From Candidatus Electrothrix scaldis (lineage in GTDB: Bacteria > Desulfobacterota > Desulfobulbia > Desulfobulbales > Desulfobulbaceae), in NCBI GenBank assembly GCA_033584155.1, contig CP138355.1:4615501-4679500 (forward strand): DNA of 64,000 nucleotides, written 5' to 3'. Below the pieces are notes generated by a model. It was not told the origin of the DNA and did not search any database. It saw nothing but the letters and a program-made list of their open reading frames with translations. The first letter of the stretch is position 1. Each line of letters begins with the position of its first letter. Of this stretch, positions 1 to 64,000 are shown in pieces. The translations under genes were made by a program, and so were the position numbers.

Positions 1-215
1 ACTGAATGTTTCTTTTGCGGTAAGGCTGATTCATTATTCAGCACAGTGGTTATAGACTGTCCAGAAAGTCTCTGCGGTTGCTCGACAGTAGCTTTGCTGT
101 TTTCTTCAGAGGAGATCTCTGGGGATTCAGCCGACTGATAAACAAAAAAGAATGTGCCCAACCCTGCTACAAGCAGAGTCGGGATAAGATAAAATCCGAC
201 TTTTCTACTATTCAT
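1..215 (-). CDS. N-terminal part of a membrane-anchored protein, runs off the window
   Basis: An open frame begins at an ATG read leftward from 215, next to the purine-rich stretch AAGGTTCTCCTA, and is still open at base 1. The first residues (MNSRKVGFYLIPTLLVAG) contain one hydrophobic segment, roughly residues 7-25. After it comes a Ser/Glu/Gln-rich stretch typical of a periplasmic linker. The gene lies downstream of the M23 peptidase on the same strand, with a hairpin between the two, so it may be a separate unit. Only about 71 codons are visible and no domain is recognisable. It could be a membrane-tethered periplasmic protein; the function is unknown. Confidence 0.6.
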   Translation of the reverse strand, partial: MNSRKVGFYLIPTLLVAGLGTFFFVYQSAESPEISSEENSKATVEQPQRLSGQSITTVLNNESALPQKKHS

Positions 216-256
216 TAGGAGAACCTTAATAATCTATAGGTCATTAGGTTACCCAA

Positions 257-293
257 AAGGGCCATGTCCATGAAAGTACGGAGCATGGCCCTT
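257..293 (-). terminator. hairpin downstream of the M23 peptidase gene
   Basis: A perfect 10-bp inverted repeat (AAGGGCCATG and CATGGCCCTT) with a 17-nt loop lies between the peptidase stop codon and the next gene. There is no strong U-tract on either side, so it is either a weak terminator or an mRNA-end structure. Confidence 0.45.
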
Positions 294-379
294 CTTGAGT
301 TTTCTCTCACTGAAAAACCGCTAATGTAAACACTCAGTGAGAGTTTAGACCGTTATACAACGCAGTATCTATCTATATC

Positions 380-3300
380 CTATTCGACAAATGTGACAGG
401 CACAGATTGACACCACCACGAACTGCATGTTTGCTGCACCTGAAAATGCAGATGCGCGCCACAAACCCATCCACTTAATCCAACCTGTCCTATCACCTGT
501 CCTTTGCTTACGCTAGAGCCAACATTAACAGTGACAGAGTCTGCCTGCAAATGCAAATACAGGGTAGATTCTCCGTTACCATGATCAATCACAACGTAAT
601 TTGCGTCGTTAGCATATGCGCTGTCGCAGCCAGACAACGTAGAATCTTGTTTGATTCTACTTACAACTCCTCCTGCTGATGCTACAACACTAGTTCCTAC
701 GGGCATTGCAAAATCATAGGCATACGCCCCTATTCCTGTATGACTACCGGTATTGTTGCCTTGACTTATACTGTACCCTCCTTGATGCGGATAACCATAA
801 GTAACTGATTGTGACAGCATGGCTTTAAGATCGTAACTACCCGCTTGATACCCATACACACTAATATACCAATCTGTATTTCCAGTATTTGTCAAAGTAC
901 AGCTTTCTGATAATGTACTGCCCATATATGGTCTACAGTCATAGGAAGACAAGGTAGGCATAGCCCCCTGTTTGACATATAAATCAACATCCGCAGATAA
1001 GTTCGTCAGATCAACCAGCAGCTGCGTATCAGAAGACGATGCTTCAATTTTATAGTTTGCCCAAGTTTGGTACTGAACAAAATCGGAAACCTGCTCGTCA
1101 GATGTAAGTATCGTTATATTACTACTAGTACTTCCAGATAAGGTTGCTTCAAGATCGAAGTTCCCTGCCTGATACCCATACACACTGATATACCATTCTG
1201 TTGCACCACTATTAGTCAGGGTGCAACTTTCCGAAGCTGTATTGCCGTGATAGGGTCTGCAATCATAGGAGGTCAGGGTTGGTTCGGCTCCCTGCTGAAC
1301 ATAGAGATCAAGATCAGCGGAAAGACCGCTCATATCAACCTGTAATTCTGTATCAGAGGACGAAGAGACTATCTTGTATTTCTTCCACGCATGATAGCCT
1401 GCTGAATCAGAAACCTGCTGGCCAGATGTAAGTTCAGTTACAGAACTGCTTCCGCTTCCTGACAGAGTCGCCTCAAGGTCGAAGCTACCTGCCTGATATC
1501 CATACACGCTGATGTACCAGGTTGTTTCTCCACTGTTGGGCAGAGTACAGCTTTCAGAGGATGTCCCTCCGTTATATGGTCTACATGCGTAAGACGATAA
1601 AGTCGGTTCCGCTCCCTGCTGAACATAAAGATCCATATCTGCGGAAAGGCCGCTCATAGCAACCTGCAATTCCGTATCAGAAGACGAAGAGACTATCTTG
1701 TACTTCTTCCAGGCATGATAGCCCGCTGAATCAGAAACCTGCTGGCCAGATGTAAGTTCGGTTACAGAACTGCTTCCGATTCCTGACAGAGTCGCCATAA
1801 GATCAAAGCTACCTGCCTGATATCCATATACGCTGATGTACCAGGTTGTTTCTCCACTGTTGGGCAGAGTACAGCTTTCAGAAGACGTACTACCAAGATA
1901 TGGCCTACATGCGTAAGACGATAAAGTCGGTTCCGCTCCCTGCTGAACATAGAGATCAAGATCTGCGGAAAGACCGCTCATAGCAACCTGCAATTCCGTA
2001 TCAGAAGACGAAGAGACTATCTTGTACTTCTTCCAGGCATGATAGCCCGCTGAATCAGAAACCTGCTGACCAGATGTAAGTTCGGTTACAGAACTGCTTC
2101 CGATTCCTGACAGAGTCGCCATAAGATCAAAGCTACCTGCCTGATATCCATATACGCTGATGTACCAGGTTGTTTCTCCACTGTTGGGCAGAGTACAGCT
2201 TTCAGAGGATGTCCCTCCGTTATATGGTCTACAATCATAGGCGGTCTGGGTGGGTGACAAATCTTTCCGTACATACAGATCCACATCGGCAGACAGGTTA
2301 GTCAGATCGACTTGAAGTTCCGTATCCGAGGAGGAAGCTGTAATCTGATAATTTTTCCAACCTTGCAATCCTACACTTCCGTTGGCTTGCTGGCCTGATG
2401 ACAGTTCCTCGGCAGGATAAACCGCCTGCCCTGCAAGAGTTGCTTCAAGATCGAAACTACCTGATCGGTATCCGTACACGCTGATGTACCAGGTTGTTTC
2501 TCCACTGTTGGGCAGAGTACAGCTTTCCGATGCAGTTCCTCCATTATATGGCCTACAATCATAGGAGGTCTGAGTGGGTGACAGATCTTTCCGTACATAC
2601 AGATCCACATCGGCAGAAAGGTTCGTCAGATTGACTTGGAGTTCCGTATCGGAGGAGGACGCTGTAATTTTATATTGCTTCCAGTCTCCCTGAGAGACAG
2701 AGCCGGATACCTGTTGACCGGAGGTGAGTTCGGTGATTACGTTATCAGGAGCCTCCTGCATAACAAAATCCTGGGAAGCCAGATGGTGCCAGGTGCCATC
2801 AATCTGAGCTTTTGCCACAAGCTTATACGTTCCTGGATCGTGAATATAACCCACGGAAAATACAAAATGGAGTGACTCTCCCGGAGATAATGTCACGTTA
2901 TCATAAAATCTTGCCTGCCCGGTATTAGGATCAGAGAGGTCAAACAGGTAGTTATCGTCGGCATCATGAACAGCCAATGCCAGACTATCGATATAAATAT
3001 CCTCACTGCCGTTGTTGACCACTTTATATTGGGCATCGAAGTTCGGGTTCCAGATATCGCTGTTCGGGTCTGCGTAAAGAGGATCGGCTTTTCGCCAGAA
3101 GTCGTATACCTCGTATCCTGAACCACAGTCAGGATGTACTTTTGCATTTCTTAATCCAATATAAGAATATGGATTAGCATAGCCATAATTACCAGGATCC
3201 GTTGGTGTGTACCCCCAGTATGAACCTCCCCAAGGAGAACCAGTAACTGCGGATTTTTTAAATTCAAAATGTAAGTGTCGTGCCCAATAATCTGAATTGC

Positions 3301-3754
3301 CATACCCACTTCCACCCATAGTGGCAATAACTTCTCCCCTAGTGACGCAGGCCCCCTCATCAATTCCAGGCTGAACAGATGCTAAATGTGAATAAGAAGT
3401 ATAGATTCTACTGTTATCGTCTAATACATGTTCAATTATCAAATTAGTCCCCATGCCATGATCACTGACACCAGGACCGCTATACCACATTATTTCTTTA
3501 TGAACTACTTTACCTCCATTTGAAGCCTTAATATCTAATGAAGAGTTATCATCATAATCTTGACCCGTATGATAATTTGAAGTAGCACATGTAGTGTCAC
3601 CATATTCACAATAAGTCAACCTAGTACCATTTGCCGGAGCAACGAATGTATCAGCGAGGGCACTGTCAATATAACAGCAAAGTGATAGCGAAAAAGAACA
3701 AATAAGAGCGAGAAGTTGACAAAAAAATAACTTTGAATGGAATATGCTCTTCAT
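380..3754 (-). CDS. secreted M23 metallopeptidase with two M23 domains flanking six PPC repeats
   Basis: The 1124-residue precursor starts with a signal peptide (about residues 1-35). The first M23 (LytM/lysostaphin-type) domain covers about 40-165: HTGQD at 62-66 and HLH at 160-162 fit the zinc ligands, with H123 in YSHL as a likely catalytic residue. A beta-sandwich spacer resembling CARDB follows (about 210-335). Six tandem PPC (bacterial pre-peptidase C-terminal) repeats of about 108 residues occupy 339-986, each with a Cys pair around DCRPY and SESCTL. A second M23 domain with AHLHF near 1100 ends the protein. The family cuts peptidoglycan cross-links or secreted substrates. Two M23 domains in one chain are unusual; they may act on different bonds, or one may only bind. 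The start is supported by AGGAGG at a normal distance. The leader carries candidate regulatory RNA structures. Confidence 0.9.
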   Translation of the reverse strand: MKSIFHSKLFFCQLLALICSFSLSLCCYIDSALADTFVAPANGTRLTYCEYGDTTCATSNYHTGQDYDDNSSLDIKASNGGKVVHKEIMWYSGPGVSDHGMGTNLIIEHVLDDNSRIYTSYSHLASVQPGIDEGACVTRGEVIATMGGSGYGNSDYWARHLHFEFKKSAVTGSPWGGSYWGYTPTDPGNYGYANPYSYIGLRNAKVHPDCGSGYEVYDFWRKADPLYADPNSDIWNPNFDAQYKVVNNGSEDIYIDSLALAVHDADDNYLFDLSDPNTGQARFYDNVTLSPGESLHFVFSVGYIHDPGTYKLVAKAQIDGTWHHLASQDFVMQEAPDNVITELTSGQQVSGSVSQGDWKQYKITASSSDTELQVNLTNLSADVDLYVRKDLSPTQTSYDCRPYNGGTASESCTLPNSGETTWYISVYGYRSGSFDLEATLAGQAVYPAEELSSGQQANGSVGLQGWKNYQITASSSDTELQVDLTNLSADVDLYVRKDLSPTQTAYDCRPYNGGTSSESCTLPNSGETTWYISVYGYQAGSFDLMATLSGIGSSSVTELTSGQQVSDSAGYHAWKKYKIVSSSSDTELQVAMSGLSADLDLYVQQGAEPTLSSYACRPYLGSTSSESCTLPNSGETTWYISVYGYQAGSFDLMATLSGIGSSSVTELTSGQQVSDSAGYHAWKKYKIVSSSSDTELQVAMSGLSADMDLYVQQGAEPTLSSYACRPYNGGTSSESCTLPNSGETTWYISVYGYQAGSFDLEATLSGSGSSSVTELTSGQQVSDSAGYHAWKKYKIVSSSSDTELQVDMSGLSADLDLYVQQGAEPTLTSYDCRPYHGNTASESCTLTNSGATEWYISVYGYQAGNFDLEATLSGSTSSNITILTSDEQVSDFVQYQTWANYKIEASSSDTQLLVDLTNLSADVDLYVKQGAMPTLSSYDCRPYMGSTLSESCTLTNTGNTDWYISVYGYQAGSYDLKAMLSQSVTYGYPHQGGYSISQGNNTGSHTGIGAYAYDFAMPVGTSVVASAGGVVSRIKQDSTLSGCDSAYANDANYVVIDHGNGESTLYLHLQADSVTVNVGSSVSKGQVIGQVGLSGWVCGAHLHFQVQQTCSSWWCQSVPVTFVE
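797..2740 (-). repeat. six tandem copies (about 324 bp each) encoding PPC domains
   Basis: The sequence is periodic at about 324 bp within the peptidase gene. The central copies are the most alike, with long identical stretches, while the first and last are more diverged. This is the pattern left by recent unequal recombination inside a protein-repeat array. It encodes protein in frame and is not a CRISPR or satellite. Confidence 0.9.
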
Positions 3755-3757
3755 AGC

Positions 3758-3771
3758 ATACCTCCTGGTAT
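3758..3771 (-). promoter_or_regulatory. short hairpin presenting the peptidase ribosome binding site
   Basis: Reading toward the peptidase start, ATACC and GGTAT can pair around the loop AGGA, so the Shine-Dalgarno sequence AGGAGG sits in the loop and 3' arm. Only 5 bp long, it could modulate translation together with the leader structure just upstream. Confidence 0.35.
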
Positions 3772-3783
3772 AAAAAATAAAAA

Positions 3784-3869
3784 TAGGCTGCCCGGCTATC
3801 TCCCCACTGAAGATCCGTTGCTTTATCAGCTTTCCGCTCCTTCCAATCGGAAAGCAATGTACCTGCCTA
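3784..3869 (-). ncRNA. structured 5' leader, possible GEMM (cyclic dinucleotide) riboswitch-like RNA
   Basis: On the minus strand the leader of the M23 gene has outer arms TAGGCAG and CAGCCTA (one mismatch), a perfect 8-bp stem GCTTTCCG/CGGAAAGC, and a second stem in which CGG-A-TCT faces AGA-TAG-CCG. Established knowledge: that last arrangement, with an asymmetric UAG, and the preceding AAAGC are features of the 3' half of GEMM-I riboswitches, which bind c-di-GMP or cGAMP. The canonical GGCAAACC and a GNRA-capped first hairpin are not present, so this is a variant, a degraded copy or a chance resemblance. A T-rich run follows immediately, then the SD hairpin, either of which could serve as expression platform. 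Confidence 0.33.
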
Positions 3870-4321
3870 GATTAGCTAACATCTTTTTTCAGTTTAGTTC
3901 TCTTCCTCTTTAACTTACTCCCCCGTTTCGATGGTCGCCCTGTTGAGTGTTACAGTGAGCAAAGATGAGCAGTTTCATTGTGCTATGGGCCTACTGTTAG
4001 CTTGAACCACACTTCAAAAGGACTCCATCCCCGTTTCTATTTGATTTTTACCGCTAAAGGCACCAACGAAAAGGCAGAAAACTTTCCAGTTGCAAATCCA
4101 GTTGCAGACCATAAGATAACCCAATCATCAAAATGATAAGTGCTAAGAGAAAAGGAGGTTACAGACTACCACCTAAACTATCTCCTAATACATGTCAAGA
4201 AATAAAAAAATAATTATTCTATCAAAAACAAATCCATACCTACTTTTCTCCTTCTGCGAGAAGGAAATTTCACCAACAGCTTCACTTTGCAACTGGAGAA
4301 CGTAGCGAGACAACCCAATAT
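3870..4321. other. intergenic stretch between the peptidase leader and the synthetase terminator
   Basis: About 450 bp with no convincing reading frame. It should contain the peptidase promoter, but no clear -35/-10 pair stood out. G-rich blocks on the minus strand suggest further leader structure. Confidence 0.4.
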
Positions 4322-4358
4322 CAAAAAAGAGAGCCCGACCAAGAAAGGCCGAGCTCTT
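4322..4358 (-). terminator. Rho-independent terminator of the acyl-CoA synthetase gene
   Basis: On the minus strand GAGCTCGGCC pairs with GGTCGGGCTC (10 bp, two G-U pairs) around a TTTCTT loop and is followed at once by a T-rich run (TCTTTTTTG). It lies about 70 bp past the stop codon. Confidence 0.85.
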
Positions 4359-4424
4359 ATCATACATCATCCGTCCCGTAGGAACAAAGCGAATAGAGTC
4401 CGCCGTTTCAACGGCGAGGTCTTT

Positions 4425-7100
4425 CTACATCCGCAAAATCACATGCTCCAAATCAGGATCGACCCGAACAGGGCTGATACTGAAGCCCAGCTTGGTCACC
4501 AGCCGCAGCATTTCATTATTATTACGGAGTACATCTCCTTCCATCGTCTGCATACCATGACTCCGAGCTGTATCAATAAGATGACGCATCAGGAGATGAG
4601 CGATACCCTGCCGCTGCCATTGATCAGAGATAACAATAGCGAATTCGCAGCTCCTGCCGTCCGGGTTAATGATATAGCGGGCAACCCCGATCTCAACCTC
4701 CTTACCCTCCTCTTCCACTACCGCGATCAGGGCCATCTCCCGGTTATAATCAATCTGGGTGAAGCTGGTCAGCATCTGTGGACTGAGCTCGGTCAGGGAC
4801 TGCATAAAACGGAAATACCTGGCCTGCTCAGAAAGATTACGGACAAAGGCCTGCTCAATCTCCGCATCCTCCGGTCGGATGGGCCGGATCACCATATCCC
4901 TGCCGTTGGGCAGCTGACGCTTAGTCACCAGATGGGCCGGATAAGGATAAATCGCCATATGACTGTAGCGATCTCCGGTCTGGACATGATAATCCACCAC
5001 AATTCGGGCATCCACGGCAATGGCCCCGTTTTCATCCACGATCAGGGGGTTAATATCCAGTTCCTTAACCATAGGTAATTCACAGGCGATCTCGGAAACC
5101 CGCAAAAGGATCTGTTCCAGCGCTTCAATATCAACCGCAGGCATATGCCGAAAGGCTCCGAGCAGCTTGGAAACCCTGGTTCGACTGATCACATCCTGCA
5201 CCAGGCGCCGGTTCAGAGGCGGTAGAGTAACGGCCCTATCGCCCATCACCTCAACAGCGGTACCGCCCGCACCAAAGGTGATGACCGGCCCAAAGACCGG
5301 GTCTGTGACCAATCCCACCAAGAGTTCCCGGCCATTGGGACGCAGAAGCATAGGTTCAATGGTTACCCCATCGATCCTCGCCTCCGGGCGATTTTTCTTC
5401 ACCTCTTCCAGCATCTCGTTATAGGCGCTCCGGGCAGCCTGGGCATTAGAGATCCCCAGCCGGACCCCACCGGCATCAGATTTATGGGTGATATCCGGGG
5501 AATTGATCTTCAGGGCAATGGGAAAACCGATGGTTTCCGCCTGCACCAAGGCCTCATTGGGCGAGCGAACAATACTGGCGCTGGCAGTGGGAATACGGAA
5601 GGCATGGAGCACGGCCTTGGATTCCGCCTCACTGAGAACTTTGCGCCCCTCACCAAGAACGCTCTCAATGATCAGGCGCGCTCCTTCCACATCTGGGACC
5701 TTACCTCGTGATATTGGCCCAGGGGTTTCCAGAAGCAATTTCTGGTTACGGCTATAATTAACCAAATAGGAAAAGGCATCTACCGCTGTTTCCGGCGTAT
5801 TAAAGGTGGGTACATCTGCATCGCGAAGAATACGACGTCCCTCAGCCACCTGAATTTCTCCCATCCAGCAGGTGAGCAACGGTTTCCCCTTGGTCTTCAA
5901 GCCAACCAGGGACTGGGCCACCGCAGCCGGGTCCGTCATAGCCTGAGGGGTGAGGAGAACCAGCAGACCATCCACACCTGGATCTTTCAGACAGATCTCC
6001 ACGGCCTGGGTATAACGCTCCGGGGTTGCATCTCCGATGATGTCCACCGGATTGCCCTTGGACCAGGTCGCTGGCAGAACTGCGTCCAGCTTTTTCATGG
6101 TTGCCTCGCTCAATTCGGCCAAAGGCAGACCCAAATCTGCAAGACGATCAGTGGCCATCACACCTGGGCCTCCCCCGTTGGTGATAATCGCCAGATGTTC
6201 ACCAGATGCTTTAATGGGAAAGGTCAGGGTTCCAGCAGCTGAGAAGAGGTTGGCAATACGAATCCCACGCAGCACACCAGCTCGACGCAAGGCGCTGTCA
6301 AAAACATCATCAGACCCTACCAGGGCACCGGTATGCGACATGGCGGCCTTAGAGCCTGTGGCATGCCGACCAACCTTCAAGGCAATAACTGGCTTGATGC
6401 GTGCTGCAGCCCGCAACCCACTCATAAAAGAAAGGGCATTATGAATTCCCTCAATATAAAGCAGGATACTTTTGGTCTTGGGATCATTCACCAAATAATC
6501 AAGGATATCACCGAAATCAATATCCGCTGAAATACCCGTTGAAACCACAGAGGAGAAGCCTATACCATTGGCGGCAGCCCAGTCCAAAATGGCGGTACAC
6601 AAGGCACCGGATTGTGAGACCAAAGCAATACTGCCCTCACTGGCAGTCCCCTTATTGAAGGTGCAGTTAAGGCCGGTGCTCGGTCGCATAAGGCCCAGAC
6701 AGTTGGGCCCCATAATCCGCATGCCGTAGCGGCGGGCATTCTCAACAACAGCGCGCTCCAGCTTCAGCCCCCTTGGTCCGACCTCACGAAAACCTGCGGA
6801 AATAACTACGGCGTCCTTGATTCCGTAAACCCCGCATTCCTCCACTATACCGGGAACCGTTGCAGCTGGGGTTGTTATGACTGCCAGATCAACCGGTTTA
6901 CCGATAGACTTCAGATCAGGATAGGCCTTACGCCCCTGCACCTTTTTATGCTTTGGATTAACTGGAAAAACATCGCCTTTAAAACCGCCTTCGATCATAT
7001 TCTTAAAGACCAGGGCACCCACCGCACCCTCGCGGTCGCTGGCACCGAAGACAGCAACGGCGTCCGGTTCAAACAGTTTGTTCAGATAATGCTTACCCAT
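4425..7100 (-). CDS. acetyl/acyl-CoA synthetase (NDP-forming) fused to a GNAT acetyltransferase, PatZ-like
   Basis: The protein (891 residues from the chosen start) has the PatZ order: CoA-binding Rossmann domain (start to about 130, with VAVFGAS), succinyl-CoA-ligase-like domains, an ATP-grasp domain (about 470-690) and a C-terminal GNAT domain (about 740-890, with RQGIAHLLMRHL as the acetyl-CoA loop). Family members either form acyl-CoA with ADP/ATP or, where the synthetase part is inactive, acetylate lysines such as that of Acs. A catalytic His in the synthetase part was not confirmed. I chose the ATG at 7100 because MGKHYLNKLFEPDAVAVFGA matches the usual family N-terminus. A TTG at 7154 with a better SD (AGGGAG) would add 18 residues. 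It is monocistronic, with a strong terminator. Confidence 0.88.
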   Translation of the reverse strand: MGKHYLNKLFEPDAVAVFGASDREGAVGALVFKNMIEGGFKGDVFPVNPKHKKVQGRKAYPDLKSIGKPVDLAVITTPAATVPGIVEECGVYGIKDAVVISAGFREVGPRGLKLERAVVENARRYGMRIMGPNCLGLMRPSTGLNCTFNKGTASEGSIALVSQSGALCTAILDWAAANGIGFSSVVSTGISADIDFGDILDYLVNDPKTKSILLYIEGIHNALSFMSGLRAAARIKPVIALKVGRHATGSKAAMSHTGALVGSDDVFDSALRRAGVLRGIRIANLFSAAGTLTFPIKASGEHLAIITNGGGPGVMATDRLADLGLPLAELSEATMKKLDAVLPATWSKGNPVDIIGDATPERYTQAVEICLKDPGVDGLLVLLTPQAMTDPAAVAQSLVGLKTKGKPLLTCWMGEIQVAEGRRILRDADVPTFNTPETAVDAFSYLVNYSRNQKLLLETPGPISRGKVPDVEGARLIIESVLGEGRKVLSEAESKAVLHAFRIPTASASIVRSPNEALVQAETIGFPIALKINSPDITHKSDAGGVRLGISNAQAARSAYNEMLEEVKKNRPEARIDGVTIEPMLLRPNGRELLVGLVTDPVFGPVITFGAGGTAVEVMGDRAVTLPPLNRRLVQDVISRTRVSKLLGAFRHMPAVDIEALEQILLRVSEIACELPMVKELDINPLIVDENGAIAVDARIVVDYHVQTGDRYSHMAIYPYPAHLVTKRQLPNGRDMVIRPIRPEDAEIEQAFVRNLSEQARYFRFMQSLTELSPQMLTSFTQIDYNREMALIAVVEEEGKEVEIGVARYIINPDGRSCEFAIVISDQWQRQGIAHLLMRHLIDTARSHGMQTMEGDVLRNNNEMLRLVTKLGFSISPVRVDPDLEHVILRM

Positions 7101-7197
7101 GATTGCTCGCTGGTTGAATTTTTCTTTTTCAAGTACTCTTATACGAAAGTACAACCTGACTCCCTGGAGTCAGTCGACCATCTTTCATACTTTGTTG

Positions 7198-7218
7198 TCT
7201 CGGCCCAAAGGACCGAGA
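7198..7218. promoter_or_regulatory. hairpin in the divergent intergenic region
   Basis: TCTCGGCCC and GGACCGAGA pair with one mismatch around AAA, upstream of the synthetase gene. Its arms resemble the palindrome at 59306-59333, suggesting a recurrent intergenic element. Confidence 0.35.
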
Positions 7219-7368
7219 TAGAAATACTGTACTGCGTGCTCCAGAGAACTCAAGAAGAGAAGCAGAAAAAAAATTTCCTTACCGTATGCTAAAAAAATAC
7301 ATTATACTCAAAGGGCTTCTGGACCTGCTCAGGATTGAGCGCAACATTTTAAAATCCATTATGATTGA

Positions 7369-7397
7369 TTGACATCTCCCGACTTACACCCTACATT
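7369..7397 (+). promoter_or_regulatory. sigma-70-type promoter of the Sel1-repeat gene
   Basis: TTGACA at 7369-7374, a 17-bp spacer and TACATT at 7392-7397, about 70 bp upstream of the start codon. Confidence 0.55.
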
Positions 7398-7468
7398 GTC
7401 CCAATTAATCCCTTAGAATACTTTCTCACGAGAATCTCATTCAATTTCCTTACCAGATAAGGATGACT

Positions 7469-9148
7469 ATGTCTTTTGCAAAACAACACGGGGTAGTTAA
7501 AAACATTAAGACTTTCTTCGCAAGCCTCTTTCGGTCGCAGCAGGAAAACCCAGCGCCTGAAGAACAGAATCAGTACCGACAGAAGACACAGGCCGCAGGA
7601 AAAAACGAGCCATCCTCCCTGGAGGCTTCAAGCCCGAAGAAGACATCATACTCTTCCAGATCTGCCCCCTCCTTGGGAGCAGATCTGGAAGATATGGACC
7701 AATGGTTTCCTTCCTCCAGAGAGAAGGACCAAGAGCCTAAGGGTGAACCGGAGCCGCCGCAAGAGCAGGAAGTCATCCCAGACGATGACCTTATGGCAGG
7801 TGGAATCTACTCCCTACAGGAACAGGAAGATGGTCCGTACTGGCTTACCAAGGTTATTTACGTGGAAGAACAGGTTGTGCATGTTGTTTGCTATGCACAA
7901 CGCCCGGAGCAGCTGCCTTCTGAAATTGTCGAACAGCAACTGACCATCGCCCTCAACAAGGAGGATAGCTCTTTCGGCATTGAGCACCTCCCGCTTCCTC
8001 GGACTGATTTTGCGGCCAATGCGGTATTGCTCGGCCAACGGTCCTTATCTGAAAATGATTTTACAGGATATCGGCTATATGTCGATTCGGTCTTTGATTG
8101 TCTTGATGAACAGGCCCCAGACTGGCTGAAAAAAGCAGGCTCCTATGCGGCCTGGCGCTATGATCATAATGCAATGGCGGCCCTGGCAGACCGCTATCTT
8201 ATCGGCGTTGATCTCCCCAGAGACAGTAGCAAATCCCTCTACTGGCTCAACCGGCTTGTCCATGCTGGCAAGGATCTTGTCCAGCCTGAAACAGCCATAG
8301 AAAGCGAAAAACAAATTCTCACCGGAGGTGTCTATGCCTGTCCGCAAGAGGACGATAGATATCGTATCTGCAAGGTTGTATTAAAAGATAAGCACGGACT
8401 CCAGCTGATTAATTTCCCCGCACATTTAGGGCAACTTCCCGAGTCTCTTCATCTGGCCCAGTCTGTTGAGCAGGCAGCAGCACGGCGCACGGGGAAGCCT
8501 CCGGTGCTCAGCCATGTCGCTCTTGAGGCCTCAGGTTTTCTCGAACAGTCCCCAATTTTTCTGGGATTACTGCCAGTGACCGTTCATGAACTCCACTGCT
8601 ACCGCTCTCATCTCCGCAAAATGTTTGAAGGTGCTGAATTCCAAAAAAGCGCCTGGGAAAGCCTCCAGAAAAGGGCGGCAGACGGTGATCTCCAGGCACA
8701 ACTGGATGTTGCCTACCGCTATATTGACGGTGATTCGGCCTGGGAAGTCAAACGAAATATCCCAGAGGCTATTCCCTGGCTCACAGAGGCTGCAAATCAG
8801 GGCCACGCCCTTGCTGCCTATAATCTGGCAATGCTTTTTCAGCAGGGGGAAGAAGGGGTTGCACCGGATCCGCAGCTCGGCCTTGAGTGGTTAGCCTACG
8901 CAGCCCAACTGAACTACGGACCAGCTCAGCTCCACACCGCAGACTGCTACCGCCAGGGAAAAGGTTGCACAGAAAATATCGCCATTGCCCATGCCTGGTA
9001 CACCCTGGCCCTTCAGACTGAAAATGGCCTCCCTGAAGAGGCACGGCAACGAGCCAAACAAGGAAGACGAGAAATAGAGAGAAGCTGTACCCCGGAGCAA
9101 CTCACAGAAGCACAAGACTATCTCCAACAACTGCAAGCTCCCTCTTAA
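7469..9148 (+). CDS. Sel1-repeat protein with a duplicated N-terminal domain
   Basis: About 559 residues, no signal peptide, probably cytoplasmic. Residues about 25-105 are a charged, Pro/Ser/Glu-rich linker. Two related blocks follow: GGIYSLQEQEDGPYWLTKVI near 112 and GGVYACPQEDDRYRICKVVL near 287 begin similar stretches of about 100 residues that both pass through QLP. The C-terminal third (about 400-550) has Sel1/TPR-like repeats (DLQAQLDVAYRY, HALAAYNLAMLFQQG, YGPAQLHTADCYRQGKG). Sel1 repeats normally scaffold protein complexes. I prefer the ATG at 7469 because AAGG ends directly against the ATG at 7463 and is correctly spaced only for the second. The duplicated domain is not one I recognise. 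Confidence 0.75.
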   Translation: MSFAKQHGVVKNIKTFFASLFRSQQENPAPEEQNQYRQKTQAAGKNEPSSLEASSPKKTSYSSRSAPSLGADLEDMDQWFPSSREKDQEPKGEPEPPQEQEVIPDDDLMAGGIYSLQEQEDGPYWLTKVIYVEEQVVHVVCYAQRPEQLPSEIVEQQLTIALNKEDSSFGIEHLPLPRTDFAANAVLLGQRSLSENDFTGYRLYVDSVFDCLDEQAPDWLKKAGSYAAWRYDHNAMAALADRYLIGVDLPRDSSKSLYWLNRLVHAGKDLVQPETAIESEKQILTGGVYACPQEDDRYRICKVVLKDKHGLQLINFPAHLGQLPESLHLAQSVEQAAARRTGKPPVLSHVALEASGFLEQSPIFLGLLPVTVHELHCYRSHLRKMFEGAEFQKSAWESLQKRAADGDLQAQLDVAYRYIDGDSAWEVKRNIPEAIPWLTEAANQGHALAAYNLAMLFQQGEEGVAPDPQLGLEWLAYAAQLNYGPAQLHTADCYRQGKGCTENIAIAHAWYTLALQTENGLPEEARQRAKQGRREIERSCTPEQLTEAQDYLQQLQAPS

Positions 9149-9188
9149 ATCTTCTGCAAACGAATAAACCCTCAACCTGAACACCCCT

Positions 9189-10385
9189 ATGCCCGAAACA
9201 CCTTTTCCAAGCAAAGAGTATTCCGATGATGTTGCTGTTATTCAGCATGAGAATAAAACTATCCTTCTGGTTGGAACGGCTCATATCTCCCAACAGTCTG
9301 CCGATCTGGTCAAAGAGGTTATTGAGCAGGAAACCCCGGACACCGTCTGCATCGAACTGGACGAGAAGCGCTATGCCGCCTTGTCCAACCCCCAGCAATG
9401 GGAAAACCTGGACCTGAAGCAGATCATCCGTAAAAAACAGCTTTCCACCCTGCTGGTCAATCTGGTTCTGGCCTCTTACCAGAAAAAACTGGGTGGCAAG
9501 CTCGGCATCCAACCGGGAACTGAGCTGCTCACAGCAGCAAAGACGGCAGAAACCCACGAAATTCCGGTTGAGCTCTGTGACCGGGATGTACGCATCACCT
9601 TGCGCCGGGCCTGGAAAGCGACTTCCTGGTGGAAAAAATTCTACATGATGGCAACCTTGCTGGCTTCGCTTTTTGATGATACCGAGCTGGATGAAGAGAA
9701 GCTCGCAGAACTACGCCGCAACGATGTCCTCTCCGAGCTGATGAATGAGATCGGCACGGCCCTGCCAGCTGCCAAAGAGGCCCTGATTGATGAGCGGGAT
9801 ATCTTTATGGCGGAAAAAATCAAGCAGGCAGAGGGAAAACGGATTGTTGCTGTTGTCGGCGCAGGTCATATGGGGGGAATTAAGCGGGTCTTCCCGGAAG
9901 ATAATAAGGGCAGAATGGAAGAGATCAACACAATCCCACCGATCTCTAAGGGCTGGAAGGCCCTTGGCTGGTCTATTCCTGCGGCAATCCTGCTCTCTCT
10001 GGGGATCATCGGCTTTCGCCAGGGCGCAGGTGAGGCTGGAGCCAATGCCCTGTACTGGATTCTGGCCAACGGTATTCCTTCCGCCATTGGCGGCATGATC
10101 GCCCTTGCCCATCCTGCCACGATCCTTGCCGCCTTTGTCGGGGCTCCAATCACCAGTCTGACGCCGGTCATCGGGGCGGGGTATGTCTGTGCCTTTGTTC
10201 AGGTGATGACCTGTCCACCGGTGGTCAAAGAATTTGAAGGGGTATCCGGCGATATTATGACCTTCCGTGGTTGGTGGCGTAACAAACTGCTTCGCATCTT
10301 TCTGGTCTTTATCATGACCGGCTTCGGATCATCTATAGGCACCTGGGTCGGCGGATACCGGATTTTTACTAACCTCTTCGCCTAA
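9189..10385 (+). CDS. TraB/GumN (TIKI-like) family membrane protein
   Basis: 398 residues. The N-terminal part (about 1-230) shows the family signature: ILLVGTAHISQQSADLV near residue 30, the acidic VCIELDEKRY, and a late GAGHMGG. The C-terminal third has several hydrophobic helices (about 255-275, 290-335, 370-395). Families related to eukaryotic TIKI are proposed metalloproteases, with the conserved GxxH and Glu residues as candidate metal ligands; in bacteria the role is mostly unknown. It follows the Sel1-repeat gene on the same strand after 40 bp, so the two may be cotranscribed. A hairpin lies between it and the convergent cytochrome gene. Confidence 0.82.
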   Translation: MPETPFPSKEYSDDVAVIQHENKTILLVGTAHISQQSADLVKEVIEQETPDTVCIELDEKRYAALSNPQQWENLDLKQIIRKKQLSTLLVNLVLASYQKKLGGKLGIQPGTELLTAAKTAETHEIPVELCDRDVRITLRRAWKATSWWKKFYMMATLLASLFDDTELDEEKLAELRRNDVLSELMNEIGTALPAAKEALIDERDIFMAEKIKQAEGKRIVAVVGAGHMGGIKRVFPEDNKGRMEEINTIPPISKGWKALGWSIPAAILLSLGIIGFRQGAGEAGANALYWILANGIPSAIGGMIALAHPATILAAFVGAPITSLTPVIGAGYVCAFVQVMTCPPVVKEFEGVSGDIMTFRGWWRNKLLRIFLVFIMTGFGSSIGTWVGGYRIFTNLFA

Positions 10386-10433
10386 ACAAAACTCTCAGTC
10401 CCCTCATCTCTTCCGCGTATCCGATCATCCCAC

Positions 10434-10455
10434 ATCCCGCCCTCTGGGGCGGGAT
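10434..10455. terminator. bidirectional hairpin between convergent genes
   Basis: ATCCCGCCC and GGGCGGGAT form a perfect 9-bp stem with a 4-nt loop between two convergent genes. No U-tract follows on either strand. The arms are almost the same as those of the hairpin at 41892-41914. Confidence 0.55.
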
Positions 10456-10485
10456 ATCAACCGGCAGGAAGGATAAAACCACAAC

Positions 10486-11913
10486 TCACTCCTCCGGCTT
10501 TTCGTCCTTTTTCTCCTGCGATCCCCAGGCACTGATAATGTTAATAATCTTTTCTTTCTCCTGCACTGAAAGGTAATTAGGATCACCTGTACTCTCAACC
10601 ATACTATTGACGATATCCGCCCACTCCTCCTTATTCCTTGTAACCCGCTGGATTCTCTCCAGATCATGACAGACATTGCACTTATTATCAAGCAGGGGGT
10701 CAATGTTCTCTATATCAACAGGATGCTGTACACCATTCCTTCCTGTGTTCTCCAACTTGCGGGTACTGAGAAAATGAGCGATATCAGCCTTCTCCTGTTG
10801 GGAAAGAAAATTTGGGTCACCTGTTATCTCTACCATACTGTTCACAGTTTCAAGCCATTCCTTCTCTTCTTTATGAACACGTAATACCCTGTCCAAGGCA
10901 TGACAACCGGCACTGCATTTCACCTCAATAAGCTTTTTAATTGCATTCGGCTCTTCCTGAGAGTCAGCAATCGTGCCGCTTTGCCCTTCTTTTCCATCCT
11001 TCTCCTCTACTTCCTGTTCTGCTTCCTGCTCTTGAGAATCGCCCTTCCTTATATTCGTCAAAAAATAAACAATATCATCAGCTTCCAAGTCCGTGAGATA
11101 ATCAGCATCCCCATTAGTTCTGGTCATCCTGCTGACCGTCTCACGCCACTCCTGACGACTCTTCTTGGCTCCGAAGATTCTGTCCAAATTATGACAGATA
11201 CTGCATTTCTGACTGACCAAGCTCCGCCCGATTTCCATACGAAGCTTATCTTTTTCTTCTCCCTGTCGCTTCTGCTGCTGTTGCACCAAATAACCGACAA
11301 TCTGCTTCACATCAAAATTGGTAATATTAGGATAATCCAGCTCCGCCATTTTATGAATGGTCTGAGTCCAGGCGATATCAGACTTATAGCTCTGATATAC
11401 TCGCTCAAGACTATGGCATTTACTGCATTTTCTGTTGGTAATTTTCTGCCCGATCTCCACGTTTAGAATATCGTCATCCACATCAGAGAGAATCGCATAC
11501 TTATAATCCGCACGATGAAGCGCATAATAACCAGCTGTTATACCGGTCAGGCCAAAAGACAGACCGAAGATTGCCAGCCCCAGCATAATCAGCTTGGTAC
11601 TAAGCTGGGCATGCCGTCTGGCAATCACGATTTTTATCATAATTAAGGGAACAAGGAGCAAGGCAAGAACGATATGGATCATAGCCCGAGCCGGGAGCTC
11701 CTCCTGAAAACCACCTGCCTTGATCACCATAAAGACCAGCATTGAGGCAAAAAGAGCAAGAAACAGATACCCAAGGATGCGGTGAAGAAGAATCCAGCCC
11801 TTTCTCCTGGGACTATCCCGGACTTTTCCGGTCATTTCCAGCATAATAAGGACGGTTACTCCGCCGATAACAACCAATAAGGTCGCTAACATGGATGAAA
11901 AATGGGGATGCAT
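10486..11913 (-). CDS. membrane-anchored tetraheme cytochrome c with an unusual CX3CH site
   Basis: 475 residues. The N-terminal 135 residues form about four transmembrane helices with His residues (H2, H4, H44, H80), resembling a small cytochrome-b-like or quinone-facing anchor. The soluble part has four repeated heme domains: CSKCH at 163-167, CSICH at 237-241, CSAGCH at 333-338 and CNVCH at 412-416. Each is followed by an LERV/LDRV-like segment, a conserved Trp about 18 residues on, and a short helix. The third site has three residues between the cysteines rather than two. A low-complexity Gln/Glu linker (about 285-325) separates domains 2 and 3. It probably carries electrons between the membrane and periplasmic partners. 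It is a paralogue of the gene at 12098-13291, encoded just upstream. Confidence 0.85.
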   Translation of the reverse strand: MHPHFSSMLATLLVVIGGVTVLIMLEMTGKVRDSPRRKGWILLHRILGYLFLALFASMLVFMVIKAGGFQEELPARAMIHIVLALLLVPLIMIKIVIARRHAQLSTKLIMLGLAIFGLSFGLTGITAGYYALHRADYKYAILSDVDDDILNVEIGQKITNRKCSKCHSLERVYQSYKSDIAWTQTIHKMAELDYPNITNFDVKQIVGYLVQQQQKRQGEEKDKLRMEIGRSLVSQKCSICHNLDRIFGAKKSRQEWRETVSRMTRTNGDADYLTDLEADDIVYFLTNIRKGDSQEQEAEQEVEEKDGKEGQSGTIADSQEEPNAIKKLIEVKCSAGCHALDRVLRVHKEEKEWLETVNSMVEITGDPNFLSQQEKADIAHFLSTRKLENTGRNGVQHPVDIENIDPLLDNKCNVCHDLERIQRVTRNKEEWADIVNSMVESTGDPNYLSVQEKEKIINIISAWGSQEKKDEKPEE

Positions 11914-12096
11914 AACACCTACCTTGTTCTTTCCTTTTCGATCAACCCGAGTGATTTGCCAGCAAGGCTGAAGCAGAGACTCCCTGTCCAGGGAAAGCCC
12001 GTATAATCCGGCACAAATTGCATTCTATTTTGTTTCCCCTGAGTTTCCTGAGGAATTGACACTCTCATTGCTCTGCCCCTGAAAAAGCGTCTCCAC

Positions 12097-12116
12097 ATTA
12101 TGGCATATTATGGCAT
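12097..12116. repeat. 10-bp tandem duplication that breaks the cytochrome gene
   Basis: ATTATGGCAT occurs twice in a row (12097-12106 and 12107-12116) just after the fourth heme motif. Removing one copy restores the frame, continuing CHNVETLFQGQSNES to a stop at 12025. Confidence 0.85.
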
Positions 12117-13291
12117 GCTTTACATTTATTAGAAACAAGTGCATGCATAGCTTCCGGTGAATCCAAGCCTGCTTCGGCTTCCTGCGATGACGAATGTTTT
12201 TGCTGCAACAGCCATTCAACAATCATTTTTTCTTCGCTCTCAGAGAGGAAATCTGGATCACCGGACATGGCTTCCATACTCTCTACCGTCTCCATCCACT
12301 GCTGCGAAGTCTTTTGCACCCGTAATACCCTATCTAAGGCATGACATCCAGCGCTGCATTTACGGGCAACAAGGGCACGGGCGATTTTTTCTTCACCGGA
12401 AATGCTTGTTGCTTTCATTGTACTGCTCTGCCGAGTACTGAGGAAGATGATAATATCGTTTTTTTCCTGCAAGGAAAGAAAGTTTGAAACGCCGAGAAAC
12501 CCAACCATGGTGTCGATCGTCTTTGTCCATTCCTGAGTAGTCTTCTTTGCCCTGAAGACTCTCTCCAAATCATGGCATATAACGCATTTTCTGGCGATCA
12601 GGTTCTTACCATTTTTACGATGATCTCTCTTCTTTCCCCGTTGCTGCTGATTGACAATCAGGTAGGAGGTGATCTGTTCAACATCGCCCTGACTGATATT
12701 AGGATAATCAAGGTCTGCCATCCTTTGAACAGTTTCCCGCCAATCGTTTTCATTTTTATCAGCTAAAAAAACCCTCTCCAGCGAATGGCATTTACTGCAT
12801 TTTTTGGCCATCACCCCCTGCCCTGTGGTCACACGCAAAGGATTCCATAGCAGCTGTTGCAACCCGGCAACCGAGCGAGCTCCTGATGAATTAAACAGAT
12901 AATATCCTATTGTAACGCCGATCAGGGTGAAAATAAAAGCAAATAGTATTCTCCCTATAAAAAGCAACCAAAAGCCTTTTTGGACCTGTAGCTTGATAAG
13001 CAACAGTTTAATAAGGATAAAAGTCACTACCAGCAAGGCCAGGACTATATGCACAGGCTCCCAGCCAGCCATCATCCCCTGATAATTAAATCCCCCGTCC
13101 TTATTAAGCACGAAGACCACCACCAGAGCAAAAAGAAAGAAAAAAAGGTATGCAAGGACCCGAGGGATTTTCTTTTTTCTCTCCTGTTGCCCCTTTTCTC
13201 GCTGGCCGGTCATTTCAATCATCACCAGAAGAGTGGCCCCGGCAATAATCAGGAGTAAGGCCACCAACATAGATGAGACCTGGGAAAGCAT
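12098..13291 (-). CDS. paralogous membrane-anchored tetraheme cytochrome c, C-terminus truncated by frameshift
   Basis: 397 residues in the present frame. The N-terminus has four membrane helices like its neighbour at 10486-11913. Heme motifs are CSKCH (165-169), CVICH (236-240), CSAGCH (312-317, again CX3CH) and CKACH (390-394), after which the protein stops at once (NMP). A 10-bp tandem duplication causes this; with a single copy the protein would be 418 residues and end GNSGETK at 12025. Even then the last heme domain would lack the Trp-containing helix present in the paralogue, so the tail was already shorter. Same strand and upstream of its paralogue, so this is a tandem gene duplication. 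Expected role: periplasmic electron transfer. The four heme motifs survive, so the product may still work. Confidence 0.8.
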   Translation of the reverse strand: MLSQVSSMLVALLLIIAGATLLVMIEMTGQREKGQQERKKKIPRVLAYLFFFLFALVVVFVLNKDGGFNYQGMMAGWEPVHIVLALLVVTFILIKLLLIKLQVQKGFWLLFIGRILFAFIFTLIGVTIGYYLFNSSGARSVAGLQQLLWNPLRVTTGQGVMAKKCSKCHSLERVFLADKNENDWRETVQRMADLDYPNISQGDVEQITSYLIVNQQQRGKKRDHRKNGKNLIARKCVICHDLERVFRAKKTTQEWTKTIDTMVGFLGVSNFLSLQEKNDIIIFLSTRQSSTMKATSISGEEKIARALVARKCSAGCHALDRVLRVQKTSQQWMETVESMEAMSGDPDFLSESEEKMIVEWLLQQKHSSSQEAEAGLDSPEAMHALVSNKCKACHNMP

Positions 13292-13398
13292 AAATATACG
13301 TCGGTAAAATTATGCAGATCCGGGAAAAAATTCTGCTATCTATTCCTTATCATTACCATGCCGAAAAAAAAAGAACAGGAATCGCTCTCCCTTCTTGC

Positions 13399-14733
13399 TC
13401 AGGCCATTTCCACACCGGCAATGCATGCCAGATCTGGATGCAAGGCAGCCAAATCGCTTCGATCAAGGGCATGGACTGAATCCTTACCGCAGCTTCGGGC
13501 TATATCCTGTACCTCTTCTGTTGCTGCCTTGATAAACCGAGCAATACGCTGTGCGCCCTGCTCCACATCAAGCTGCTTACGCAATTTTTTATCCTGGGTA
13601 GCAATACCATGCGGACAATTACCAAGATGGCACTGCCGCAGATAGGTACACCCGAGAGCAATCTTCAAGGCTCCGCCCATGTAGACTCCTTCAGCTCCCA
13701 GAGCAAGAGCCTTTGCCACATCTCCGGCATGGCGGATTCCTCCAGCTGCGATCAGGGTCACCCGGTGCGAGAGCTCTTCCCTCCGCAGGAAATCAGCGAC
13801 TTTAGGCAGGGCATAAACCAAAGGAAGCCCCACATGATCTTTCATGATAACCGAGGCAGAACCAGTTCCCCCTTCCCCCCCATCAATAACCAGGACATCA
13901 GGGATATACTGCTGGCTAAAGATAGCCTTGAGGTCTTCCTCGACATGACCTCCAGCTATTTTCAAGGCAATGGGTTTCCCCTGAGTGAGCTCCCGCAATT
14001 CAAGGATCTTTTCTGACAGTTCGCCTGCCCCCCGTATGTCCACATGTACCGCAGGCGAGCTGGCTGCCTCTCCAATGGGGATTCTCCGGGTGGCCGCTAT
14101 ATCCACACTGACATTTGCTGCTGGCAAGAGGGCACCTGTGCCAGGATGCGCACCCTGGGCAAGTTTTATCTCCACCATATCCGCCAGCAGTAAACGCTCC
14201 CGTTTCACCCCGAAACGGCCAGGGGCATATTGCAGGGTGATATACTCAGCAAGCTCCCGTTCCTCATCCAGCATCCCACCCTCTCCGGTATTGGCTATGG
14301 TTCCGGCGTGGGACGAGGCCAGGGCCAGAGCCATCTTAGCTTCTCGGCTCAGGGCTCCGTAAGACATCGCGGCATTGAGGATCGGTGTTTTGAGAATAAC
14401 AGGCTGCTGGGCAATTTTCCCAAGAACCACTTCTGTGCTCACCGGAATATTCTCTGCAAGAGGTAAGCGGGCAATCATGGCAGGCCGAAAAAGCAGATTA
14501 TCCATATTCTGAAAAACCCGCGAGCTCCCCTTCCCTTCCCGACACGACTCCCCGGTTTCAGCCATCTCCTTAATCATTCGCACGGTCCTGATATCCCAGT
14601 TTCCCGGTTTATCCCGATCAAGGGTCGTATAATCCATAAAGAGATCAGCTGTGGCATTACAGCGCGGACAAAAATAAAAATCAAGGCCTCCTGAATGCAG
14701 ATAACCACAGACCGAGCAGCGATAGGTCTTCAT
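13399..14733 (-). CDS. FMN-binding glutamate-synthase-like protein with rubredoxin-type N-terminus
   Basis: About 444 residues from the chosen ATG, which has GGGAGG 9 nt upstream. Residues 1-30 form a rubredoxin-like zinc or iron site (CSVCG and CPRC). The rest is the TIM-barrel FMN domain of ferredoxin-dependent glutamate synthase: GGEGGTG, an AAGGIRHAGDVAKALALGA phosphate-binding stretch, and CTYLRQCHLGNCPHG, the Cys pattern that holds a 3Fe-4S cluster. It has no amidotransferase domain, so ammonia or another partner must supply nitrogen, or the substrate may differ altogether. It follows the [2Fe-2S]/ASKHA gene after 66 bp on the same strand, which suggests a two-gene operon; the functional link is inferred. 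Confidence 0.85.
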   Translation of the reverse strand: MKTYRCSVCGYLHSGGLDFYFCPRCNATADLFMDYTTLDRDKPGNWDIRTVRMIKEMAETGESCREGKGSSRVFQNMDNLLFRPAMIARLPLAENIPVSTEVVLGKIAQQPVILKTPILNAAMSYGALSREAKMALALASSHAGTIANTGEGGMLDEERELAEYITLQYAPGRFGVKRERLLLADMVEIKLAQGAHPGTGALLPAANVSVDIAATRRIPIGEAASSPAVHVDIRGAGELSEKILELRELTQGKPIALKIAGGHVEEDLKAIFSQQYIPDVLVIDGGEGGTGSASVIMKDHVGLPLVYALPKVADFLRREELSHRVTLIAAGGIRHAGDVAKALALGAEGVYMGGALKIALGCTYLRQCHLGNCPHGIATQDKKLRKQLDVEQGAQRIARFIKAATEEVQDIARSCGKDSVHALDRSDLAALHPDLACIAGVEMA

Positions 14734-14799
14734 CAGCAACATCCTCCCAAGCCGCTCAGGGCGAAGCATATCAACGGCAAAAGCATAGTTCTTCCTTTC

Positions 14800-16785
14800 T
14801 CACCTCTCTTTTTTTCTCTTCCGTGCTGCTGCACCGGGAAACAAGGTCAAATCCGTATGGGGCAAGAACATAGAAGCCATGTATTGGTCCTTAAAACCAG
14901 GAACTTCGGAGAGCTCAAAACTGGTCATCTTGCGCACCACCTCGACCACATCCCGGCGAATATGATTGGAAAGCTCACACATCCAACTTCCTGTCAGCGA
15001 ACCATTGCCCAGGTAGAGAATCTTCTCCGGGTCCACTTCCGGCAGCAAGCCGACACTCATGGCACTATCAAGGTCAATATAGGAACCAAAGCCGCCTGCA
15101 AGAATAATTCGTTCCAAGTCACTGACCTGCAAGCCAACCTGCTCAAGAACCGTCGTAATCCCGGCAAAAATAGCGCCCTTGGCCCGGATAAAATTCTCTA
15201 TATCCACCTCGTTGATCACGATATCATGATCCGCAGCGCATTCATTCTCCCAGGCCAGCACATACTCTCGCCCGCTTCGTCCTTCCCGAATACGGGGATG
15301 CGCCAACGGATTGAATTTTCCGCTCTGATTCAGCACACCATGCTCAAACAGAGTGGCCACGATGATAAGCAGACCCGAGCCGCAGATGCCTATGGGAGCC
15401 TTGCCCCCTTCAGTGACATTCATCGGTTCCAGGGTTTCGGGATGGAGACTGAAATCACTGATCGCCCCTTCCACGGCCCTGATTCCGTGGGTAATACCAC
15501 CGCCTTCAAAGGCTGGGCCAGCAGAACAGGCAGCACAGGCTAACCAGTCCCGGTTACCGATCACTATTTCCGCATTAGTGCCTACATCAATGAATAAGGT
15601 CAGGAGTTTTGAGCTGTACATACCTGAGGCCATAACCCCAGCCACGATGTCTCCGCCCACATAGCTGGAAATAGTAGGATAAACCAAAGAAGCACAGGTT
15701 TCAGAAAGCTGCAGACCTATCTCACGAGCGCGAAACGAAGGGAAAAAAGTTGTGGTCGGCACATAGGGAGAACGACGGATACTACTCGGATCCATATGCA
15801 GGAGCAGATGGGTCATGGTGGTATTACCCGCAATGGAAACAGAATTGATCTCATCCCGTGCCACAGGAGCTTCACCGATTCGCTCCGAGGGAATGGCCTT
15901 TTCCAGCATCTCGGCAATGAGCTGATTCATGGCATCTATCACCAGCTTTTGCATCAGCTCCAGACCATCGGGCTTTTCTGCACAGATAATCCTGGATATT
16001 ACATCCTCTCCATAGCTCATCTGCGGATTATAACAGGAGGCCTCGGCAAGGAATTTCCCGGTCTCCAGGTCAATCAGCACTCCGTAAACCGTTGTGGTCC
16101 CGATATCAAAGGCCAGCCCAAAATTCCGGTGACATTGATAGCCCGGCTGGATGTCCAAAAATCGATACCGGGCAGTCGACTTAGCCGGAATAACCGGAAC
16201 CTCAAGGGTGGCGGTGGCCCGAAAATTTTCCTGCCGCAGGGCCTTGCTCATTTTCTGCAAGAGGGTCAGGCTCTTGATCTCACATTTCCTTCCATATTGT
16301 GCAGACAGGGCCTGCAACAGACGCCCGGCATCAGCTCGGTTATCCTGCTCTGTTGGCGACAGGAGCTCTATGCAGACCTTTTCCACCGAGGGCGCCCAAC
16401 CACCTCCCTGCTTGAGCTCATCCATGTCAAAGACATGCCTGCGGGCATAGTTCCGCTGGGGAATCTCCGTGCCCAACCCACCTTTCTCCCGACTACTGGA
16501 CTCAGGAACACGCACCGTGACATCTTCACAGACTTGAGCACTACAGGCCTGCCGATATCCCTGGGCAAATGACTCAGCCGATATTTTTTCACTTTTCCCG
16601 CCAAGAATAGAACCTTCCTCGATAATAACCTGGCATTTACCGCAGACTCCTGCACCGCCGCAGGAGGCATTTACGTGTAAACCGACCTTTCGTGCAGCAT
16701 GCAGCAACTCGGTTCCTGCTGGCACTTTGCTTGTTCTGCCACTTGGTAGAAAGGTAACTGTATACTCCTGCTGCTCGCCGTTCAT
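14800..16785 (-). CDS. [2Fe-2S] ferredoxin-ASKHA protein, corrinoid activation (RACo/DUF4445-like)
   Basis: About 661 residues. Residues about 1-95 form a plant-type [2Fe-2S] domain (CGGAGVCGKC and a later CSAQV). A linker follows, then the large ASKHA ATPase region with FDIGTTTVYGVLIDLETG and IDVGTNAEIVIGN phosphate-binding motifs and a late ILAGGFGSYID. Characterised relatives (RACo) use ATP to reduce Co(II) corrinoid proteins back to Co(I) in methyl-transfer pathways. No corrinoid protein or methyltransferase is encoded nearby, so the partner is unknown. I chose the ATG at 16785 (GGAG 8 nt upstream) because the ferredoxin fold begins right after it; a TTG at 16899 would only add a non-conserved tail. 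Confidence 0.85.
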   Translation of the reverse strand: MNGEQQEYTVTFLPSGRTSKVPAGTELLHAARKVGLHVNASCGGAGVCGKCQVIIEEGSILGGKSEKISAESFAQGYRQACSAQVCEDVTVRVPESSSREKGGLGTEIPQRNYARRHVFDMDELKQGGGWAPSVEKVCIELLSPTEQDNRADAGRLLQALSAQYGRKCEIKSLTLLQKMSKALRQENFRATATLEVPVIPAKSTARYRFLDIQPGYQCHRNFGLAFDIGTTTVYGVLIDLETGKFLAEASCYNPQMSYGEDVISRIICAEKPDGLELMQKLVIDAMNQLIAEMLEKAIPSERIGEAPVARDEINSVSIAGNTTMTHLLLHMDPSSIRRSPYVPTTTFFPSFRAREIGLQLSETCASLVYPTISSYVGGDIVAGVMASGMYSSKLLTLFIDVGTNAEIVIGNRDWLACAACSAGPAFEGGGITHGIRAVEGAISDFSLHPETLEPMNVTEGGKAPIGICGSGLLIIVATLFEHGVLNQSGKFNPLAHPRIREGRSGREYVLAWENECAADHDIVINEVDIENFIRAKGAIFAGITTVLEQVGLQVSDLERIILAGGFGSYIDLDSAMSVGLLPEVDPEKILYLGNGSLTGSWMCELSNHIRRDVVEVVRKMTSFELSEVPGFKDQYMASMFLPHTDLTLFPGAAARKRKKER

Positions 16786-16871
16786 CACTTCGTCTCCGCT
16801 GCCTACACCCTGTTCTTTAAGAAAAAATTCAACATCAATCAAGACATGATGCGTAATAATTATACATCTTT

Positions 16872-16888
16872 CTTTGGAAATTCCAAAG
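16872..16888. promoter_or_regulatory. perfect 17-bp inverted repeat, candidate operator
   Basis: CTTTGGAA and TTCCAAAG flank a single A, upstream of the ASKHA gene and about 270 bp from the divergent tetR gene. Size and symmetry suit a dimeric repressor. Confidence 0.4.
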
Positions 16889-16900
16889 GATGTTATCAAA

Positions 16901-16948
16901 CAATCCGAATTCTTTACAATCCGAGTTTTTTACAATCCGAGTTTTCTC
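16901..16948 (+). repeat. three tandem 16-bp repeats
   Basis: CAATCCGA recurs at 16901, 16917 and 16933, each followed by a T-rich tail, giving an exact 16-bp period. This may be an array of protein-binding sites or replication slippage in the divergent promoter region. Confidence 0.6.
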
Positions 16949-17016
16949 TCATACCACGCTGCATCACTCTTAAAGCCTCATTCCGGACAACTACATATTT
17001 TCCCTTCCGACAGAAC

Positions 17017-17079
17017 TTGACCCGAGTCATTTTCTCCTTGACCTTTTGCTCACCCGCGCTTAAATTTCGACCAGAGTCA
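17017..17079. promoter_or_regulatory. two related near-palindromes upstream of tetR
   Basis: TGACCCGAGTCA (17018-17029) is a palindrome with one mismatched pair. CGACCAGAGTCA (17068-17079) is a two-base variant 50 bp on. They lie 80-145 bp upstream of the TetR start, where an autoregulatory operator is expected. Confidence 0.4.
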
Positions 17080-17161
17080 AGATTAAAAATACGGATCTCA
17101 ACATACCCAAAACTTTTTCACTCAAGCCCAGCAGGAACGAAAATATTCCTCAAATAAAATT

Positions 17162-17785
17162 ATGGCAGGATTACGGGAACAAAAGAAAAAGGCAACCAGA
17201 GCCGCAATCATGGAGGCGGCAATCACGCTGTTCGGTGAGCGAGGCTACGAAAGCACCAGTGTTTCCGCCTTGGCAAAAGCCGCAGGCATAGGAAAAGGCA
17301 CTATTTATTCATACTTTACCTCGAAGAATGAAATCCTTCTGGCCTTCTGCGAAGAAGAGTTGGCCTTTATCCATGATGAGATCCGGGAAAAACTCGACCC
17401 CAATGCACCTTTGGCAGAAAAAATGCTACTGGTCCTGATGAGCGAATTCCGTTTTGTAACAAAAAACAAAGAATTCGGGCGTACCCTACTCAGGGAGTTA
17501 ACTTTTCCGAAAGAAATTACTATCGAGAAATCAAGGCTTATTGAAGATCGCTTTCTTGACCTCTTTATCAATATTTTCAAAGAAGGACAGAAAAAGGGCC
17601 AACTGCGCAACGACATAGAACTGATCGTCACCAGCGGTCATTTCTACGCCCTGTACCTCATGGCTCTTTCAGCCTGGTACTCTGGTCGCCTGCATACTGA
17701 AGAAGATGTCAACGAATCTCTGGCCTTGTTGATTGAACAGACCCTGATCGGGCTCACGCCACGTTCAGTAGCGCCTTCCTCCTAA
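17162..17785 (+). CDS. TetR-family transcriptional regulator
   Basis: 207 residues. The N-terminal helix-turn-helix (about residues 8-55) is typical: RAAIMEAAITLFGERGYEST, then VSALAKAAGIGKGTIYSYF. The C-terminal two thirds is the variable ligand-binding helical domain. The stop codon lies 11 bp before the adaptor gene, so it is the first gene of an efflux operon and most likely represses it until a drug-like ligand binds. No strong SD is visible in front of the ATG. Candidate operators lie upstream. Confidence 0.92.
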   Translation: MAGLREQKKKATRAAIMEAAITLFGERGYESTSVSALAKAAGIGKGTIYSYFTSKNEILLAFCEEELAFIHDEIREKLDPNAPLAEKMLLVLMSEFRFVTKNKEFGRTLLRELTFPKEITIEKSRLIEDRFLDLFINIFKEGQKKGQLRNDIELIVTSGHFYALYLMALSAWYSGRLHTEEDVNESLALLIEQTLIGLTPRSVAPSS

Positions 17786-17796
17786 AAAACGGCCCC

Positions 17797-18954
17797 ATGA
17801 CCTCACCCCAACCAAAGACCCTGCGAGGAAAAATCGTCTGGTTCATCCTGAAAAGCCTGCCGGGTATCTTCTTCGTCATGATTCTGCTCGTCGCAGCTCT
17901 CCTGCTCCAGCAACGGGTTAACGAACAAAAGGAGGCCCGGAAAGAGGAACTGAAAAACTCTACCGCTATGGAAGCGCCACCAACGAACGTTATTACCTTG
18001 GAGCTTCGACCAACGGTTCTACGAGATAAAATAACCCTGCCCGGCATGATTGAACCTTGGGCTGAGCTGGACCTGATGTCGAAAATCGGTGGCACCATTG
18101 AAGATATCGAGGTGAAGGAAGGAGATCATGTACACAAAGGGCAGCTGATTGCCCGAGCTGAAAGCAATGATTACCGCATCGCCTTAGACTCGGCCAAAGC
18201 CGCCTATGCCCTGGCCAAGGCCGATTACTCGCGCAATAAGACCTTGCGCAGCAAGGGGATATCCACCCAAGCCAATCTGGATGAGCAGCAATCAACCCTG
18301 ATTCAGGCTAAGGCCGCAGTGGAAAATGCCGAATTGGCCCTGTCCCGTTGCCGAATTACGGCCCCTATTGCAGGGCTTATCAGCAAGCTGAATGCGGAAA
18401 TAGGAATGGTCGTCAACCAGATGATGCCCGAACCTGTTGCGAAAATCATCCAAATCGACAGGGTTAAGGCAGTGGTTGCAGTTCCTGAGGCGGATGTCAG
18501 CGCTGTACGCCAACTCAAACAGGTGGGCGTGCAGATTCGTTCATTAAATAATGTTCGTTTTCAGGCCAAGGTCCATTTCCTGGCTCCGGCACCGGAAACC
18601 CTGGCCCATGCCTACCGCCTGGAACTCGCCCTGGATAACCCGGAAGAACAGATCCTTCCTGGCATGTTCCTCCAGGCGGATATCGTCAAGCAAACCGAAG
18701 AACAGATTATAGCAGTGCCTCTGTACACGGTTATCTCCCGCAACGACGACGAGCAATTTGTTTATGTTGTGGAAGACGGCGTTGCCCGCAAGCGGCCAGT
18801 AGAAACCGGCTTTACCGAAGGGTGGCAGATTCTGATCCGTAGCGGCCTTGAGCAGGGCGAAAAAGTCATTATTCAGGGACACCGGACCGTGGAAGATGGA
18901 CAGAAGGTTCGGGTCGTCAAAGAACTCACTGATCTCAGCGGGTTCATGCCCTGA
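17797..18954 (+). CDS. RND efflux periplasmic adaptor (membrane fusion protein)
   Basis: 385 residues. One N-terminal membrane anchor (about 22-43) is followed by the barrel-sandwich (lipoyl-like) half-motifs GTIEDIEVKEGDHVHKGQL (near 105) and CRITAPIAGLISKLNAEIG (near 190), a helical hairpin between them (about 130-175) and a beta-barrel domain (about 220-300). Such proteins connect the inner-membrane RND pump to a TolC-like channel. The partner pump gene starts only at 25265; about 6.3 kb of accessory DNA now separates the two. No outer-membrane channel gene is in the window. Confidence 0.92.
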   Translation: MTSPQPKTLRGKIVWFILKSLPGIFFVMILLVAALLLQQRVNEQKEARKEELKNSTAMEAPPTNVITLELRPTVLRDKITLPGMIEPWAELDLMSKIGGTIEDIEVKEGDHVHKGQLIARAESNDYRIALDSAKAAYALAKADYSRNKTLRSKGISTQANLDEQQSTLIQAKAAVENAELALSRCRITAPIAGLISKLNAEIGMVVNQMMPEPVAKIIQIDRVKAVVAVPEADVSAVRQLKQVGVQIRSLNNVRFQAKVHFLAPAPETLAHAYRLELALDNPEEQILPGMFLQADIVKQTEEQIIAVPLYTVISRNDDEQFVYVVEDGVARKRPVETGFTEGWQILIRSGLEQGEKVIIQGHRTVEDGQKVRVVKELTDLSGFMP

Positions 18955-19127
18955 TTTTCACAGATCTCTCCTTGACCAAAAGCCTGCGTCACAGCGTCGA
19001 TCTCCTCCGTCGACACTTCTCCTGTGGCGCGGGCAATGGTCATTTTTTCCAGAATCTCAAAGTTGGCCTTGCTCCGCAGGAGCTTTTTCATGGCCCAGCT
19101 GAAACTGATGAGTTTACGTGAGGACAT
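18955..19127 (-). pseudogene. remnant of a PD-(D/E)XK (Rpn-type) nuclease/transposase gene
   Basis: The minus-strand frame starting at 19127 begins MSSRKLISFSWAMKKLLRS and KANFEILE, which I recognise as the usual N-terminus of Rpn-family PD-(D/E)XK nuclease proteins. It then jumps to IARATGEVSTEEIDAV, which looks like the C-terminal end of the same family. About 250 residues including the nuclease core are missing, so this is an internal-deletion scar. It abuts the 3' end of the adaptor gene and the frame even runs on antisense into it. It probably marks one edge of the inserted region. Confidence 0.55.
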
Positions 19128-19249
19128 GGATTATCGTTAATTCACTATTAGTTATGAAACAGGACACAAAAATTCTGGAACTATTGGACCGTGCTACACT
19201 TTATAGATGATCAAGACACGAAAATAATATAGCCCTTTTATTTCGCAGT

Positions 19250-20998
19250 TCACAAAGCAGCTTGAGCCTTACCCAACACGTCAATCCCCATAGATGCTAG
19301 ATTACGATTGTAATAGAAATCGTACCTGTCACTGGAAGCAATAAAGTTATACAGTGACGTCAGGCGGTCCGGGCAAGCTTTTGAATAATCAGCAAGAAGG
19401 TCGCAAAATCGGAAGTGTTCTACAGCGACCTCAAGGTACTCAAGGTCACTGACTGACAGGGTAATAACAGGTGATATTTTGATATTTCTATTTTTCATGG
19501 TGCTTTCTTTGCCCGATGAGCACTCCAGCAGGCGATCCGAGAATTCAGAAGCAAAAAAATCACCATATACTGGCGAAGTTAATAGATCATCATGAAGGAC
19601 AAGTACAGGATAAATAGTACGAACAGACTGGAACTCATCATTATTTCCTTTCCATCTTCCTGTGGCTATTGACACGGCTGCTCGTGCAAGCTGGCCGACA
19701 CCTTTGAGTTTTGTTTTCCCTTTTTTTGTTTCCGTGGTGCTGTACCGTTCACGCATTATTCGCAGAAGAGATTCGTAATCATCAGATAGAATTGCCTGTT
19801 CCGGTACGAAACCAGCTTTGACTTCAAACAGAACTGTCTGAAAGACATCGTTGAGCATTCCGTCTATTTCGATTGTTCTTCCCTCACTGTCAACCGCTTC
19901 GATATTTTCGGAAAACCGATTGACAAGATTTGTTGATGAGCTGAACATCCGACTTAGTATATCAAGTACATATTCCTCGAATGCTTGACCAAAGGCTATA
20001 AAGACATCATGGTGACGGCAAGTTTGAGATTTGAGAATATGGAATAACGGCCCTATTGAACCTTTTTCAGCGAAAAAAACAGGATCAATGATTATTCCTC
20101 TTCCGTCATCAGTACGCAATATGGGCTTTTCTCGCAATGAACGATAAGAACCTGTCGGATGAATATTCTCACAGTGCTTGATCTCCTGCTTAAGCTCATC
20201 TGCACTTTGAGATTCCAGCTCAACATATTTACAAAAAAGGTCTCTAGTATTTTTGCGATCTCGAAGAGTCTGTTGAACAGAGAAGATTCCAGAATTACTG
20301 ATCGGATTCATATAATGAGTTATCATCATTGCAAAAACAATGTAATACTGTTCGACCGACATCTGCGTTACAGCAAGAAAATCTTTGCAAAACGACTTGT
20401 AATATCTGGGAAAATAATCATTGAACAATGTCCAGCCTCGCCCTAAAGTTTGAGCCAATTCTTGACTGGATTTGGTTGCCTCCATACTTTGCCGAATTGG
20501 CCCTAACGCTCTTTTTCTGGCCAGTTCAATTCCACCTTCAAGTGAAAATTTATCCTCAAAAACTCGTTTGTTCCATATATCGCTCGCTATCAGAGCTGCT
20601 TGCCCGAACTTCCGTCGTACGTCAGGATCTTCATAGGTGTCCCCATCTCCGGGGTGATCTATACAATACAATGCAACCCACCGAAAAAGTTCCAGTAATT
20701 GTCCTCTGAAGAAAACTTTAACTCTTTCTATTCCTCCGTTGCTTACGATAAAGTCACTGATTGCTCTGATTTCACTGCGTGAAAAAAATTGGTTCAAGCC
20801 AAATTTTTGCCGTTCTATACTATCAACATCAAATTTTGTCGAAAGCACAAGATTTAAGCGAGCGCACCAGAACAAAGTATCTGTCCTGCTCAGCCCGGCA
20901 AGGATAGATCTAAATGTTTTTATCTCATTGTTAATATGAGGAAACACTACCGAAATGGGTACATAGACACTAACATGACTATCTATCTTTGAAATCAT
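19250..20998 (-). CDS. orphan protein with a PD-(D/E)XK-like nuclease motif, possible defence gene
   Basis: 582 residues, no signal peptide or clear membrane segment. I do not recognise the family. Near residue 341 there is AFEEYVLDIL, then EIDG at 377-380 and LFEVKAG at 390-396. The spacing Asp-x12-Glu-x-Lys (D379, E392, K394) after a hydrophobic strand is the classical PD-(D/E)XK catalytic core. The first 300 residues are mainly helical with charged patches. It starts at an ATG preceded by a purine-rich AAAAGAAA. It is a single gene between an adaptor gene and a broken vapBC pair, in a region of obvious insertion, so a defence or mobile-element role is reasonable but unproven. Base composition looks lower in GC than the efflux genes around it. 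Confidence 0.6.
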   Translation of the reverse strand: MISKIDSHVSVYVPISVVFPHINNEIKTFRSILAGLSRTDTLFWCARLNLVLSTKFDVDSIERQKFGLNQFFSRSEIRAISDFIVSNGGIERVKVFFRGQLLELFRWVALYCIDHPGDGDTYEDPDVRRKFGQAALIASDIWNKRVFEDKFSLEGGIELARKRALGPIRQSMEATKSSQELAQTLGRGWTLFNDYFPRYYKSFCKDFLAVTQMSVEQYYIVFAMMITHYMNPISNSGIFSVQQTLRDRKNTRDLFCKYVELESQSADELKQEIKHCENIHPTGSYRSLREKPILRTDDGRGIIIDPVFFAEKGSIGPLFHILKSQTCRHHDVFIAFGQAFEEYVLDILSRMFSSSTNLVNRFSENIEAVDSEGRTIEIDGMLNDVFQTVLFEVKAGFVPEQAILSDDYESLLRIMRERYSTTETKKGKTKLKGVGQLARAAVSIATGRWKGNNDEFQSVRTIYPVLVLHDDLLTSPVYGDFFASEFSDRLLECSSGKESTMKNRNIKISPVITLSVSDLEYLEVAVEHFRFCDLLADYSKACPDRLTSLYNFIASSDRYDFYYNRNLASMGIDVLGKAQAAL

Positions 20999-21063
20999 TT
21001 TCTTTTCATGCCCCCTTTCTAGAATTCAATAGAAAGTCGCATACGAGACGTTAACGATTTCTT

Positions 21064-21238
21064 TCACCAGATAATATCCACGGGGTATCGTTGCACAGCA
21101 GAATCGCAACTGAGAAGAACGGCCTTTTCAACGTTAGCCTGTGCAATGAGAAGTCGATCAAACGGGTCTCGATGATGGAAAGACAGGTCGCCCAAGGCAA
21201 AGATGTGAGGAGGGATTACCGGAAGAATCTCAATACCA
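21064..21238 (-). pseudogene. C-terminal half of a VapC (PIN) toxin cut off by IS insertion
   Basis: The minus-strand frame IEILPVIPPHIFALGDL continues through HHRDPFDRLLIAQA, the late acidic motif of PIN-domain RNases, and ends RYPVDIIW at 21064. Its missing N-terminus is at 24583-24794 on the same strand. Joining 24794-24583 to 21238-21064 (with one copy of the TACCA duplication) gives 387 bases, a 128-residue PIN protein in frame. Confidence 0.85.
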
Positions 21239-22912
21239 CCTAAATCCTGCAATTGATCTTTTTGGCTCAAATGACTAACCATTTGGTGTTGTAGAAAACC
21301 AAAAATTCTGAAAATAGTTATCAGTTGATAGTAAAAAACACCGAAAAGTGCTGTTTCCAGATAAGCAGATGCCTCTTTAAGGCTGATCAAGTAGAATATT
21401 TTGCCCCACAAGACGCACTAATCCTGTTGATGGAAAAAAATATTTCAAAAAAAGAGGTAGTAGTGCTGGTCAGTACAGCCCCACCGCCACCCAGTCATCC
21501 CACTGAGTGGAATACAGCATTCGTTCGGGAACAAATAGCTTTTGCTGCCGTCCACCAGTAGTATACTTCCCAGCCACCCGAACGAGAAATGTACGAATTG
21601 TACCTGGCTCCCAGCGACGTAATACAGCATTACCGCTCAATAAAGCCATCCATCGTATCGTGTTGTATGCCAGAATAGCAGTTTGAAACAACACACTATT
21701 TGCCCAGAAATCTTCTGTCTTGATATGTACCAACGCAGTCTGGTTTTTTGCTTCCTCAATCCAGGTTTCACAAGTTGCTCGTTGGCCGTATCGTTTGTGG
21801 ACCTGCCATGGATCAGCAATCTCACTGACCACATAACAGAAGTAATCGAACTCCTTCATCTCAAACAGGGTCGCTGGTTTTGCCGGGTCAGCCGGTTTCT
21901 CTCTGCGGACCGCAACAAAGAGTCGGGTCGAAGACCAGGTCGTACATTTATGAAAAAAGATACATTGTTCCCAACCGGCCTGCCCGGGGACCGGCTCCCA
22001 GGATTGTTTGGACAGAAGGGTGACCAGCCCCTTGAGCTTAACCTTGATCAGGTAACTATGACCATACTGATCCAAAAGATCAAGCAGGGCACCAACAAAA
22101 AAACCGCTGTCGCCCCTGAACAAAATCCGGGTTCCATTGGGAAGGTGTGCCAGAAGTTGCTTGGTAAACTCGACAATACCATTACTTGTATAGGCATTGC
22201 CGCATCGAAGCCACCCTTGCAATATCTCTTTGCTTTCAGCGCAAAATGCAAGCAGAGGATGATACGATTTTGCACCGCGTTTATGTGGATTAAACCCTTT
22301 GGCCGCTCCTTGCTGAGAACCGTATACCGTCTTTTCTGTGGAATCCACATCAACAACCAGACAGTGGGCTGCACCGACTTTACTTTTCCCGGATCGCAAT
22401 CCCTTACGCCACATGCGAGCACGCAACCGATGATTAAGAACTTCCAGGTTATTGATATGACGATAGCTGAATGTTCGAAAAAGGCGGCCAAAGGTTGTTT
22501 CGTCCGGGATTAACCGCCATCCTGCTATCCGGCAAAGTACGCTATCTGCCCAGACTGTTGCAATATTGCTGATAGAACGAGCTCCGCCGATAATAGCTAT
22601 CAAAGGGAGAAATATTATATCAACTGCATCATAAGTGGCGGTGGCTCCGCGTTGATGTTCTAAAGTTTCCTGGACAAGCTGGCCAACATTATGTTTTTGC
22701 AGGAACTTTACGGCAGGAATCAAGCCTGCCTGTGCTGTAACCCCTTTTGCTCCTTTATTAATTTGTATTTTTTTGGGCGAGACTCGGGCAGATCGTTTAT
22801 TCTGTTTAGACTTCATAAAAATAGTGACCCTCTTCTGTAGTAATTTTACCTTTAACATATTGAGGATTATACTATTTTTACGATACCCTTTCAACTAATT
22901 GCAGGATTTAGG
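21239..22912 (-). mobile_element. IS1380-family insertion sequence, copy 1
   Basis: 1674 bp bounded by inverted ends CCTAAATCCTGCAATT / AATTGCAGGATTTAGG. The 5-bp target duplication TACCA is at 21234-21238 on the left; the matching copy is not at the right end but at 24578-24582, because another element inserted there. The same 1674-bp element is present in opposite orientation at 29995-31668, with at least two amino-acid differences in the transposase. Confidence 0.95.
21470..22816 (-). CDS. IS1380-family transposase (copy 1)
   Basis: 448 residues from the ATG at 22816. DDE-type transposase: LVVDVDSTEKTVYG carries the first Asp, ILFRGDSGFF the second and CETWIEEAKN the Glu. The N-terminus is basic (MKSKQNKRSARV), fitting terminal-repeat binding. 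A TTG further upstream could extend it, but that codon lies in the -35 box of the element's own promoter. It differs from copy 2 at least at QLVQE (QLIQE) and FQTAIL (FQAAIL). It appears intact. Confidence 0.93.
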   Translation of the reverse strand: MKSKQNKRSARVSPKKIQINKGAKGVTAQAGLIPAVKFLQKHNVGQLVQETLEHQRGATATYDAVDIIFLPLIAIIGGARSISNIATVWADSVLCRIAGWRLIPDETTFGRLFRTFSYRHINNLEVLNHRLRARMWRKGLRSGKSKVGAAHCLVVDVDSTEKTVYGSQQGAAKGFNPHKRGAKSYHPLLAFCAESKEILQGWLRCGNAYTSNGIVEFTKQLLAHLPNGTRILFRGDSGFFVGALLDLLDQYGHSYLIKVKLKGLVTLLSKQSWEPVPGQAGWEQCIFFHKCTTWSSTRLFVAVRREKPADPAKPATLFEMKEFDYFCYVVSEIADPWQVHKRYGQRATCETWIEEAKNQTALVHIKTEDFWANSVLFQTAILAYNTIRWMALLSGNAVLRRWEPGTIRTFLVRVAGKYTTGGRQQKLFVPERMLYSTQWDDWVAVGLY

Positions 22913-23013
22913 TAGATTGTCCTCAAAAATCCTCAATGCGCTGATTTAAAATGAAATTTAAATAAAAATATTGTAAAATATGCATGTTTTTGACGTTCAC
23001 CCCCTCATAAGGC

Positions 23014-23766
23014 ATGCACATGATTAGGTACACCAGTGACAGACAGCTTACACTTGAAGGATTCAGCCTTCCGTTTGGAGGTAAACTGAACCCTGAAAAC
23101 AGATGGATCAAATGGCATAAAGTTATTCCGTGGGATGAGTTCGCCATCAGATATTACCGAACATTGGACCCGCGTCAGGGGCGACCTGCCAAAAATGCCA
23201 GATTGGTGATCGGCGCGTTAATCATTAAACATAAGCTGACGCTCAGTGACGAAGAAACCGTACTCCAGATTCAGGAGAACCCCTATCTTCAGTATTTTGT
23301 TGGGTTTTCTTCTTTTCAAGACAAGCAACCTCTAGCTCCCAGCCTGTTTGTTGAGATTCGAAAACGGATGGGAAAGGATGTCTTTTCTGCGTTTGAAGAA
23401 GTGATTTTGGAAAAACTTGCTCTCTCAAAGAAAAGTACGACAAATGAAGATGAAAAAGAGGATAAGGGTGAGGAAGAGCCCGTTGAAAATAAGGGAAAAA
23501 TGCTTGTCGATGCAACGGTTGCTGAGCAAGCGATTCGTTACCCGACTGATCTGAGTTTACTCAACGAAGCCCGTGAGATTTCCGAGCAGCTGATTGATGA
23601 TCTGTACAAACAGAGTGACTACCCCAAAAAGCCCAGGACATATCGGAGAGTTGCTCGCAAAAACTACCTGAACCTGGCTAAAAAAAAGAAACCAGGCAAA
23701 AAAAAATCTGCGGCGCGGACTTCGGCAGCAATTACAGTACGTCCGAAGAAATATACGATATATTGA
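23014..23766 (+). CDS. IS5/IS1182-type transposase, N-terminal part
   Basis: 250 residues in this frame. It has the DUF772/InsH-type N-terminus (MIRYTSDRQLTLEGFSLPFG, GRPAKNARLVIGALIIKH) and the first catalytic Asp (MLVDATVAEQ). The frame ends shortly after a run of nine A (23698-23706). If one A is skipped, translation continues as NLRRGLRQQLQYVRRNIRYI into the second part, which is the normal family sequence. The gene therefore either carries a one-base insertion or is expressed through transcriptional slippage on the A9 run. Confidence 0.85.
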   Translation: MHMIRYTSDRQLTLEGFSLPFGGKLNPENRWIKWHKVIPWDEFAIRYYRTLDPRQGRPAKNARLVIGALIIKHKLTLSDEETVLQIQENPYLQYFVGFSSFQDKQPLAPSLFVEIRKRMGKDVFSAFEEVILEKLALSKKSTTNEDEKEDKGEEEPVENKGKMLVDATVAEQAIRYPTDLSLLNEAREISEQLIDDLYKQSDYPKKPRTYRRVARKNYLNLAKKKKPGKKKSAARTSAAITVRPKKYTIY

Positions 23767-23770
23767 AGAG

Positions 23771-24565
23771 TTGCTTGATAATGTTGGATCGGCACCTTTT
23801 CCACTTCCCCATCAGCAACAACGACAGTATTGGATCATTCAGCATGTGTATCGCCAGCAGGATGAGATGTACAAAAAACGAAAACGACGTTGCGATGACC
23901 GAATTGTTTCCATTGCCCAACCTCATGTACGACCAATAGTTCGTGGGAAAGCAGGTAAAAATGTGGAGTTCGGTGCCAAACTCAGCGTGAGCATGGTCGA
24001 TGGTTTGGCTTTTGTCGATCATATTGGTTGGGATGCCTTCAACGAAGGCACGGATTTGCGTGAGCAAGTGGAGAGTTACAAGCGCCGGAATGGTTACTAT
24101 CCGGCAGTCGTACTGGCTGATCAGATCTACGGAACAAGAGAAAACCGTAAATATCTCAAAGAGAAAGGCATTCGATTTGGTGGTAAACGAATGGGCAGGT
24201 CCCCGAAAGAGACAGAAGAAAACAAAGAACGTCTTCGGGAACTGAAAGCACAACGAATTCGGGATAGTCGAGAACGGATCCCCATTGAGGGGAAATTTGG
24301 CCAAGGAAAAAACGGCTACCGACTCAACTACATCCGGGCAAAACTTCAGAGGACCTCTGAAGCATGGATTAACTGTATCTTCCTGGTCATGAATCTGATG
24401 GTTCTGCTCAGGAAGTTGCAGGAACAGCTTGAAAATTTATATCTTTCACGGTTTTTACTTTTACGCAGCCAGCTGAATCATATTAGCGCTCGATTTTTTG
24501 CGTTCTTTGAGCAAATGCCAAGGCAAGTCCTGCAGTATTGCCTGTATGAGAGGTTGGCTTTTTGA
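23771..24565 (+). CDS. IS5/IS1182-type transposase, C-terminal part in the shifted frame
   Basis: The frame is open well upstream of the formal TTG at 23771 and contains the rest of the catalytic core: VVLADQIYG (second Asp) and RIPIEGKFGQGKNGYRLNYI (Glu region), then the conserved helical tail (LVMNLMVLLRKLQ). On its own it lacks the DNA-binding half and the first Asp. It should be read as one transposase with the previous entry. Confidence 0.85.
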   Translation: MLDNVGSAPFPLPHQQQRQYWIIQHVYRQQDEMYKKRKRRCDDRIVSIAQPHVRPIVRGKAGKNVEFGAKLSVSMVDGLAFVDHIGWDAFNEGTDLREQVESYKRRNGYYPAVVLADQIYGTRENRKYLKEKGIRFGGKRMGRSPKETEENKERLRELKAQRIRDSRERIPIEGKFGQGKNGYRLNYIRAKLQRTSEAWINCIFLVMNLMVLLRKLQEQLENLYLSRFLLLRSQLNHISARFFAFFEQMPRQVLQYCLYERLAF

Positions 24566-24577
24566 GGATGCTCTAGG

Positions 24578-24794
24578 TACCATTAGTTTCCTGCTGGGCT
24601 TCTACGATATCATTTAACGGCAGCTTGAGCTTCATTTTCCCGAGCTGATGCTTGATTTGCATTTCCCAAATACTTGCAGTACTGAGCAACAAGCTGTTTT
24701 CAGGATCTTGGCAGAGCTCAAGAGCCTTGGGAGAAAGCCTGGAGATATTACTGTCCCACCAAATAAATGCGTGCGTATCGAATAAAATCTTCAC
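24578..24794 (-). pseudogene. N-terminal half of the split VapC (PIN) toxin
   Basis: The frame starts MKILFDTHAFIWWDSNIS, with the first PIN Asp in FDTHAF, followed by LLLSTASIWEMQIKHQLGKM (conserved Glu region), and breaks after QQETNG at the IS target site. The start codon overlaps the antitoxin stop (ATGA), the classical toxin-antitoxin arrangement. The toxin can no longer be made, so the antitoxin is left without a partner. Confidence 0.88.
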
Positions 24795-25030
24795 GCATCT
24801 TCACCCAGCCAGAATTCATCCGAAAGCGAGTTATCAAAATCATGCGTGGTTTCAACTGCACCCGCATGCAATCCAGGAATACGCCCCCCTTTAGACCGAG
24901 AAAGGGGCACTAGTCGGGCCAAAGGAACACTTCCCTCTGTGAAAACAATCGCCGCCCCCTTACGGACAGCTGCCAACACGTCCTCAAGGCTGACCCGCGC
25001 ACTCTGAATATCAACGGTTTTGGTCACCAT
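24791..25030 (-). CDS. VapB/Phd-type antitoxin of the broken TA pair
   Basis: 79 residues. MVTKTVDIQSARVSLEDVLA and AIVFTEGSVPLARLVPL form the Phd/YefM-like beta-alpha DNA-binding fold. The acidic, aromatic tail (DEFWLGEDA) would wrap the toxin. GGGAGG lies 7 nt before the ATG, and a perfect TATAAT lies further upstream. It is intact while its toxin is disrupted; it may still autoregulate or neutralise related toxins. Confidence 0.88.
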   Translation of the reverse strand: MVTKTVDIQSARVSLEDVLAAVRKGAAIVFTEGSVPLARLVPLSRSKGGRIPGLHAGAVETTHDFDNSLSDEFWLGEDA

Positions 25031-25072
25031 ATTTCAACCTCCCAGCTGAATAAATCTGCACTCTATCTTATG

Positions 25073-25078
25073 ATTATA
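25073..25078 (-). promoter_or_regulatory. -10 box of the vapBC promoter
   Basis: TATAAT on the minus strand, about 45 bp upstream of the antitoxin ATG. The -35 region is weak (TTCGCT at 17-bp spacing). Confidence 0.45.
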
Positions 25079-25264
25079 CCATACTCTGTCGATTGAGCGA
25101 AACACCCTTCTGTCCGTCTTCACTGAAATCCATAGAGCAACAAGCCATCAGCAGCAGTTAAACACATATCAGCCCCACTCCTCCCTTGACGCCTCCCTTC
25201 TCACCCTGTAAAATCGACCACGGTCATCATTTATTTTCTCCAACAACTCAAGGAAATTTACTCC

Positions 25265-28200
25265 ATGATCATCTCCGACCTTGCCGTCAAAAAAAGCATC
25301 TCTGTCCTGGTTCTGGCCGCCCTTATCCTGGTCATGGGTACCTACAGCTACCTCACCCTGCCCCGCGAGGCTGAGCCGGACATCAGCATCCCCCATATCT
25401 TTGTCTCCACCGCCTATCGCGGCGTGGCACCGGGTGATATCGAGAACTCCATCACCATTGAGATAGAAAATAAGCTCAAAAGCCTGGATGGGGTAAAAAA
25501 CGTCAAATCAATTAGCTCAGAAGGCCAATCGCTGATCGATGTAGAATTCATCACCGGCATAGATATCGACGATGCCCTGCGCAAGGTCAAGGATAAGGTA
25601 GATGAGGCCAAAGGGGAACTCCCCACAGACCTGGAAGATGATCCCTATGTCTTTGAGGTCAATATCTCCGAGATGCCGATCCTGATCTTCTCCCTGGCCG
25701 GGACCTGCGGAGAACGCTGCCTGAAAGAAATAGCCGACGATCTGGAGGACGAGATCGAAGGCGTGCCCGGAGTACTGGAAGTGGAGATTACCGGCGCCCG
25801 GGAACGAGAAATCCGGGTTGAATACTTCCCGGAAAAGCTGGCCTATTACGGACTGAGCATCCCAGAGGTCCAGGCAGCAGTTCAGGGAGAAAACAGCAAC
25901 ACCTCGGGCGGTGCCCTTCATATGGGAGACGGCAAGTTTCAGGTCCGTGTACCCGGCGAATTCAAGACCCCGGAAGAACTCTACGGTCTTGTCATCGGAA
26001 CCCACGGCGGGCAGCCTGTCTACGCCCGGGATGTTGCGCGGGTGCTGGACACCTTTAAGGAAGAGACCAGTCGTTCCCGGCTTAATGGACTCCCTGCCAT
26101 CAATATCGTGGTCAAAAAACGTTCCGGTGAAAACATCATCGCCATTGCCGATGCCGTCGATGCCATCCTCCAACAAAGTCAACCTATCTGGCCTAAAGGA
26201 ACCACAATTACCAAGGTATTAGATAAGGCCAAGGACACAAAAGCCAATGTTGCTGATCTGGAAAATAATATTCTCAGTGGCTTGGTCCTGGTTGTGGTGG
26301 TTATCTTCTTTGCTATGGGCATCCGCAATGCCCTGCTGGTCAGCATGGCTATCCCCTTTTCCATGCTGCTCTCCTTCACGGTGCTTCAGTTTTTGGGGAT
26401 CACCCTGAATATGATCGTCCTGTTCAGCCTGACCCTGGCCCTGGGTATGCTGGTGGATAATGCTATCGTCATCATTGAAAACATCTACCGCTTCATGGAA
26501 CAGGGCGTGGGCCGGGTTGAAGCGGCTATGAAGGGAACCTCGGAGGTGGCGATGCCGGTGATTGGGTCCACCCTGACCACCTTGGCCGTGTTCTCGCCCA
26601 TGCTTTTCTGGCCCGGCATCATGGGTGAATTTATGGGATACCTGCCCCTGACCCTGATCGTCACTCTGTCCTCCAGCCTCTTCGTGGCCCTGGTGATCAA
26701 TCCGGCCCTGGCCTCCCTGTTCATGAAGAGCGCCAAACAGGGGCGCTCGGTCTCTTCCGCCGAGGTGGAAGCGGCCGGAGAACAGCCCGTGACCATCCAG
26801 GGGCCGCTCCTGCGCCCCTATGCCGGGCTGCTCAGATTCAGCCTGGCCCATCCCTTTGCCCTGATTGCGGCGGCGGTCTTTCTCCTGGTCTTCATGATCC
26901 AGGGCTGGCTTTTGGTGGTGGGCATTAAAAAGCCTGTGGAATTTTTCCCGGATATTCACCCCAAGGGCATCTATGTTAATACGGACATGCCGGAGGGCGC
27001 AGATCTGAACTATATTGACGGTATCCTCCGCCAGATTGAGGAGGCCGTGGCCGGGAAAGGAGGCAATAGCAACACGTCAGATTCAGGTAAGGACACAAAA
27101 TCCTCCGGTCCCAGCGACCTGCCGTATGTCAAAATCATCTACAGCAAGGCCGTCACCGCCACCGGCGGCGGATCTGCATTCGAACCCAATACCCCTAACC
27201 ATGTGGGGATCCGCTTTATTGATCTGGAAGACCGCACTCCCCCCCGTACCACCTATGATACGGTGGACGATATCCGTAAACGGATCAAGGATATTGCCGG
27301 AGCCAGGGTCACCGTGGCAATGGAGGCGGAAGGCCCGCCCACGGGTGATGCAATTAATATTGAAATCAGCGGCGACAACTTTGATGTACTCAGCAGCATT
27401 ACCAAAGAAATTCGTGCTGCCCTGGAAAAAATTCCCCATGTGGTCGATATTCGCGATAACTTTGTGGAAGGAACTCCCTCGGTACGAATCAAGATTGATC
27501 GCCAGAAGGCAGCCCTGTTCGGCCTCAACACCCTTGCTATCGCTTCGGCCATCAAGACCTCCTATAACGGTCTGGTCATTTCCTCCTTTCGGGAGGGCAA
27601 TGAGGACTACGACATTACGGCGCAGCTGCCGGAAAAGGACCGCCGGGTCGATAATGTCCTGCGTGAGTTTATGATCCCGACACCGTCCGGGGTTATCGTA
27701 CCACTGTCCACCTTGGCAACAATAGACTACACCGGTTCCCTGGGCAATATCAACCGGATCAATAACCAACGGACCATTACGATCAAGGCCAATGTGGATG
27801 AAACAAAGATCACCGGCCCGGTGGTCCGGGAACAGGCGGAGAAGCTATTGGCGCAAATGCATTTGCCCCCAGGCTACACTGTCCGCTTTACCGGAGAAAA
27901 CCAGGAACAGGAGGAATCCCAGGGATTCCTCAGCAAGGCCTTTGTCATTGCTCTTTTTTTCATTTTCCTGATTTTGGTCACCCAGTTCAACTCAGTGAGC
28001 CAGCCCTTTATCATTATGAGCTCAGTGATACTATCAATGGGTGGAGCCTTTTTCGGCCTAATGCTCTATCGCCAACCCTTTGGCGTCATCATGACCGGTA
28101 TCGGGGTCATCTCACTGGCCGGGGTCGTGGTCAATAACGCCATCGTCCTGATTGATTACACCAATAAGCTGCGCGAGAACGGCTTTGCCCTGCTGGATGC

Positions 28201-28531
28201 TGTGGTCTCTGCTGGTGCCACCCGCCTGCGCCCGGTTCTCCTCACCGCCGTGACCACGGTCCTGGGCCTGATCCCTATGGTCACCGGAGTCTCCTACGAC
28301 TTCCGCAACCTGCGCATCTCCTGGGTCAGTGAGTCCAGCCAGTGGTGGCAGTCTATGGCTGTGGTGGTTATCTTCGGCCTGCTGGTCGCCACTTTCCTGA
28401 CCCTGGTGGTGGTGCCGGTGCTGTATTTCCTGATTGAGCGGAGTAAGGAGATGTTTACGGCAGGGCGAGAGCAGTATGAAGAAAAAAGAATGAACGCCTA
28501 TTTGCTGCTTGCACGGGAAAAAAATCAATAA
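25265..28531 (+). CDS. RND-family efflux pump inner-membrane permease (AcrB-type)
   Basis: 1088 residues, normal family length. N-terminal helix (about 10-30), two large periplasmic loops (about 40-335 and 575-870) and two blocks of transmembrane helices (about 340-560 and 870-1060), including LGMLVDNAIVIIENIYRFME and SLAGVVVNNAIVLIDYTNKL, the usual RND repeat pair. Proton-driven export from the periplasm or inner membrane is expected; the substrate cannot be told. AAGGA precedes the ATG. Its natural partners, the TetR regulator and adaptor, end at 18954, so the operon was split by accessory DNA and the pump now needs its own promoter or long read-through. Confidence 0.95.
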   Translation: MIISDLAVKKSISVLVLAALILVMGTYSYLTLPREAEPDISIPHIFVSTAYRGVAPGDIENSITIEIENKLKSLDGVKNVKSISSEGQSLIDVEFITGIDIDDALRKVKDKVDEAKGELPTDLEDDPYVFEVNISEMPILIFSLAGTCGERCLKEIADDLEDEIEGVPGVLEVEITGAREREIRVEYFPEKLAYYGLSIPEVQAAVQGENSNTSGGALHMGDGKFQVRVPGEFKTPEELYGLVIGTHGGQPVYARDVARVLDTFKEETSRSRLNGLPAINIVVKKRSGENIIAIADAVDAILQQSQPIWPKGTTITKVLDKAKDTKANVADLENNILSGLVLVVVVIFFAMGIRNALLVSMAIPFSMLLSFTVLQFLGITLNMIVLFSLTLALGMLVDNAIVIIENIYRFMEQGVGRVEAAMKGTSEVAMPVIGSTLTTLAVFSPMLFWPGIMGEFMGYLPLTLIVTLSSSLFVALVINPALASLFMKSAKQGRSVSSAEVEAAGEQPVTIQGPLLRPYAGLLRFSLAHPFALIAAAVFLLVFMIQGWLLVVGIKKPVEFFPDIHPKGIYVNTDMPEGADLNYIDGILRQIEEAVAGKGGNSNTSDSGKDTKSSGPSDLPYVKIIYSKAVTATGGGSAFEPNTPNHVGIRFIDLEDRTPPRTTYDTVDDIRKRIKDIAGARVTVAMEAEGPPTGDAINIEISGDNFDVLSSITKEIRAALEKIPHVVDIRDNFVEGTPSVRIKIDRQKAALFGLNTLAIASAIKTSYNGLVISSFREGNEDYDITAQLPEKDRRVDNVLREFMIPTPSGVIVPLSTLATIDYTGSLGNINRINNQRTITIKANVDETKITGPVVREQAEKLLAQMHLPPGYTVRFTGENQEQEESQGFLSKAFVIALFFIFLILVTQFNSVSQPFIIMSSVILSMGGAFFGLMLYRQPFGVIMTGIGVISLAGVVVNNAIVLIDYTNKLRENGFALLDAVVSAGATRLRPVLLTAVTTVLGLIPMVTGVSYDFRNLRISWVSESSQWWQSMAVVVIFGLLVATFLTLVVVPVLYFLIERSKEMFTAGREQYEEKRMNAYLLLAREKNQ

Positions 28532-28573
28532 GGGGTTCAACAGGAAATATCTTCTCCTGTTATGCTGGGTGCT

Positions 28574-28630
28574 GTAGGGGTGAACCCATGTGTTCGCCCT
28601 GCTATTAAGGGCAGACACGCAGGTCCGCCC
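28574..28630 (+). repeat. extragenic palindromic repeat, copy A
   Basis: A G-rich arm (GTAGGGGTGAACCC) and TGTTCGCCCT form one hairpin, followed by a second with GGGCAGAC and GTCCGCCC. Related copies are at 35081-35140 (opposite strand) and 58002-58062. All sit between genes, here just past the RND pump. Confidence 0.75.
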
Positions 28631-28712
28631 AGAGGACCAGCTTTACAGAACATACTCCTGTTTTTTCAAGTACCCCGATTTGAGGACCAGACTACCAGGA
28701 GAGGCTGGAGAA

Positions 28713-29994
28713 CTATTGATTAAGCAGCAGGTAAAGAATCGGCACAATTGATCCCTCTCCGCCAGAAGATGGCACTGTGTTCAACCACTGCCCTAAATTA
28801 CCTGCTGAATAGGCCGCAGAAAATTTACTATAAACAGAAAATCCCTCAGCATCACACCCCCCGTTTCCTCCTTTCAATACACCGACCAGCTCATCGCTGT
28901 TATGAAAAATTCCGGAACCGCTGCTGCCACCCTGCGTTCCCCCGTCTGTCCAGTCCACTGCCAGGAAGCTGCCGGTATCCGAGGGGGTACAGCTAAAATC
29001 AGCACCGTCCATATAGCACTTATACTCTCCCTCGTTATTGCCGAAAGAAATTTTTTTCCAGTCACCCTGCGGGTGATGAACCCCTGTCAATTCACCGGGA
29101 TCAATATTGATATTCCAGCCTGCATAATAAACTCCGGCCGGGGGACTGTCATGAAGCTCCAATAATGATGCATCCTGATTGCTGTCAAGATCACTTGTCG
29201 TTGTACCTCCTGTCCAGAGCAACGTCGCGCCACCAGTTCTTGTTGCATAATCAGCGTTACGAGTTGTCCCGTTACAGGTTGAAGACTCAAAAAACCACAA
29301 GGTCTGCAAAGTGGAGGCAACTGTTTGATTTGCAATACAGTGATTGGCAGAAATAAAATACGGCTTCCATGTCGTGAGGTCCGCATCATTCAACAAGGTT
29401 CCCGTGCATATATACGTGGAACCCGAATCAGTAAAAACCATTTTTGCAACAGCCTTTCTCATGTTGAGCCAGGATGGATAACATGTCGCGTCGTTCTGGC
29501 AGGCATTACTGTCTCCATAGTCCTGATTGATGAATTGATGTTCACTTGAACTGAAGGGAGAAACAGCAAGATGCGAGAGCGCGGAAAAAGTGATTTGAAC
29601 ATCATCCGTTTCACCCCCCGGAGGTACATATATCTCAACCCCTAAAGATTCTCCTTCGATAACAGGTGACCAGTATACGTCAGAGTACTCGTTGTCAGGT
29701 TTCGATTTCATATTACGCTGTATCAACGTGTTTATTCCCTCTCCTGTCACCACAAATTCCGCTCTATCGCCGACGATATTTCCCTGAAAAAACCTCAATT
29801 CAGCCTGTGACGGCAGATTATCTGCGGATATTCCGATCCGCAATGCCGCCGCACCGGATGATGTAAAGATGAAGGTTGAGGTATGACCTCCCTCGGGATG
29901 CGTATTCCACTGAAGACCCTTCTGTTCTTGAAGTACAGCTATCTTTCTTGGCACACCTATAATTTTTCTTGGAGATTCAACGGACAACATAGCA
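28713..29994 (-). pseudogene. main part of a secreted trypsin-like serine protease, split by IS1380 copy 2
   Basis: The frame encodes the protease domain: ISANHCI (His), DASLLELHD (Asp) and GGTQGGSSGSGIF (Ser) make a full S1-type triad, in a sequence resembling secreted lysyl-endopeptidase-like proteases. A pro-region with PPC- or prodomain-like segments precedes it. The present frame only opens inside the IS end. The true N-terminus with the signal peptide is at 31674-31903. Joining 31903-31674 to 29994-28713 gives 1512 bases, exactly 504 codons, a 503-residue secreted protease. Confidence 0.88.
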
Positions 29995-30012
29995 CCTAAA
30001 TCCTGCAATTAG

Positions 30013-30041
30013 TTGAAAGGGTATCGTAAAAATAGTATAAT
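30013..30041 (+). promoter_or_regulatory. internal promoter of the IS1380 transposase
   Basis: TTGAAA (30013-30018), 17-bp spacer, TATAAT (30036-30041), 50 bp upstream of the transposase ATG. The same promoter is mirrored in copy 1 (22894-22866). Confidence 0.8.
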
Positions 30042-30090
30042 CCTCAATATGTTAAAGGTAAAATTACTACAGAAGAGGGTCACTATTTTT

Positions 30091-31437
30091 ATGAAGTCTA
30101 AACAGAATAAACGATCTGCCCGAGTCTCGCCCAAAAAAATACAAATTAATAAAGGAGCAAAAGGGGTTACAGCACAGGCAGGCTTGATTCCTGCCGTAAA
30201 GTTCCTGCAAAAACATAATGTTGGCCAGCTTATCCAGGAAACTTTAGAACATCAACGCGGAGCCACCGCCACTTATGATGCAGTTGATATAATATTTCTC
30301 CCTTTGATAGCTATTATCGGCGGAGCTCGTTCTATCAGCAATATTGCAACAGTCTGGGCAGATAGCGTACTTTGCCGGATAGCAGGATGGCGGTTAATCC
30401 CGGACGAAACAACCTTTGGCCGCCTTTTTCGAACATTCAGCTATCGTCATATCAATAACCTGGAAGTTCTTAATCATCGGTTGCGTGCTCGCATGTGGCG
30501 TAAGGGATTGCGATCCGGGAAAAGTAAAGTCGGTGCAGCCCACTGTCTGGTTGTTGATGTGGATTCCACAGAAAAGACGGTATACGGTTCTCAGCAAGGA
30601 GCGGCCAAAGGGTTTAATCCACATAAACGCGGTGCAAAATCGTATCATCCTCTGCTTGCATTTTGCGCTGAAAGCAAAGAGATATTGCAAGGGTGGCTTC
30701 GATGCGGCAATGCCTATACAAGTAATGGTATTGTCGAGTTTACCAAGCAACTTCTGGCACACCTTCCCAATGGAACCCGGATTTTGTTCAGGGGCGACAG
30801 CGGTTTTTTTGTTGGTGCCCTGCTTGATCTTTTGGATCAGTATGGTCATAGTTACCTGATCAAGGTTAAGCTCAAGGGGCTGGTCACCCTTCTGTCCAAA
30901 CAATCCTGGGAGCCGGTCCCCGGGCAGGCCGGTTGGGAACAATGTATCTTTTTTCATAAATGTACGACCTGGTCTTCGACCCGACTCTTTGTTGCGGTCC
31001 GCAGAGAGAAACCGGCTGACCCGGCAAAACCAGCGACCCTGTTTGAGATGAAGGAGTTCGATTACTTCTGTTATGTGGTCAGTGAGATTGCTGATCCATG
31101 GCAGGTCCACAAACGATACGGCCAACGAGCAACTTGTGAAACCTGGATTGAGGAAGCAAAAAACCAGACTGCGTTGGTACATATCAAGACAGAAGATTTC
31201 TGGGCAAATAGTGTGTTGTTTCAAGCTGCTATTCTGGCATACAACACGATACGATGGATGGCTTTATTGAGCGGTAATGCTGTATTACGTCGCTGGGAGC
31301 CAGGTACAATTCGTACATTTCTCGTTCGGGTGGCTGGGAAGTATACTACTGGTGGACGGCAGCAAAAGCTATTTGTTCCCGAACGAATGCTGTATTCCAC
31401 TCAGTGGGATGACTGGGTGGCGGTGGGGCTGTACTGA
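30091..31437 (+). CDS. IS1380-family transposase (copy 2)
   Basis: 448 residues from the ATG at 30091, complete, with the DDE motifs DVDSTEKTVYG, FRGDSGFF and CETWIEEAKN. It differs from copy 1 by at least two residues. A strong sigma-70-like promoter precedes it, so this copy is probably active. Confidence 0.95.
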   Translation: MKSKQNKRSARVSPKKIQINKGAKGVTAQAGLIPAVKFLQKHNVGQLIQETLEHQRGATATYDAVDIIFLPLIAIIGGARSISNIATVWADSVLCRIAGWRLIPDETTFGRLFRTFSYRHINNLEVLNHRLRARMWRKGLRSGKSKVGAAHCLVVDVDSTEKTVYGSQQGAAKGFNPHKRGAKSYHPLLAFCAESKEILQGWLRCGNAYTSNGIVEFTKQLLAHLPNGTRILFRGDSGFFVGALLDLLDQYGHSYLIKVKLKGLVTLLSKQSWEPVPGQAGWEQCIFFHKCTTWSSTRLFVAVRREKPADPAKPATLFEMKEFDYFCYVVSEIADPWQVHKRYGQRATCETWIEEAKNQTALVHIKTEDFWANSVLFQAAILAYNTIRWMALLSGNAVLRRWEPGTIRTFLVRVAGKYTTGGRQQKLFVPERMLYSTQWDDWVAVGLY

Positions 31438-31668
31438 CCAGCACTACTACCTCTTTTTTTGAAATATTTTTTTCCATCAACAGGATTAGTGCGTCTTGTG
31501 GGGCAAAATATTCTACTTGATCAGCCTTAAAGAGGCATCTGCTTATCTGGAAACAGCACTTTTCGGTGTTTTTTACTATCAACTGATAACTATTTTCAGA
31601 ATTTTTGGTTTTCTACAACACCAAATGGTTAGTCATTTGAGCCAAAAAGATCAATTGCAGGATTTAGG

Positions 31669-31903
31669 TAGCATGCAATGTTTCTGTCTCAAGGCGGTCC
31701 AACGCAATCTTTCGGGCCTGTGCAGCAGCATTCATCAATTTAAGATCTTTCCGCCCCTTATGGCTCTCATTTATTTTCTCCAATTGCATGCCCGGATAAA
31801 TCGCACCGGAAATGCGGGCATAATCCGCTGCGCCCCCTTGGCAAACAAAGAAAAAAACGGAGGAAACAACGAGTAAAACCATAATCCCGACACGATCCTT
31901 CAT
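31669..31903 (-). pseudogene. N-terminal fragment (signal peptide) of the split serine protease
   Basis: The frame from the ATG at 31903 (AAGGAGAAGAAG upstream) starts MKDRVGIMVLLVVSSVFFFV, a signal peptide, continues with DYARISGAIYPGMQLEKI and reaches DRLETETLHA at the IS target site. The next residues of the original protein, MLSVESPRKIIGV, are found beyond the element at 29994 and below. Confidence 0.88.
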
Positions 31904-32255
31904 ACTTCTTCTCCTTAAAAAATATCTTTTTAAAACGACAAACCTTCGTTGCTATACAAAAAAACATCCTTTTTGCAATAATATATCACATCGAAAATTA
32001 TTTCAAAATATAAAGAGATAAAGGCGGATCGGCAGGCTGTCTTCGGCCTTCCGCAACGGTAAATTTTGCGGCGTTCACAGGAAAAACCATTTGTTCATGT
32101 CGCCGGAGGCTCTCTTTCAACACAAGACAATCACGAGAGAAGATATTCCGGGAAGGCCGAAAGCAGGTTGAGCGGAAAAGAAACAGAGCGGAAGGACAGG
32201 AGGAATACTCCCGTCCAGTTACAACATGCGAGTAGCGAGTATTCGCTCCCGAAGA
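31904..32255. other. intergenic stretch of about 350 bp
   Basis: It contains the AT-rich promoter region of the split protease gene. Beyond that I see no gene, repeat or clear regulatory motif. Confidence 0.4.
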
Positions 32256-33473
32256 TTATGCCCCTGGGGGAGGAGGAGGAGGAACAGATCCGGCTCCGCC
32301 TGCCGCAGCAGCAGTACTCGCCCGACGTGCCTTACCCGCTTTCACCTTACTGCCAATCAGTACGACCAAACCAACAGCCGCAACGAGCAGGATAATAGCC
32401 AGCAAAGGTCGGAAGACAATCCAGGCTATGGCAATCGTGATCAGGGACAGGACAGCAGCCAGCAGGAAGGCGATGAAGCCGGTGCCAGCTTCAACAATAT
32501 TACCCAGGAAGGGAAGAACATCTGCCAGAACAGAGAATACTTTAAAGATCAAACTGAGTCCGATCATCATCAGGACGAAGCCCACAGCACGCAATGCCCA
32601 GGTCAAAATGGTGTTATCGGTCTGAGCCTTCTGAAACATAGCCTCAGCGCTGTGCTGCCCAACCTGGAGGAGTTCGATGTCACCACCGGCCTGGGCATGA
32701 TACGCCTGAAGTCTGCTGCCGTTCTGTTGTGCAACCATGCTCACCTGGACAGGAGGAACGAACTCAAAACGAATCCGGACATCACCAATCTGCGGAGAAG
32801 CAGGATCATCACCAACATAGAAACCACCATTCCAGCGCTCCACTCTTCCTGACATACCCTCGGATAACGGCGTATCCTCGCTGACAGCAAGGGATTGAAA
32901 CTGGTTGATCCGCTGGACCTGGGAGGAAGACAACTGAAAAGCCCCCAGGGTAACCTGCTTCGCTGTCTGTTCCTCTGAGTTATAGGGCATGGCACCAGGG
33001 TTTTCATGACCTCCTGACTTTTTAAAGCTGGAGGAGCGAATCACATCATCAGACCAGGTCTTGCTGTAGGAGTAGGTCGTCACGGTTTCTGTGCCTCCGC
33101 CGAGTTTCTTTTGTGTCTCACTCTTCGAGCTTTCCTTCCACTGATACATCTCTACCTTGCGGCGCAGACGCAGAGCATTCTCCGCAACCCCAAATACCGG
33201 GTCTGTCAGAACCTCTTCAGTGTAGGCCCTATCACTCAGATGGATGAGCTTGCCTTCATTGGCCGGATCGACCTGATCCGAGGCAACGCTGATTACGGCT
33301 CCACCGCCCTCCTTCAGCGTTTTATAGGTCTTTACAGCCCGTCCTTCGTTCCAAAACAAGAGCGGAAAAGCGCCAAGAAAGAGAATAAAACCGAAAATGA
33401 TACCCTTCAATGCCCCGCCGATCCTGCCGAACCAGGATTCACTCGTGACTTCTGTATAACTGTCGTCTGACAT
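32256..33473 (-). CDS. TMEM43-family membrane protein
   Basis: 405 residues from the ATG at 33473 (AGGGAGG 9 nt upstream). One helix follows a short N-terminus (about residues 20-40, GIIFGFILFLGAFPLLFWN), ending with the family-typical NEGRAVKTYKTLKEG. A long soluble region (about 45-290) precedes three or four C-terminal helices (about 295-385). The tail is Ala/Gly/Pro-rich (PPPPPPPGA). Bacterial TMEM43 homologues are of unknown function; the eukaryotic member sits in the inner nuclear membrane. It stands alone between the disrupted protease and the vapBC pair. Confidence 0.85.
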   Translation of the reverse strand: MSDDSYTEVTSESWFGRIGGALKGIIFGFILFLGAFPLLFWNEGRAVKTYKTLKEGGGAVISVASDQVDPANEGKLIHLSDRAYTEEVLTDPVFGVAENALRLRRKVEMYQWKESSKSETQKKLGGGTETVTTYSYSKTWSDDVIRSSSFKKSGGHENPGAMPYNSEEQTAKQVTLGAFQLSSSQVQRINQFQSLAVSEDTPLSEGMSGRVERWNGGFYVGDDPASPQIGDVRIRFEFVPPVQVSMVAQQNGSRLQAYHAQAGGDIELLQVGQHSAEAMFQKAQTDNTILTWALRAVGFVLMMIGLSLIFKVFSVLADVLPFLGNIVEAGTGFIAFLLAAVLSLITIAIAWIVFRPLLAIILLVAAVGLVVLIGSKVKAGKARRASTAAAAGGAGSVPPPPPPGA

Positions 33474-33578
33474 GATGCATTCCTCCCTGAAAAAATGGGT
33501 TAGTTGATGGCCCATTGTAAAACAGAGCATTACAATTCTGCAATAACTGTTTACAGAAACTAGGGAATTTCAGCCAGG

Positions 33579-33995
33579 TCAGCTCAACCAATTTTCTACG
33601 ACTAAACCGGGTACCCGTGAAAACTCACGCAAACTCGCAGTAACGATGGTTAATTGAAGGGAGCGGGCATGAGCTGCGATCAACAGATCATTCCCGCCAA
33701 TAGGCAGCCCTGCTTGTTCCAGGGAGGTTCTGATTTCACCGTAATGCAGGGGAATATTTCTCTCAAGAGAAAGCACAGGTAAGGCCTGAAGCAGCTGCTC
33801 TACACGGGAGATCAGACGGGCAGAGCCTTTTTTATACGTTCCGTATCCGTAACGCAACTCGCAGGCAACAATCAGGCTGGTACAGCACAAGGGCTCAATA
33901 TCAGGAGCGGTAATCTTACGAGCAGCACTTCCTGTTGGATTTTTTATAAGGTCAGAGAGGATATTGGTGTCCAGCAAGTAACGATACAAAGACAT
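33579..33995 (-). CDS. vapC: VapC-type PIN-domain toxin (intact)
   Basis: 138 residues. PIN-domain ribonuclease with acidic residues in LLDTNILSDL (N-terminus), VACELRYG (about 47), GGNDLLIAAHA (about 100) and the closing TASLREFSRV. Such toxins cut tRNA or rRNA when the antitoxin is lost. It starts one base after the antitoxin stop, so translation is coupled. Unlike the pair at 24.6-25.0 kb, this one is whole. Confidence 0.92.
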   Translation of the reverse strand: MSLYRYLLDTNILSDLIKNPTGSAARKITAPDIEPLCCTSLIVACELRYGYGTYKKGSARLISRVEQLLQALPVLSLERNIPLHYGEIRTSLEQAGLPIGGNDLLIAAHARSLQLTIVTASLREFSRVPGLVVENWLS

Positions 33996-33996
33996 C

Positions 33997-34233
33997 TCAG
34001 AATATATCCTCCGGTGTGACTCCTGAATCCTCTATTTCTGGAAAATCATCGTTAATAGGCTCCCAGGAGGATAAGAGAGCTGCTAAGCCTTTTTTCACAA
34101 CAGGCTCTATGATTAAGCATTCACCCTCTTTACGGATAATAGCTTCATTTCCTTCCAACTCAAATTCACGAGGGATACGAAGTGCTTGGTTGCGCCCATT
34201 ACGGAACAGGCGGACATGACGTTCTGTCTGCAT
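33997..34233 (-). CDS. vapB: VapB-type antitoxin
   Basis: 78 residues from the ATG at 34233, with GAGGAG 6 nt upstream. The N-terminal AbrB/SpoVT-like swapped-hairpin fold is visible (VRLFRNGRNQALRIPREFEL). The C-terminus is acidic (DDFPEIEDSGVTPEDIF) and would bind the toxin. Longer in-frame starts exist but have no ribosome site and run through the promoter. The pair is likely autoregulated. Confidence 0.9.
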   Translation of the reverse strand: MQTERHVRLFRNGRNQALRIPREFELEGNEAIIRKEGECLIIEPVVKKGLAALLSSWEPINDDFPEIEDSGVTPEDIF

Positions 34234-34269
34234 AATTTTCTCCTCTTTCAATCTCTTGCCATATACCGT

Positions 34270-34298
34270 AGCATATGCCTGCATTTCCCCATTGTCAA
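34270..34298 (-). promoter_or_regulatory. promoter of the intact vapBC operon
   Basis: On the minus strand TTGACA (34298-34293), 17-bp spacer, TATGCT (34275-34270), about 37 bp before the antitoxin start. Confidence 0.65.
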
Positions 34299-34413
34299 GC
34301 AACCAAGAAAGCAGTGCTGCAATTTTTACTAAAATCAGGTATAATGCTCCTTTTTTGCAGTACAGCAGAAAAAATCCCCGCAATAAATCAACTCATAGAC
34401 TCCTGGACTCTGC

Positions 34414-34989
34414 ATGAAAACGGAAGAGACACGAACAATCAAAGAACTTATCCAATCCTATAATGCAGGGCATCGGCTGGAATACGTTTTTTTCTGGGGC
34501 CATACTCCACCTGAGGAAGGTTTTATCAATCAATCCTGCCTGAGTCAATGGTATGCAGCGCCCTTTAAAGTTGACGGAATTAAATTCCTCACAGCCGAGC
34601 ATTACATGATGTATCACAAGGCGAGGCTCTTTGGTGACATCGACGCTGCCGCAAAGGTGGTGCAAGCGGAGAATCCTGGTGAGGCAAAGAAGATTGGCAG
34701 AACGGTGCAGGGATTCCAGCAGGAGGAATGGGATAAACACTGCACAGAAATAGCTATCCAGGGGAACATCGCTAAGTTCGGGCAGAACAAAGCAATATTA
34801 ACCTACCTCCTTGCCACGAAAAACAAGGTACTGGTTGAGGCCAGTCCCTATGATAAGGTCTGGGGAATCGGTTTGGGCTACGATGCAAAGGGAATTGGCA
34901 ACCCCTTAGCATGGAGAGGAAAAAACCTGCTGGGCTTTGCCTTGATGGAGGTAAGGGCAAGGCTAGTGAAAGACAGCTCGCTGACTTGA
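34414..34989 (+). CDS. NADAR-family protein (YbiA-like)
   Basis: 191 residues. The conserved NADAR features are present: FFWGHTP and SQWYAAPF near the start, TAEHYMMYHKA, the central helices around WDKHC, and AWRGKNLLGFALMEVR at the end. Members act on N-glycosidic bonds: YbiA-like proteins in riboflavin intermediate damage control, and others as guanosine ADP-ribosyl hydrolases that reverse DarT-type toxins. No DarT-like toxin is visible here. The gene is divergent from vapBC and separated from it by about 180 bp. Confidence 0.88.
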   Translation: MKTEETRTIKELIQSYNAGHRLEYVFFWGHTPPEEGFINQSCLSQWYAAPFKVDGIKFLTAEHYMMYHKARLFGDIDAAAKVVQAENPGEAKKIGRTVQGFQQEEWDKHCTEIAIQGNIAKFGQNKAILTYLLATKNKVLVEASPYDKVWGIGLGYDAKGIGNPLAWRGKNLLGFALMEVRARLVKDSSLT

Positions 34990-35080
34990 CAGGTTCCAGC
35001 CCTCCAAAGTAAAGAACACTCATACTTCAGATCTCAATACATTAAAAGAACAAGCCCCCCTTTGCAAAGACGGCATTGCT

Positions 35081-35140
35081 GGGACACAGCCCTACCTTTC
35101 TGCCCGCAATAACAGGGCGAACACAGAGGTTTACCCCTAC
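35081..35140 (-). repeat. extragenic palindromic repeat, copy B
   Basis: On the minus strand this carries the same order of elements as copy A: GTAGGGGTAAACC, TGTGTTCGCCCT, GGGCAG, then a C-rich end. It lies just upstream of the ABC-F gene. Confidence 0.7.
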
Positions 35141-35193
35141 AGCACCCGGCAAGGGGTGGAAAAAATCCTGCTAACCCCCTCAACATATTTCCC

Positions 35194-37173
35194 ATGCTCA
35201 CAATAAACAACCTCAGCCTGCAATACGGCTCAAAGCATCTCTTTCGTGAAGTCTCCTCCCAGATCCATGCCGATGACCGCATCGGACTTGCAGGGGTGAA
35301 CGGCACTGGAAAATCCACCCTGATGAAGATTATCAGCGGGTCCCTGGAGACTGATCCCGGTGTCATCAATCGCGCATCCTGGTTCACAGTGGCCTATCTC
35401 CCTCAGGAGATCTCTATCGAGCTGGGCCAACGCTCGCTCTTTGACGAGGCGGAAAACGCCTTTGACGAGGCATTGCAGCAGCAGCAGGAGTTTGACGAGA
35501 TCAACCAAAAGCTGGCTGAGCTGGACCAAGACAGCCCGGAGCTGGAGCCACTCCTGGAGCGGCAGGGCGAACTCCAACACCTGCTGGAAGGCCACGACAT
35601 CTTCCGCATCCGTCCCCAGATTGAGCGCATCCTCTTTGGCCTGGGTTTTTCCAAGGAAGACCTGGACCGGCCCGTAGCCGAGTTCTCCGGTGGCTGGATC
35701 ATGCGCCTGCTTTTAGCCAAGCTGCTCCTGCGCAGACCTGCCCTGCTCCTGCTGGATGAACCCACCAACCATCTTGATCTGGATTCCCTGACCTGGCTGG
35801 AAGAGTTCCTCCAGCAATACCAGGGTGCCATGATGATTATTTCCCATGACCGTTCTTTTCTTGATCGGGTCACCACCAAGACCTGGGAGCTCAGCCTTGG
35901 CCGCTTAACCACCTACAAGGGCAATTACTCCAAGTATCTGGTGGACAAAGAAGAACGCATGGAGCTGGAACGGGCCGCCTATGATAATCAGCAGGCCATG
36001 ATCAAGCAGGCCGAGCAATTCATTACCCGTTTTCGGGCCAAGTCCACCAAGGCCAAGCAGGTCCAGAGCCGGGTCAAGCAGTTGGAAAAGCTGGAGCGCC
36101 TGGAGCTGTCCGAGACCGAGCGCACCATCCACTTTTCCTTTCCGCCTGCCATGCCATCAGGCCGGGATATCCTCAACCTGGATAAAGTGAATAAGTCCTT
36201 TGACGGCAAACAGATATTTAAAGATGTCCATCTCAACCTGCAACGAGGGGATAAGCTGGGGGTTGTCGGGGTCAATGGGGCAGGTAAAACCACCCTGCTC
36301 AAGATTATGGCCGGGCTGGAAGCGGCTGAAGGTGAGATCAGTCTGGGGCATAATGTCATCCTCACCTATTTCGGCCAGCATCAGGCCCAGGAACTCTACG
36401 GCGAGTCCAGCATATTGGACACGGTGTACCATGCAGCTCAGGACATGACCGTGACCAAGGTGCGCTCCCTGCTCGGGGCCTTTCTCTTTACCGGCGACGA
36501 GGTGGACAAACATGTGCAGGTGCTGTCCGGCGGGGAAAAGAGCCGGGTGGCCCTGGCCAAGATGCTGGTTAAGCCTGCCAATCTCATGCTGTTGGATGAG
36601 CCCACCAACCATCTGGACATCACCTCCCAGGAGGTGCTTCAGGAGGCAATGGCCCAGTACGAGGGCAGCATCATCGTGGTTTCCCATAACCGGGCCTTTG
36701 TCAATTCCTTTGTCAATAAGGTCCTGGAAATCCGGGATGGCCGGGCGATTTTGCATGAAGGCAATATTGATGATTACCTGGCGGCCCGTCAACAACTGGA
36801 CGAGGAACAGCTTGCAGTAAAAAAACAGGAGAAGCAGCAACAGAAGGCCCCTGCGGAGACCAAACAAGATGCCTCCAGCTCGGTTGATCGCAAGGAAGAG
36901 CGACGGCTGCGGGCGCAACGACGGCAACAGCTCAGTTCGCAGCTCAAGCCCTGGAAGAAAAAGGCGAAGGCAGCGGAAAAAGAGATAGAGGCGCTGGAGG
37001 AGCGCAAGGGCGAGCTGGAGGGCCTCATGGCCAATCCTGAGCTCTATGCGGATCAGCCCCGCTGGAACAAAACCAGCAAGGAGTATAACGAGGTATCCAA
37101 GTGGCTGGAGCGGCAGTATGCGGTTTGGGAGGAAGCGCAGGGCAAGATTGAGGAAATTGAGGGGGAAGAATGA
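35194..37173 (+). CDS. ABC-F family ATPase (ribosome-associated type)
   Basis: 659 residues, two ABC domains and no membrane part. Walker A motifs are GVNGTGKST (about 34) and GVNGAGKTT (about 360); ABC signatures are FSGGW and LSGGEKSRVALAKML; Walker B segments read LLLLDEPTNHLDLD and LMLLDEPTNHLDI. The linker between domains (about 240-310) is the helical arm, and the C-terminal 110 residues are a charged coiled coil. ABC-F proteins act on the ribosome in translation rescue or drug protection rather than transport. The stop codon overlaps the start of the next gene (ATGA). The last about 50 codons are duplicated, with stops, at 38361-38510. Confidence 0.93.
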   Translation: MLTINNLSLQYGSKHLFREVSSQIHADDRIGLAGVNGTGKSTLMKIISGSLETDPGVINRASWFTVAYLPQEISIELGQRSLFDEAENAFDEALQQQQEFDEINQKLAELDQDSPELEPLLERQGELQHLLEGHDIFRIRPQIERILFGLGFSKEDLDRPVAEFSGGWIMRLLLAKLLLRRPALLLLDEPTNHLDLDSLTWLEEFLQQYQGAMMIISHDRSFLDRVTTKTWELSLGRLTTYKGNYSKYLVDKEERMELERAAYDNQQAMIKQAEQFITRFRAKSTKAKQVQSRVKQLEKLERLELSETERTIHFSFPPAMPSGRDILNLDKVNKSFDGKQIFKDVHLNLQRGDKLGVVGVNGAGKTTLLKIMAGLEAAEGEISLGHNVILTYFGQHQAQELYGESSILDTVYHAAQDMTVTKVRSLLGAFLFTGDEVDKHVQVLSGGEKSRVALAKMLVKPANLMLLDEPTNHLDITSQEVLQEAMAQYEGSIIVVSHNRAFVNSFVNKVLEIRDGRAILHEGNIDDYLAARQQLDEEQLAVKKQEKQQQKAPAETKQDASSSVDRKEERRLRAQRRQQLSSQLKPWKKKAKAAEKEIEALEERKGELEGLMANPELYADQPRWNKTSKEYNEVSKWLERQYAVWEEAQGKIEEIEGEE

Positions 37174-37713
37174 GCCTCCTGAAAGAGAAGATAAAAAAGT
37201 GCAAAATGCCAATAATCCTGTTCGTTTTGGGATTATTGACCAGCCCGCTCATGTATAAAGCGTGGGTCGAGCATCAGGCCAAGACCAAAGAGGTTGTGCA
37301 ACGAGAAACAGGCCTTGAACTTCCTACCGGGGTGGAGATAGAAGATGCACAGGTCCAGCTTTTTTCATCAGCAGGCAAGGTCAATCATGACTGGCTCCTT
37401 AAGGGATCAACCTCTCTTCTTCCTTGGGTACGCTCTGTAGGGGGGAATGAAACCCAACATGGCGCTGCATGGGAAAAGATTACAACCTTCCAGCAGATCT
37501 GTCCCTTTAGCAAACCAGCATTTAAGGAGATTGGTCTGCACAGTGCGTGGCGGATTACAGGGGCTCTGCCTGATAAAAAAGCAACGTGCTTTTTGTATCT
37601 TGCCGAGGATGAGAAGACAGGGCTGTTGAGTACGTTTAATCCGTAAGTGGGTTTGGCAAAGCGGAACGACTCGCTTGAACGTAAAAGCGCAGGGGCGGCT
37701 TGAGGAGATTGAG
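37021..37713 (+). repeat. segmental duplication, first copy (ABC-F tail plus small gene)
   Basis: From the ABC-F 3' end through the small gene to about 60 bp beyond it, this region is repeated 1337 bp further on (38358-39047). Both copies end with another short piece resembling the ABC-F tail (AAGCGCAGGGGCGG), so the tail sequence occurs four times. Confidence 0.85.
37170..37646 (+). CDS. small membrane-anchored protein of unknown function (copy 1)
   Basis: 158 residues. A short basic N-terminus and one helix (about 12-30, KMPIILFVLGLLTSPLMYKA) would anchor it in the inner membrane with the rest outside. The soluble part has two Cys (QQICPF and ATCFLYL), conserved in the second copy and possibly disulfide-bonded. 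No known domain. It overlaps the ABC-F stop by 4 bp and should be translationally coupled to it. The paralogue at 38507-38983 ends with the same 29 or so residues. Confidence 0.7.
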   Translation: MSLLKEKIKKCKMPIILFVLGLLTSPLMYKAWVEHQAKTKEVVQRETGLELPTGVEIEDAQVQLFSSAGKVNHDWLLKGSTSLLPWVRSVGGNETQHGAAWEKITTFQQICPFSKPAFKEIGLHSAWRITGALPDKKATCFLYLAEDEKTGLLSTFNP

Positions 37714-37919
37714 CAGGAGCAGGTGGCAGAACCAGCCCGGAAACGCCCTCTCATCCTGAGCATTCCCAAGGAGCAGGTGGGCTGAACTGCAAGAAAAATC
37801 GTCTTTTCCCCTATGATGGATAAGTGTATCGTGTTACCGTGATTTGTCAGACTTTGCGCCGTGGTCAACTTCCAAGTAAAGATGCTTGGCATATCCAAAG
37901 AAACAAAGGAGCAAGTAAC

Positions 37920-38273
37920 ATGAAGAAACTATTTGTTGTGCCGTTAAGTGTAGCATGTGCCGTCTTGAGTCTTTCAGCAGCCCAGGCAGGTAACGTAGAA
38001 AACGGCAAAAAACTTTTTGAAAGCCCGACCTTTGGCGGTGGCACCAGCGGTAAGACCTGTGCGAGCTGCCATGCTGATGGCGCGAAACTGAGTGCGGACC
38101 TTTTTGAACGGGAGAAGCACATGGTTATGGGAAATGAAATGGCTTCCGTGGCGGACACCGTCAATGTCTGCATTGAAATGGCGCTGAAAGGAAAGGCTAT
38201 TAAGACGGACAGTGACGAGATGAAGGATGTCCTTGCTTATATGCAGGCCTTGGTGAAAGAGAAAAAAGAGTAG
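37920..38273 (+). CDS. small periplasmic monoheme cytochrome c
   Basis: 117 residues from the ATG at 37920 (AAAGGAG 8 nt upstream). Signal peptide about 1-22 (ending AAQA), then the heme site CASCH near residue 47. Met residues in EKHMVMGNEM are candidate axial ligands. The C-terminal helix MKDVLAYMQALV is typical of class I cytochrome c. It lies between the two duplicated segments and is not itself duplicated. Role: soluble electron carrier. Confidence 0.88.
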   Translation: MKKLFVVPLSVACAVLSLSAAQAGNVENGKKLFESPTFGGGTSGKTCASCHADGAKLSADLFEREKHMVMGNEMASVADTVNVCIEMALKGKAIKTDSDEMKDVLAYMQALVKEKKE

Positions 38274-38360
38274 AAAAGGCAGGATGCCCTAGTACGTCCC
38301 AAGGCGGACAAAGTCTGGCAACTGGTTGAGTCTTGGTGGAACAAGGATGAATCCGAGGTT

Positions 38361-38510
38361 TTAATGGCCGACTCTAAGCTGTATACAGATCAGCCCCATT
38401 GGCTGAAGGTCAGCAAGGAGTAGATTGTGGTGGCGCAACGGCTGGAGCGGCAGTACGGGGCTTGAGAGGAAGCGCAAGGGCGGATTGAAGAGGTTGAGGG
38501 CGGGGAATGA
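38361..38510 (+). pseudogene. decayed duplicate of the ABC-F C-terminal tail
   Basis: In frame it reads LMADSKLYTDQPHWLKVSKE, stop, then RLERQYGA, stop, then EEAQGRIEEVEGGE, stop, against LMANPELYADQPRW, WLERQYAVWEEAQGK and EEIEGEE in the intact gene. Two internal stops show it is not translated as such. Its end still overlaps the small gene start (ATGA) as in the parent. Confidence 0.85.
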
Positions 38511-38983
38511 GCAGCTTCAAAGGAAAGATGAAAAAGTGCCGGTTACCAATAATTCTGCTCGTTCTGGGATTATTTACAAGTCCGCTCATTTATAAAGCAT
38601 GGGTCGAGCATCAAGCCAAAACGAAAGAGGCTGTTGCGCGGGAAACGGGCCTTCAACTTCCTTCAGGGGTGGAGGTGCAGGCTGCGCAGGTCCAGCTTTT
38701 TTCCTTAGCAGATGGAATAAATTACGATTGGCTCCTGTCGGGATCAACCTCTCTGATTCCTTGGGCACGTTCTGTTGGACGTAATGAAACCCAATATGGA
38801 ACCGGATGGAAAAAGATTAAAACTTTTCAGCAGATCTGTCCTTTTATAAACGCAGCATTTGAGGAGGTTTCGCTGCACAGTGTGTGGCGGATTATTGGTG
38901 CTCTTCCTGATAAAAAAGCAACGTGCTTTTTGTATCTTGCCGAGGATGAGAAGACAGGGCTGTTGAGTACGTTTAATCCGTAA
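38507..38983 (+). CDS. small membrane-anchored protein of unknown function (copy 2)
   Basis: 158 residues, a clear paralogue of 37170-37646: same anchor helix, same Cys positions, identical ending. Differences cluster in the middle (EIEDAQ against EVQAAQ, KPAF against NAAF). The reading frame is intact although the ABC-F tail in front of it has decayed, which points to selection on this gene. Confidence 0.7.
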   Translation: MSSFKGKMKKCRLPIILLVLGLFTSPLIYKAWVEHQAKTKEAVARETGLQLPSGVEVQAAQVQLFSLADGINYDWLLSGSTSLIPWARSVGRNETQYGTGWKKIKTFQQICPFINAAFEEVSLHSVWRIIGALPDKKATCFLYLAEDEKTGLLSTFNP

Positions 38984-39140
38984 GTGGGCTTGGCAAAGCG
39001 GAACGACTCGCTTGAACGTAAAAGCGCAGGGGCGGATTGAGGAGGAGCGGGTAGGATATGGCATTTCTGCATTGAGGTAATTATACAAACCTAGTATGGT
39101 TCCTTAAAAACAATGTTTTTTCAAGGAGGAGTGAATAAAA

Positions 39141-41753
39141 ATGACACTGAAAAAAGTAAAAAGTTTTTTATTGGACTTATATAGACCGAAAGGTATTCTA
39201 GTTACTTTTGTAATTTCATTTAATGTGTTAACCTGTCTCGGACAATCAGTATACAATGGATTTTTTTATAAAATTTTTCTATCAAGAGGTGTAGCGTATG
39301 CAGCCAGTATATCGACTACGAATACAACAACGTCTCAACTGACATTAGATTACCCGCCTTATGTACTACCAACTAATTTAGTTAATATATTTTCCTCTCC
39401 AACACCACCAGGCGAAATACTCCCCCCCCCTGCCCCTCCACTGGACATAGATTATAATTTCCAACCCTGGCTACCTTCTCAGCCTGATTTAGTTTTTCAG
39501 GTACCTGATATTTCTTTTTTAGGGGCCGTTCGCCCTGTTCCTCCTTTTGATTTGTTAATCATTACAGATGAAGCTTTTGTTGAAGAACTTTTACCATTAA
39601 AAACTCATAAAAATTATTCTGATATGCCAACTCAAATATACAGTTGGCAATATCTTGTTGAACGTTACCAGAGTGAGGGCCGAGATGACCCCGAACGGAT
39701 CAAAAAAGCAATTGCTTCTTTTCAACAATCTTTCGGAATCAAATATGTAATGCTAGTCGGAGACTCTGATCGTTTGCCTGTGCGTTATTGTAAGATTTAT
39801 GATCCAACATCTTGGGGAGATGGTTATTCACCCGCTGACTTGTATTATGCTGATCTTTATGATCAAAATAATGTATTTGACAATTGGGACGGAGATGGTG
39901 ATGGAGTTTTTTGTGAAATGCAGGGAGGTGCCTGGACAGCAGGTTCAACTCTGGCTGATATTAATCTTGACGGGATGGATCTTTATCCAGACATTGCAGT
40001 GGGCCGTGTCCCCGCTTCTTCTGAAGCCGAAGTAACAACGTATGTTAATAAAGTTATCAATTATGAATTTTCAGCCTATAAAGCTGCTTGGCAAAACAGA
40101 GCATTACTAGTTATACCTGGCTACGAAACCGATGGAAAATATTATGATTATCCTGGAAGTTGGGAAGCAGCAGAAGCAATCAGTGCATCTTTGAATAACA
40201 TTGATAGCAACCCAATTATCTATCCAATGGATATGGAGTTAGTCAAGCTGTATGATCAGCGTATTGAGGATTTACCTAGCGGGCTGAGTGATAATGATCC
40301 AACTCCTAACAATGTGCGTAACGAAATTAATGCCGGGGTTGGATTTACCGTTTTTTCAGGGCATGGAGCTCGAACCCTCTGGGGTAATTCTACAACCACC
40401 AACGACATTAGAATGCTCAACAATACAGGAAGGTTGCCGATAATATTCGCAGCTGCCTGCAGCACAGCTCGATTTCATTACGATGGTAGCTACCTTGATG
40501 TTCAAGGTAATACCTTTGTAAACGACCTTGAATGTCCCATCTATAACGATGCGCACCGTTGCTGGCCTGTTAATCCTGATGCTGCTGTGAGACCTGAACC
40601 TGCAGCCATCCAACGCAATAGCCAGCAAAACTTTGATGTAGAATCCATGGCTGAAGAATTTTTGGTAAAACAAGATAGCGGAGGTATTGGATACATCGGA
40701 GCATACACGGGTACCCAAGGTGGTTCTCAATACTTAATGAAATATTTTTTTGATATTCATGCTAATAGTTACAAACGGTTTCAACCACTGGGATTTCTAT
40801 GGAACTACGCTGTAGAGCGTTATATTAACAACAACTTTCACATTGATTTTAATACAACGTCTCAATGGGTTCCACAGGCTATGTTTCATCACATTCAAAA
40901 ATATATGCTTTTTGGAGATCCTTCTCTTCGAGTAGGCGGTATTTCCAGCATACAACGCACCGATTTTGTCTCCCGTTATACGATGAAGCACGATGGATGG
41001 CAAGGAGTGTTACAATTAATACGAGTCAATGGTGAATTTTACAATTCTGAATTTAGACAGATACCCAATATGGGAGGAACGTACGGGGAACACGATGTAC
41101 GGGGATACGTACGAACAGCAATATACCCTTTGAGTTCCGATTGGGGGCCTGATCACAAAATAGAATTCTATGTTGATTTTGCAGACACCGCAAATCAAGA
41201 TGATGATCAAAAATTCGAGGGTTATTTATTTACTCAAACAAAAGATGCAATGGCAGGAATTACCTGGTGGAATGATATTCCATTTGGTTTTTATGCAAAT
41301 AAAGATGGGACGTTTGCCGGTGGTCCAAACTTGGTTTCGGGAAAGGTTTCTACCGCTGACTTTCTGGGTGAATACGCTATGAACCATGATGGATGGGAGG
41401 GCACGCTGAAACTTTGGGAAGCTAACAATGGAGAAGTTGCAGGAACATATACATCCATCGATGGCTCATCACAACATAGTGTTCGAACTGTGTTGAGAAC
41501 TGCAACTAATATCCGTTTGCCAAGTGATTGGGGGCCTGTACATAAAATAGAATTGTATATCGATTTTGCGGATACAGCAAATCAAGATGATGATCAAAAA
41601 TTTGAGGGATATTTATTTACTCAAACCAAAGATGCAATGGCAGGAATTACTTGGTGGAATAATACACCATTTGGCTTTTATGCTCAAAAAAAGACCAACA
41701 AGAATAAAAGCAATATATTTCTCTTTCTAAACGCGTTTATCAAACAGCGTTAG
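39141..41753 (+). CDS. secreted gingipain-like (peptidase C25) protein with two C-terminal repeats
   Basis: 870 residues, preceded by AAGGAGGAG. The hydrophobic N-terminal stretch (about 17-53) is a signal peptide or anchor. A Pro-rich segment (about 75-130) leads to the C25-type domain: [42 protein letters not shown] (catalytic His) and [12 protein letters not shown] (catalytic Cys). Acidic DGDGDG-like loops may bind calcium. Two C-terminal copies of about 110 residues start [10 protein letters not shown] and [10 protein letters not shown] and end [11 protein letters not shown] and [11 protein letters not shown]. They may mediate surface attachment or carbohydrate binding. The gene is visibly richer in A+T than its neighbours, which suggests horizontal acquisition. 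Confidence 0.85.
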
Positions 41754-41891
41754 ACAGTATGACTTTCAGGTAAACCAGTTTATTGGGGCTCAGTCATAAT
41801 GTTGACGATGGGGTCCACTTTACTTTTCTTGGGTAAGATGCCAACGGAATCGTTTAAATGGATTACCTGATGTTACGCACAAAAATGAACG

Positions 41892-41914
41892 ACCCCGCCC
41901 CCAAGGGGCGGGGT
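41892..41914. terminator. strong GC hairpin after the C25 gene
   Basis: ACCCCGCCCC and GGGGCGGGGT pair perfectly over a 3-nt loop, with no U-tract. Nearly the same stem is found at 10434-10455. Confidence 0.5.
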
Positions 41915-41983
41915 ATTAGCCCGGAAACTTCGCAATGAAAGATCAAAAAGTTACGAGAAAACCAAAACTGAAACCTACCCTCA

Positions 41984-42562
41984 TTGATTTTTAACCGAGG
42001 GACATCAGTTAATTACAGCAAAAAGCCAAGAGGAAGGAAGAAAAAAGAGTCCCGGGTCTTTGAGCTCTGCACCCTGGCCTTCTTTGGCCTCTTTATAGCA
42101 GCCCTCACCTCCGTACTCTTGTACGCATACCCGGTCTCTATCCTGACTTGTGCCTATGTGGAACCGAATCAGGTTGACTGCCGCTTGCAGGAACGGGCGG
42201 TCGGCCTGATCCCAATAAAAAAACAGGATATTTTCGACCTCAAGGATGCCTTTGTGACCAGGGAATCCTCAGAAATACGGCGGTCCGGCAGAACAGAACG
42301 ACTGATCACGGACAGGGTCGTGCTCCAGACCAGCTCGGATAAAATCCCACTGAACAGCTTTGATGAAACCGGCGGCTTTCTCGCCAAAGACACCGCTCAC
42401 ACAATAAAAGACTTTCTCCAATCCCACACCACCGAGCCCTTGCGGGTCTGGCAGGCCACCTGGCTTCCGCTGGGACTCAGCCTTTTTTTCTTTCCCCTTT
42501 CCCTGGTTATGCTCTATGTTGTCTTTGAGTATCTGCTCTGTGGCTGGAGAAGAAAGAAATAA
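41984..42562 (+). CDS. membrane protein of unknown function
   Basis: About 192 residues. Two hydrophobic helices (about 30-52 and 157-182) enclose a soluble region of about 100 residues with CAYVEPNQVDCRL, probably a disulfide loop facing the periplasm. A highly basic N-terminus (KKPRGRKKKES) and C-terminus (GWRRKK) fit both ends in the cytoplasm. No ATG is available near the start; TTG at 41984 is the best candidate, so the N-terminus is uncertain. Residues in the middle (VLQTSSDKIPLNSF) resemble PH-like domains of two-helix membrane proteins, but this is not a firm assignment. Confidence 0.6.
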   Translation: MIFNRGTSVNYSKKPRGRKKKESRVFELCTLAFFGLFIAALTSVLLYAYPVSILTCAYVEPNQVDCRLQERAVGLIPIKKQDIFDLKDAFVTRESSEIRRSGRTERLITDRVVLQTSSDKIPLNSFDETGGFLAKDTAHTIKDFLQSHTTEPLRVWQATWLPLGLSLFFFPLSLVMLYVVFEYLLCGWRRKK

Positions 42563-42620
42563 ATCGCACTGTAACGACCTCTCATACCATTACTCTCACC
42601 TCCCTATCTAAAAAAACCAG

Positions 42621-43034
42621 ATGTCAGTCTTTGTAAAAATAGGTGAATTTCGTGATTTGCCTCTTGCAGAACTTGCAAAAGCAAAATTAGAATCGGAAAA
42701 GATTTACTGCCATCTAGCATGTAAACATCATATTGGGCTTAACTGGCTGCATTCTCAAGCTCTCGGCGGAGTGAGATTATATGTTCGGAAGCAAGATGAG
42801 GATATTGCGGAAAAAGTTCTTAATACTGACGAATCTCAATATCTATCAAAGCTGGGTGATCACTTTCCTCAGCCTGATGAAGATGATCTTTGTCGAAAAT
42901 GTGGCTCGCAAAATATTGCTTATATCAAAAGATCAAGGTTCTTCGGCGTAGTATCATTATTAACCGGGCTTCCCTTATACATTTTCGGAGTTCGCTATAA
43001 ATGTAAAGATTGCGGGCATAAGATGAAACCATAA
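42621..43034 (+). CDS. DUF2007-like protein with C-terminal zinc ribbon
   Basis: 137 residues. The N-terminal 70 residues (FRDLPLAELAKAKLESEKIY and GGVRLYVRKQDEDIAEKVL) match the DUF2007 signal-transducing fold. The C-terminal part has CRKCGSQN and CKDCGHKM, a four-Cys zinc ribbon, with a hydrophobic stretch between the pairs (VVSLLTGLPLYIFGV). Probably a cytoplasmic small-ligand or protein adaptor; function unknown. It starts 58 bp after the previous gene. Confidence 0.75.
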   Translation: MSVFVKIGEFRDLPLAELAKAKLESEKIYCHLACKHHIGLNWLHSQALGGVRLYVRKQDEDIAEKVLNTDESQYLSKLGDHFPQPDEDDLCRKCGSQNIAYIKRSRFFGVVSLLTGLPLYIFGVRYKCKDCGHKMKP

Positions 43035-43059
43035 CTTTCAGCCAATGTTCATCCCTTGA

Positions 43060-44283
43060 TTGATTGAAGCTGATCTTACCCTCAAAAAATACCTCGTGCA
43101 AAAACCAAGCAGAAATCCCAGAGAAAGCTTCAAGCGATTGCGGAAAGGAGCGCAGCAACTTTTGACCTCCCCGCAAAAAAAGCTGGGTAAGAGAAAGCGC
43201 CGCTCCAAAGACTCCCTGACCAATCCCTCGGAAAAAACCGGACTGCCTCCTGGCTCCCTGATCCATGTGGGTGATTTCTGCCAACTAGAGACTGCTATTC
43301 ATACCGTCACCTATAATAGAGAAACTGTTGAGCAGCAACGCATTGGCTCATCAAAAGAACTTACTGGCTTTGATGATAACGAAAGCGTGGCCTGGATAAC
43401 AGTGGAAGGGCTTTCTGATGTTGATCTTATCGAGGAAATAGGGATTATGGCAGGCATTCACCCGCTTGTTATCGAAGACATCCTCACCACCCACCAGCGC
43501 CCTAAGTTTGAGGTCTACGACTCCTACCTTTTTATAGTCACCAGCAACCTCACCGCAATCCAAAATGAGGAAACACAAGAGATGGTGGTTGAACATGAGC
43601 AGATCAGCCTGCTTATTCTTGCCAATGCGGTGTTTGTTTTTCGGGAGAGGACGGATGATCTCTTTCAGCCGCTGATTCGACGGATCAAGACCCGGAGAGG
43701 AAAAATACGGAGTATGGGCTCAGATTATCTGGCCTATGCCTTGATCGACATCCTGGTTGACCAGCTCTTTCATCTGACTGACACGATGGATGATACCATC
43801 ACCCTGCTGGAAGACCGGCTGCTTTTTTCTGAGCCGACCAAGGATATGCCCGTCACCATTCAGCAGCTCAAGCGAGAGGCAATCTTTATTAACAAGCATG
43901 TCGTGCCGATTAAAGAACTGACCGGAGCAATCATGCGCAGTGATTCCAAGCTGATTCATGAGCGGACCAAGATCTATTTCCGGGACGTCTCTGATCATGC
44001 CCTGCGCCTCAGCGAGGCTGTGGAGTCCTACCGGGAGCTGCTGGCAGGCCTGTCCTCGCTCTATATCTCCGGCCTGAGCAATAGAATGAACGAGGTCATG
44101 AAGGTACTCACCCTGTTTGCCTCGGTGTTTATCCCTCTGACCTTTTTAGCAGGGATCTACGGCATGAATTTCGAGCACATGCCTGAACTGCACTGGAAAT
44201 GGGCCTACCCGACCCTGTGGATTTTCTTTCTTATTATTCCGGCAGGCTTGTTCTGGTATTTCAGGAAGAAGAAATGGTTATGA
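43060..44283 (+). CDS. corA: CorA-type magnesium/cobalt transporter
   Basis: 407 residues. A basic N-terminal extension (about 1-65) precedes the cytoplasmic alpha/beta domain, the long stalk helix (about 230-340) and two C-terminal helices. The pore signature YGMNFEHMPE lies between them, and the lysine-rich end (FRKKKWL) is typical. It forms a pentameric Mg2+ (or Co2+, Ni2+) channel. The start is a TTG at 43060 because no ATG is in range; a later start would remove only the poorly conserved extension. It converges with the Uma2 gene 10 bp away. Confidence 0.93.
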   Translation: MIEADLTLKKYLVQKPSRNPRESFKRLRKGAQQLLTSPQKKLGKRKRRSKDSLTNPSEKTGLPPGSLIHVGDFCQLETAIHTVTYNRETVEQQRIGSSKELTGFDDNESVAWITVEGLSDVDLIEEIGIMAGIHPLVIEDILTTHQRPKFEVYDSYLFIVTSNLTAIQNEETQEMVVEHEQISLLILANAVFVFRERTDDLFQPLIRRIKTRRGKIRSMGSDYLAYALIDILVDQLFHLTDTMDDTITLLEDRLLFSEPTKDMPVTIQQLKREAIFINKHVVPIKELTGAIMRSDSKLIHERTKIYFRDVSDHALRLSEAVESYRELLAGLSSLYISGLSNRMNEVMKVLTLFASVFIPLTFLAGIYGMNFEHMPELHWKWAYPTLWIFFLIIPAGLFWYFRKKKWL

Positions 44284-44293
44284 GGTAGGCTCC

Positions 44294-44827
44294 TTATCCC
44301 TGCCAGATCTGATCAAAAGCAAGCTCGATGGTGCAATGCTGCACCTGGAAATCAAAGATTTCCTCTTTTTTCCCTCTGACCTGCTCATACCTGCCTTCAA
44401 CAAGCTGGTAGATAACAACCTTGTGCTCCTGCGGATAGACCAGGATATAGTTTTTCACCCCTTTTTCCTGGTACAAAACCCGTTTTATCTGCTCATCCCG
44501 TTTTACTGTGGACGGCGAAACAACCTCAATGATCAGCTCCGGCGTCTCAACCAGGTGCTCGCCTTTTACATCACAAACAAGCACAATATCGGGCCGGACA
44601 ATAATATCCTCAGCACAATGCCAATCTACCTCACTCAGCACCTCGCACAATGGACATTCCTTCAGTTGTGCATCCAGCTGGACAAGGAATCGTTTTGCCA
44701 CCCGCTGATGGGTAATGGAAGGGGACGGTGACATGGCATAGGGGGCACCGTATATTAATTCCCAGTTGCCTTCCCAGTGAACATAGTCGTCCACTGTATA
44801 ATGCTCTAAATAGGCTGTGTTTGGCAT
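44294..44827 (-). CDS. Uma2-family (DUF820) restriction-endonuclease-like protein
   Basis: 177 residues from the ATG at 44827, with AGGAGG 6 nt upstream. The PD-(D/E)XK-like core is visible: ADIIVRPDIVLVCD (Asp) and TPELIIEVVSPST (Glu), followed by KRVLYQEKGVKNYILV. These proteins occur in many copies in cyanobacteria and some Desulfobacterota. They are suspected nucleases, but their role is unknown. Confidence 0.87.
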   Translation of the reverse strand: MPNTAYLEHYTVDDYVHWEGNWELIYGAPYAMSPSPSITHQRVAKRFLVQLDAQLKECPLCEVLSEVDWHCAEDIIVRPDIVLVCDVKGEHLVETPELIIEVVSPSTVKRDEQIKRVLYQEKGVKNYILVYPQEHKVVIYQLVEGRYEQVRGKKEEIFDFQVQHCTIELAFDQIWQG

Positions 44828-44891
44828 AACATCCTCCTGGTTAAAATAGCACACCGCTTATATTATCTTTTTTTCGCCCCCTTTTCGCTCC

Positions 44892-46115
44892 TCACACCTT
44901 ATTAATTGCCTCAATAGGGTTGGATTTCTTCAAAACACGGAGAGGGATAAGAACACTGAGAAAGGTCGCTAACAGCACGGCGATAAAGGCAGTGAGAAAA
45001 TAGCTTGGTCGAATAACAGCATAGGTTATCGCATCCATCCCAAACTCATCAAAGGCCTCACTGAAGGCGCTGAGATCCAGACCATAGGTCTTGAAGTAAT
45101 AGAGGGTAAGTCCACCGATCAAGCTGCCGAAGAGAAAGCCGATCAGGCCGAGAAAGAAGGACTCTGCCAGGATGATATTGCGGATCAGAGAAAAGCGGGT
45201 ACCAATGGCCAACATGATCCCAAATTCCCGGATGCGCTCCAGGACAGAAACCAGCATCACGCCAAAAATCCCCAGGGCGGCCACACAGAAAATCATCCCG
45301 CTGATAATCAGATTAAAGCCATCCATAATGACCTTAGATTGCATCAAAGCCGGGTAGAGTTCATCCCAGCGCAGGACATCAAGCCCTTTAAATTGCTTCT
45401 GCAAATCTCCCTGAATCTCAGCGAGCTGCTCCTGATCGCGGACAATCACGGCAATCTGACTCACCCCTTCCGGCACAGAAAGCATCTTGCGCATTCGGCC
45501 CAAATCAATAAAGACCGCCCGCTCATCCAGGGCCATATTATTGGTCTTCAGGATGCCGGTCACCCGAAACGCAGCCGAGGCAACCTCGGCATGCATGTCC
45601 TGGGCCGAGAGAATAATCTTGCTACCGATACGCACCCGCAAGGTATCAGCCAGCTTAAAGCCGAGTATAATCCCTTTTTCCTGCTTCCCGAAGCTGAATT
45701 CCCCTTTATGCAAATACTCAGCCAGCCTGCCGTGCTGTTCTTCCCGAGCCAGTTCCATACCGATAACTACAGCACCGCGTGAGGCATGGGCTGTTGCAGC
45801 CAGCCCATCCTGCTTCATGCGCATGGCAAAACTCTGGACCCGCGTATCCTGCTCTAACGCCGCTCGGATAGCCGGGACATCATGGACCAACAGCGCGAGA
45901 TCCGGGTCGGAACGGTAGCCCTTGGCAAAAAAGGAAAGATGACCGCTGTCACTGCGGATGGCATTAGTTATCATCTGCTCTATCATGCCCTCATACACCC
46001 CTTCCATGAGCAGCAGCCCCCAGAGGCTGATACCGATCATCAAAATAACCAGCAGGGAACGCAGACCGCGACGGGCCAAAGAGGCACGGGCCATTTTCAG
46101 AATCAGGCTAAACAT
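44892..46115 (-). CDS. ABC transporter permease, FtsX/LolCE type (second of pair)
   Basis: 407 residues. N-terminal helix (about 15-40), a large periplasmic domain (about 45-270, MacB_PCD-like), then three helices (about 275-300, 325-350, 370-395) ending LRVLKKSNPIEAINKV, the family-typical tail (AINKV/AMR-like). Such permeases extract lipoproteins or act as mechanotransmitters with a cytoplasmic ATPase. It overlaps the upstream partner gene by 8 bp. No LolD/MacB-like ATPase gene is adjacent. Confidence 0.88.
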   Translation of the reverse strand: MFSLILKMARASLARRGLRSLLVILMIGISLWGLLLMEGVYEGMIEQMITNAIRSDSGHLSFFAKGYRSDPDLALLVHDVPAIRAALEQDTRVQSFAMRMKQDGLAATAHASRGAVVIGMELAREEQHGRLAEYLHKGEFSFGKQEKGIILGFKLADTLRVRIGSKIILSAQDMHAEVASAAFRVTGILKTNNMALDERAVFIDLGRMRKMLSVPEGVSQIAVIVRDQEQLAEIQGDLQKQFKGLDVLRWDELYPALMQSKVIMDGFNLIISGMIFCVAALGIFGVMLVSVLERIREFGIMLAIGTRFSLIRNIILAESFFLGLIGFLFGSLIGGLTLYYFKTYGLDLSAFSEAFDEFGMDAITYAVIRPSYFLTAFIAVLLATFLSVLIPLRVLKKSNPIEAINKV

Positions 46116-47328
46116 GATGCATGGCCTCCACAGGTTGCATCCTGTTCGCCTTGAGGATGGGATAGAGGGTCGAGAGGACGGAGAGGGCGAAAATAATCAG
46201 CATATCCCGGAGGATCGTGAGAGGAACAAAGGCGGTGGGCATAGCAGAGGAGGCCATGCCGTACTGCTTGAACTGCTCTTCAAAGCTGGTAAAGACAATG
46301 GGATTAAGCTCGTAATACAGGGCAAAGCCCCCTCCGATCAGACCACCGAGGAGCACGCTGGCAAAGGCGAGCAAGCAGGATTCCAGAAGCAGCATGACGA
46401 GGATTTCACCTGGCCGGGTGCCGATGGCGCGGAGGATACCCAGCTCACGGATGCGGGAGAACACAGCCAGAAAGGTGTAGATCATAATCACGAAAAAGAT
46501 GACCGTAAAGATGATCCCCAGGGTGATATAACCAAACACGGAATCCAGTTCCATCGCCTTGACCAGGGCCGCCATAATATGATTCCAGCTGGCTGTCTCA
46601 TATTCTGGCCCCAGCTTCGCAGCAATGCTGGCGGCCAACTCTTCTGCCTGTTCTGTCTGCTCAGGAAGGACAATGAAATGGGTGGCGTAATTATCTGAGG
46701 CCATGATCTGGTCAAAATAGCCCTTGGTCAGGAAGGCGGCTGCGGAATCGAATTCGAACAGGCCGGTCTGAAAGATGCCCTTGATCTGGAGATTATCGGC
46801 AGCAAAGGAGTAGTCTGCCCCACTACCGACAAAGGTGACAATGTCGCCCACATCAACTTTCAGGCGACGGGCCAGTTCCTTGCCTATATAGACCTGATTA
46901 CCATCTCCTGCCTGGAGATATTCCCCTTTGACCAGCGAATCCGCCAGGCGGGAAAGATGGGCCTCCTTTTCCGGCTCAATGGCCGTAAGCATACCGCCCA
47001 CAGCCTTTTCTCCTACGGAATAGAGGACAAAGGACTCGAAGCGGGCCCCGAAGGCGGCGATACCCTGCTGTGCAGCAAGCTTGTCCCGCACAGCCTGGGC
47101 ATCAAAGATCAGGTTATCAAAGCTGGGAGTATCCCGGAAGTCCTTGTTGGTTATCTGGATATAGCCGGGGTAGATTTCCACGGCATTACTGAGGATGGTC
47201 TTGTGGGAGCCGTCCATCCAAGCGGTGGCAAAGACCAGCAGGGCTGTGGTTACCGTGGTCAGCAGCAAGGTGATGATGCTGCGTTTTTTATAGGCAATGA
47301 TATTGCGGTAGGCGAGTTTGAGGTACAT
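46108..47328 (-). CDS. ABC transporter permease, FtsX/LolCE type (first of pair)
   Basis: 406 residues with the same layout as its neighbour: one N-terminal helix, a periplasmic domain, three C-terminal helices and the tail LKANRMQPVEAMHHV. The two proteins are diverged paralogues and presumably form a heterodimer like LolC/LolE. The ATPase must be encoded elsewhere. Nothing in the sequence identifies the cargo. Confidence 0.88.
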   Translation of the reverse strand: MYLKLAYRNIIAYKKRSIITLLLTTVTTALLVFATAWMDGSHKTILSNAVEIYPGYIQITNKDFRDTPSFDNLIFDAQAVRDKLAAQQGIAAFGARFESFVLYSVGEKAVGGMLTAIEPEKEAHLSRLADSLVKGEYLQAGDGNQVYIGKELARRLKVDVGDIVTFVGSGADYSFAADNLQIKGIFQTGLFEFDSAAAFLTKGYFDQIMASDNYATHFIVLPEQTEQAEELAASIAAKLGPEYETASWNHIMAALVKAMELDSVFGYITLGIIFTVIFFVIMIYTFLAVFSRIRELGILRAIGTRPGEILVMLLLESCLLAFASVLLGGLIGGGFALYYELNPIVFTSFEEQFKQYGMASSAMPTAFVPLTILRDMLIIFALSVLSTLYPILKANRMQPVEAMHHV

Positions 47329-47345
47329 GGTGGATTAATTCATAC

Positions 47346-47404
47346 GGGGTGCGGAGCAGAAGAAATTCATAATCAAGTGGGTTGCATTGATTTCACTCGT
47401 AATC
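47346..47404. repeat. short diverged direct repeat, left copy
   Basis: About 58 bp sharing GAGC, TCATAATCA and CATTGAT in the same order and spacing with 47724-47784. The two flank the small zinc-site gene at 47393-47605. Confidence 0.5.
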
Positions 47405-47605
47405 AGAAATGGGACATTTTCCTAATGTCGGACAAAGTATTTCTCTTGCTTCACCTTTACGATATAAAACAGTATGTTTTCCCTCGCCCAGTCTAACCTC
47501 CTTATTTTTACTCATCTTTTTCATTTCCCGAACTGTACCTTCAGAAAAATCAAGTTCCTCTCCACAATCACATCTAAAAGATGACGGGAATAATTCAGTT
47601 GCCAT
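47393..47605 (-). CDS. small zinc-site protein of unknown function
   Basis: 70 residues from the ATG at 47605, with AAGGAAA upstream. FRCDCGEELDF near the start and LCPTLGKC near the end give two Cys pairs that could form one zinc site. Between them is a basic helix (REMKKMSKNKEVRLGEGKH). A longer start at 47650 is possible but has no ribosome site. No family recognised. The two flanking repeats raise the possibility of a small mobile cassette. Confidence 0.5.
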   Translation of the reverse strand: MATELFPSSFRCDCGEELDFSEGTVREMKKMSKNKEVRLGEGKHTVLYRKGEAREILCPTLGKCPISDYE

Positions 47606-47723
47606 AAAATTAGTTTCCTTCGTTGTGCCAACAGGGTAGATCCCTGCCATTTGTTTACGTTGTTACTCGTTATAATGATTTTATTCTTTCAACGACTCAC
47701 ATATTCATCATGGCTTAACTCCA

Positions 47724-47784
47724 TGAGTGCAGAGCGCAGGAAAATCATAATCAGGTAAGTCACATTGATCTTGTTGGGTAATAG
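47724..47784. repeat. short diverged direct repeat, right copy
   Basis: Partner of 47346-47404. Confidence 0.5.
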
Positions 47785-47868
47785 GGGGAAAGTTGAGTTA
47801 ATCATACGACTTGTTCTTTTTAACGGGGTACGTCCCTTATTTACTAGAGGCTGCATCACAGCACGAAC

Positions 47869-48411
47869 TTAATCCGCGCAATTCTGGAAGGCTGGTAGGT
47901 GTTGATTCAGCGAGGCTGACTGTAATTTCCTGAATACGGTCTGAACATCTGCGTACTCAGTGGTTCCAGCCAACAGATCATCGTACATATGGGCATTTTC
48001 AATCTCAGCCTGCACGCCCAGACTACAAGCCTCCCCTAAGGTCGCAGGAGCGGATAAGGCATTGCCCGGATTTGCCGGTACAGAAAGCCCATAATTATTA
48101 AAGAGATTAGCTAGCATCCCAATATGTTGTTCTTCAGATTTTTTGATATTAGCAAAGGGCTGCACCTCGCCAAACTTATTCATGACCGCAACATAGGTGT
48201 TTTTTGCGCGATACTCGTCATTGATTGCCGTGGTCAGATAACCATTCAGATCAGCAGAGGCTTCCGAAGTCAAAACTGTGGTTCCACCATCAGAGCTATC
48301 ATCTCCGCCGTTATCACAGCCAGAAAGCAAAGCTATTGAGGAGAAAAAGATAAACGATGAAGCCAGGAAAAAACGTCCTTTTTTGACAATGCATTTTGAA
48401 TGACTCGACAT
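47869..48411 (-). CDS. ferritin-like (DUF2202-type) lipoprotein
   Basis: 180 residues from the ATG at 48411. A lipoprotein signal ends in the lipobox ALLSGC. After a Gly/Asp/Ser linker come helices with the ferritin-like metal ligands: INDEYRAKNTYV (Glu), KKSEEQHIGML (Glu-Glu-x-His) and QAEIENAHMYDDLL (Glu, His), then a last helix ending SLNQHLPAFQNC. DUF2202 proteins are four-helix bundles of unknown role that probably bind a di-metal centre; oxidative-stress or iron roles are often proposed. It is transcribed alone. Confidence 0.78.
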   Translation of the reverse strand: MSSHSKCIVKKGRFFLASSFIFFSSIALLSGCDNGGDDSSDGGTTVLTSEASADLNGYLTTAINDEYRAKNTYVAVMNKFGEVQPFANIKKSEEQHIGMLANLFNNYGLSVPANPGNALSAPATLGEACSLGVQAEIENAHMYDDLLAGTTEYADVQTVFRKLQSASLNQHLPAFQNCAD

Positions 48412-48597
48412 AAGATCTCTTTGAAAAATAATGATTTTAAAGAACTGTTGTTTCAATATGACTTAGTCTAGGCCGTGAATTGAAAGATTGCAATAGTTTT
48501 CAATACCAAGATGAGCTGAACGCCATCTTCTTCGTAATGCATCCCCGGATATTTCTTTCCTTGTCACAGAAGCATCAAAAATCAGTTCACTTTCAGA

Positions 48598-48641
48598 ACA
48601 CCCTCTAATATAATGATAAAAAATATCATAAAGGAGGGTGT
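48598..48641 (+). promoter_or_regulatory. nested hairpin burying the ribosome binding site of the next gene
   Basis: ACACCCTC (48598-48605) pairs perfectly with GAGGGTGT (48634-48641), which contains the SD core. Inside it, ATGATA and TATCAT form a second stem over five A. The ATG at 48645 is three bases beyond. The ribosome can only bind if the outer stem opens, as in RNA thermometers or ligand-controlled leaders. Confidence 0.6.
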
Positions 48642-48644
48642 ACT

Positions 48645-48929
48645 ATGACAAAGAAAACAATAATCGGTCTCGTTCTTTTTCTTTGCCTTATTTTAGCTGA
48701 CCAAGCCTTTGCCCGCTGGGGTCAGGCAGAAACTTCCTATTGGGGAGCATCAGGAACAGCCCATTGCCATAATAATAACAACGTTTCCGTGTGGGTGGGC
48801 ATGAGCTACACACAGCAGAATGATGCACTGACAGAATTATGGAATAAAGCCGTTGCAGCCTGCCAATACCGTGGAGGCTTATTTGATGTCTCCGGAAGTG
48901 TCTATTCCCAATGGGGTCCTTACTGGTAA
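48645..48929 (+). CDS. small secreted protein of unknown function
   Basis: 94 residues. Signal peptide about 1-23 (TIIGLVLFLCLILADQAFA). The mature part of about 70 residues is rich in Trp, Tyr, Asn and Gly (WGQAETSYWGASGTAHCHNN, SQWGPYW) with two Cys. The middle (DALTELWNKAVAAC) looks like one amphipathic helix. No known family. Translation is probably controlled by the hairpin over its ribosome site. Confidence 0.7.
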   Translation: MTKKTIIGLVLFLCLILADQAFARWGQAETSYWGASGTAHCHNNNNVSVWVGMSYTQQNDALTELWNKAVAACQYRGGLFDVSGSVYSQWGPYW

Positions 48930-49229
48930 CCCATCAACACTATCAAGCCAACTAAAGGATCTTGCCGATAATCATATAAGGTCATCAAGCAGCTGGAGCG
49001 TTCGTTTGATGGCCGTTTCATGTTCACATGGCTCTTTTTTCCTGCTCCCGAAGTATCTTCCAATTAAGTTCTCACACATGGACCCTACTTTGTTGCTGAG
49101 AAGAATGCATGCTCGTCTATTTCAGTTGTTTTCTTGAGCTGGTATGATATTCTGCTAAGTGTAAAGAAGTGACGATGGAGCACTGCGCCCATCAACAAAC
49201 AAAACACTTAACGAAGAAAGGAGAGCAAT
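48930..49229. other. intergenic stretch of about 300 bp
   Basis: A plus-strand frame stays open for much of it but has no ribosome site and no recognisable domain. It is probably decayed DNA plus the promoter of the next gene. Confidence 0.35.
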
Positions 49230-49769
49230 ATGAAACGAACAATGATATACGCAGGAGCGCTGGCCCTGCTTATCGGCGTGACAGGTCAAGCACAGGCTAC
49301 TCGCCTTGGGCTCCACGGCGTATTTTCAAATGGCGGAGATATTGGTGATTCTGAACTGGGCATCGGTGGACAGCTGGAACTCCCTGTTAACCCCTTCATG
49401 TCTGTTGAGCTTGCAGTCACTCAATTTGGCGATGAGGTTGAAAGCAGCGGCACAACGATGGATCAGGACCTCACCTCAATCGGTCTTTCTGCCGTCCTCA
49501 GAGGACCTCTCGGGCCGCAGCTGGAAGGCTACACCCTTTTGGGACTGAACTACAACACCTTTGACATGGATAATATGGAGGTGGATGACGCTGTAGGTTT
49601 TCACATTGGTGCAGGCCTGAACCTTCCCATCGCCTACAACATGGAGCTCTTCAGCGAGTACCGCTATACCTTCCTGGAAACAGAATTTGAAACAGAAGTC
49701 TCAGGTATGGACGAAGATTATGAGTATAACTTCGGTGTAGCAAAACTCGGTCTGAATTTCCTGTTCTAA
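49230..49769 (+). CDS. small outer-membrane beta-barrel protein (YfaZ/OmpW-like)
   Basis: 179 residues, with AAAGGAGAG upstream. Signal peptide about 1-23 (ending AQA). The mature part alternates short amphipathic strands: LGLHGVFSN, LGIGGQLELPV, MSVELAVTQFG, TSIGLSAVLRG, LEGYTLLGLNYNT, VGFHIGAGLNLPI and FSEYRYTF. It ends in the aromatic FGVAKLGLNFLF, the terminal Phe expected for BAM-inserted porin-like proteins. A strong terminator follows. Confidence 0.8.
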   Translation: MKRTMIYAGALALLIGVTGQAQATRLGLHGVFSNGGDIGDSELGIGGQLELPVNPFMSVELAVTQFGDEVESSGTTMDQDLTSIGLSAVLRGPLGPQLEGYTLLGLNYNTFDMDNMEVDDAVGFHIGAGLNLPIAYNMELFSEYRYTFLETEFETEVSGMDEDYEYNFGVAKLGLNFLF

Positions 49770-49797
49770 TCAGGGGATATCCTTTCAAGACCAAGAG

Positions 49798-49827
49798 AAA
49801 GGGGACAGCAAAACCTGCCCCCTTTTT
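49798..49827 (+). terminator. bidirectional Rho-independent terminator
   Basis: AAAGGGGACAG pairs with CTGCCCCCTTT (one mismatch) over CAAAAC and is followed by TTTTTATTTTT on the plus strand. It separates the convergent barrel-protein and YedE-like genes. Confidence 0.82.
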
Positions 49828-49851
49828 ATTTTTCAATCGTTACAACCTGCC

Positions 49852-50916
49852 TTATCGTTTTACCCGTGCCTTACGGTAGCTGAGTATAACTGTCAGGCAG
49901 AAAATCAAGCCCAGCAGGGTAGCGATCTGACCGTTAAACACCGGACCGGCTGAAGTACTGCGCAGCTGCCAGGTAATAACCATCGCAGCCCCGGTTACCA
50001 TACCAAAACAGGTAATCCCCGCATCAACGTCCCCTTCTCCAGCCTTAATAACCTGCCGGAACGGGCATCCATCAACTATCACCGCAGCAAGTCCGACCAA
50101 AACCATAGCCAGGAAACTCCAGAGGTGACTATGATGGGCACCGGGTTGGGCCTCCATACCGAGGTTGAACTGACCACTGACCAGAGACACCATCAGGGCA
50201 GAGACAAAGATGGCAATCACGCCGCTGAACAGGGTCTTTTCCCGGAACAGGAAAAAATTGCGGATTCCACCGGTAATACAGAGCCCGGAACGTTGGGCTA
50301 GGCCACCGATCAGCAAGCCCACAGCCAGAGATATCCATAAGGGGGCATGTTGCGCTGCTGGCCCTGAAAAGCCCTGCTGTATAAAAGCTGGTTTAAGAAA
50401 AAGGAAAAGCAGCAAAAGAAAACCGATGCCTGGCAGGATATACCCGTTGATGGTGGGTAAATTCTGCGCACGATCCAGGACAGAGCCAGCTCTGAGATAT
50501 TTTCCTCCTAACCAGATGCCGAAAAGCATACCAAGCAAGGCAGCGACAGCGGTAAGGTCGCCGGCTCCAAGACGGAGAAGCATTTTAATCGGACAACCGA
50601 TAAAAACCCCGCAGCCCACAATCATGAAAAATCCGAGAAAGAAACGGATCAGCGGCGAGGAACCTCCTGTTACCCGAAAACGTCGATTCTGCTTGGCCAT
50701 AAAAAAGGCCCCTAACAGAAAACCAACCAGTTCTGGGCGAATATAGCTCATGCGGACACTATCCTGTAACTGAAGCGCACCAGCCAAGTTCTCCAAAAAA
50801 CATGAAATACAGATACCTGAGTTAACAGGGTTGCCGAACAGGGTGAGCATAACAGCGCCACCGCCAAGTACTATCCCTGTTATAATTGAAAGATCTGGTA
50901 ATTTAAAGCGACTCAC
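49852..50916 (-). CDS. YeeE/YedE-family membrane carrier (sulfur or selenium compound uptake)
   Basis: 354 residues, about nine or ten transmembrane helices. Conserved small motifs with Cys line the two halves: NSGICISCF, GCGVFIGCPIK, QRSGLCITGG and VDGCPFRQVI. In the related TsuA such Cys residues pass thiosulfate through the membrane; YedE proteins of selenium users are thought to carry a selenium species. It starts directly after the stop of the TPR protein gene, so the two are translated together. No TusA-like partner is adjacent, although many homologues have one. Last gene of the seven-gene cluster. Confidence 0.88.
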   Translation of the reverse strand: MSRFKLPDLSIITGIVLGGGAVMLTLFGNPVNSGICISCFLENLAGALQLQDSVRMSYIRPELVGFLLGAFFMAKQNRRFRVTGGSSPLIRFFLGFFMIVGCGVFIGCPIKMLLRLGAGDLTAVAALLGMLFGIWLGGKYLRAGSVLDRAQNLPTINGYILPGIGFLLLLFLFLKPAFIQQGFSGPAAQHAPLWISLAVGLLIGGLAQRSGLCITGGIRNFFLFREKTLFSGVIAIFVSALMVSLVSGQFNLGMEAQPGAHHSHLWSFLAMVLVGLAAVIVDGCPFRQVIKAGEGDVDAGITCFGMVTGAAMVITWQLRSTSAGPVFNGQIATLLGLIFCLTVILSYRKARVKR

Positions 50917-51477
50917 TTATTCACACCCACCTGCTACTCTTCGTTGTAAATAGAGAAGCTCATCAAGAGCTTTTCTTATCTCTTCATCCTTTGGCCGCGA
51001 TTTCAGTTCCTGCGCCAGTGTTGTTTTGGCTGCCACCAGGTGATCCATTATTTCTTTTCCAAGAAAAAGAGGGGTGTTATTATCAACAAAATCAGGTTCA
51101 CTATCCACAGCCTGGCGGTAGCTGGAAATAGCCTCCACCATTTTGCCGGTATTATACTGCAAGCGCGCCTGATAAATGAAAGAACGTGGATTATCGGGAT
51201 GATCTCTCTGCACCTTTTGCAGAACCTCTTCTGCGGCCGTATACATTCGCATCCCAAAAAGGCGCTGAACCTCTTTGTAGATTTTCTTATCCTGCTCTAA
51301 CCGCTTCTGGTACATTTCGTCAGCCAGTTCCTTTCCACTGACACTTGCACCTTTCTCCTGCAAGGCCATTGCGCCATGCTGGGCCAACATCACCGCAGTG
51401 ATAACAAGCAACACGGCCAGCGAAACCGTGGTGAAGCTATCCAGGGCGTTGCCGAAAAATTTATCTTTTATAGCCAT
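50917..51477 (-). CDS. membrane-anchored TPR protein of the YedE cluster
   Basis: 186 residues. An N-terminal anchor (about 16-33, TVSLAVLLVITAVMLAQ) holds a periplasmic helical domain. One or two TPR units are visible: YTAAEEVLQKVQRDHPDNPR and KMVEAISSYRQAVDSEPDFV. The end reads RRVAGGCE. It lies directly in front of the YedE-like gene with no gap, which suggests the two proteins work together, the TPR part docking a periplasmic partner. A terminator-like hairpin separates it from the beta-helix gene upstream, so this pair may form its own transcript. Confidence 0.75.
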   Translation of the reverse strand: MAIKDKFFGNALDSFTTVSLAVLLVITAVMLAQHGAMALQEKGASVSGKELADEMYQKRLEQDKKIYKEVQRLFGMRMYTAAEEVLQKVQRDHPDNPRSFIYQARLQYNTGKMVEAISSYRQAVDSEPDFVDNNTPLFLGKEIMDHLVAAKTTLAQELKSRPKDEEIRKALDELLYLQRRVAGGCE

Positions 51478-51567
51478 AACTGTCCATGAGATGAACTTCC
51501 CACCTCAGAGGAGAAGGGAATGGAAAAAATAGTTTATTGAATCGTACCACAAACAACAAATGCCTGA

Positions 51568-51619
51568 TAAAAAAATATCCGGCTGAAAGCACGCCGTACT
51601 TCAGCGACCTCCAGCCGGA
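51568..51619 (-). terminator. terminator-like hairpin between the beta-helix and TPR genes
   Basis: On the minus strand TCCGGCTG pairs with CAGCCGGA across a 26-nt loop and is followed by ATATTTTTTTATC. It would end or attenuate transcription after the beta-helix gene. Confidence 0.55.
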
Positions 51620-51643
51620 CAATACAAGGCACTGGAATCCTTG

Positions 51644-52615
51644 TTAATGAAGACCAGCTCCGCTTACAGGTGCAACATAAAAATCGGTCAGATCAACCTT
51701 ACCAAGGGTTTCTTCCCGCCCTTTGTCCATGACCTTTTCCATGATTTTTTTCTCATCGGTTGTGCCCCACCAGTTATTGCGGGCCACGATATCATCAGCC
51801 TGCCCTTCTAACATGGAAATATTGTAGTTTTCATTATCTGCAATATTATTATCCTGGAGCATGGCTTCTTTGGTAGCGTAAAAAATCACACCTTTACCGT
51901 TCTTGTTGATGTTATTAAAACGGATAGCAGCACGACCACCCTTTTTCACATACACGCCAAAGAACTCATTGCCACTGATTTCGTTATGAGCAACCGGTGA
52001 AGCAGTCCCGCCGCCAACGATAATTCCACCACCGTTCTCTGTTACCAGGTTGTAGAGAACCGGCATAGAACATCTCACAGGGACGTCTGGCAAGTTTTTA
52101 CTGCCAATGGCGGTCCCGTTATGCTTGAAGGTATTGTTTACAACAACAATCTGGGAGGAATGGCAATGCACAGCGGTCTGCGCATACATCAGCTCGCAGT
52201 ACTCAATTAAATTATCGATAGAACCGTTGAAATTAATTGCTCCCCAATCCCCAGGAGCTGGTTTTTCCTCAGCACTGGTAAAAACTATTTTTTTCTCTTT
52301 TGTTCCTTGGGCATATAATTTTCCCAAGACAAAAATCTCAGCGCGGGAGAAGTGGTTATCCTTGTCCGTATACCTCTTGTCTGGCCCAAAGGCCTCAATC
52401 TTGGCAAAACGCACTGTGGTTCCAGGCATGATGATCAAAGTTGCCTCTTTGGCAACCTCCACATCACCTTTCACCAGAATATCCCCGGACCAGGTTGTAT
52501 CCTTGTCAATAACCCCTTTTTCTACAACCAGCTCTTTGGCAAAACCCGACTGGAGGGTCAGCAGGGTCGCTGCAAGCCCGGCAAGCAGCGACAGCATTAT
52601 TTTTTTACTCATCAT
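51644..52615 (-). CDS. periplasmic right-handed beta-helix protein (NosD-like)
   Basis: 323 residues. Signal peptide about 1-26 (ending GFA). The mature part shows the parallel beta-helix pattern: AKEATLIIMPGTTVRF, GKLYAQGTKEKKIVFTSAEE, GDWGAINF, then repeats around VVVNNTFKHNGTAIG, VAHNEISGNEFFGVYV, IRFNNINKNGKGVIF and LQDNNIADNENYNI, closing with NNWWGTTDEKKI. NosD-like proteins usually assist maturation of periplasmic metal enzymes, and others bind polysaccharides. Position between a phosphonate-type binding protein and a YedE pair suggests an accessory role in envelope uptake or cofactor assembly; this is inferred. Confidence 0.83.
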   Translation of the reverse strand: MMSKKIMLSLLAGLAATLLTLQSGFAKELVVEKGVIDKDTTWSGDILVKGDVEVAKEATLIIMPGTTVRFAKIEAFGPDKRYTDKDNHFSRAEIFVLGKLYAQGTKEKKIVFTSAEEKPAPGDWGAINFNGSIDNLIEYCELMYAQTAVHCHSSQIVVVNNTFKHNGTAIGSKNLPDVPVRCSMPVLYNLVTENGGGIIVGGGTASPVAHNEISGNEFFGVYVKKGGRAAIRFNNINKNGKGVIFYATKEAMLQDNNIADNENYNISMLEGQADDIVARNNWWGTTDEKKIMEKVMDKGREETLGKVDLTDFYVAPVSGAGLH

Positions 52616-52646
52616 TGGTGTATCTCACTCAGGTGTAAAAGAAGGA

Positions 52647-53609
52647 TTAATACTTATTGTACGGAGGCATGTTGCAGAGCTTGAGATCTTCCCGGATAGC
52701 ATCGTATTCGCTATCAACAACCGGCTGAAAACCGTCAATGAGCATCCGTTTCAGCACCTTGAGGGTCTCTCCATCCACAGTTGCAACCTCATCATCCTTC
52801 AGGTTAAGGAGAATGTCCTTCATTTTATCCTTCAAAGCTGCATCGATTTCAGCCCGGGCACCAACGGTACAGTAGGGCATCGGCTCACTTTCAGCGATAA
52901 TATTATAATCATTCAGGTCAATGATATTCTCTTCAACCAGACGGTCCAGATCGATGCGAGGCGCTGCACCAACATCATATTTTCCGTATTCCACTCCGTA
53001 AATTACCTTATCATGCTTGGCTGCACCGGCAGGAATAGTATAGGAAGAGAAATCGGTTTCCGGATCAAAGTTATTTTCCAGCAGCAGAGCATACTGGGCC
53101 ATATAACCAAAAGGAGCCAAGGCCGGACCAAAGACCATAGATTTGCCACGCATGTCTTCGATGGTCTCAATACCACTGTCTTTCCGGGCAATAATCGTTC
53201 CAGTGGCCTTGTAACCGTTTCTTCCGCGAATATCAGTAAGCAGTAAATCAGCCTTATATTTTTCTTTCAGTACAATCGCAACAACAGGGTTGACATGAAA
53301 GAAGTCAACTTCCTTATTTTTGATCAGGCTCTCAAACTCAAAGGTGTTTTTGAGGATCATCTCAACCCGGCGGCCAAGCTTTTTCTCAAGATAGGCGGTA
53401 AAAGGAGAAAAACGTTCCTCGGACAGCTTACGACTGTCGCAGATCATATAACCAAAACGAAGCGGCTTTTCATTGCTTACCGGAGTTACTGCGGGCTGGT
53501 CCTGTTTTTCCGCAACAGCAGCGGGCTTCTCAGTCGCCTCATCAGTCTTGCATGCCTGAAGAGAGAAAACGGCAGAGAACAGAAGAATACACAGAGCTAT
53601 TTTTTTCAT
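52647..53609 (-). CDS. PhnD/SsuA-type substrate-binding lipoprotein
   Basis: 320 residues. The lipoprotein signal ends SLQAC, with a linker rich in Glu, Lys and Pro. The binding domain starts KPLRFGYMICDSRKLSEERF and shows the PhnD pattern: FTAYLEKKLGRRVEMIL, VDFFHVNPVVAIVL, the hinge segment DMRGKSMVFGPA, DKVIYGVEYGKYDVGAAPR, and ESEPMPYCTVGAR. Relatives bind phosphonates, phosphite or other oxyanions for an ABC importer. Here no ABC ATPase or permease is nearby, so it may serve another carrier (YedE or SLC13) or act as a sensor. One of two binding proteins in the cluster. Confidence 0.85.
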   Translation of the reverse strand: MKKIALCILLFSAVFSLQACKTDEATEKPAAVAEKQDQPAVTPVSNEKPLRFGYMICDSRKLSEERFSPFTAYLEKKLGRRVEMILKNTFEFESLIKNKEVDFFHVNPVVAIVLKEKYKADLLLTDIRGRNGYKATGTIIARKDSGIETIEDMRGKSMVFGPALAPFGYMAQYALLLENNFDPETDFSSYTIPAGAAKHDKVIYGVEYGKYDVGAAPRIDLDRLVEENIIDLNDYNIIAESEPMPYCTVGARAEIDAALKDKMKDILLNLKDDEVATVDGETLKVLKRMLIDGFQPVVDSEYDAIREDLKLCNMPPYNKY

Positions 53610-53763
53610 GTCGTTTATGTCTTAGATAGAAATAGAGAGTTTCGCAGGATACAGTCCTCCCTGCCGGTATTACCGAGCAGAGAGAACGTCCTTTTATTTA
53701 TTTACGTCTGCTGAAATGTATGGACCGATAGGTCTTGAAAAAAGCAGAGGATACCGAGAGGGT

Positions 53764-53787
53764 CTCAGTAACTCAGGAGTTACTGAG
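53764..53787 (-). promoter_or_regulatory. hairpin overlapping the stop codon of the small TPR gene
   Basis: CTCAGTAACT and AGTTACTGAG form a perfect 10-bp stem over a 4-nt loop. A T-run follows only about 20 nt later on the minus strand, so it could stabilise the mRNA end rather than terminate. Confidence 0.45.
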
Positions 53788-54267
53788 CAGTTGAATCTCT
53801 TGCTGAATTTCGTCAGCTGCTTCCGGGGTCGCCGCAAGAGCTTCTGCGGTTTCCAGAGACTTTTGAGCCAGCTCAGGCTGATTCAGCTGCTGATGGGCCA
53901 AAGAAAGATGAACATGGAGCATCATATCCTTCTCATTCAATGCCAGCGCCCGATCCAGGTATTTCACTGCCTCGGCGCTTTTCTTTTGCCGTAGCAAAAC
54001 GATTCCCATACCATCCAGGGCATCAAAATTATTTGCATCCAGTTTCAGAACTTCCTCAAGCTGCTGCGTCGCTTCGTTCAGCTCGTTGGTCCGAAAGTAG
54101 GCCATAGCCAAGCTGTTTTTGGTAGAGATATCATTCTCATCCATATAGAGCAGCATTTTATACTGCATAATCTGAACCGAATCCGGGAGCTTGGAAATCC
54201 CTCCATGTGCGGCGGCAGAGCTCACTGAAAGCAACAGAATCAGTAAGGTTAAAAACAGGTTTCGCAT
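53773..54267 (-). CDS. periplasmic TPR protein
   Basis: 164 residues. Signal peptide about 1-20 (ending AAA). Three TPR units can be read: DISTKNSLAMAYFRTNELNE, FDALDGMGIVLLRQKKSAEA and MMLHVHLSLAHQQLNQPELA, with DRALALNEKD between them. A soluble periplasmic scaffold is the simplest reading. It lies 48 bp after the OpuAC-like gene on the same strand, and is the second TPR protein of the cluster. Confidence 0.82.
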   Translation of the reverse strand: MRNLFLTLLILLLSVSSAAAHGGISKLPDSVQIMQYKMLLYMDENDISTKNSLAMAYFRTNELNEATQQLEEVLKLDANNFDALDGMGIVLLRQKKSAEAVKYLDRALALNEKDMMLHVHLSLAHQQLNQPELAQKSLETAEALAATPEAADEIQQEIQLLSNS

Positions 54268-54314
54268 TTCTTCCTCTTTATTGTTCCTCTTTATAAATAG
54301 CGAATTATCTGCGA

Positions 54315-54893
54315 TCAGATCAAATTTTTGGTCTTGAGAAAATCCTTGGCAACACTCTCCGCATCACTGCCCTGTGACTGCTGCAACAGCTGCTCCAGAG
54401 AAGAATTATCAATCAGATTACCGAGTTTATTAATAACACGGTGAAGGATCGGAAATTTAACCAGTGACTCGCGGTTTGCTACAGGTACGGCCATAGAGGC
54501 ATTATCCTGGGTAACCGGTCCCTTATAACCAAAGGGTTTCAACCAAACCAGATTTTCATTTTCAATATAGTATTCTTTGACCAGGCTATAGCTTTCGTCA
54601 TCATCGCTGCCCTGGTTATCACTGCTCATACCGGAGAGACCGGTGTTTACGTAATTGATACAGAGATCAGTAGGACACTGGGTTCCAACATCCTCCGTGC
54701 TGTTCACAACATTCACAGTGGTACCGGTACGCTCTGTGATATAGGTAGCCATGATATGAGCGACTAGCTGCTGTTCAGCAGACTCGTTGACTGTCAGATT
54801 CAGGATACGGCCAACACAGCTATAGCTTGTCGAGGTGAAGGTCAGCAGCAAAAAGCAAGATGCTGAGAACAGTAGTGTAGTTTTTCGTCGCAT
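54315..54893 (-). CDS. OpuAC-like substrate-binding protein, shorter than usual
   Basis: 192 residues from the ATG at 54893 (an ATG at 54923 with its own SD would add ten). Signal peptide about 1-26, with Cys near the cleavage site (TSTSYSC). The start of the mature chain (ILNLTVNESAEQQLVAHIMA) and the end (LVKFPILHRVINKLGNLIDN, SVAKDFLKTKNLI) resemble glycine-betaine/choline type (OpuAC) binding proteins. At about 165 mature residues it is much shorter than their usual 270-plus, so part of one lobe is missing. VGTQCPTDLC holds two more Cys. It may bind a different ligand or none. No cognate ABC transporter is encoded here. Confidence 0.65.
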   Translation of the reverse strand: MRRKTTLLFSASCFLLLTFTSTSYSCVGRILNLTVNESAEQQLVAHIMATYITERTGTTVNVVNSTEDVGTQCPTDLCINYVNTGLSGMSSDNQGSDDDESYSLVKEYYIENENLVWLKPFGYKGPVTQDNASMAVPVANRESLVKFPILHRVINKLGNLIDNSSLEQLLQQSQGSDAESVAKDFLKTKNLI

Positions 54894-55022
54894 TGTCAGG
54901 TAACTCCTTTTTTTATTTATCATGATGAATATCTCCCTTTTTCAAAAGGAAGATCTCGTCCTGTTTACATTATTTTTCGCATAATCCACAACAGATATCC
55001 TACGGAAAAAATATCATATTCC

Positions 55023-56414
55023 CTAGAGCCAGTCCAGCAGTTTCCACCAGAAAAAATTCAGCGGCAGTAGGATAAAAACGCTTATCAGGGCCAGAAGTAA
55101 ACATATTTTCGCAGCATGAAAAAGTTTTTCTCCAGAGAGCTGCATCCCCACCACAATCGGTGGTGCCTGATAGGGCAGCATGATGGTGGAAAAGCCCAGG
55201 ACCTGCATCATAAGCAGGGTCTGAACCGGCAAACCAGTGGCCTGCGCCAAGCTATCTGATAATGGGGTAAGGACAGCTGGGACCGCAGGAAGGGTGGTCA
55301 ACATGCCGGTGAATGCCGAAGCAAGACTGACCGACATATAATTGACAAAATCCTGCTGTTCTCCCAGGGGGAGCAAGGCTGTTATTCCATCGGCGATATT
55401 GCGGCCTAACCCGGTATGATTAATCACTCCGCCAAGTCCAAGAATACCAGCAACAAAAATGATCGCTCCCCAATTAATTTTCTGATTAAAATCCTTTTTA
55501 GCAACGATATCAACGCCCGGCATCAGGAGGATAAGAGCACCTCCCAGGGCCACCCAAGCCGGAGATACATGATGAAGAAAATCGGTAATCCATAGGCCGA
55601 GCATACCGAACAAAACCAAGGAAAGAATCAGCTCATTACGGGAGAATGTATTTTTTTCCTGTTCCTCCTGTGCCGGTGTTACCAAGGGCTGATCAGGAAA
55701 GAAGAAACGAATAAGTGCGATGATCAATGCAGCCTTCACAAGGCTCAGCAAGGGAAAATGAAGCAAAAGGTACGTTCCATAGAAGATCGAAATATGATAC
55801 TGAGTCTCCGCCATACCCACCAGGACCATATTGGGCACATTGGCAGGCAAGATGCCGAAGGCCGGGATATAGGTTCCCAGGATAATAGCCAGCAGCACCC
55901 CGATTCTCCCCCGGGACCCCTCCTTGAAACCGAAATGATCAGCAACAGACAGGGCAATGGGGGTCAGCAGGACAACCCGACCCATGGCTGAAGGCATAAG
56001 AAAACTGAATAAAACCCCAGCAAGCACCAAGCCACTGATGATTTTCAGGTAGCTCCCGTGTAAGAGGATTGCTGCATAGCGGGCAAGGCGGGCCCCAAGC
56101 CCGGTGGAGGAAATAGCGACCCCGATGACCAGCCCCCCAAAAATCAGCCAAATAGCGGCGGAACCAAAACCAGCAAAGACAACAGCTGGCCCGGCAAGCG
56201 AGAACAGCATTGCTAACAGGAAAAACAGCAGGGCGGTAAGGTGCTCCGGGATCAAGGCCGTTGCCCAAAACACCAAGGTGAGCAGGGTAAGGACACCGGC
56301 TTTGGCCGGTACCGAGGAACAAAAGGAAGAAAATTTCAGCAGCGAGACAGCTCCGACAAGGGCAAGAACAACAAAGAAGGGCCGGAGGGAAAGCTTATGT
56401 GTAGCAGATGACAT
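55023..56414 (-). CDS. SLC13 (DASS)-family permease
   Basis: 463 residues, about eleven helices. The family layout is seen: LIFGGLVIGVAISSTGLGAR, the first hairpin-loop region FLMPSAMGRVVLLTPIALSV, then in the second half NWGAIIFVAGILGLGGVINH and TTLPAVPAVLTPLSDSLAQA, TIMLPYQAPPIVVGM. SLC13 carriers use Na+ or H+ to bring in dicarboxylates, sulfate or related anions. First gene of the seven-gene minus-strand cluster, about 130 bp before the OpuAC-like gene. Sulfate-like or organosulfur transport would fit the YedE partner, but the substrate is not determined by sequence. Confidence 0.88.
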   Translation of the reverse strand: MSSATHKLSLRPFFVVLALVGAVSLLKFSSFCSSVPAKAGVLTLLTLVFWATALIPEHLTALLFFLLAMLFSLAGPAVVFAGFGSAAIWLIFGGLVIGVAISSTGLGARLARYAAILLHGSYLKIISGLVLAGVLFSFLMPSAMGRVVLLTPIALSVADHFGFKEGSRGRIGVLLAIILGTYIPAFGILPANVPNMVLVGMAETQYHISIFYGTYLLLHFPLLSLVKAALIIALIRFFFPDQPLVTPAQEEQEKNTFSRNELILSLVLFGMLGLWITDFLHHVSPAWVALGGALILLMPGVDIVAKKDFNQKINWGAIIFVAGILGLGGVINHTGLGRNIADGITALLPLGEQQDFVNYMSVSLASAFTGMLTTLPAVPAVLTPLSDSLAQATGLPVQTLLMMQVLGFSTIMLPYQAPPIVVGMQLSGEKLFHAAKICLLLALISVFILLPLNFFWWKLLDWL

Positions 56415-56635
56415 TCGGTTTAAAAAATATTATTTCCCAGGGAAAGTATAAAAATTATTACTACATCTTTACAGGGAGAAGGTCAAGAAAATAACGCGCT
56501 CAAAAAGGATGCGCCCAGAAACTGCTTGCAGAAAATAAAGCTTAGGCCTATTAGTTAAGCTTTTACCGGAACCCCTGCTTATCTTCGCCAGCGGAGTAAG
56601 CTCTTCTTTTGCAAAAAATAGAACTCGATATTTCC

Positions 56636-57979
56636 ATGCCTGCCCTCTCTGTCTCGTTTAAAAAACATGCCCTGGGCATGTTTGTCGTCTTTTGTCTTGT
56701 CGCCTCAGCAGTCGCAACAATCATCCTGCTTCGTCCCCCTGTGTTTGAAGCAAGGGCCCGCATCAATATACCAGAAAAGAAGATAAGCGAAACCAACAAG
56801 CAGCAAAGCGAAAAAAATACCCCTCAGCAGCAAGGCGTGACGCTGCAAACAGCCACAGAAATACTCCAAGGCAATGTCCTGGCAGAGCAAGTTCTGAATA
56901 GCATAGGGTTCAAAGTACTTTTTCCTGATCTTGCTCAACAGGCAGTAAATCAGGAGGAATTCCGAACCCAGGCCCTTGCCACCTTTCAGCAGAATCTGAG
57001 CATCACACCAATTCAGGGCAGCCGAATCATACATATCAGCTTCCAGCATAGTCAGGCAGACCTGTCTGCGCGAGTTATTGAGACCATCCTCCAGCTCTTT
57101 CAAAAGAAATTCGAGGAACTTCAGCCCGTGCAACTGCTCATGCCGAGCAAAGAACTTCCTATATATCGCCAGGAAATGTTCCAGGCCGAAAATATCTTAT
57201 CCATATTCCAACAGCGGAATCAGATGCTTGTTTCAGGGGAAGAGCAGGAAAAGATCAGGACTCTCCATGCACAAACACAGGAATCCTTCTCCGCAGAACA
57301 GGAGCAGCTCCAGGCACTTTCGCAGCAACTCAAGGCCTCAGAAGAGCATTTTGCCAGCCTGCTCAAACCTGCTGAGCAGAAGAGCGAAGAGGATGACTTC
57401 ACCCAGGAACGGCAGGATATTATCCGCCTCAGAATCTACGAACAGGATCTCAAAGAAAAATACGGCAAGGAAAGCACTGGGGACCGGCTTATCAAGAATG
57501 TTCGTCTTCAGGTCACCTCTCTGAAAAAGGAGCTGTATACCGAGGCGGGTCTCTCAGCAAGCGAACAGGAGGCGGCGGTAAAGGCGGAGGACCAGTTAGT
57601 TCTTACCAAGCTTGCTTATCGTAAACAGCAGGAAAAAACAGACGCTCTGCAACGCCAGCTCCATCAAACGGAAAGCAAAATACAAGATATAACTGAACAG
57701 GAGAAACAGCTTACAGCCATGCGCCAGCAGGCAGAAAGCGCGCGAAAAAGATACACCGAGCTGGTACAGGAGTTCGATGCGGAGCAGGAGGCCAGACGGC
57801 TTGCCAGCCAGATACAGGTTCTTGAAAAACCAGTGGTTCCGCTTGCACCGATCACGCCGAAAAAAACATCAGCCCTTATTCTGGGCCTGATCTTTGGTCT
57901 GGTCGGCAGCCTCTTATACAGTGGGATACAGCTGCTTCGGACAGGAAAGACAGAGAAGGAAGACAGGGCTACTTCCTGA
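56636..57979 (+). CDS. Wzz/GumC-like chain-length or export coiled-coil protein
   Basis: About 447 residues from the ATG at 56636. Two membrane helices near the ends (about 16-35 and 413-432) enclose a long periplasmic region. The N-terminal part (PPVFEARARINIP and an early beta segment) and the Pro-rich exit (VLEKPVVPLAPITPKKTSAL) match polysaccharide co-polymerases. The middle is heavily coiled coil, rich in Gln and Glu (about 170-390). There is no C-terminal tyrosine-kinase domain. No glycan-synthesis genes lie in the window. A TTG nine codons upstream is an alternative start. Confidence 0.8.
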   Translation: MPALSVSFKKHALGMFVVFCLVASAVATIILLRPPVFEARARINIPEKKISETNKQQSEKNTPQQQGVTLQTATEILQGNVLAEQVLNSIGFKVLFPDLAQQAVNQEEFRTQALATFQQNLSITPIQGSRIIHISFQHSQADLSARVIETILQLFQKKFEELQPVQLLMPSKELPIYRQEMFQAENILSIFQQRNQMLVSGEEQEKIRTLHAQTQESFSAEQEQLQALSQQLKASEEHFASLLKPAEQKSEEDDFTQERQDIIRLRIYEQDLKEKYGKESTGDRLIKNVRLQVTSLKKELYTEAGLSASEQEAAVKAEDQLVLTKLAYRKQQEKTDALQRQLHQTESKIQDITEQEKQLTAMRQQAESARKRYTELVQEFDAEQEARRLASQIQVLEKPVVPLAPITPKKTSALILGLIFGLVGSLLYSGIQLLRTGKTEKEDRATS

Positions 57980-58001
57980 TAATTTCACCCACCGGGTACG
58001 C

Positions 58002-58062
58002 GGCAGGGGCGAATCTCTGTGTTCGCCCTTGCCGCGTGGGCAGGCACAGGGACCTGCCCCTC
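58002..58062 (+). repeat. extragenic palindromic repeat, copy C
   Basis: The G-rich arm GCAGGGGCGAATC with TGTGTTCGCCC forms the first hairpin, GGGCAGGCAC with ACCTGCCC the second. It lies between two convergent genes, with relatives at 28574-28630 and 35081-35140. Confidence 0.75.
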
Positions 58063-58072
58063 CTAAAAAAAT

Positions 58073-58636
58073 TTACTGTGCTGATGTCCCTGCGGCAGGA
58101 ACTGTTACCGGAGCAGCAACAGGAGCCTGCTGCATAGATCCCATCATGCCTTTCATGATGGATTCCTGCATGCTCTTCTGAATGACCTTCATGTTTTCAG
58201 CCATAATCTTCTGCTGCATCTCTGCCATAACATCTGAGCTCATGATAGAGTTCTGCATGGACGGATCCATCACCTGTTGTGCAGGTACAGGCTGAAAGCT
58301 ACCTCCTGCACTTCCTGTACTTCCTGTACTTCCCGTGCTGGCGGAATTCATACTGCTGGAACTCCCCTGCATACTCCGGGTTCCGCTGGTCATGGCTGAA
58401 CTGGTGGTAGCTGAACTGGTGGTAGACATGGGCTTAACCACGTTTGCACTGGAAGAGTATGTCACGCTGGAAGCTGGCTGCGTTACTGTCGGACGAGCCT
58501 GGCTATAGGTAACCTGCCCAGGCTGCGCCATCCCGACATGAGCTGCCACCAACAGGAAACACCCTGTGAGCAATACTGCTATGCTGCATTTCCCTATATT
58601 TTGCTTTCCCATACCTTTCTTCTGCTTCATTTGCAT
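58073..58636 (-). CDS. secreted low-complexity Ser/Thr/Met-rich protein
   Basis: 187 residues, with GGAGGGAGAAA before the ATG. A signal peptide (about 14-37) ends near GMAQ. The mature protein starts with a Ser/Thr-rich stretch including exact short repeats (STGSTGSTGS, TSSATTSSAMTS), then a Met- and Gln-rich helical end (DPSMQNSIMSSDVMAEMQQ, MKVIQKSMQE, IMKGMMGSMQQ). The DNA repeats behind it (about 9 bp at 58310-58336, an exact 15-bp duplication at 58396-58425) make length variation likely. The Met-rich part could bind copper(I) or form a coiled coil; the function is unknown. Confidence 0.6.
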   Translation of the reverse strand: MQMKQKKGMGKQNIGKCSIAVLLTGCFLLVAAHVGMAQPGQVTYSQARPTVTQPASSVTYSSSANVVKPMSTTSSATTSSAMTSGTRSMQGSSSSMNSASTGSTGSTGSAGGSFQPVPAQQVMDPSMQNSIMSSDVMAEMQQKIMAENMKVIQKSMQESIMKGMMGSMQQAPVAAPVTVPAAGTSAQ

Positions 58637-58925
58637 TTTCTCCCTCCTTTACGGCGAAAAACTTATCTTTTTTCTTCTGCTTCTCCGATATTAAACCGGA
58701 TATACTCTGATGAGAGAGTACTCACCGATAATCTTGCCTGTCAATGCCTTTTTCTCCAGCGCAAGGGACACCCCTGCTTCGGGTTCCGTTTTACCTGTAA
58801 AATCATTTTTTTCATCTTATCTACCGCACTGCTCTGAATTTACAAAAACTTTACAATTCATTTCCTGAAAAACAAATTTCCTTTACATTCATTGACTATT
58901 GTGTAGGCACAGATCAAGGGAAGGT

Positions 58926-58958
58926 CTTATACACGTACTCCAGGAGCTCCTGTATAAG
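58926..58958 (+). promoter_or_regulatory. hairpin upstream of the EF-hand gene
   Basis: CTTATAC and GTATAAG pair around a region containing the perfect palindrome CAGGAGCTCCTG (58941-58952), about 35 bp before the start codon. Either an operator or a leader structure. Confidence 0.45.
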
Positions 58959-58991
58959 CCATCAAGTATTAAAAAAATAAAGGAGAAAAAA

Positions 58992-59258
58992 ATGAAAGCA
59001 TTGAAAACCGCAATAGCTCTGGCCTTGACATTGACCTTATTTGCTGGCTACAGTTTCGCCCAGGGTCAAGGACGAGGCCCTCGTTGCCAGCAACGTTTTG
59101 CGGAACTCGACACCAATAAGGATGGCAAAGTGACGTACAGCGAATTCATGGCTGTTTCTCACCCACGGGGAGAGGAGCAGGCCAAGGCTATGTTTGAAGC
59201 CAAAGACAGCAATAAAGATGGCGAATTAACGCGAGCAGAATTCTGCCCTGGAGCATAA
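58992..59258 (+). CDS. small secreted EF-hand protein
   Basis: 88 residues from the ATG at 58992 (AAAGGAG upstream). Signal peptide about 1-23 (ending SFA). Two EF-hand loops are clear: DTNKDGKVTYSEF and DSNKDGELTRAEF, each with acidic residues at positions 1, 3, 5 and 12. It should bind two calcium ions in the periplasm. Transcribed just ahead of the Spy-like gene. Confidence 0.87.
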   Translation: MKALKTAIALALTLTLFAGYSFAQGQGRGPRCQQRFAELDTNKDGKVTYSEFMAVSHPRGEEQAKAMFEAKDSNKDGELTRAEFCPGA

Positions 59259-59305
59259 GAGTATATCATCTGTCTTAGCAACAGATTCCGTAGCACCAAA
59301 CCTTC

Positions 59306-59333
59306 AGTCTCGGCCTGACAAAGGGCCGAGACT
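59306..59333. terminator. perfect palindrome between EF-hand and Spy-like genes
   Basis: AGTCTCGGCC and GGCCGAGACT, 10 bp, 8-nt loop. An A-run rather than a T-run follows on the plus strand, so it may be an attenuator or processing site. Confidence 0.5.
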
Positions 59334-59372
59334 CAAAAAACAGCCACCAACTCAAGAAACCGGAGAAATACC

Positions 59373-59969
59373 ATGAAAACACGTTTGAATAAAAAAATTG
59401 CTACCGCAGTCTTGGCTGGCCTGCTCACTGTTTCCCTTCTTCCTATGTCAAGCTATGCCTGTCGGAAAGGCGGGGGAGGCCAAGGGGCTGGTAGCGGTTG
59501 TGCCATGAAAGGCGGACAAAAATGGAAAAAAGGTGGTTCCCTGGGCATCTGGAGAAACGCACAGCTTGTAGAGACCTTGGGCCTGAGCGACGAGCAGGTA
59601 CATAAGTTGAAAGAGGCTGATTTCACAGCCCGGGAAAAAAAACAGACCCTACGGGCAGAAATAAACAGCCTGCACCTGAAAATGGATCATGCCTTTTCTG
59701 CTGACAAGGTAGATGAAGATGCAGTCCGTAAATTATCGAAAAAAATTGCCGCAACTAAAGGCCAGATGATTGAACAACGCGTTGAAAACCGCCTGACCCT
59801 CCAAAAAATACTCACCCCGGAGCAGCTGACCAAGCTGAACAGCCAGCGTGGCCAAGGCCGAGAATTCGGCATGGGCAATGGTATGGGAAACGGCGGCAAC
59901 CCTCCCTGCAAGATGAACGGCCAGGGCGGCGGAGGCAAGGGTATGCAAAAAGGCCAGGGAAGAATGTAA
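59373..59969 (+). CDS. Spy/CpxP-like periplasmic protein (LTxxQ type, heavy-metal-sensor family)
   Basis: 198 residues. Signal peptide about 1-29. A Gly/Lys-rich segment with two Cys (YACRKGGGG, GSGCAMKGG) precedes the helical Spy-like core: LVETLGLSDEQVHKLKEADF, the long basic helices around REKKQTLRAEINSLHLKMDH, and KILTPEQLTKL (LTxxQ-type). The C-terminal tail is Gly/Met/Asn-rich (GMGNGMGNGGNPPCKMNGQG). The family are chaperones or metal-responsive periplasmic proteins. It lies 114 bp after the EF-hand gene, suggesting a small envelope-stress unit; no two-component genes are nearby. Confidence 0.83.
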   Translation: MKTRLNKKIATAVLAGLLTVSLLPMSSYACRKGGGGQGAGSGCAMKGGQKWKKGGSLGIWRNAQLVETLGLSDEQVHKLKEADFTAREKKQTLRAEINSLHLKMDHAFSADKVDEDAVRKLSKKIAATKGQMIEQRVENRLTLQKILTPEQLTKLNSQRGQGREFGMGNGMGNGGNPPCKMNGQGGGGKGMQKGQGRM

Positions 59970-59984
59970 CCCCGCAGATCCTTT

Positions 59985-60016
59985 GGGCAGGGGCACGGTG
60001 CGCCGCGCCCCTGCCC
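59985..60016 (+). terminator. strong GC hairpin after the Spy-like gene
   Basis: GGGCAGGGGC and GCCCCTGCCC pair perfectly over a 12-nt loop, 16 bp past the stop codon, without a U-tract. Confidence 0.6.
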
Positions 60017-60348
60017 AGGTTCACCTCCTTCTTTCCGGCTGTGCGGGGCTGGATTGGAATTTTTCGTGTTTCGGTTATCGTACCTGTTTTTTCGACTTGA
60101 GACGCATCAGCTTGATATTCCGCAACAAAAAGCTACTTGGAATACCATAACACGATCCCCCTGAGAAAAAATATTTTTCCCTGTTCATCTTCCGTTAATC
60201 TTTTCTTTGTTATCCTGGAGTGATAAACAAGAGTAACTTGCCGCAACCACTGCAACCATTATCACTGACGGAGTTTTTTCCATGAAAAAGAAAACAGCAC
60301 CCTGATCATGATCGGCTCCTTGACAATAAAAAGCTATGAATACAGCGC
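60017..60348. other. intergenic stretch upstream of the DUF4405 gene
   Basis: About 330 bp. It holds a tiny frame (MKKKTAP, from 60282) with a fair ribosome site that could be a leader peptide, and a roughly 40-bp segment (60026-60066) that resembles 60992-61035. Nothing else is recognised. Confidence 0.35.
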
Positions 60349-60383
60349 CCTGCCAGGCAGGACACTGTTTTGTCAACAAAACA
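60349..60383. promoter_or_regulatory. two palindromes just upstream of the DUF4405 gene
   Basis: CCTGCCAGGCAGG (60349-60361) and TGTTTTGTCAACAAAACA (60366-60383) are both perfect inverted repeats. The second is 30 bp from the ATG at 60413 and has the size of a repressor operator. Confidence 0.5.
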
Positions 60384-60412
60384 AACATTAACCTTTTTTA
60401 TACATTTTCCCC

Positions 60413-60910
60413 ATGAAGATGACACGAGACTGGATCACCCCTATCACCACAGGAGCCTTTTTGTTGACCGCCGTGACCGGCGTTCTCCTTTTTTTTCATG
60501 CAGCAACAGGCCTAAACAAGGAAGTTCATGAATGGATCAGCTGGATTTTTCTGATCGGAGCTGTACTCCACCTTGCCCTGAACTTCGGCCCCTTTAAAAA
60601 ATACCTTACACAACGCAAAGGCCAGGTGCTCATGGGGACCTTTGTCCTTCTTCTGGCCCTGAGTTTTATTCCGTTTGAAGAAGAACATCACCACGCCCCT
60701 CCTTTTGTCCCGCCGATCAAGGCTCTGGCCCGGACACCCTTGTCCACTCTGGCGCAGGTTGCCGGAACCAGTCCGGACCAACTCCGTGACCGCCTGAGCC
60801 GGAAGGGCATTGCTGTTGCTTCCTATGACCAGAGTCTCAGTGAGCTGATTGGCAATGATTTCCGGGACCAGGTTCATATACTAGAGGAGCTTCTCGAAGA
60901 AGAGCATTAA
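60413..60910 (+). CDS. DUF4405-type cytochrome-b-like membrane protein
   Basis: 165 residues. Three helices (about 12-29, 39-57, 72-88) with His residues in FFHAATG, VHEWISW and AVLHLALNFGPFKKYL, the arrangement of small di-heme cytochrome b proteins (DUF4405). A His-rich EEEHHHAPP follows the third helix, then a soluble domain (about 105-165) resembling a small helical DNA- or ligand-binding fold (LAQVAGTSPDQLRDRLSRKG). Likely a membrane electron-transfer component. It stands alone, with two palindromes in its promoter region. Confidence 0.8.
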   Translation: MKMTRDWITPITTGAFLLTAVTGVLLFFHAATGLNKEVHEWISWIFLIGAVLHLALNFGPFKKYLTQRKGQVLMGTFVLLLALSFIPFEEEHHHAPPFVPPIKALARTPLSTLAQVAGTSPDQLRDRLSRKGIAVASYDQSLSELIGNDFRDQVHILEELLEEEH

Positions 60911-61247
60911 TCCGCTTTTTCTACGAAAAAACACCCTGCCCAGATTTTGTTTTCCGTCCCTTCCGTCGCTGTGTATCCTGCCGGTCGTCCTCCTTCTCTC
61001 CGGCCCTGCGACGGTTGGGTTGGATTTTTCCTGGGCTATCTCATCCAGAGAGACCATATGTCTGCGTGGAATATCTTCTTTTTCGGAGGGGGGGACTGAA
61101 TATTCTAGGCGGGAAAACGCTGATATTTGACCGACGGCTTTTTACTCATGTCTTGTGTGGGGGGATAATATATTTTTATCACCGCCGGTCAAATTCCATC
61201 AGGCCTCTGGGAAAGCCCCAGCCTGTGGGCATGTAAAGCAGGCTCAG
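60911..61247. other. intergenic stretch of about 340 bp
   Basis: No convincing gene. A 40-bp segment near 60992-61035 is similar to one at 60026-60066, so it may be decayed repeat material. Confidence 0.35.
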
Positions 61248-61610
61248 CTAGTTTTGAGCAAATGCCTCATGCCCATCATCTCTTCTGATTTCAATCTCAG
61301 ACACGACAAAGACACCGTCTTTCTTGCTCCCTTTTGCAATAACTCTTGTACCGAATGTGGCCTTGGACTGATCACCTTTGAAAACGGTCTCCTCGGTGAC
61401 TTGCACTCTTTTATCTTCCAGATACCATATACCATAGGGCCCCCCGATGCCGGGCATCTCTTTGATGACTCCGCTAATCTTTTCATTCCCTTCGCCAGCT
61501 TTAGCCTGCTCTACTGCCAGAGCCAGAAAAAGCATCAGTAAAGATGCAGCAAGAAAAGATACACTGTATTGCCCTCTCAACATTTCGTTGTTAAATTTTG
61601 TATTGTACAT
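61248..61610 (-). CDS. small secreted OB-like (DUF5666-type) protein
   Basis: 120 residues, with GGAGGACC directly upstream of the ATG. Signal sequence about 10-38 (SFLAASLLMLFLALAVEQAK). The mature part of about 80 residues has short beta strands: ISGVIKEMPGIGGPYGIWYL, KRVQVTEETVFKGD, TFGTRVIAKGSKKDGVFVVS and EIEIRRDDG, the order seen in DUF5666/OB-fold domains. Function unknown; possibly ligand binding in the periplasm. Confidence 0.7.
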   Translation of the reverse strand: MYNTKFNNEMLRGQYSVSFLAASLLMLFLALAVEQAKAGEGNEKISGVIKEMPGIGGPYGIWYLEDKRVQVTEETVFKGDQSKATFGTRVIAKGSKKDGVFVVSEIEIRRDDGHEAFAQN

Positions 61611-61994
61611 AAGGTCCTCCTCCTTTTATACAAATTTTACCATCTAAAATCCATTCCTATATAATATTTTTTACCCGACTGGCATTTAAAAAGCAAATAT
61701 TTTTTACTTCCGCAGTGTATTTTTCTCGACCACATCTCGCCAAAACTTATTTTTTATTTTATCAACAGCATATTACGCAAAAATCAACAAATCCATACTT
61801 TCGAACAAATATTTACACCCGCGACCAGTTTCCTCCCCCAAGGGGAAACATCATATCCAGCACAGGGACAACACCCTGTGTGAAGCAACCTGCGCAGTCC
61901 TTGACAGCATCACAAGCTTACGGGTATTCTGGTGTTTTTCTGTTCCCCAAAAAGCGTTCCGCCCGGAACACGAACGAACGACTCTGCGAGGATT

Positions 61995-64000
61995 ATGATG
62001 AGAATACCCCCGTCCCTGTTTGCCCTTTTCCTCCTGCTTGCCGCTGCCGCAGCCTGTGCCGGTGAACCACCCACCGCGCCCATGCTGCGCCTGGAAACCG
62101 GCTTCCACACTGCCATGCTTAACCGGATTGCCACGGATGCTCAAGGCCGTTGGCTGGCTACAGCCTCGGATGACAAGACTCTGCGCCTCTGGGATATTCA
62201 GGATGCCAAGCACCCCGGCCTGCTGCGCACCTTCCGCCTGCCCAGCGGGCCGGGTGATGAGGGCAAGCTCTATAGCGTGGCTATGGACCCGGCAGGGGAC
62301 TGGCTGGCAACGAGTGGATGGAACAAACTCGGATATGACGGCTACGGGAATCACAACATCTTTATCCTTGACCGGGCCACCGGCCAGCTAAGGCAGCGCA
62401 TTGAGGGGCTGGGTAATGTGATCAACCATCTCTGCGTGTCCCCGGACGGTCGCTGGCTGGCAGCGGTGTTGGGTGGCGGCGAGGGGCTACGGGTCTACGA
62501 TACCGAGCAGGGCTTCCGCCAGGTTTTTGCTGACCGCGACTACGGCAGCAGAAGCTACGGCTGCGCCTTTAGCCCGGACAGCCGCAGCCTGGTCACCACC
62601 TGCTATGACGGCAAGATTCGTCGTTATAGCTTGCAGGGAAGCAGCTTCCGCAAAGACCGGCAGATAAAAGCTCAAGGCGGCAAGCAGCCCTCTGCGGTTG
62701 CCTTCCATCCATCCAGCGATCAGATTGCGGTCGGCTTTGATGACAGCACCGTAGTAGAAGTTGTGGATGCAAACAAGCTGACCCGGCTCTACGCCGCCGA
62801 CACCAGCGGCATTGATAATGGCAACCTTGGTGCGGTGGCTTGGTCAACGGACGGAAGGTTTCTCTTTGCCGGGGGAACCTATGATGACGGCACCGGTAAT
62901 AGTCCTGTCCTGCGCTGGGCAGACAAGGGCCAAGGTCAGCGCACAAGCTGGCAGGCAACGGATTCGACAGTGATGGACTTGAAACCATTGCCGGACGGCA
63001 GCCTGCTGGTGGGCACCGGCGGTCCGGCCCTGCTCGGCTATGACAGGCAGGGCAGCAAGCTCTTTGCCCTGCGGCCCACGATCCCGGATATGCGGGGCAA
63101 GCGGGGTGACAGCTTCCAGGTCAGTAGGGACGGCAGGCAGGTCAGCTTTGGTTTGAAGCTATGGGGCAAGGAACCGGTCTGCTTTGATCTGAATCAACGG
63201 CAGTTGCGTAAAGGACAATGCCAGGGCAGTCTGACTGCTCCGCGCACTGCGACGGAGGGCCTCAAGATAGAGAACTGGAACGGTAAGGACAATCCGACCC
63301 TCAACGGTGAAGCACTGGCCTTGAAGGAGGGCGAGATGTCCCGTAGTCTGGCCATTGCCCCGGACAAGCAGCACTTCCTTCTGGGCGCATCCTTCTTACT
63401 GCACTGCTTTGACCGCCAGGGCAGGGAAATCTGGCAGCAGCCCGTGCCGGGTGAAGCCTTTGGCGTGAATATCAGCGGAGACGGCAAGCTGGCCGTGGCC
63501 GCCTTTGGGGACGGTACCATCCGCTGGTACCGCCTCACGGACGGTGAACCCTTACTGGCCCTGTTTGTCACCAGGGACGCAAGCAATTGGGTAGCCTGGA
63601 CACCAAGCGGCTGGTATGCCAGCAGCCCAGGTGGGGACAGCCTGATTGGTTGGCAGGTCAATAACGGCAAAGACCGGCTGGCCGACTTCTTCCCGGCCAG
63701 TCAGTTCCGCCATCGGTTCTACCGCCCGGATGTGGTGGCTGCCGTGCTGGAGACCCTGGACGAAGGCAGGGCCGTGGCCCTGGCGGATGCAGTTTCAGGC
63801 CGAGCCTACAGGCAGGTTTCCGGCCCGGTCAGTTCCTTTCTGCCTCCTGTCATAGAGCTGCTTTCCCCCACAAACGGCAGCGGTTTCAGCAGCCCCACCT
63901 TGAACCTACGCTACCGGGTGAGCACCCAGAGCTCGCCCGTGGTTGCTGTGCAGGTGCGACTGGACGGCGGACTCAATCAGCGTTCCAAGGTACAACAGCG
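61995..64000 (+). CDS. WD40-repeat secreted protein, probably with a caspase-like domain beyond the window
   Basis: An uninterrupted frame runs from the ATG at 61995 (or 61998, SD GCGAGGAT) to the end of the window, at least 668 residues. A signal peptide (about 1-22, LFALFLLLAAAAACAG) is followed by WD40-like repeats: WLATASDDKTLRLWDI, LCVSPDGRWLAAVLG, CAFSPDSRSLVTTCYDGK, VAFHPSSDQIAVGFDDST and LAVAAFGDGTIRWYR. Then come WVAWTPSGWYASSPGG and, at the end, an Ig-like segment (PVIELLSPTNGSGFSSPTLN) that in family members leads into a peptidase C14 domain. The catalytic domain itself is not visible, so that part is inferred. Confidence 0.85.
   Translation, partial: MMRIPPSLFALFLLLAAAAACAGEPPTAPMLRLETGFHTAMLNRIATDAQGRWLATASDDKTLRLWDIQDAKHPGLLRTFRLPSGPGDEGKLYSVAMDPAGDWLATSGWNKLGYDGYGNHNIFILDRATGQLRQRIEGLGNVINHLCVSPDGRWLAAVLGGGEGLRVYDTEQGFRQVFADRDYGSRSYGCAFSPDSRSLVTTCYDGKIRRYSLQGSSFRKDRQIKAQGGKQPSAVAFHPSSDQIAVGFDDSTVVEVVDANKLTRLYAADTSGIDNGNLGAVAWSTDGRFLFAGGTYDDGTGNSPVLRWADKGQGQRTSWQATDSTVMDLKPLPDGSLLVGTGGPALLGYDRQGSKLFALRPTIPDMRGKRGDSFQVSRDGRQVSFGLKLWGKEPVCFDLNQRQLRKGQCQGSLTAPRTATEGLKIENWNGKDNPTLNGEALALKEGEMSRSLAIAPDKQHFLLGASFLLHCFDRQGREIWQQPVPGEAFGVNISGDGKLAVAAFGDGTIRWYRLTDGEPLLALFVTRDASNWVAWTPSGWYASSPGGDSLIGWQVNNGKDRLADFFPASQFRHRFYRPDVVAAVLETLDEGRAVALADAVSGRAYRQVSGPVSSFLPPVIELLSPTNGSGFSSPTLNLRYRVSTQSSPVVAVQVRLDGGLNQRSKVQQ

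Follow-up and report, generated by a model that had tools for sequence, protein, structure and literature searches.

PgcA of Geobacter sulfurreducens is described as a series of small, separate monoheme domains joined by flexible linkers, with two of its three hemes ligated by His/Met, which works by tethered diffusion and not as a packed heme wire (PMC11520253). The subject of this study, a membrane-anchored cytochrome encoded by a gene that we call A in the cable-bacterium genus Ca. Electrothrix, follows the same general pattern of separate monoheme domains and variable linkers, as judged from its domain pattern and linker identity and with flexibility predicted. PgcA, however, is extracellular and has (PT)x linkers and three CXXCH motifs (PMC11520253), and its likeness to A is one of published description and of a modest fold alignment with its domain II. 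Further analogues, from green sulfur bacteria, are PscC/cytochrome cz and a membrane-anchored cytochrome c-556, which also join an anchor to a mobile heme domain and are placed after a Rieske/cytochrome b complex; PscC, however, is reported to have three helices and to feed a reaction centre (PMC11108878).

The expanded heme motif CX3CH, found at the third site of A, also has precedents. A preliminary description of this locus had named CX4CH and CX15CH as known variant sites; CX3CH is itself on record: MmcA of Methanosarcina binds heme at a CXXXCH site, the corresponding peptide showing a heme mass shift of 615.17 (PMC11024163), and homologues of ImcH contain one CX3CH (PMC6295460). MmcA is otherwise unlike A, being an archaeal heptaheme protein from another context and with no identifiable transmembrane domain (PMC11024163). 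ImcH resembles A in its N-terminal helices, in the combination of one CX3CH with several CX2CH motifs, and in belonging to hosts with extracellular electron transfer, but differs in having three helices, six CX2CH motifs in the Geobacter homologues and a CX3CH site that adjoins the membrane (PMC6295460).

For cable bacteria themselves, microbes that work as living electrical wires, accounts of the electron path from the inner membrane to the conductive fibres take the form of proposals and speculation (PMC11976967, PMC13047784). One of these concerns pACIII, or TMH1-DsrOhPh-tetrahaem, which like A includes a tetraheme cytochrome of cable bacteria and is proposed to help carry electrons from quinones to the periplasm; its cytochrome is described as periplasmic, with four His-His hemes, and is encoded beside DsrO/DsrP-like genes (PMC11976967, PMC13047784). 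A differs in having its own four-helix anchor, a conserved Met and a different neighbourhood. Both pACIII and other cytochromes are already in print as competitors for the role that we propose below (PMC11976967, PMC13047784). A published screen based on CXXCH found 11 soluble c-type cytochromes (PMC11976967); A list of soluble proteins does not extend to A, which is membrane-anchored, and a CXXCH count would miss the third site of A. The titles and abstracts of the cable-bacterium literature that we searched contain nothing about this protein, and a tethered cytochrome specific to cable bacteria would, on that reading of the literature, be new.

Organisation of the locus

Both minus-strand open reading frames, of 475 and 397 amino acids, are present in the window, a stretch of 64,000 nucleotides, at the coordinates previously reported. 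Gene A (10486..11913, minus strand), delimited by its open reading frame and profile matches, encodes a four-helix anchor followed by four class-I-like cytochrome c domains. The anchor occupies residues 1-132 (11518..11913, minus strand), with helices at 3-29, 35-67, 75-99 and 105-132 in the structure model; hydropathy supports the four helices, and loop charges, mainly the six K/R of loop one, predict an N-out, C-out orientation. Together with the heme motifs of both genes, this bears out the earlier view of the proteins as membrane-anchored heme repeats. The motifs of A, all on the minus strand, are CSKCH at site 1 (11413..11427), CSICH at site 2 (11191..11205), the expanded CSAGCH at site 3 (10900..10917) and CNVCH at site 4 (10666..10680). 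Site 3 lies in domain 3 (residues 326-386; 10756..10938, minus strand), and this domain is bounded by two poorly conserved linkers. That between domains 2 and 3 (residues 291-323; 10945..11043, minus strand) is charged and highly variable, with 16% identity inside Electrothrix and 6% across genera, and residues 291-320 have pLDDT <40 in the model; that between domains 3 and 4 (residues 387-404; 10702..10755, minus strand) shows 36% and 11% respectively. The two measured linkers span 4-36% identity overall. The heme domains, by comparison, share a K-C..C-H...R...W...M pattern that is invariant across the eight aligned domains of this genome, and every full heme domain of A and B has a Met at H+22. 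In the family alignment the anchor has neither a strictly conserved His pair nor a recognised quinone site.

Gene B (12098..13291, minus strand), identified in the same way, is a paralogue of A with four transmembrane helices, three full heme domains and a cut-off fourth site. Its motifs, again on the minus strand, are CSKCH (12785..12799), CVICH (12572..12586) and CSAGCH (12341..12358), and the occurrence of CSAGCH as the third site of both paralogues, first noticed in the preliminary description, is confirmed. A residual fourth CxxCH, CKACH (12110..12124, minus strand), has no heme fold behind it and is followed immediately by a stop, at a perfect 10-bp tandem duplication (12097..12116) where the frame ends; the B gene of a related genome (G005) has the same duplication and stop, while the longer B copy of another (G006) continues after the fourth CxxCH into a tail that lacks the W/M half of the domain. 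The label of tandem tetraheme cytochromes consequently suits A, with its four sites and four domains, but fits B by motif count only, since the sequence of B provides for three complete heme domains. Directly upstream of B lies a gene (13399..14769, minus strand; PF01645, PF21349) that combines rubredoxin-like and FMN glutamate-synthase-like parts, hereafter the FMN gene.

Profile and fold matches

Both proteins qualify as class-I-type cytochromes c by PF13442 (35.9 bits for A and 36.9 for B; cut-off 27), and A also exceeds the cut-off of PF00034 (22.4 bits against 21.3). Among named models, the best for the heme domain of A are PF09098 (Dehyd-heme_bind; 56.9 bits for A and 47.7 for B, cut-off 25.2), which matched 18/18 family members at E <= 0.1, NF052246 (7.7e-20) and TIGR03908 (2.6e-18). 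The latter two represent SorB and quinohemoprotein amine dehydrogenase alpha, which are subunits of soluble enzymes, and A falls below both NCBIfam equivalog cut-offs, with 70.7 bits for the whole protein in two matched stretches against 93 for SorB, and 65.8 against 274.35 for the amine dehydrogenase. Three other assignments were rejected on the same grounds. The match to PscC/cytochrome cz (PF10643; 23.5 bits against 27.1) is confined to the heme part and to positions 149-190 of a 216-position profile; that to NapC/NirT (PF03264), to which ImcH is akin, reaches 14.5 bits against 24.1 over profile positions 35-58 only; and that to cytochrome c1 (PF02167) reaches 9.7 against 22.8. At E <= 0.1, which is not the curated cut-off, PF10643 matched 15/18 members (best 2e-9) and PF02167 matched 7/18 (best 3.6e-7). 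The anchor is weakly matched by DUF6529 and DUF7937 profiles, below cut-off for A, and in the fold search it aligned with generic helical bundles only.

Among solved structures, the sequence closest to domain 2 of A is that of the quinohemoprotein chain 1jju (E 0.0033). The structure model of A consists of helical heme domains at low overall confidence (pLDDT 65.9, pTM 0.32), and a Foldseek search with the whole model returned no match at E <= 0.001. In a second structural comparison, domain 1 aligned with a cytochrome cz domain (3a9f_B; Z 6.7, rmsd 3.0, 68 residues), and domain II of PgcA (8qjg) was the partner of domain 2 (Z 6.1, rmsd 2.8, 60 residues), both under the confidence level of Z 8, beneath which a match may mean merely a common arrangement. 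The fold search barely covered domains 3 and 4, and its top match, SorB (2blf) with an rmsd of 9.1, was set aside.

Conservation of the expanded site

The DNA pattern for CX3CH taken alone is not significantly enriched in the window (7 matches against 4.2 expected), so we do not rely on the pattern itself and take conservation as the evidence. Twelve of the 13 cable-bacterium genomes have CX3CH at site 3 of the A-type gene (CSAGCH in 11 and CNAGCH in one), and the remaining one, from the Electronema genus (G016), has CX5CH (CGSSAGCH); the departures from CSAGCH thus comprise one S-to-N change and one two-residue insertion. CSAGCH recurs in three copies of B and in a fourth that is broken, and codon differences at the site are mostly synonymous. 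Two Electronema-genus copies (G026 and G088) have a second CX3CH, at site 2. The conserved spacing previously claimed therefore holds for 12/13 A-type copies, with these exceptions, while the second Cys, on which that claim had been made to depend, is retained along with the first in all 13. Across domain 3, K, C, C, H, W and the aligned Met are invariant in 12/12 rows and Arg is nearly so, and the domain accordingly has the conserved Cys, Cys and His and the candidate distal ligand by which a functional CX3CH site would be recognised from sequence. It is the most conserved heme domain across genera (58%, against 51, 43 and 49% for the others) and between A and B (61%). Inside Electrothrix, domain 1 leads (95% against 83% for domain 3), and inside Electronema domain 4 does so (62% against 58%).

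Distribution and origin

Our survey of the order covered 257 genomes, 13 from cable-bacterium genera and 244 others. A full-length four-site profile match is present in all 13 of the former (Electrothrix 8/8, Electronema genus 5/5) and in 0/244 of the latter, 11 of which carry a diheme form consisting of the anchor and two domains. There were nine further matches at phylum level, of which the protein-level reading covered four (all but L096-L100). The four-site proteins form one clade uniting A, B and the Electronema sequences (100/100). In a tree of single domains, built with motif residues masked and having few columns, long branches and unsettled bootstrap, domains 3 join domains 4 at 90/94, a value short of what the tree program counts as strong, and the domains 3 do not form a single supported clade. 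Within the four-site clade, B groups with Electronema (89/82), though a tree placing all A-type sequences together is not rejected (p-AU 0.17), and the timing of the A/B duplication should be read accordingly. Judging from these sequences, a protein with two heme sites seems to have expanded to four in cable bacteria.

The FMN gene adjoins the cytochrome gene or genes on the same strand in 8/8 Electrothrix genomes, where the matches are 26 to about 660 bases apart, and lies 13-33 bases from the cytochrome in all seven diheme carriers tested, of 11 known. It was unmatched in 5/5 Electronema-genus genomes, all of which have the four-site cytochrome, and in two Electrothrix genomes (G005 and G007) and one diheme carrier (G166) its coding sequence is spread over more than one frame, possibly through sequencing error. 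Some diheme loci also include cytochrome P460, DUF4079 and an ECF sigma factor. The rubredoxin/FMN gene is likely to have been the ancestral operon partner of the family; a two-heme ancestor in an operon with it most likely gave rise to the four-site form in a single event on the stem of the cable bacteria. The oldest conserved neighbour is this protein and not a complex III gene, which means that the ancestral electron donor may have differed.

A profile search of this genome gave no match for cytochrome c1, and its one cytochrome b lies beside an open reading frame with Rieske-type motifs, read by eye. Cytochrome b occurs in 19/20 chosen genomes, and a cytochrome b of such kind in 195/257 genomes of the order; its presence therefore says nothing specific for the A family, and we have dropped their co-occurrence as evidence. 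ResB was found in this genome and CcmE was not, the check for System II having covered ResB.

Proposed role and alternative explanations

We propose that A is a membrane-tethered chain of heme domains that takes electrons from the inner membrane and delivers them to the periplasm by tethered diffusion, a reading on which our judgement is evenly balanced; anatomy, conservation, distribution and phylogeny are observed, and we infer heme occupancy, ligation, donor, acceptor and direction. The protein would be held in the inner membrane by four helices with its heme domains facing the periplasm, four of them in A and three in B hanging from the anchor as small separate units with variable linkers in the outer half, and each heme would be ligated by a proximal His and, most likely, by a Met on the distal side. 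At the membrane surface an inner domain would receive electrons from a module that oxidises quinol, for which the Rieske/cytochrome b pair, here seen without a cytochrome c1, and the proposed pACIII complex are candidates, and the outer domains would hand the electrons on to periplasmic cytochromes or to the conductive fibres. Domain 3 would bind heme through CX3CH, loaded by a general System II lyase. The preliminary description had suggested a link between the quinone pool and extracellular or long-range transfer, of which the long-range part gains plausibility from the identity of the host as a cable bacterium, while oxidation of quinone by the protein itself is unsupported. With a full-length match in 13/13 cable-bacterium genomes and 0/244 others, and enlarged where cable bacteria leave their relatives, A belongs on a short list, as a good candidate for the step that brings inner-membrane electrons closer to the wires.

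A more ambitious version, in which A is the missing membrane-to-fibre link, specific to cable bacteria and tethered in the inner membrane, with four His/Met domains that replace cytochrome c1, accept electrons from a truncated Rieske/cytochrome b and swing to the fibres, and with an expanded domain 3 that is specialised, perhaps for tuning or docking, and was gained with the wire-like lifestyle, seems improbable to us. It is also rather unlikely, though worth keeping in view, that A and B have nothing special to do with fibres and retain the job of the two-heme ancestor, serving the adjacent rubredoxin/FMN protein as an electron shuttle that connects a flavoprotein system of the cytoplasm with the periplasm, for instance in stress protection. 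The constancy of the FMN gene beside the cytochrome in Electrothrix and in the diheme carriers tested would suit such a role, as would the additional genes at some diheme loci; yet the Electronema-genus genomes keep the four-site cytochrome with the FMN gene unmatched, the latter is frame-split in G005 and G007 (with the reservation given above), and the extension to four sites goes together with the cable-bacterium genera. We consider it quite doubtful that A is itself a quinol oxidase after the manner of CymA, ImcH and CbcL, with a quinone site among its helices and direct transfer to domain 1. ImcH follows the same logic, joining N-terminal helices to one atypical CX3CH and several CX2CH motifs in a single chain (PMC6295460), and PF01292 (cytochrome b561) weakly matches 2/18 members, but the NapC/NirT model falls short for A, the two His that precede helices 2 and 3, as a potential heme-b ligand pair, are each lost in several members, and the CX3CH that adjoins the membrane in ImcH is at the third site in A.

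Two further alternatives concern domain 3 of A and the standing of B. Domain 3 might carry no normal heme, CX3CH being a relic or holding heme by a single Cys, which would make A effectively triheme with a structural third domain. Relaxed spacing in the family (CX5CH in G016 and the second CX3CH in G026 and G088) points that way, as does the lead of other domains within each genus, and heme at this site of A is supported by analogy only; against this stand the invariant residues of domain 3, its lead across genera and between A and B, the persistence of CSAGCH under synonymous codon change in 11/13 A-type genes, and the heme-bearing CXXXCH of MmcA (PMC11024163), which together make a domain lacking normal heme decidedly improbable. 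The opposing indications for B, as a decaying duplicate with no separate function, come out level. Copies were matched in just 4/8 Electrothrix genomes, one of them (G007) broken into frames; the fourth domain is incomplete in all three others, and the stop falls at the 10-bp duplication in two (G000, this genome, and G005). Domains 1-3, including CSAGCH, are nevertheless intact in G000, G005 and G006, domain 3 of B keeps its 61% identity to that of A, and absence elsewhere is uncertain because 4/8 Electrothrix genomes are drafts. Whatever the fate of B, the occurrence of CX2CH, CX3CH and CX5CH within one fold provides a natural series for the tolerance of a System II heme lyase towards a stretched motif.

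Anatomy of the two cytochrome genes

Gene A (10486-11913, minus strand, 475 aa) encodes a cytochrome with four heme domains, each roughly 60-70 residues long, whose sites read CSKCH, CSICH, CSAGCH and CNVCH in order, and lies downstream of its paralogue, gene B (12098-13291, minus strand, 397 aa), in which the order is CSKCH, CVICH, CSAGCH and a terminal CKACH. Both proteins begin with four hydrophobic helices, and from the charges of the loops, chiefly the first, N- and C-termini are predicted to lie outside, such that the part following helix 4 would face the periplasm. Eight aligned domains (domains 1-4 of A, 1-3 of B and that of a soluble monoheme gene from the same genome) share invariant K-C, C, H, R, W, M and I positions; the extra residue of the CX3CH site falls between the two cysteines and the remainder of the domain stays in register. 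The methionine stands 22 residues beyond the heme histidine in every complete domain of A and B. From this constant spacing, and from PgcA, in which two of the three domains are described as His/Met (PMC11520253), we infer that it is the probable distal ligand.

The preliminary description presented the pair as tandem tetraheme cytochromes, which suits A, with four heme domains and their motifs, but not B, where no heme fold follows the fourth CxxCH. The B frame ends just past CKACH at a perfect 10-bp tandem duplication (12097-12116) in the source genome and in G005, and the copy in G006 has a tail without the W and M half of the domain. Copies of B were matched in four of the eight Electrothrix genomes (the source genome G000, G005, G006 and G007), that of G007 being broken into separate frames. 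With its fourth domain incomplete or cut, B therefore has no more than three domains and may be a copy in decay.

Conservation of the expanded third site

Among 13 A-type genes, the four-site genes of both cable-bacterium genera, site 3 is CX3CH in 12 (CSAGCH in 11, CNAGCH in one) and CGSSAGCH, a CX5CH site, in genome G016; CGSSAGCH also occurs in a named record, L037, with the same motif set as G016 (L056), and the two are possibly one genome. Genomes G026 and G088 have CTTMCH at site 2 as well. When seven Electrothrix A, three Electronema and two B sequences were compared, mean identity between genera was 51, 43, 58 and 49% for domains 1-4 and 59% for the anchor, falling to 6% in the linker between domains 2 and 3 and 11% in that between 3 and 4. 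The corresponding domain values are 52, 45, 61 and 19% for A versus B, 95, 80, 83 and 86% within Electrothrix A, and 51, 47, 58 and 62% within Electronema. Domain 3 is the best-kept heme domain over the longer distances, between genera and between A and B, though not within a genus, and its conservation therefore argues against a broken CX3CH site, though it does not prove that heme is attached there.

A heme-loaded CX3CH site is already described for MmcA (PMC11024163), and ImcH, which is tied to extracellular electron transfer, is reported to combine helices and CX3CH in one protein (PMC6295460). What is new is the family itself, which among the genomes searched is confined to the two cable-bacterium genera, together with its stepwise origin and flexible motif series; the four-site cytochrome was not found in the parts of the cable-bacteria literature covered.

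Distribution and origin

At 77-83% identity, A has named homologues in Ca. Electrothrix marina, aarhusensis and gigas and in one Desulfobulbaceae MAG. To the Electronema genus as defined here belong Ca. Electronema aureum and Electronema sp. KV, assigned on the basis of identical motif sets, and three further genomes counted as cable bacteria by genus placement. A family-level search (73 genomes) gave matches in all eight Electrothrix and all five Electronema-genus genomes. At order level the family profile matched 31 of 257 genomes (E <= 1e-15), and matches were full-length (profile 1-430) in the same eight and five genomes and in none of the 244 others. Within these 244, profile coordinates indicate the anchor plus two domains in 11 (G010, G028, G035, G129, where it is split, G132, G136, G137, G166, G200, G222 and G228) and heme domains only in six, while in G042 the match runs across a six-CX2CH protein without an anchor. 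A phylum sample gave matches in nine of 394 other genomes, none full-length; four of the nine were examined as proteins, three (L092, L093, L095) having the anchor and one heme and one (L094) the anchor and two. A long-branched diheme member with the anchor, 31% identical, is present in a Scalindua (anammox) MAG (L047 10001-10873), where transfer or contamination might account for it. The diheme proteins examined have CX2CH sites only.

In an unrooted tree of the anchor and domains 1-2 (24 rows), A, B and the Electronema proteins lie on one side of a branch (100/100), opposite the diheme forms and a third paralogue. This paralogue (C1:3834805-3835713 in the source genome) has two hemes and four helices and is matched in seven of eight Electrothrix genomes; it is followed by an overlapping gene for a soluble monoheme protein that shares its heme domain (L078 7448-7861 and 7785-8717). 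A motif-masked domain tree (59 rows, 72 columns), short and with long branches, groups domain 3 of B with domains 3 and 4 of A and of the Electronema proteins (90/94, under the program's strong level); domain 4 forms a clade inside this group (97/96), and the third domains are not recovered as one. The simplest history suggested by these sequences would be that domains 3 and 4 were gained once, on the stem of the cable bacteria, domain 3 carrying CX3CH.

Predicted structure and proposed electron transfer

An AlphaFold2 model of A built with 18 sequences has a pLDDT of 65.9 and a pTM of 0.32, domains 1-2 being best and the linker between domains 2 and 3 falling below 40. Foldseek returned nothing significant for this model. 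With VIA-align, domain 1 superposes on cytochrome cz at Z 6.7 and domain 2 on PgcA domain II at Z 6.1, a comparison that hardly covered domains 3-4; its top row, SorB, was set aside at an rmsd of 9.1.

A looks like a PgcA-type tethered chain anchored in the inner membrane, and in role might be likened to PscC and cytochrome c-556, described as electron carriers from the Rieske/cytochrome b complex (PMC11108878). In cable bacteria, periplasmic cytochromes and the conductive fibres would be natural candidate receivers. The earlier proposal of a link from the quinone pool to long-range transfer is plausible but indirect: the cable-bacterium host favours it, but donor and receiver are ones that we infer. 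The source genome has one cytochrome b and an adjoining ORF with Rieske-type motifs, read by eye, and no match to cytochrome c1, a complex III set that agrees with published accounts (PMC13047784, PMC12093952). Cytochrome b is present in 195 of 257 genomes of the order and so does not single out the cytochrome family. For heme maturation, ResB (System II) is found at one place and CcmE has no match in the source genome; the domain-3 heme would need attachment by the general System II machinery.

Neighbouring genes

Upstream of B, the FMN gene (13399-14769, minus strand) encodes a rubredoxin-like and FMN glutamate-synthase-like protein. It adjoins the cytochrome gene or genes in all eight Electrothrix genomes, where the matches stand 26 to about 660 bases apart, and lies 13-33 bases from the cytochrome gene in all seven diheme carriers tested (of 11). 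In G005, G007 and the diheme carrier G166, the FMN gene is divided between reading frames. There is no match at E <= 1e-30 in any of the five Electronema-genus genomes (69-95% completeness); one cable genus thus seems to have lost an old operon partner and kept the four-site cytochrome. Directly upstream of the cytochrome in three Electronema-genus loci is a gene for a four-CxxCH protein (L045 8320-9933, L048 8103-9785, L037 8334-9884), which scores as UshA-like in L045, the sole copy scanned. Cytochrome P460, DUF4079 and ECF sigma genes lie near the cytochrome in several diheme loci; in two non-cable relatives (L042 8179-11513, L046 201-4062) a possible operon comprises cytochrome P460 (L046), DUF4079, the rubredoxin/FMN protein, the anchored diheme cytochrome and an ECF sigma factor.

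Just upstream of the FMN gene is a gene for a ferredoxin-ASKHA (RACo/AcsV-like) corrinoid activation protein (14800-16899), which at 610 bits falls short of the 800-bit AcsV cut-off and has no counterpart at the corresponding place in the relative L036. Further along, a perfect 1681-nt inverted repeat (21233-22913 and 29994-31674) contains a DDE transposase gene (PF13701) in two copies, with an RND pump gene (25265-28528) between them and its HlyD-type partner at 17797-18951. In L036, two genes that begin in the same way lie side by side, and insertions may therefore have split the pump from its partner in the window.
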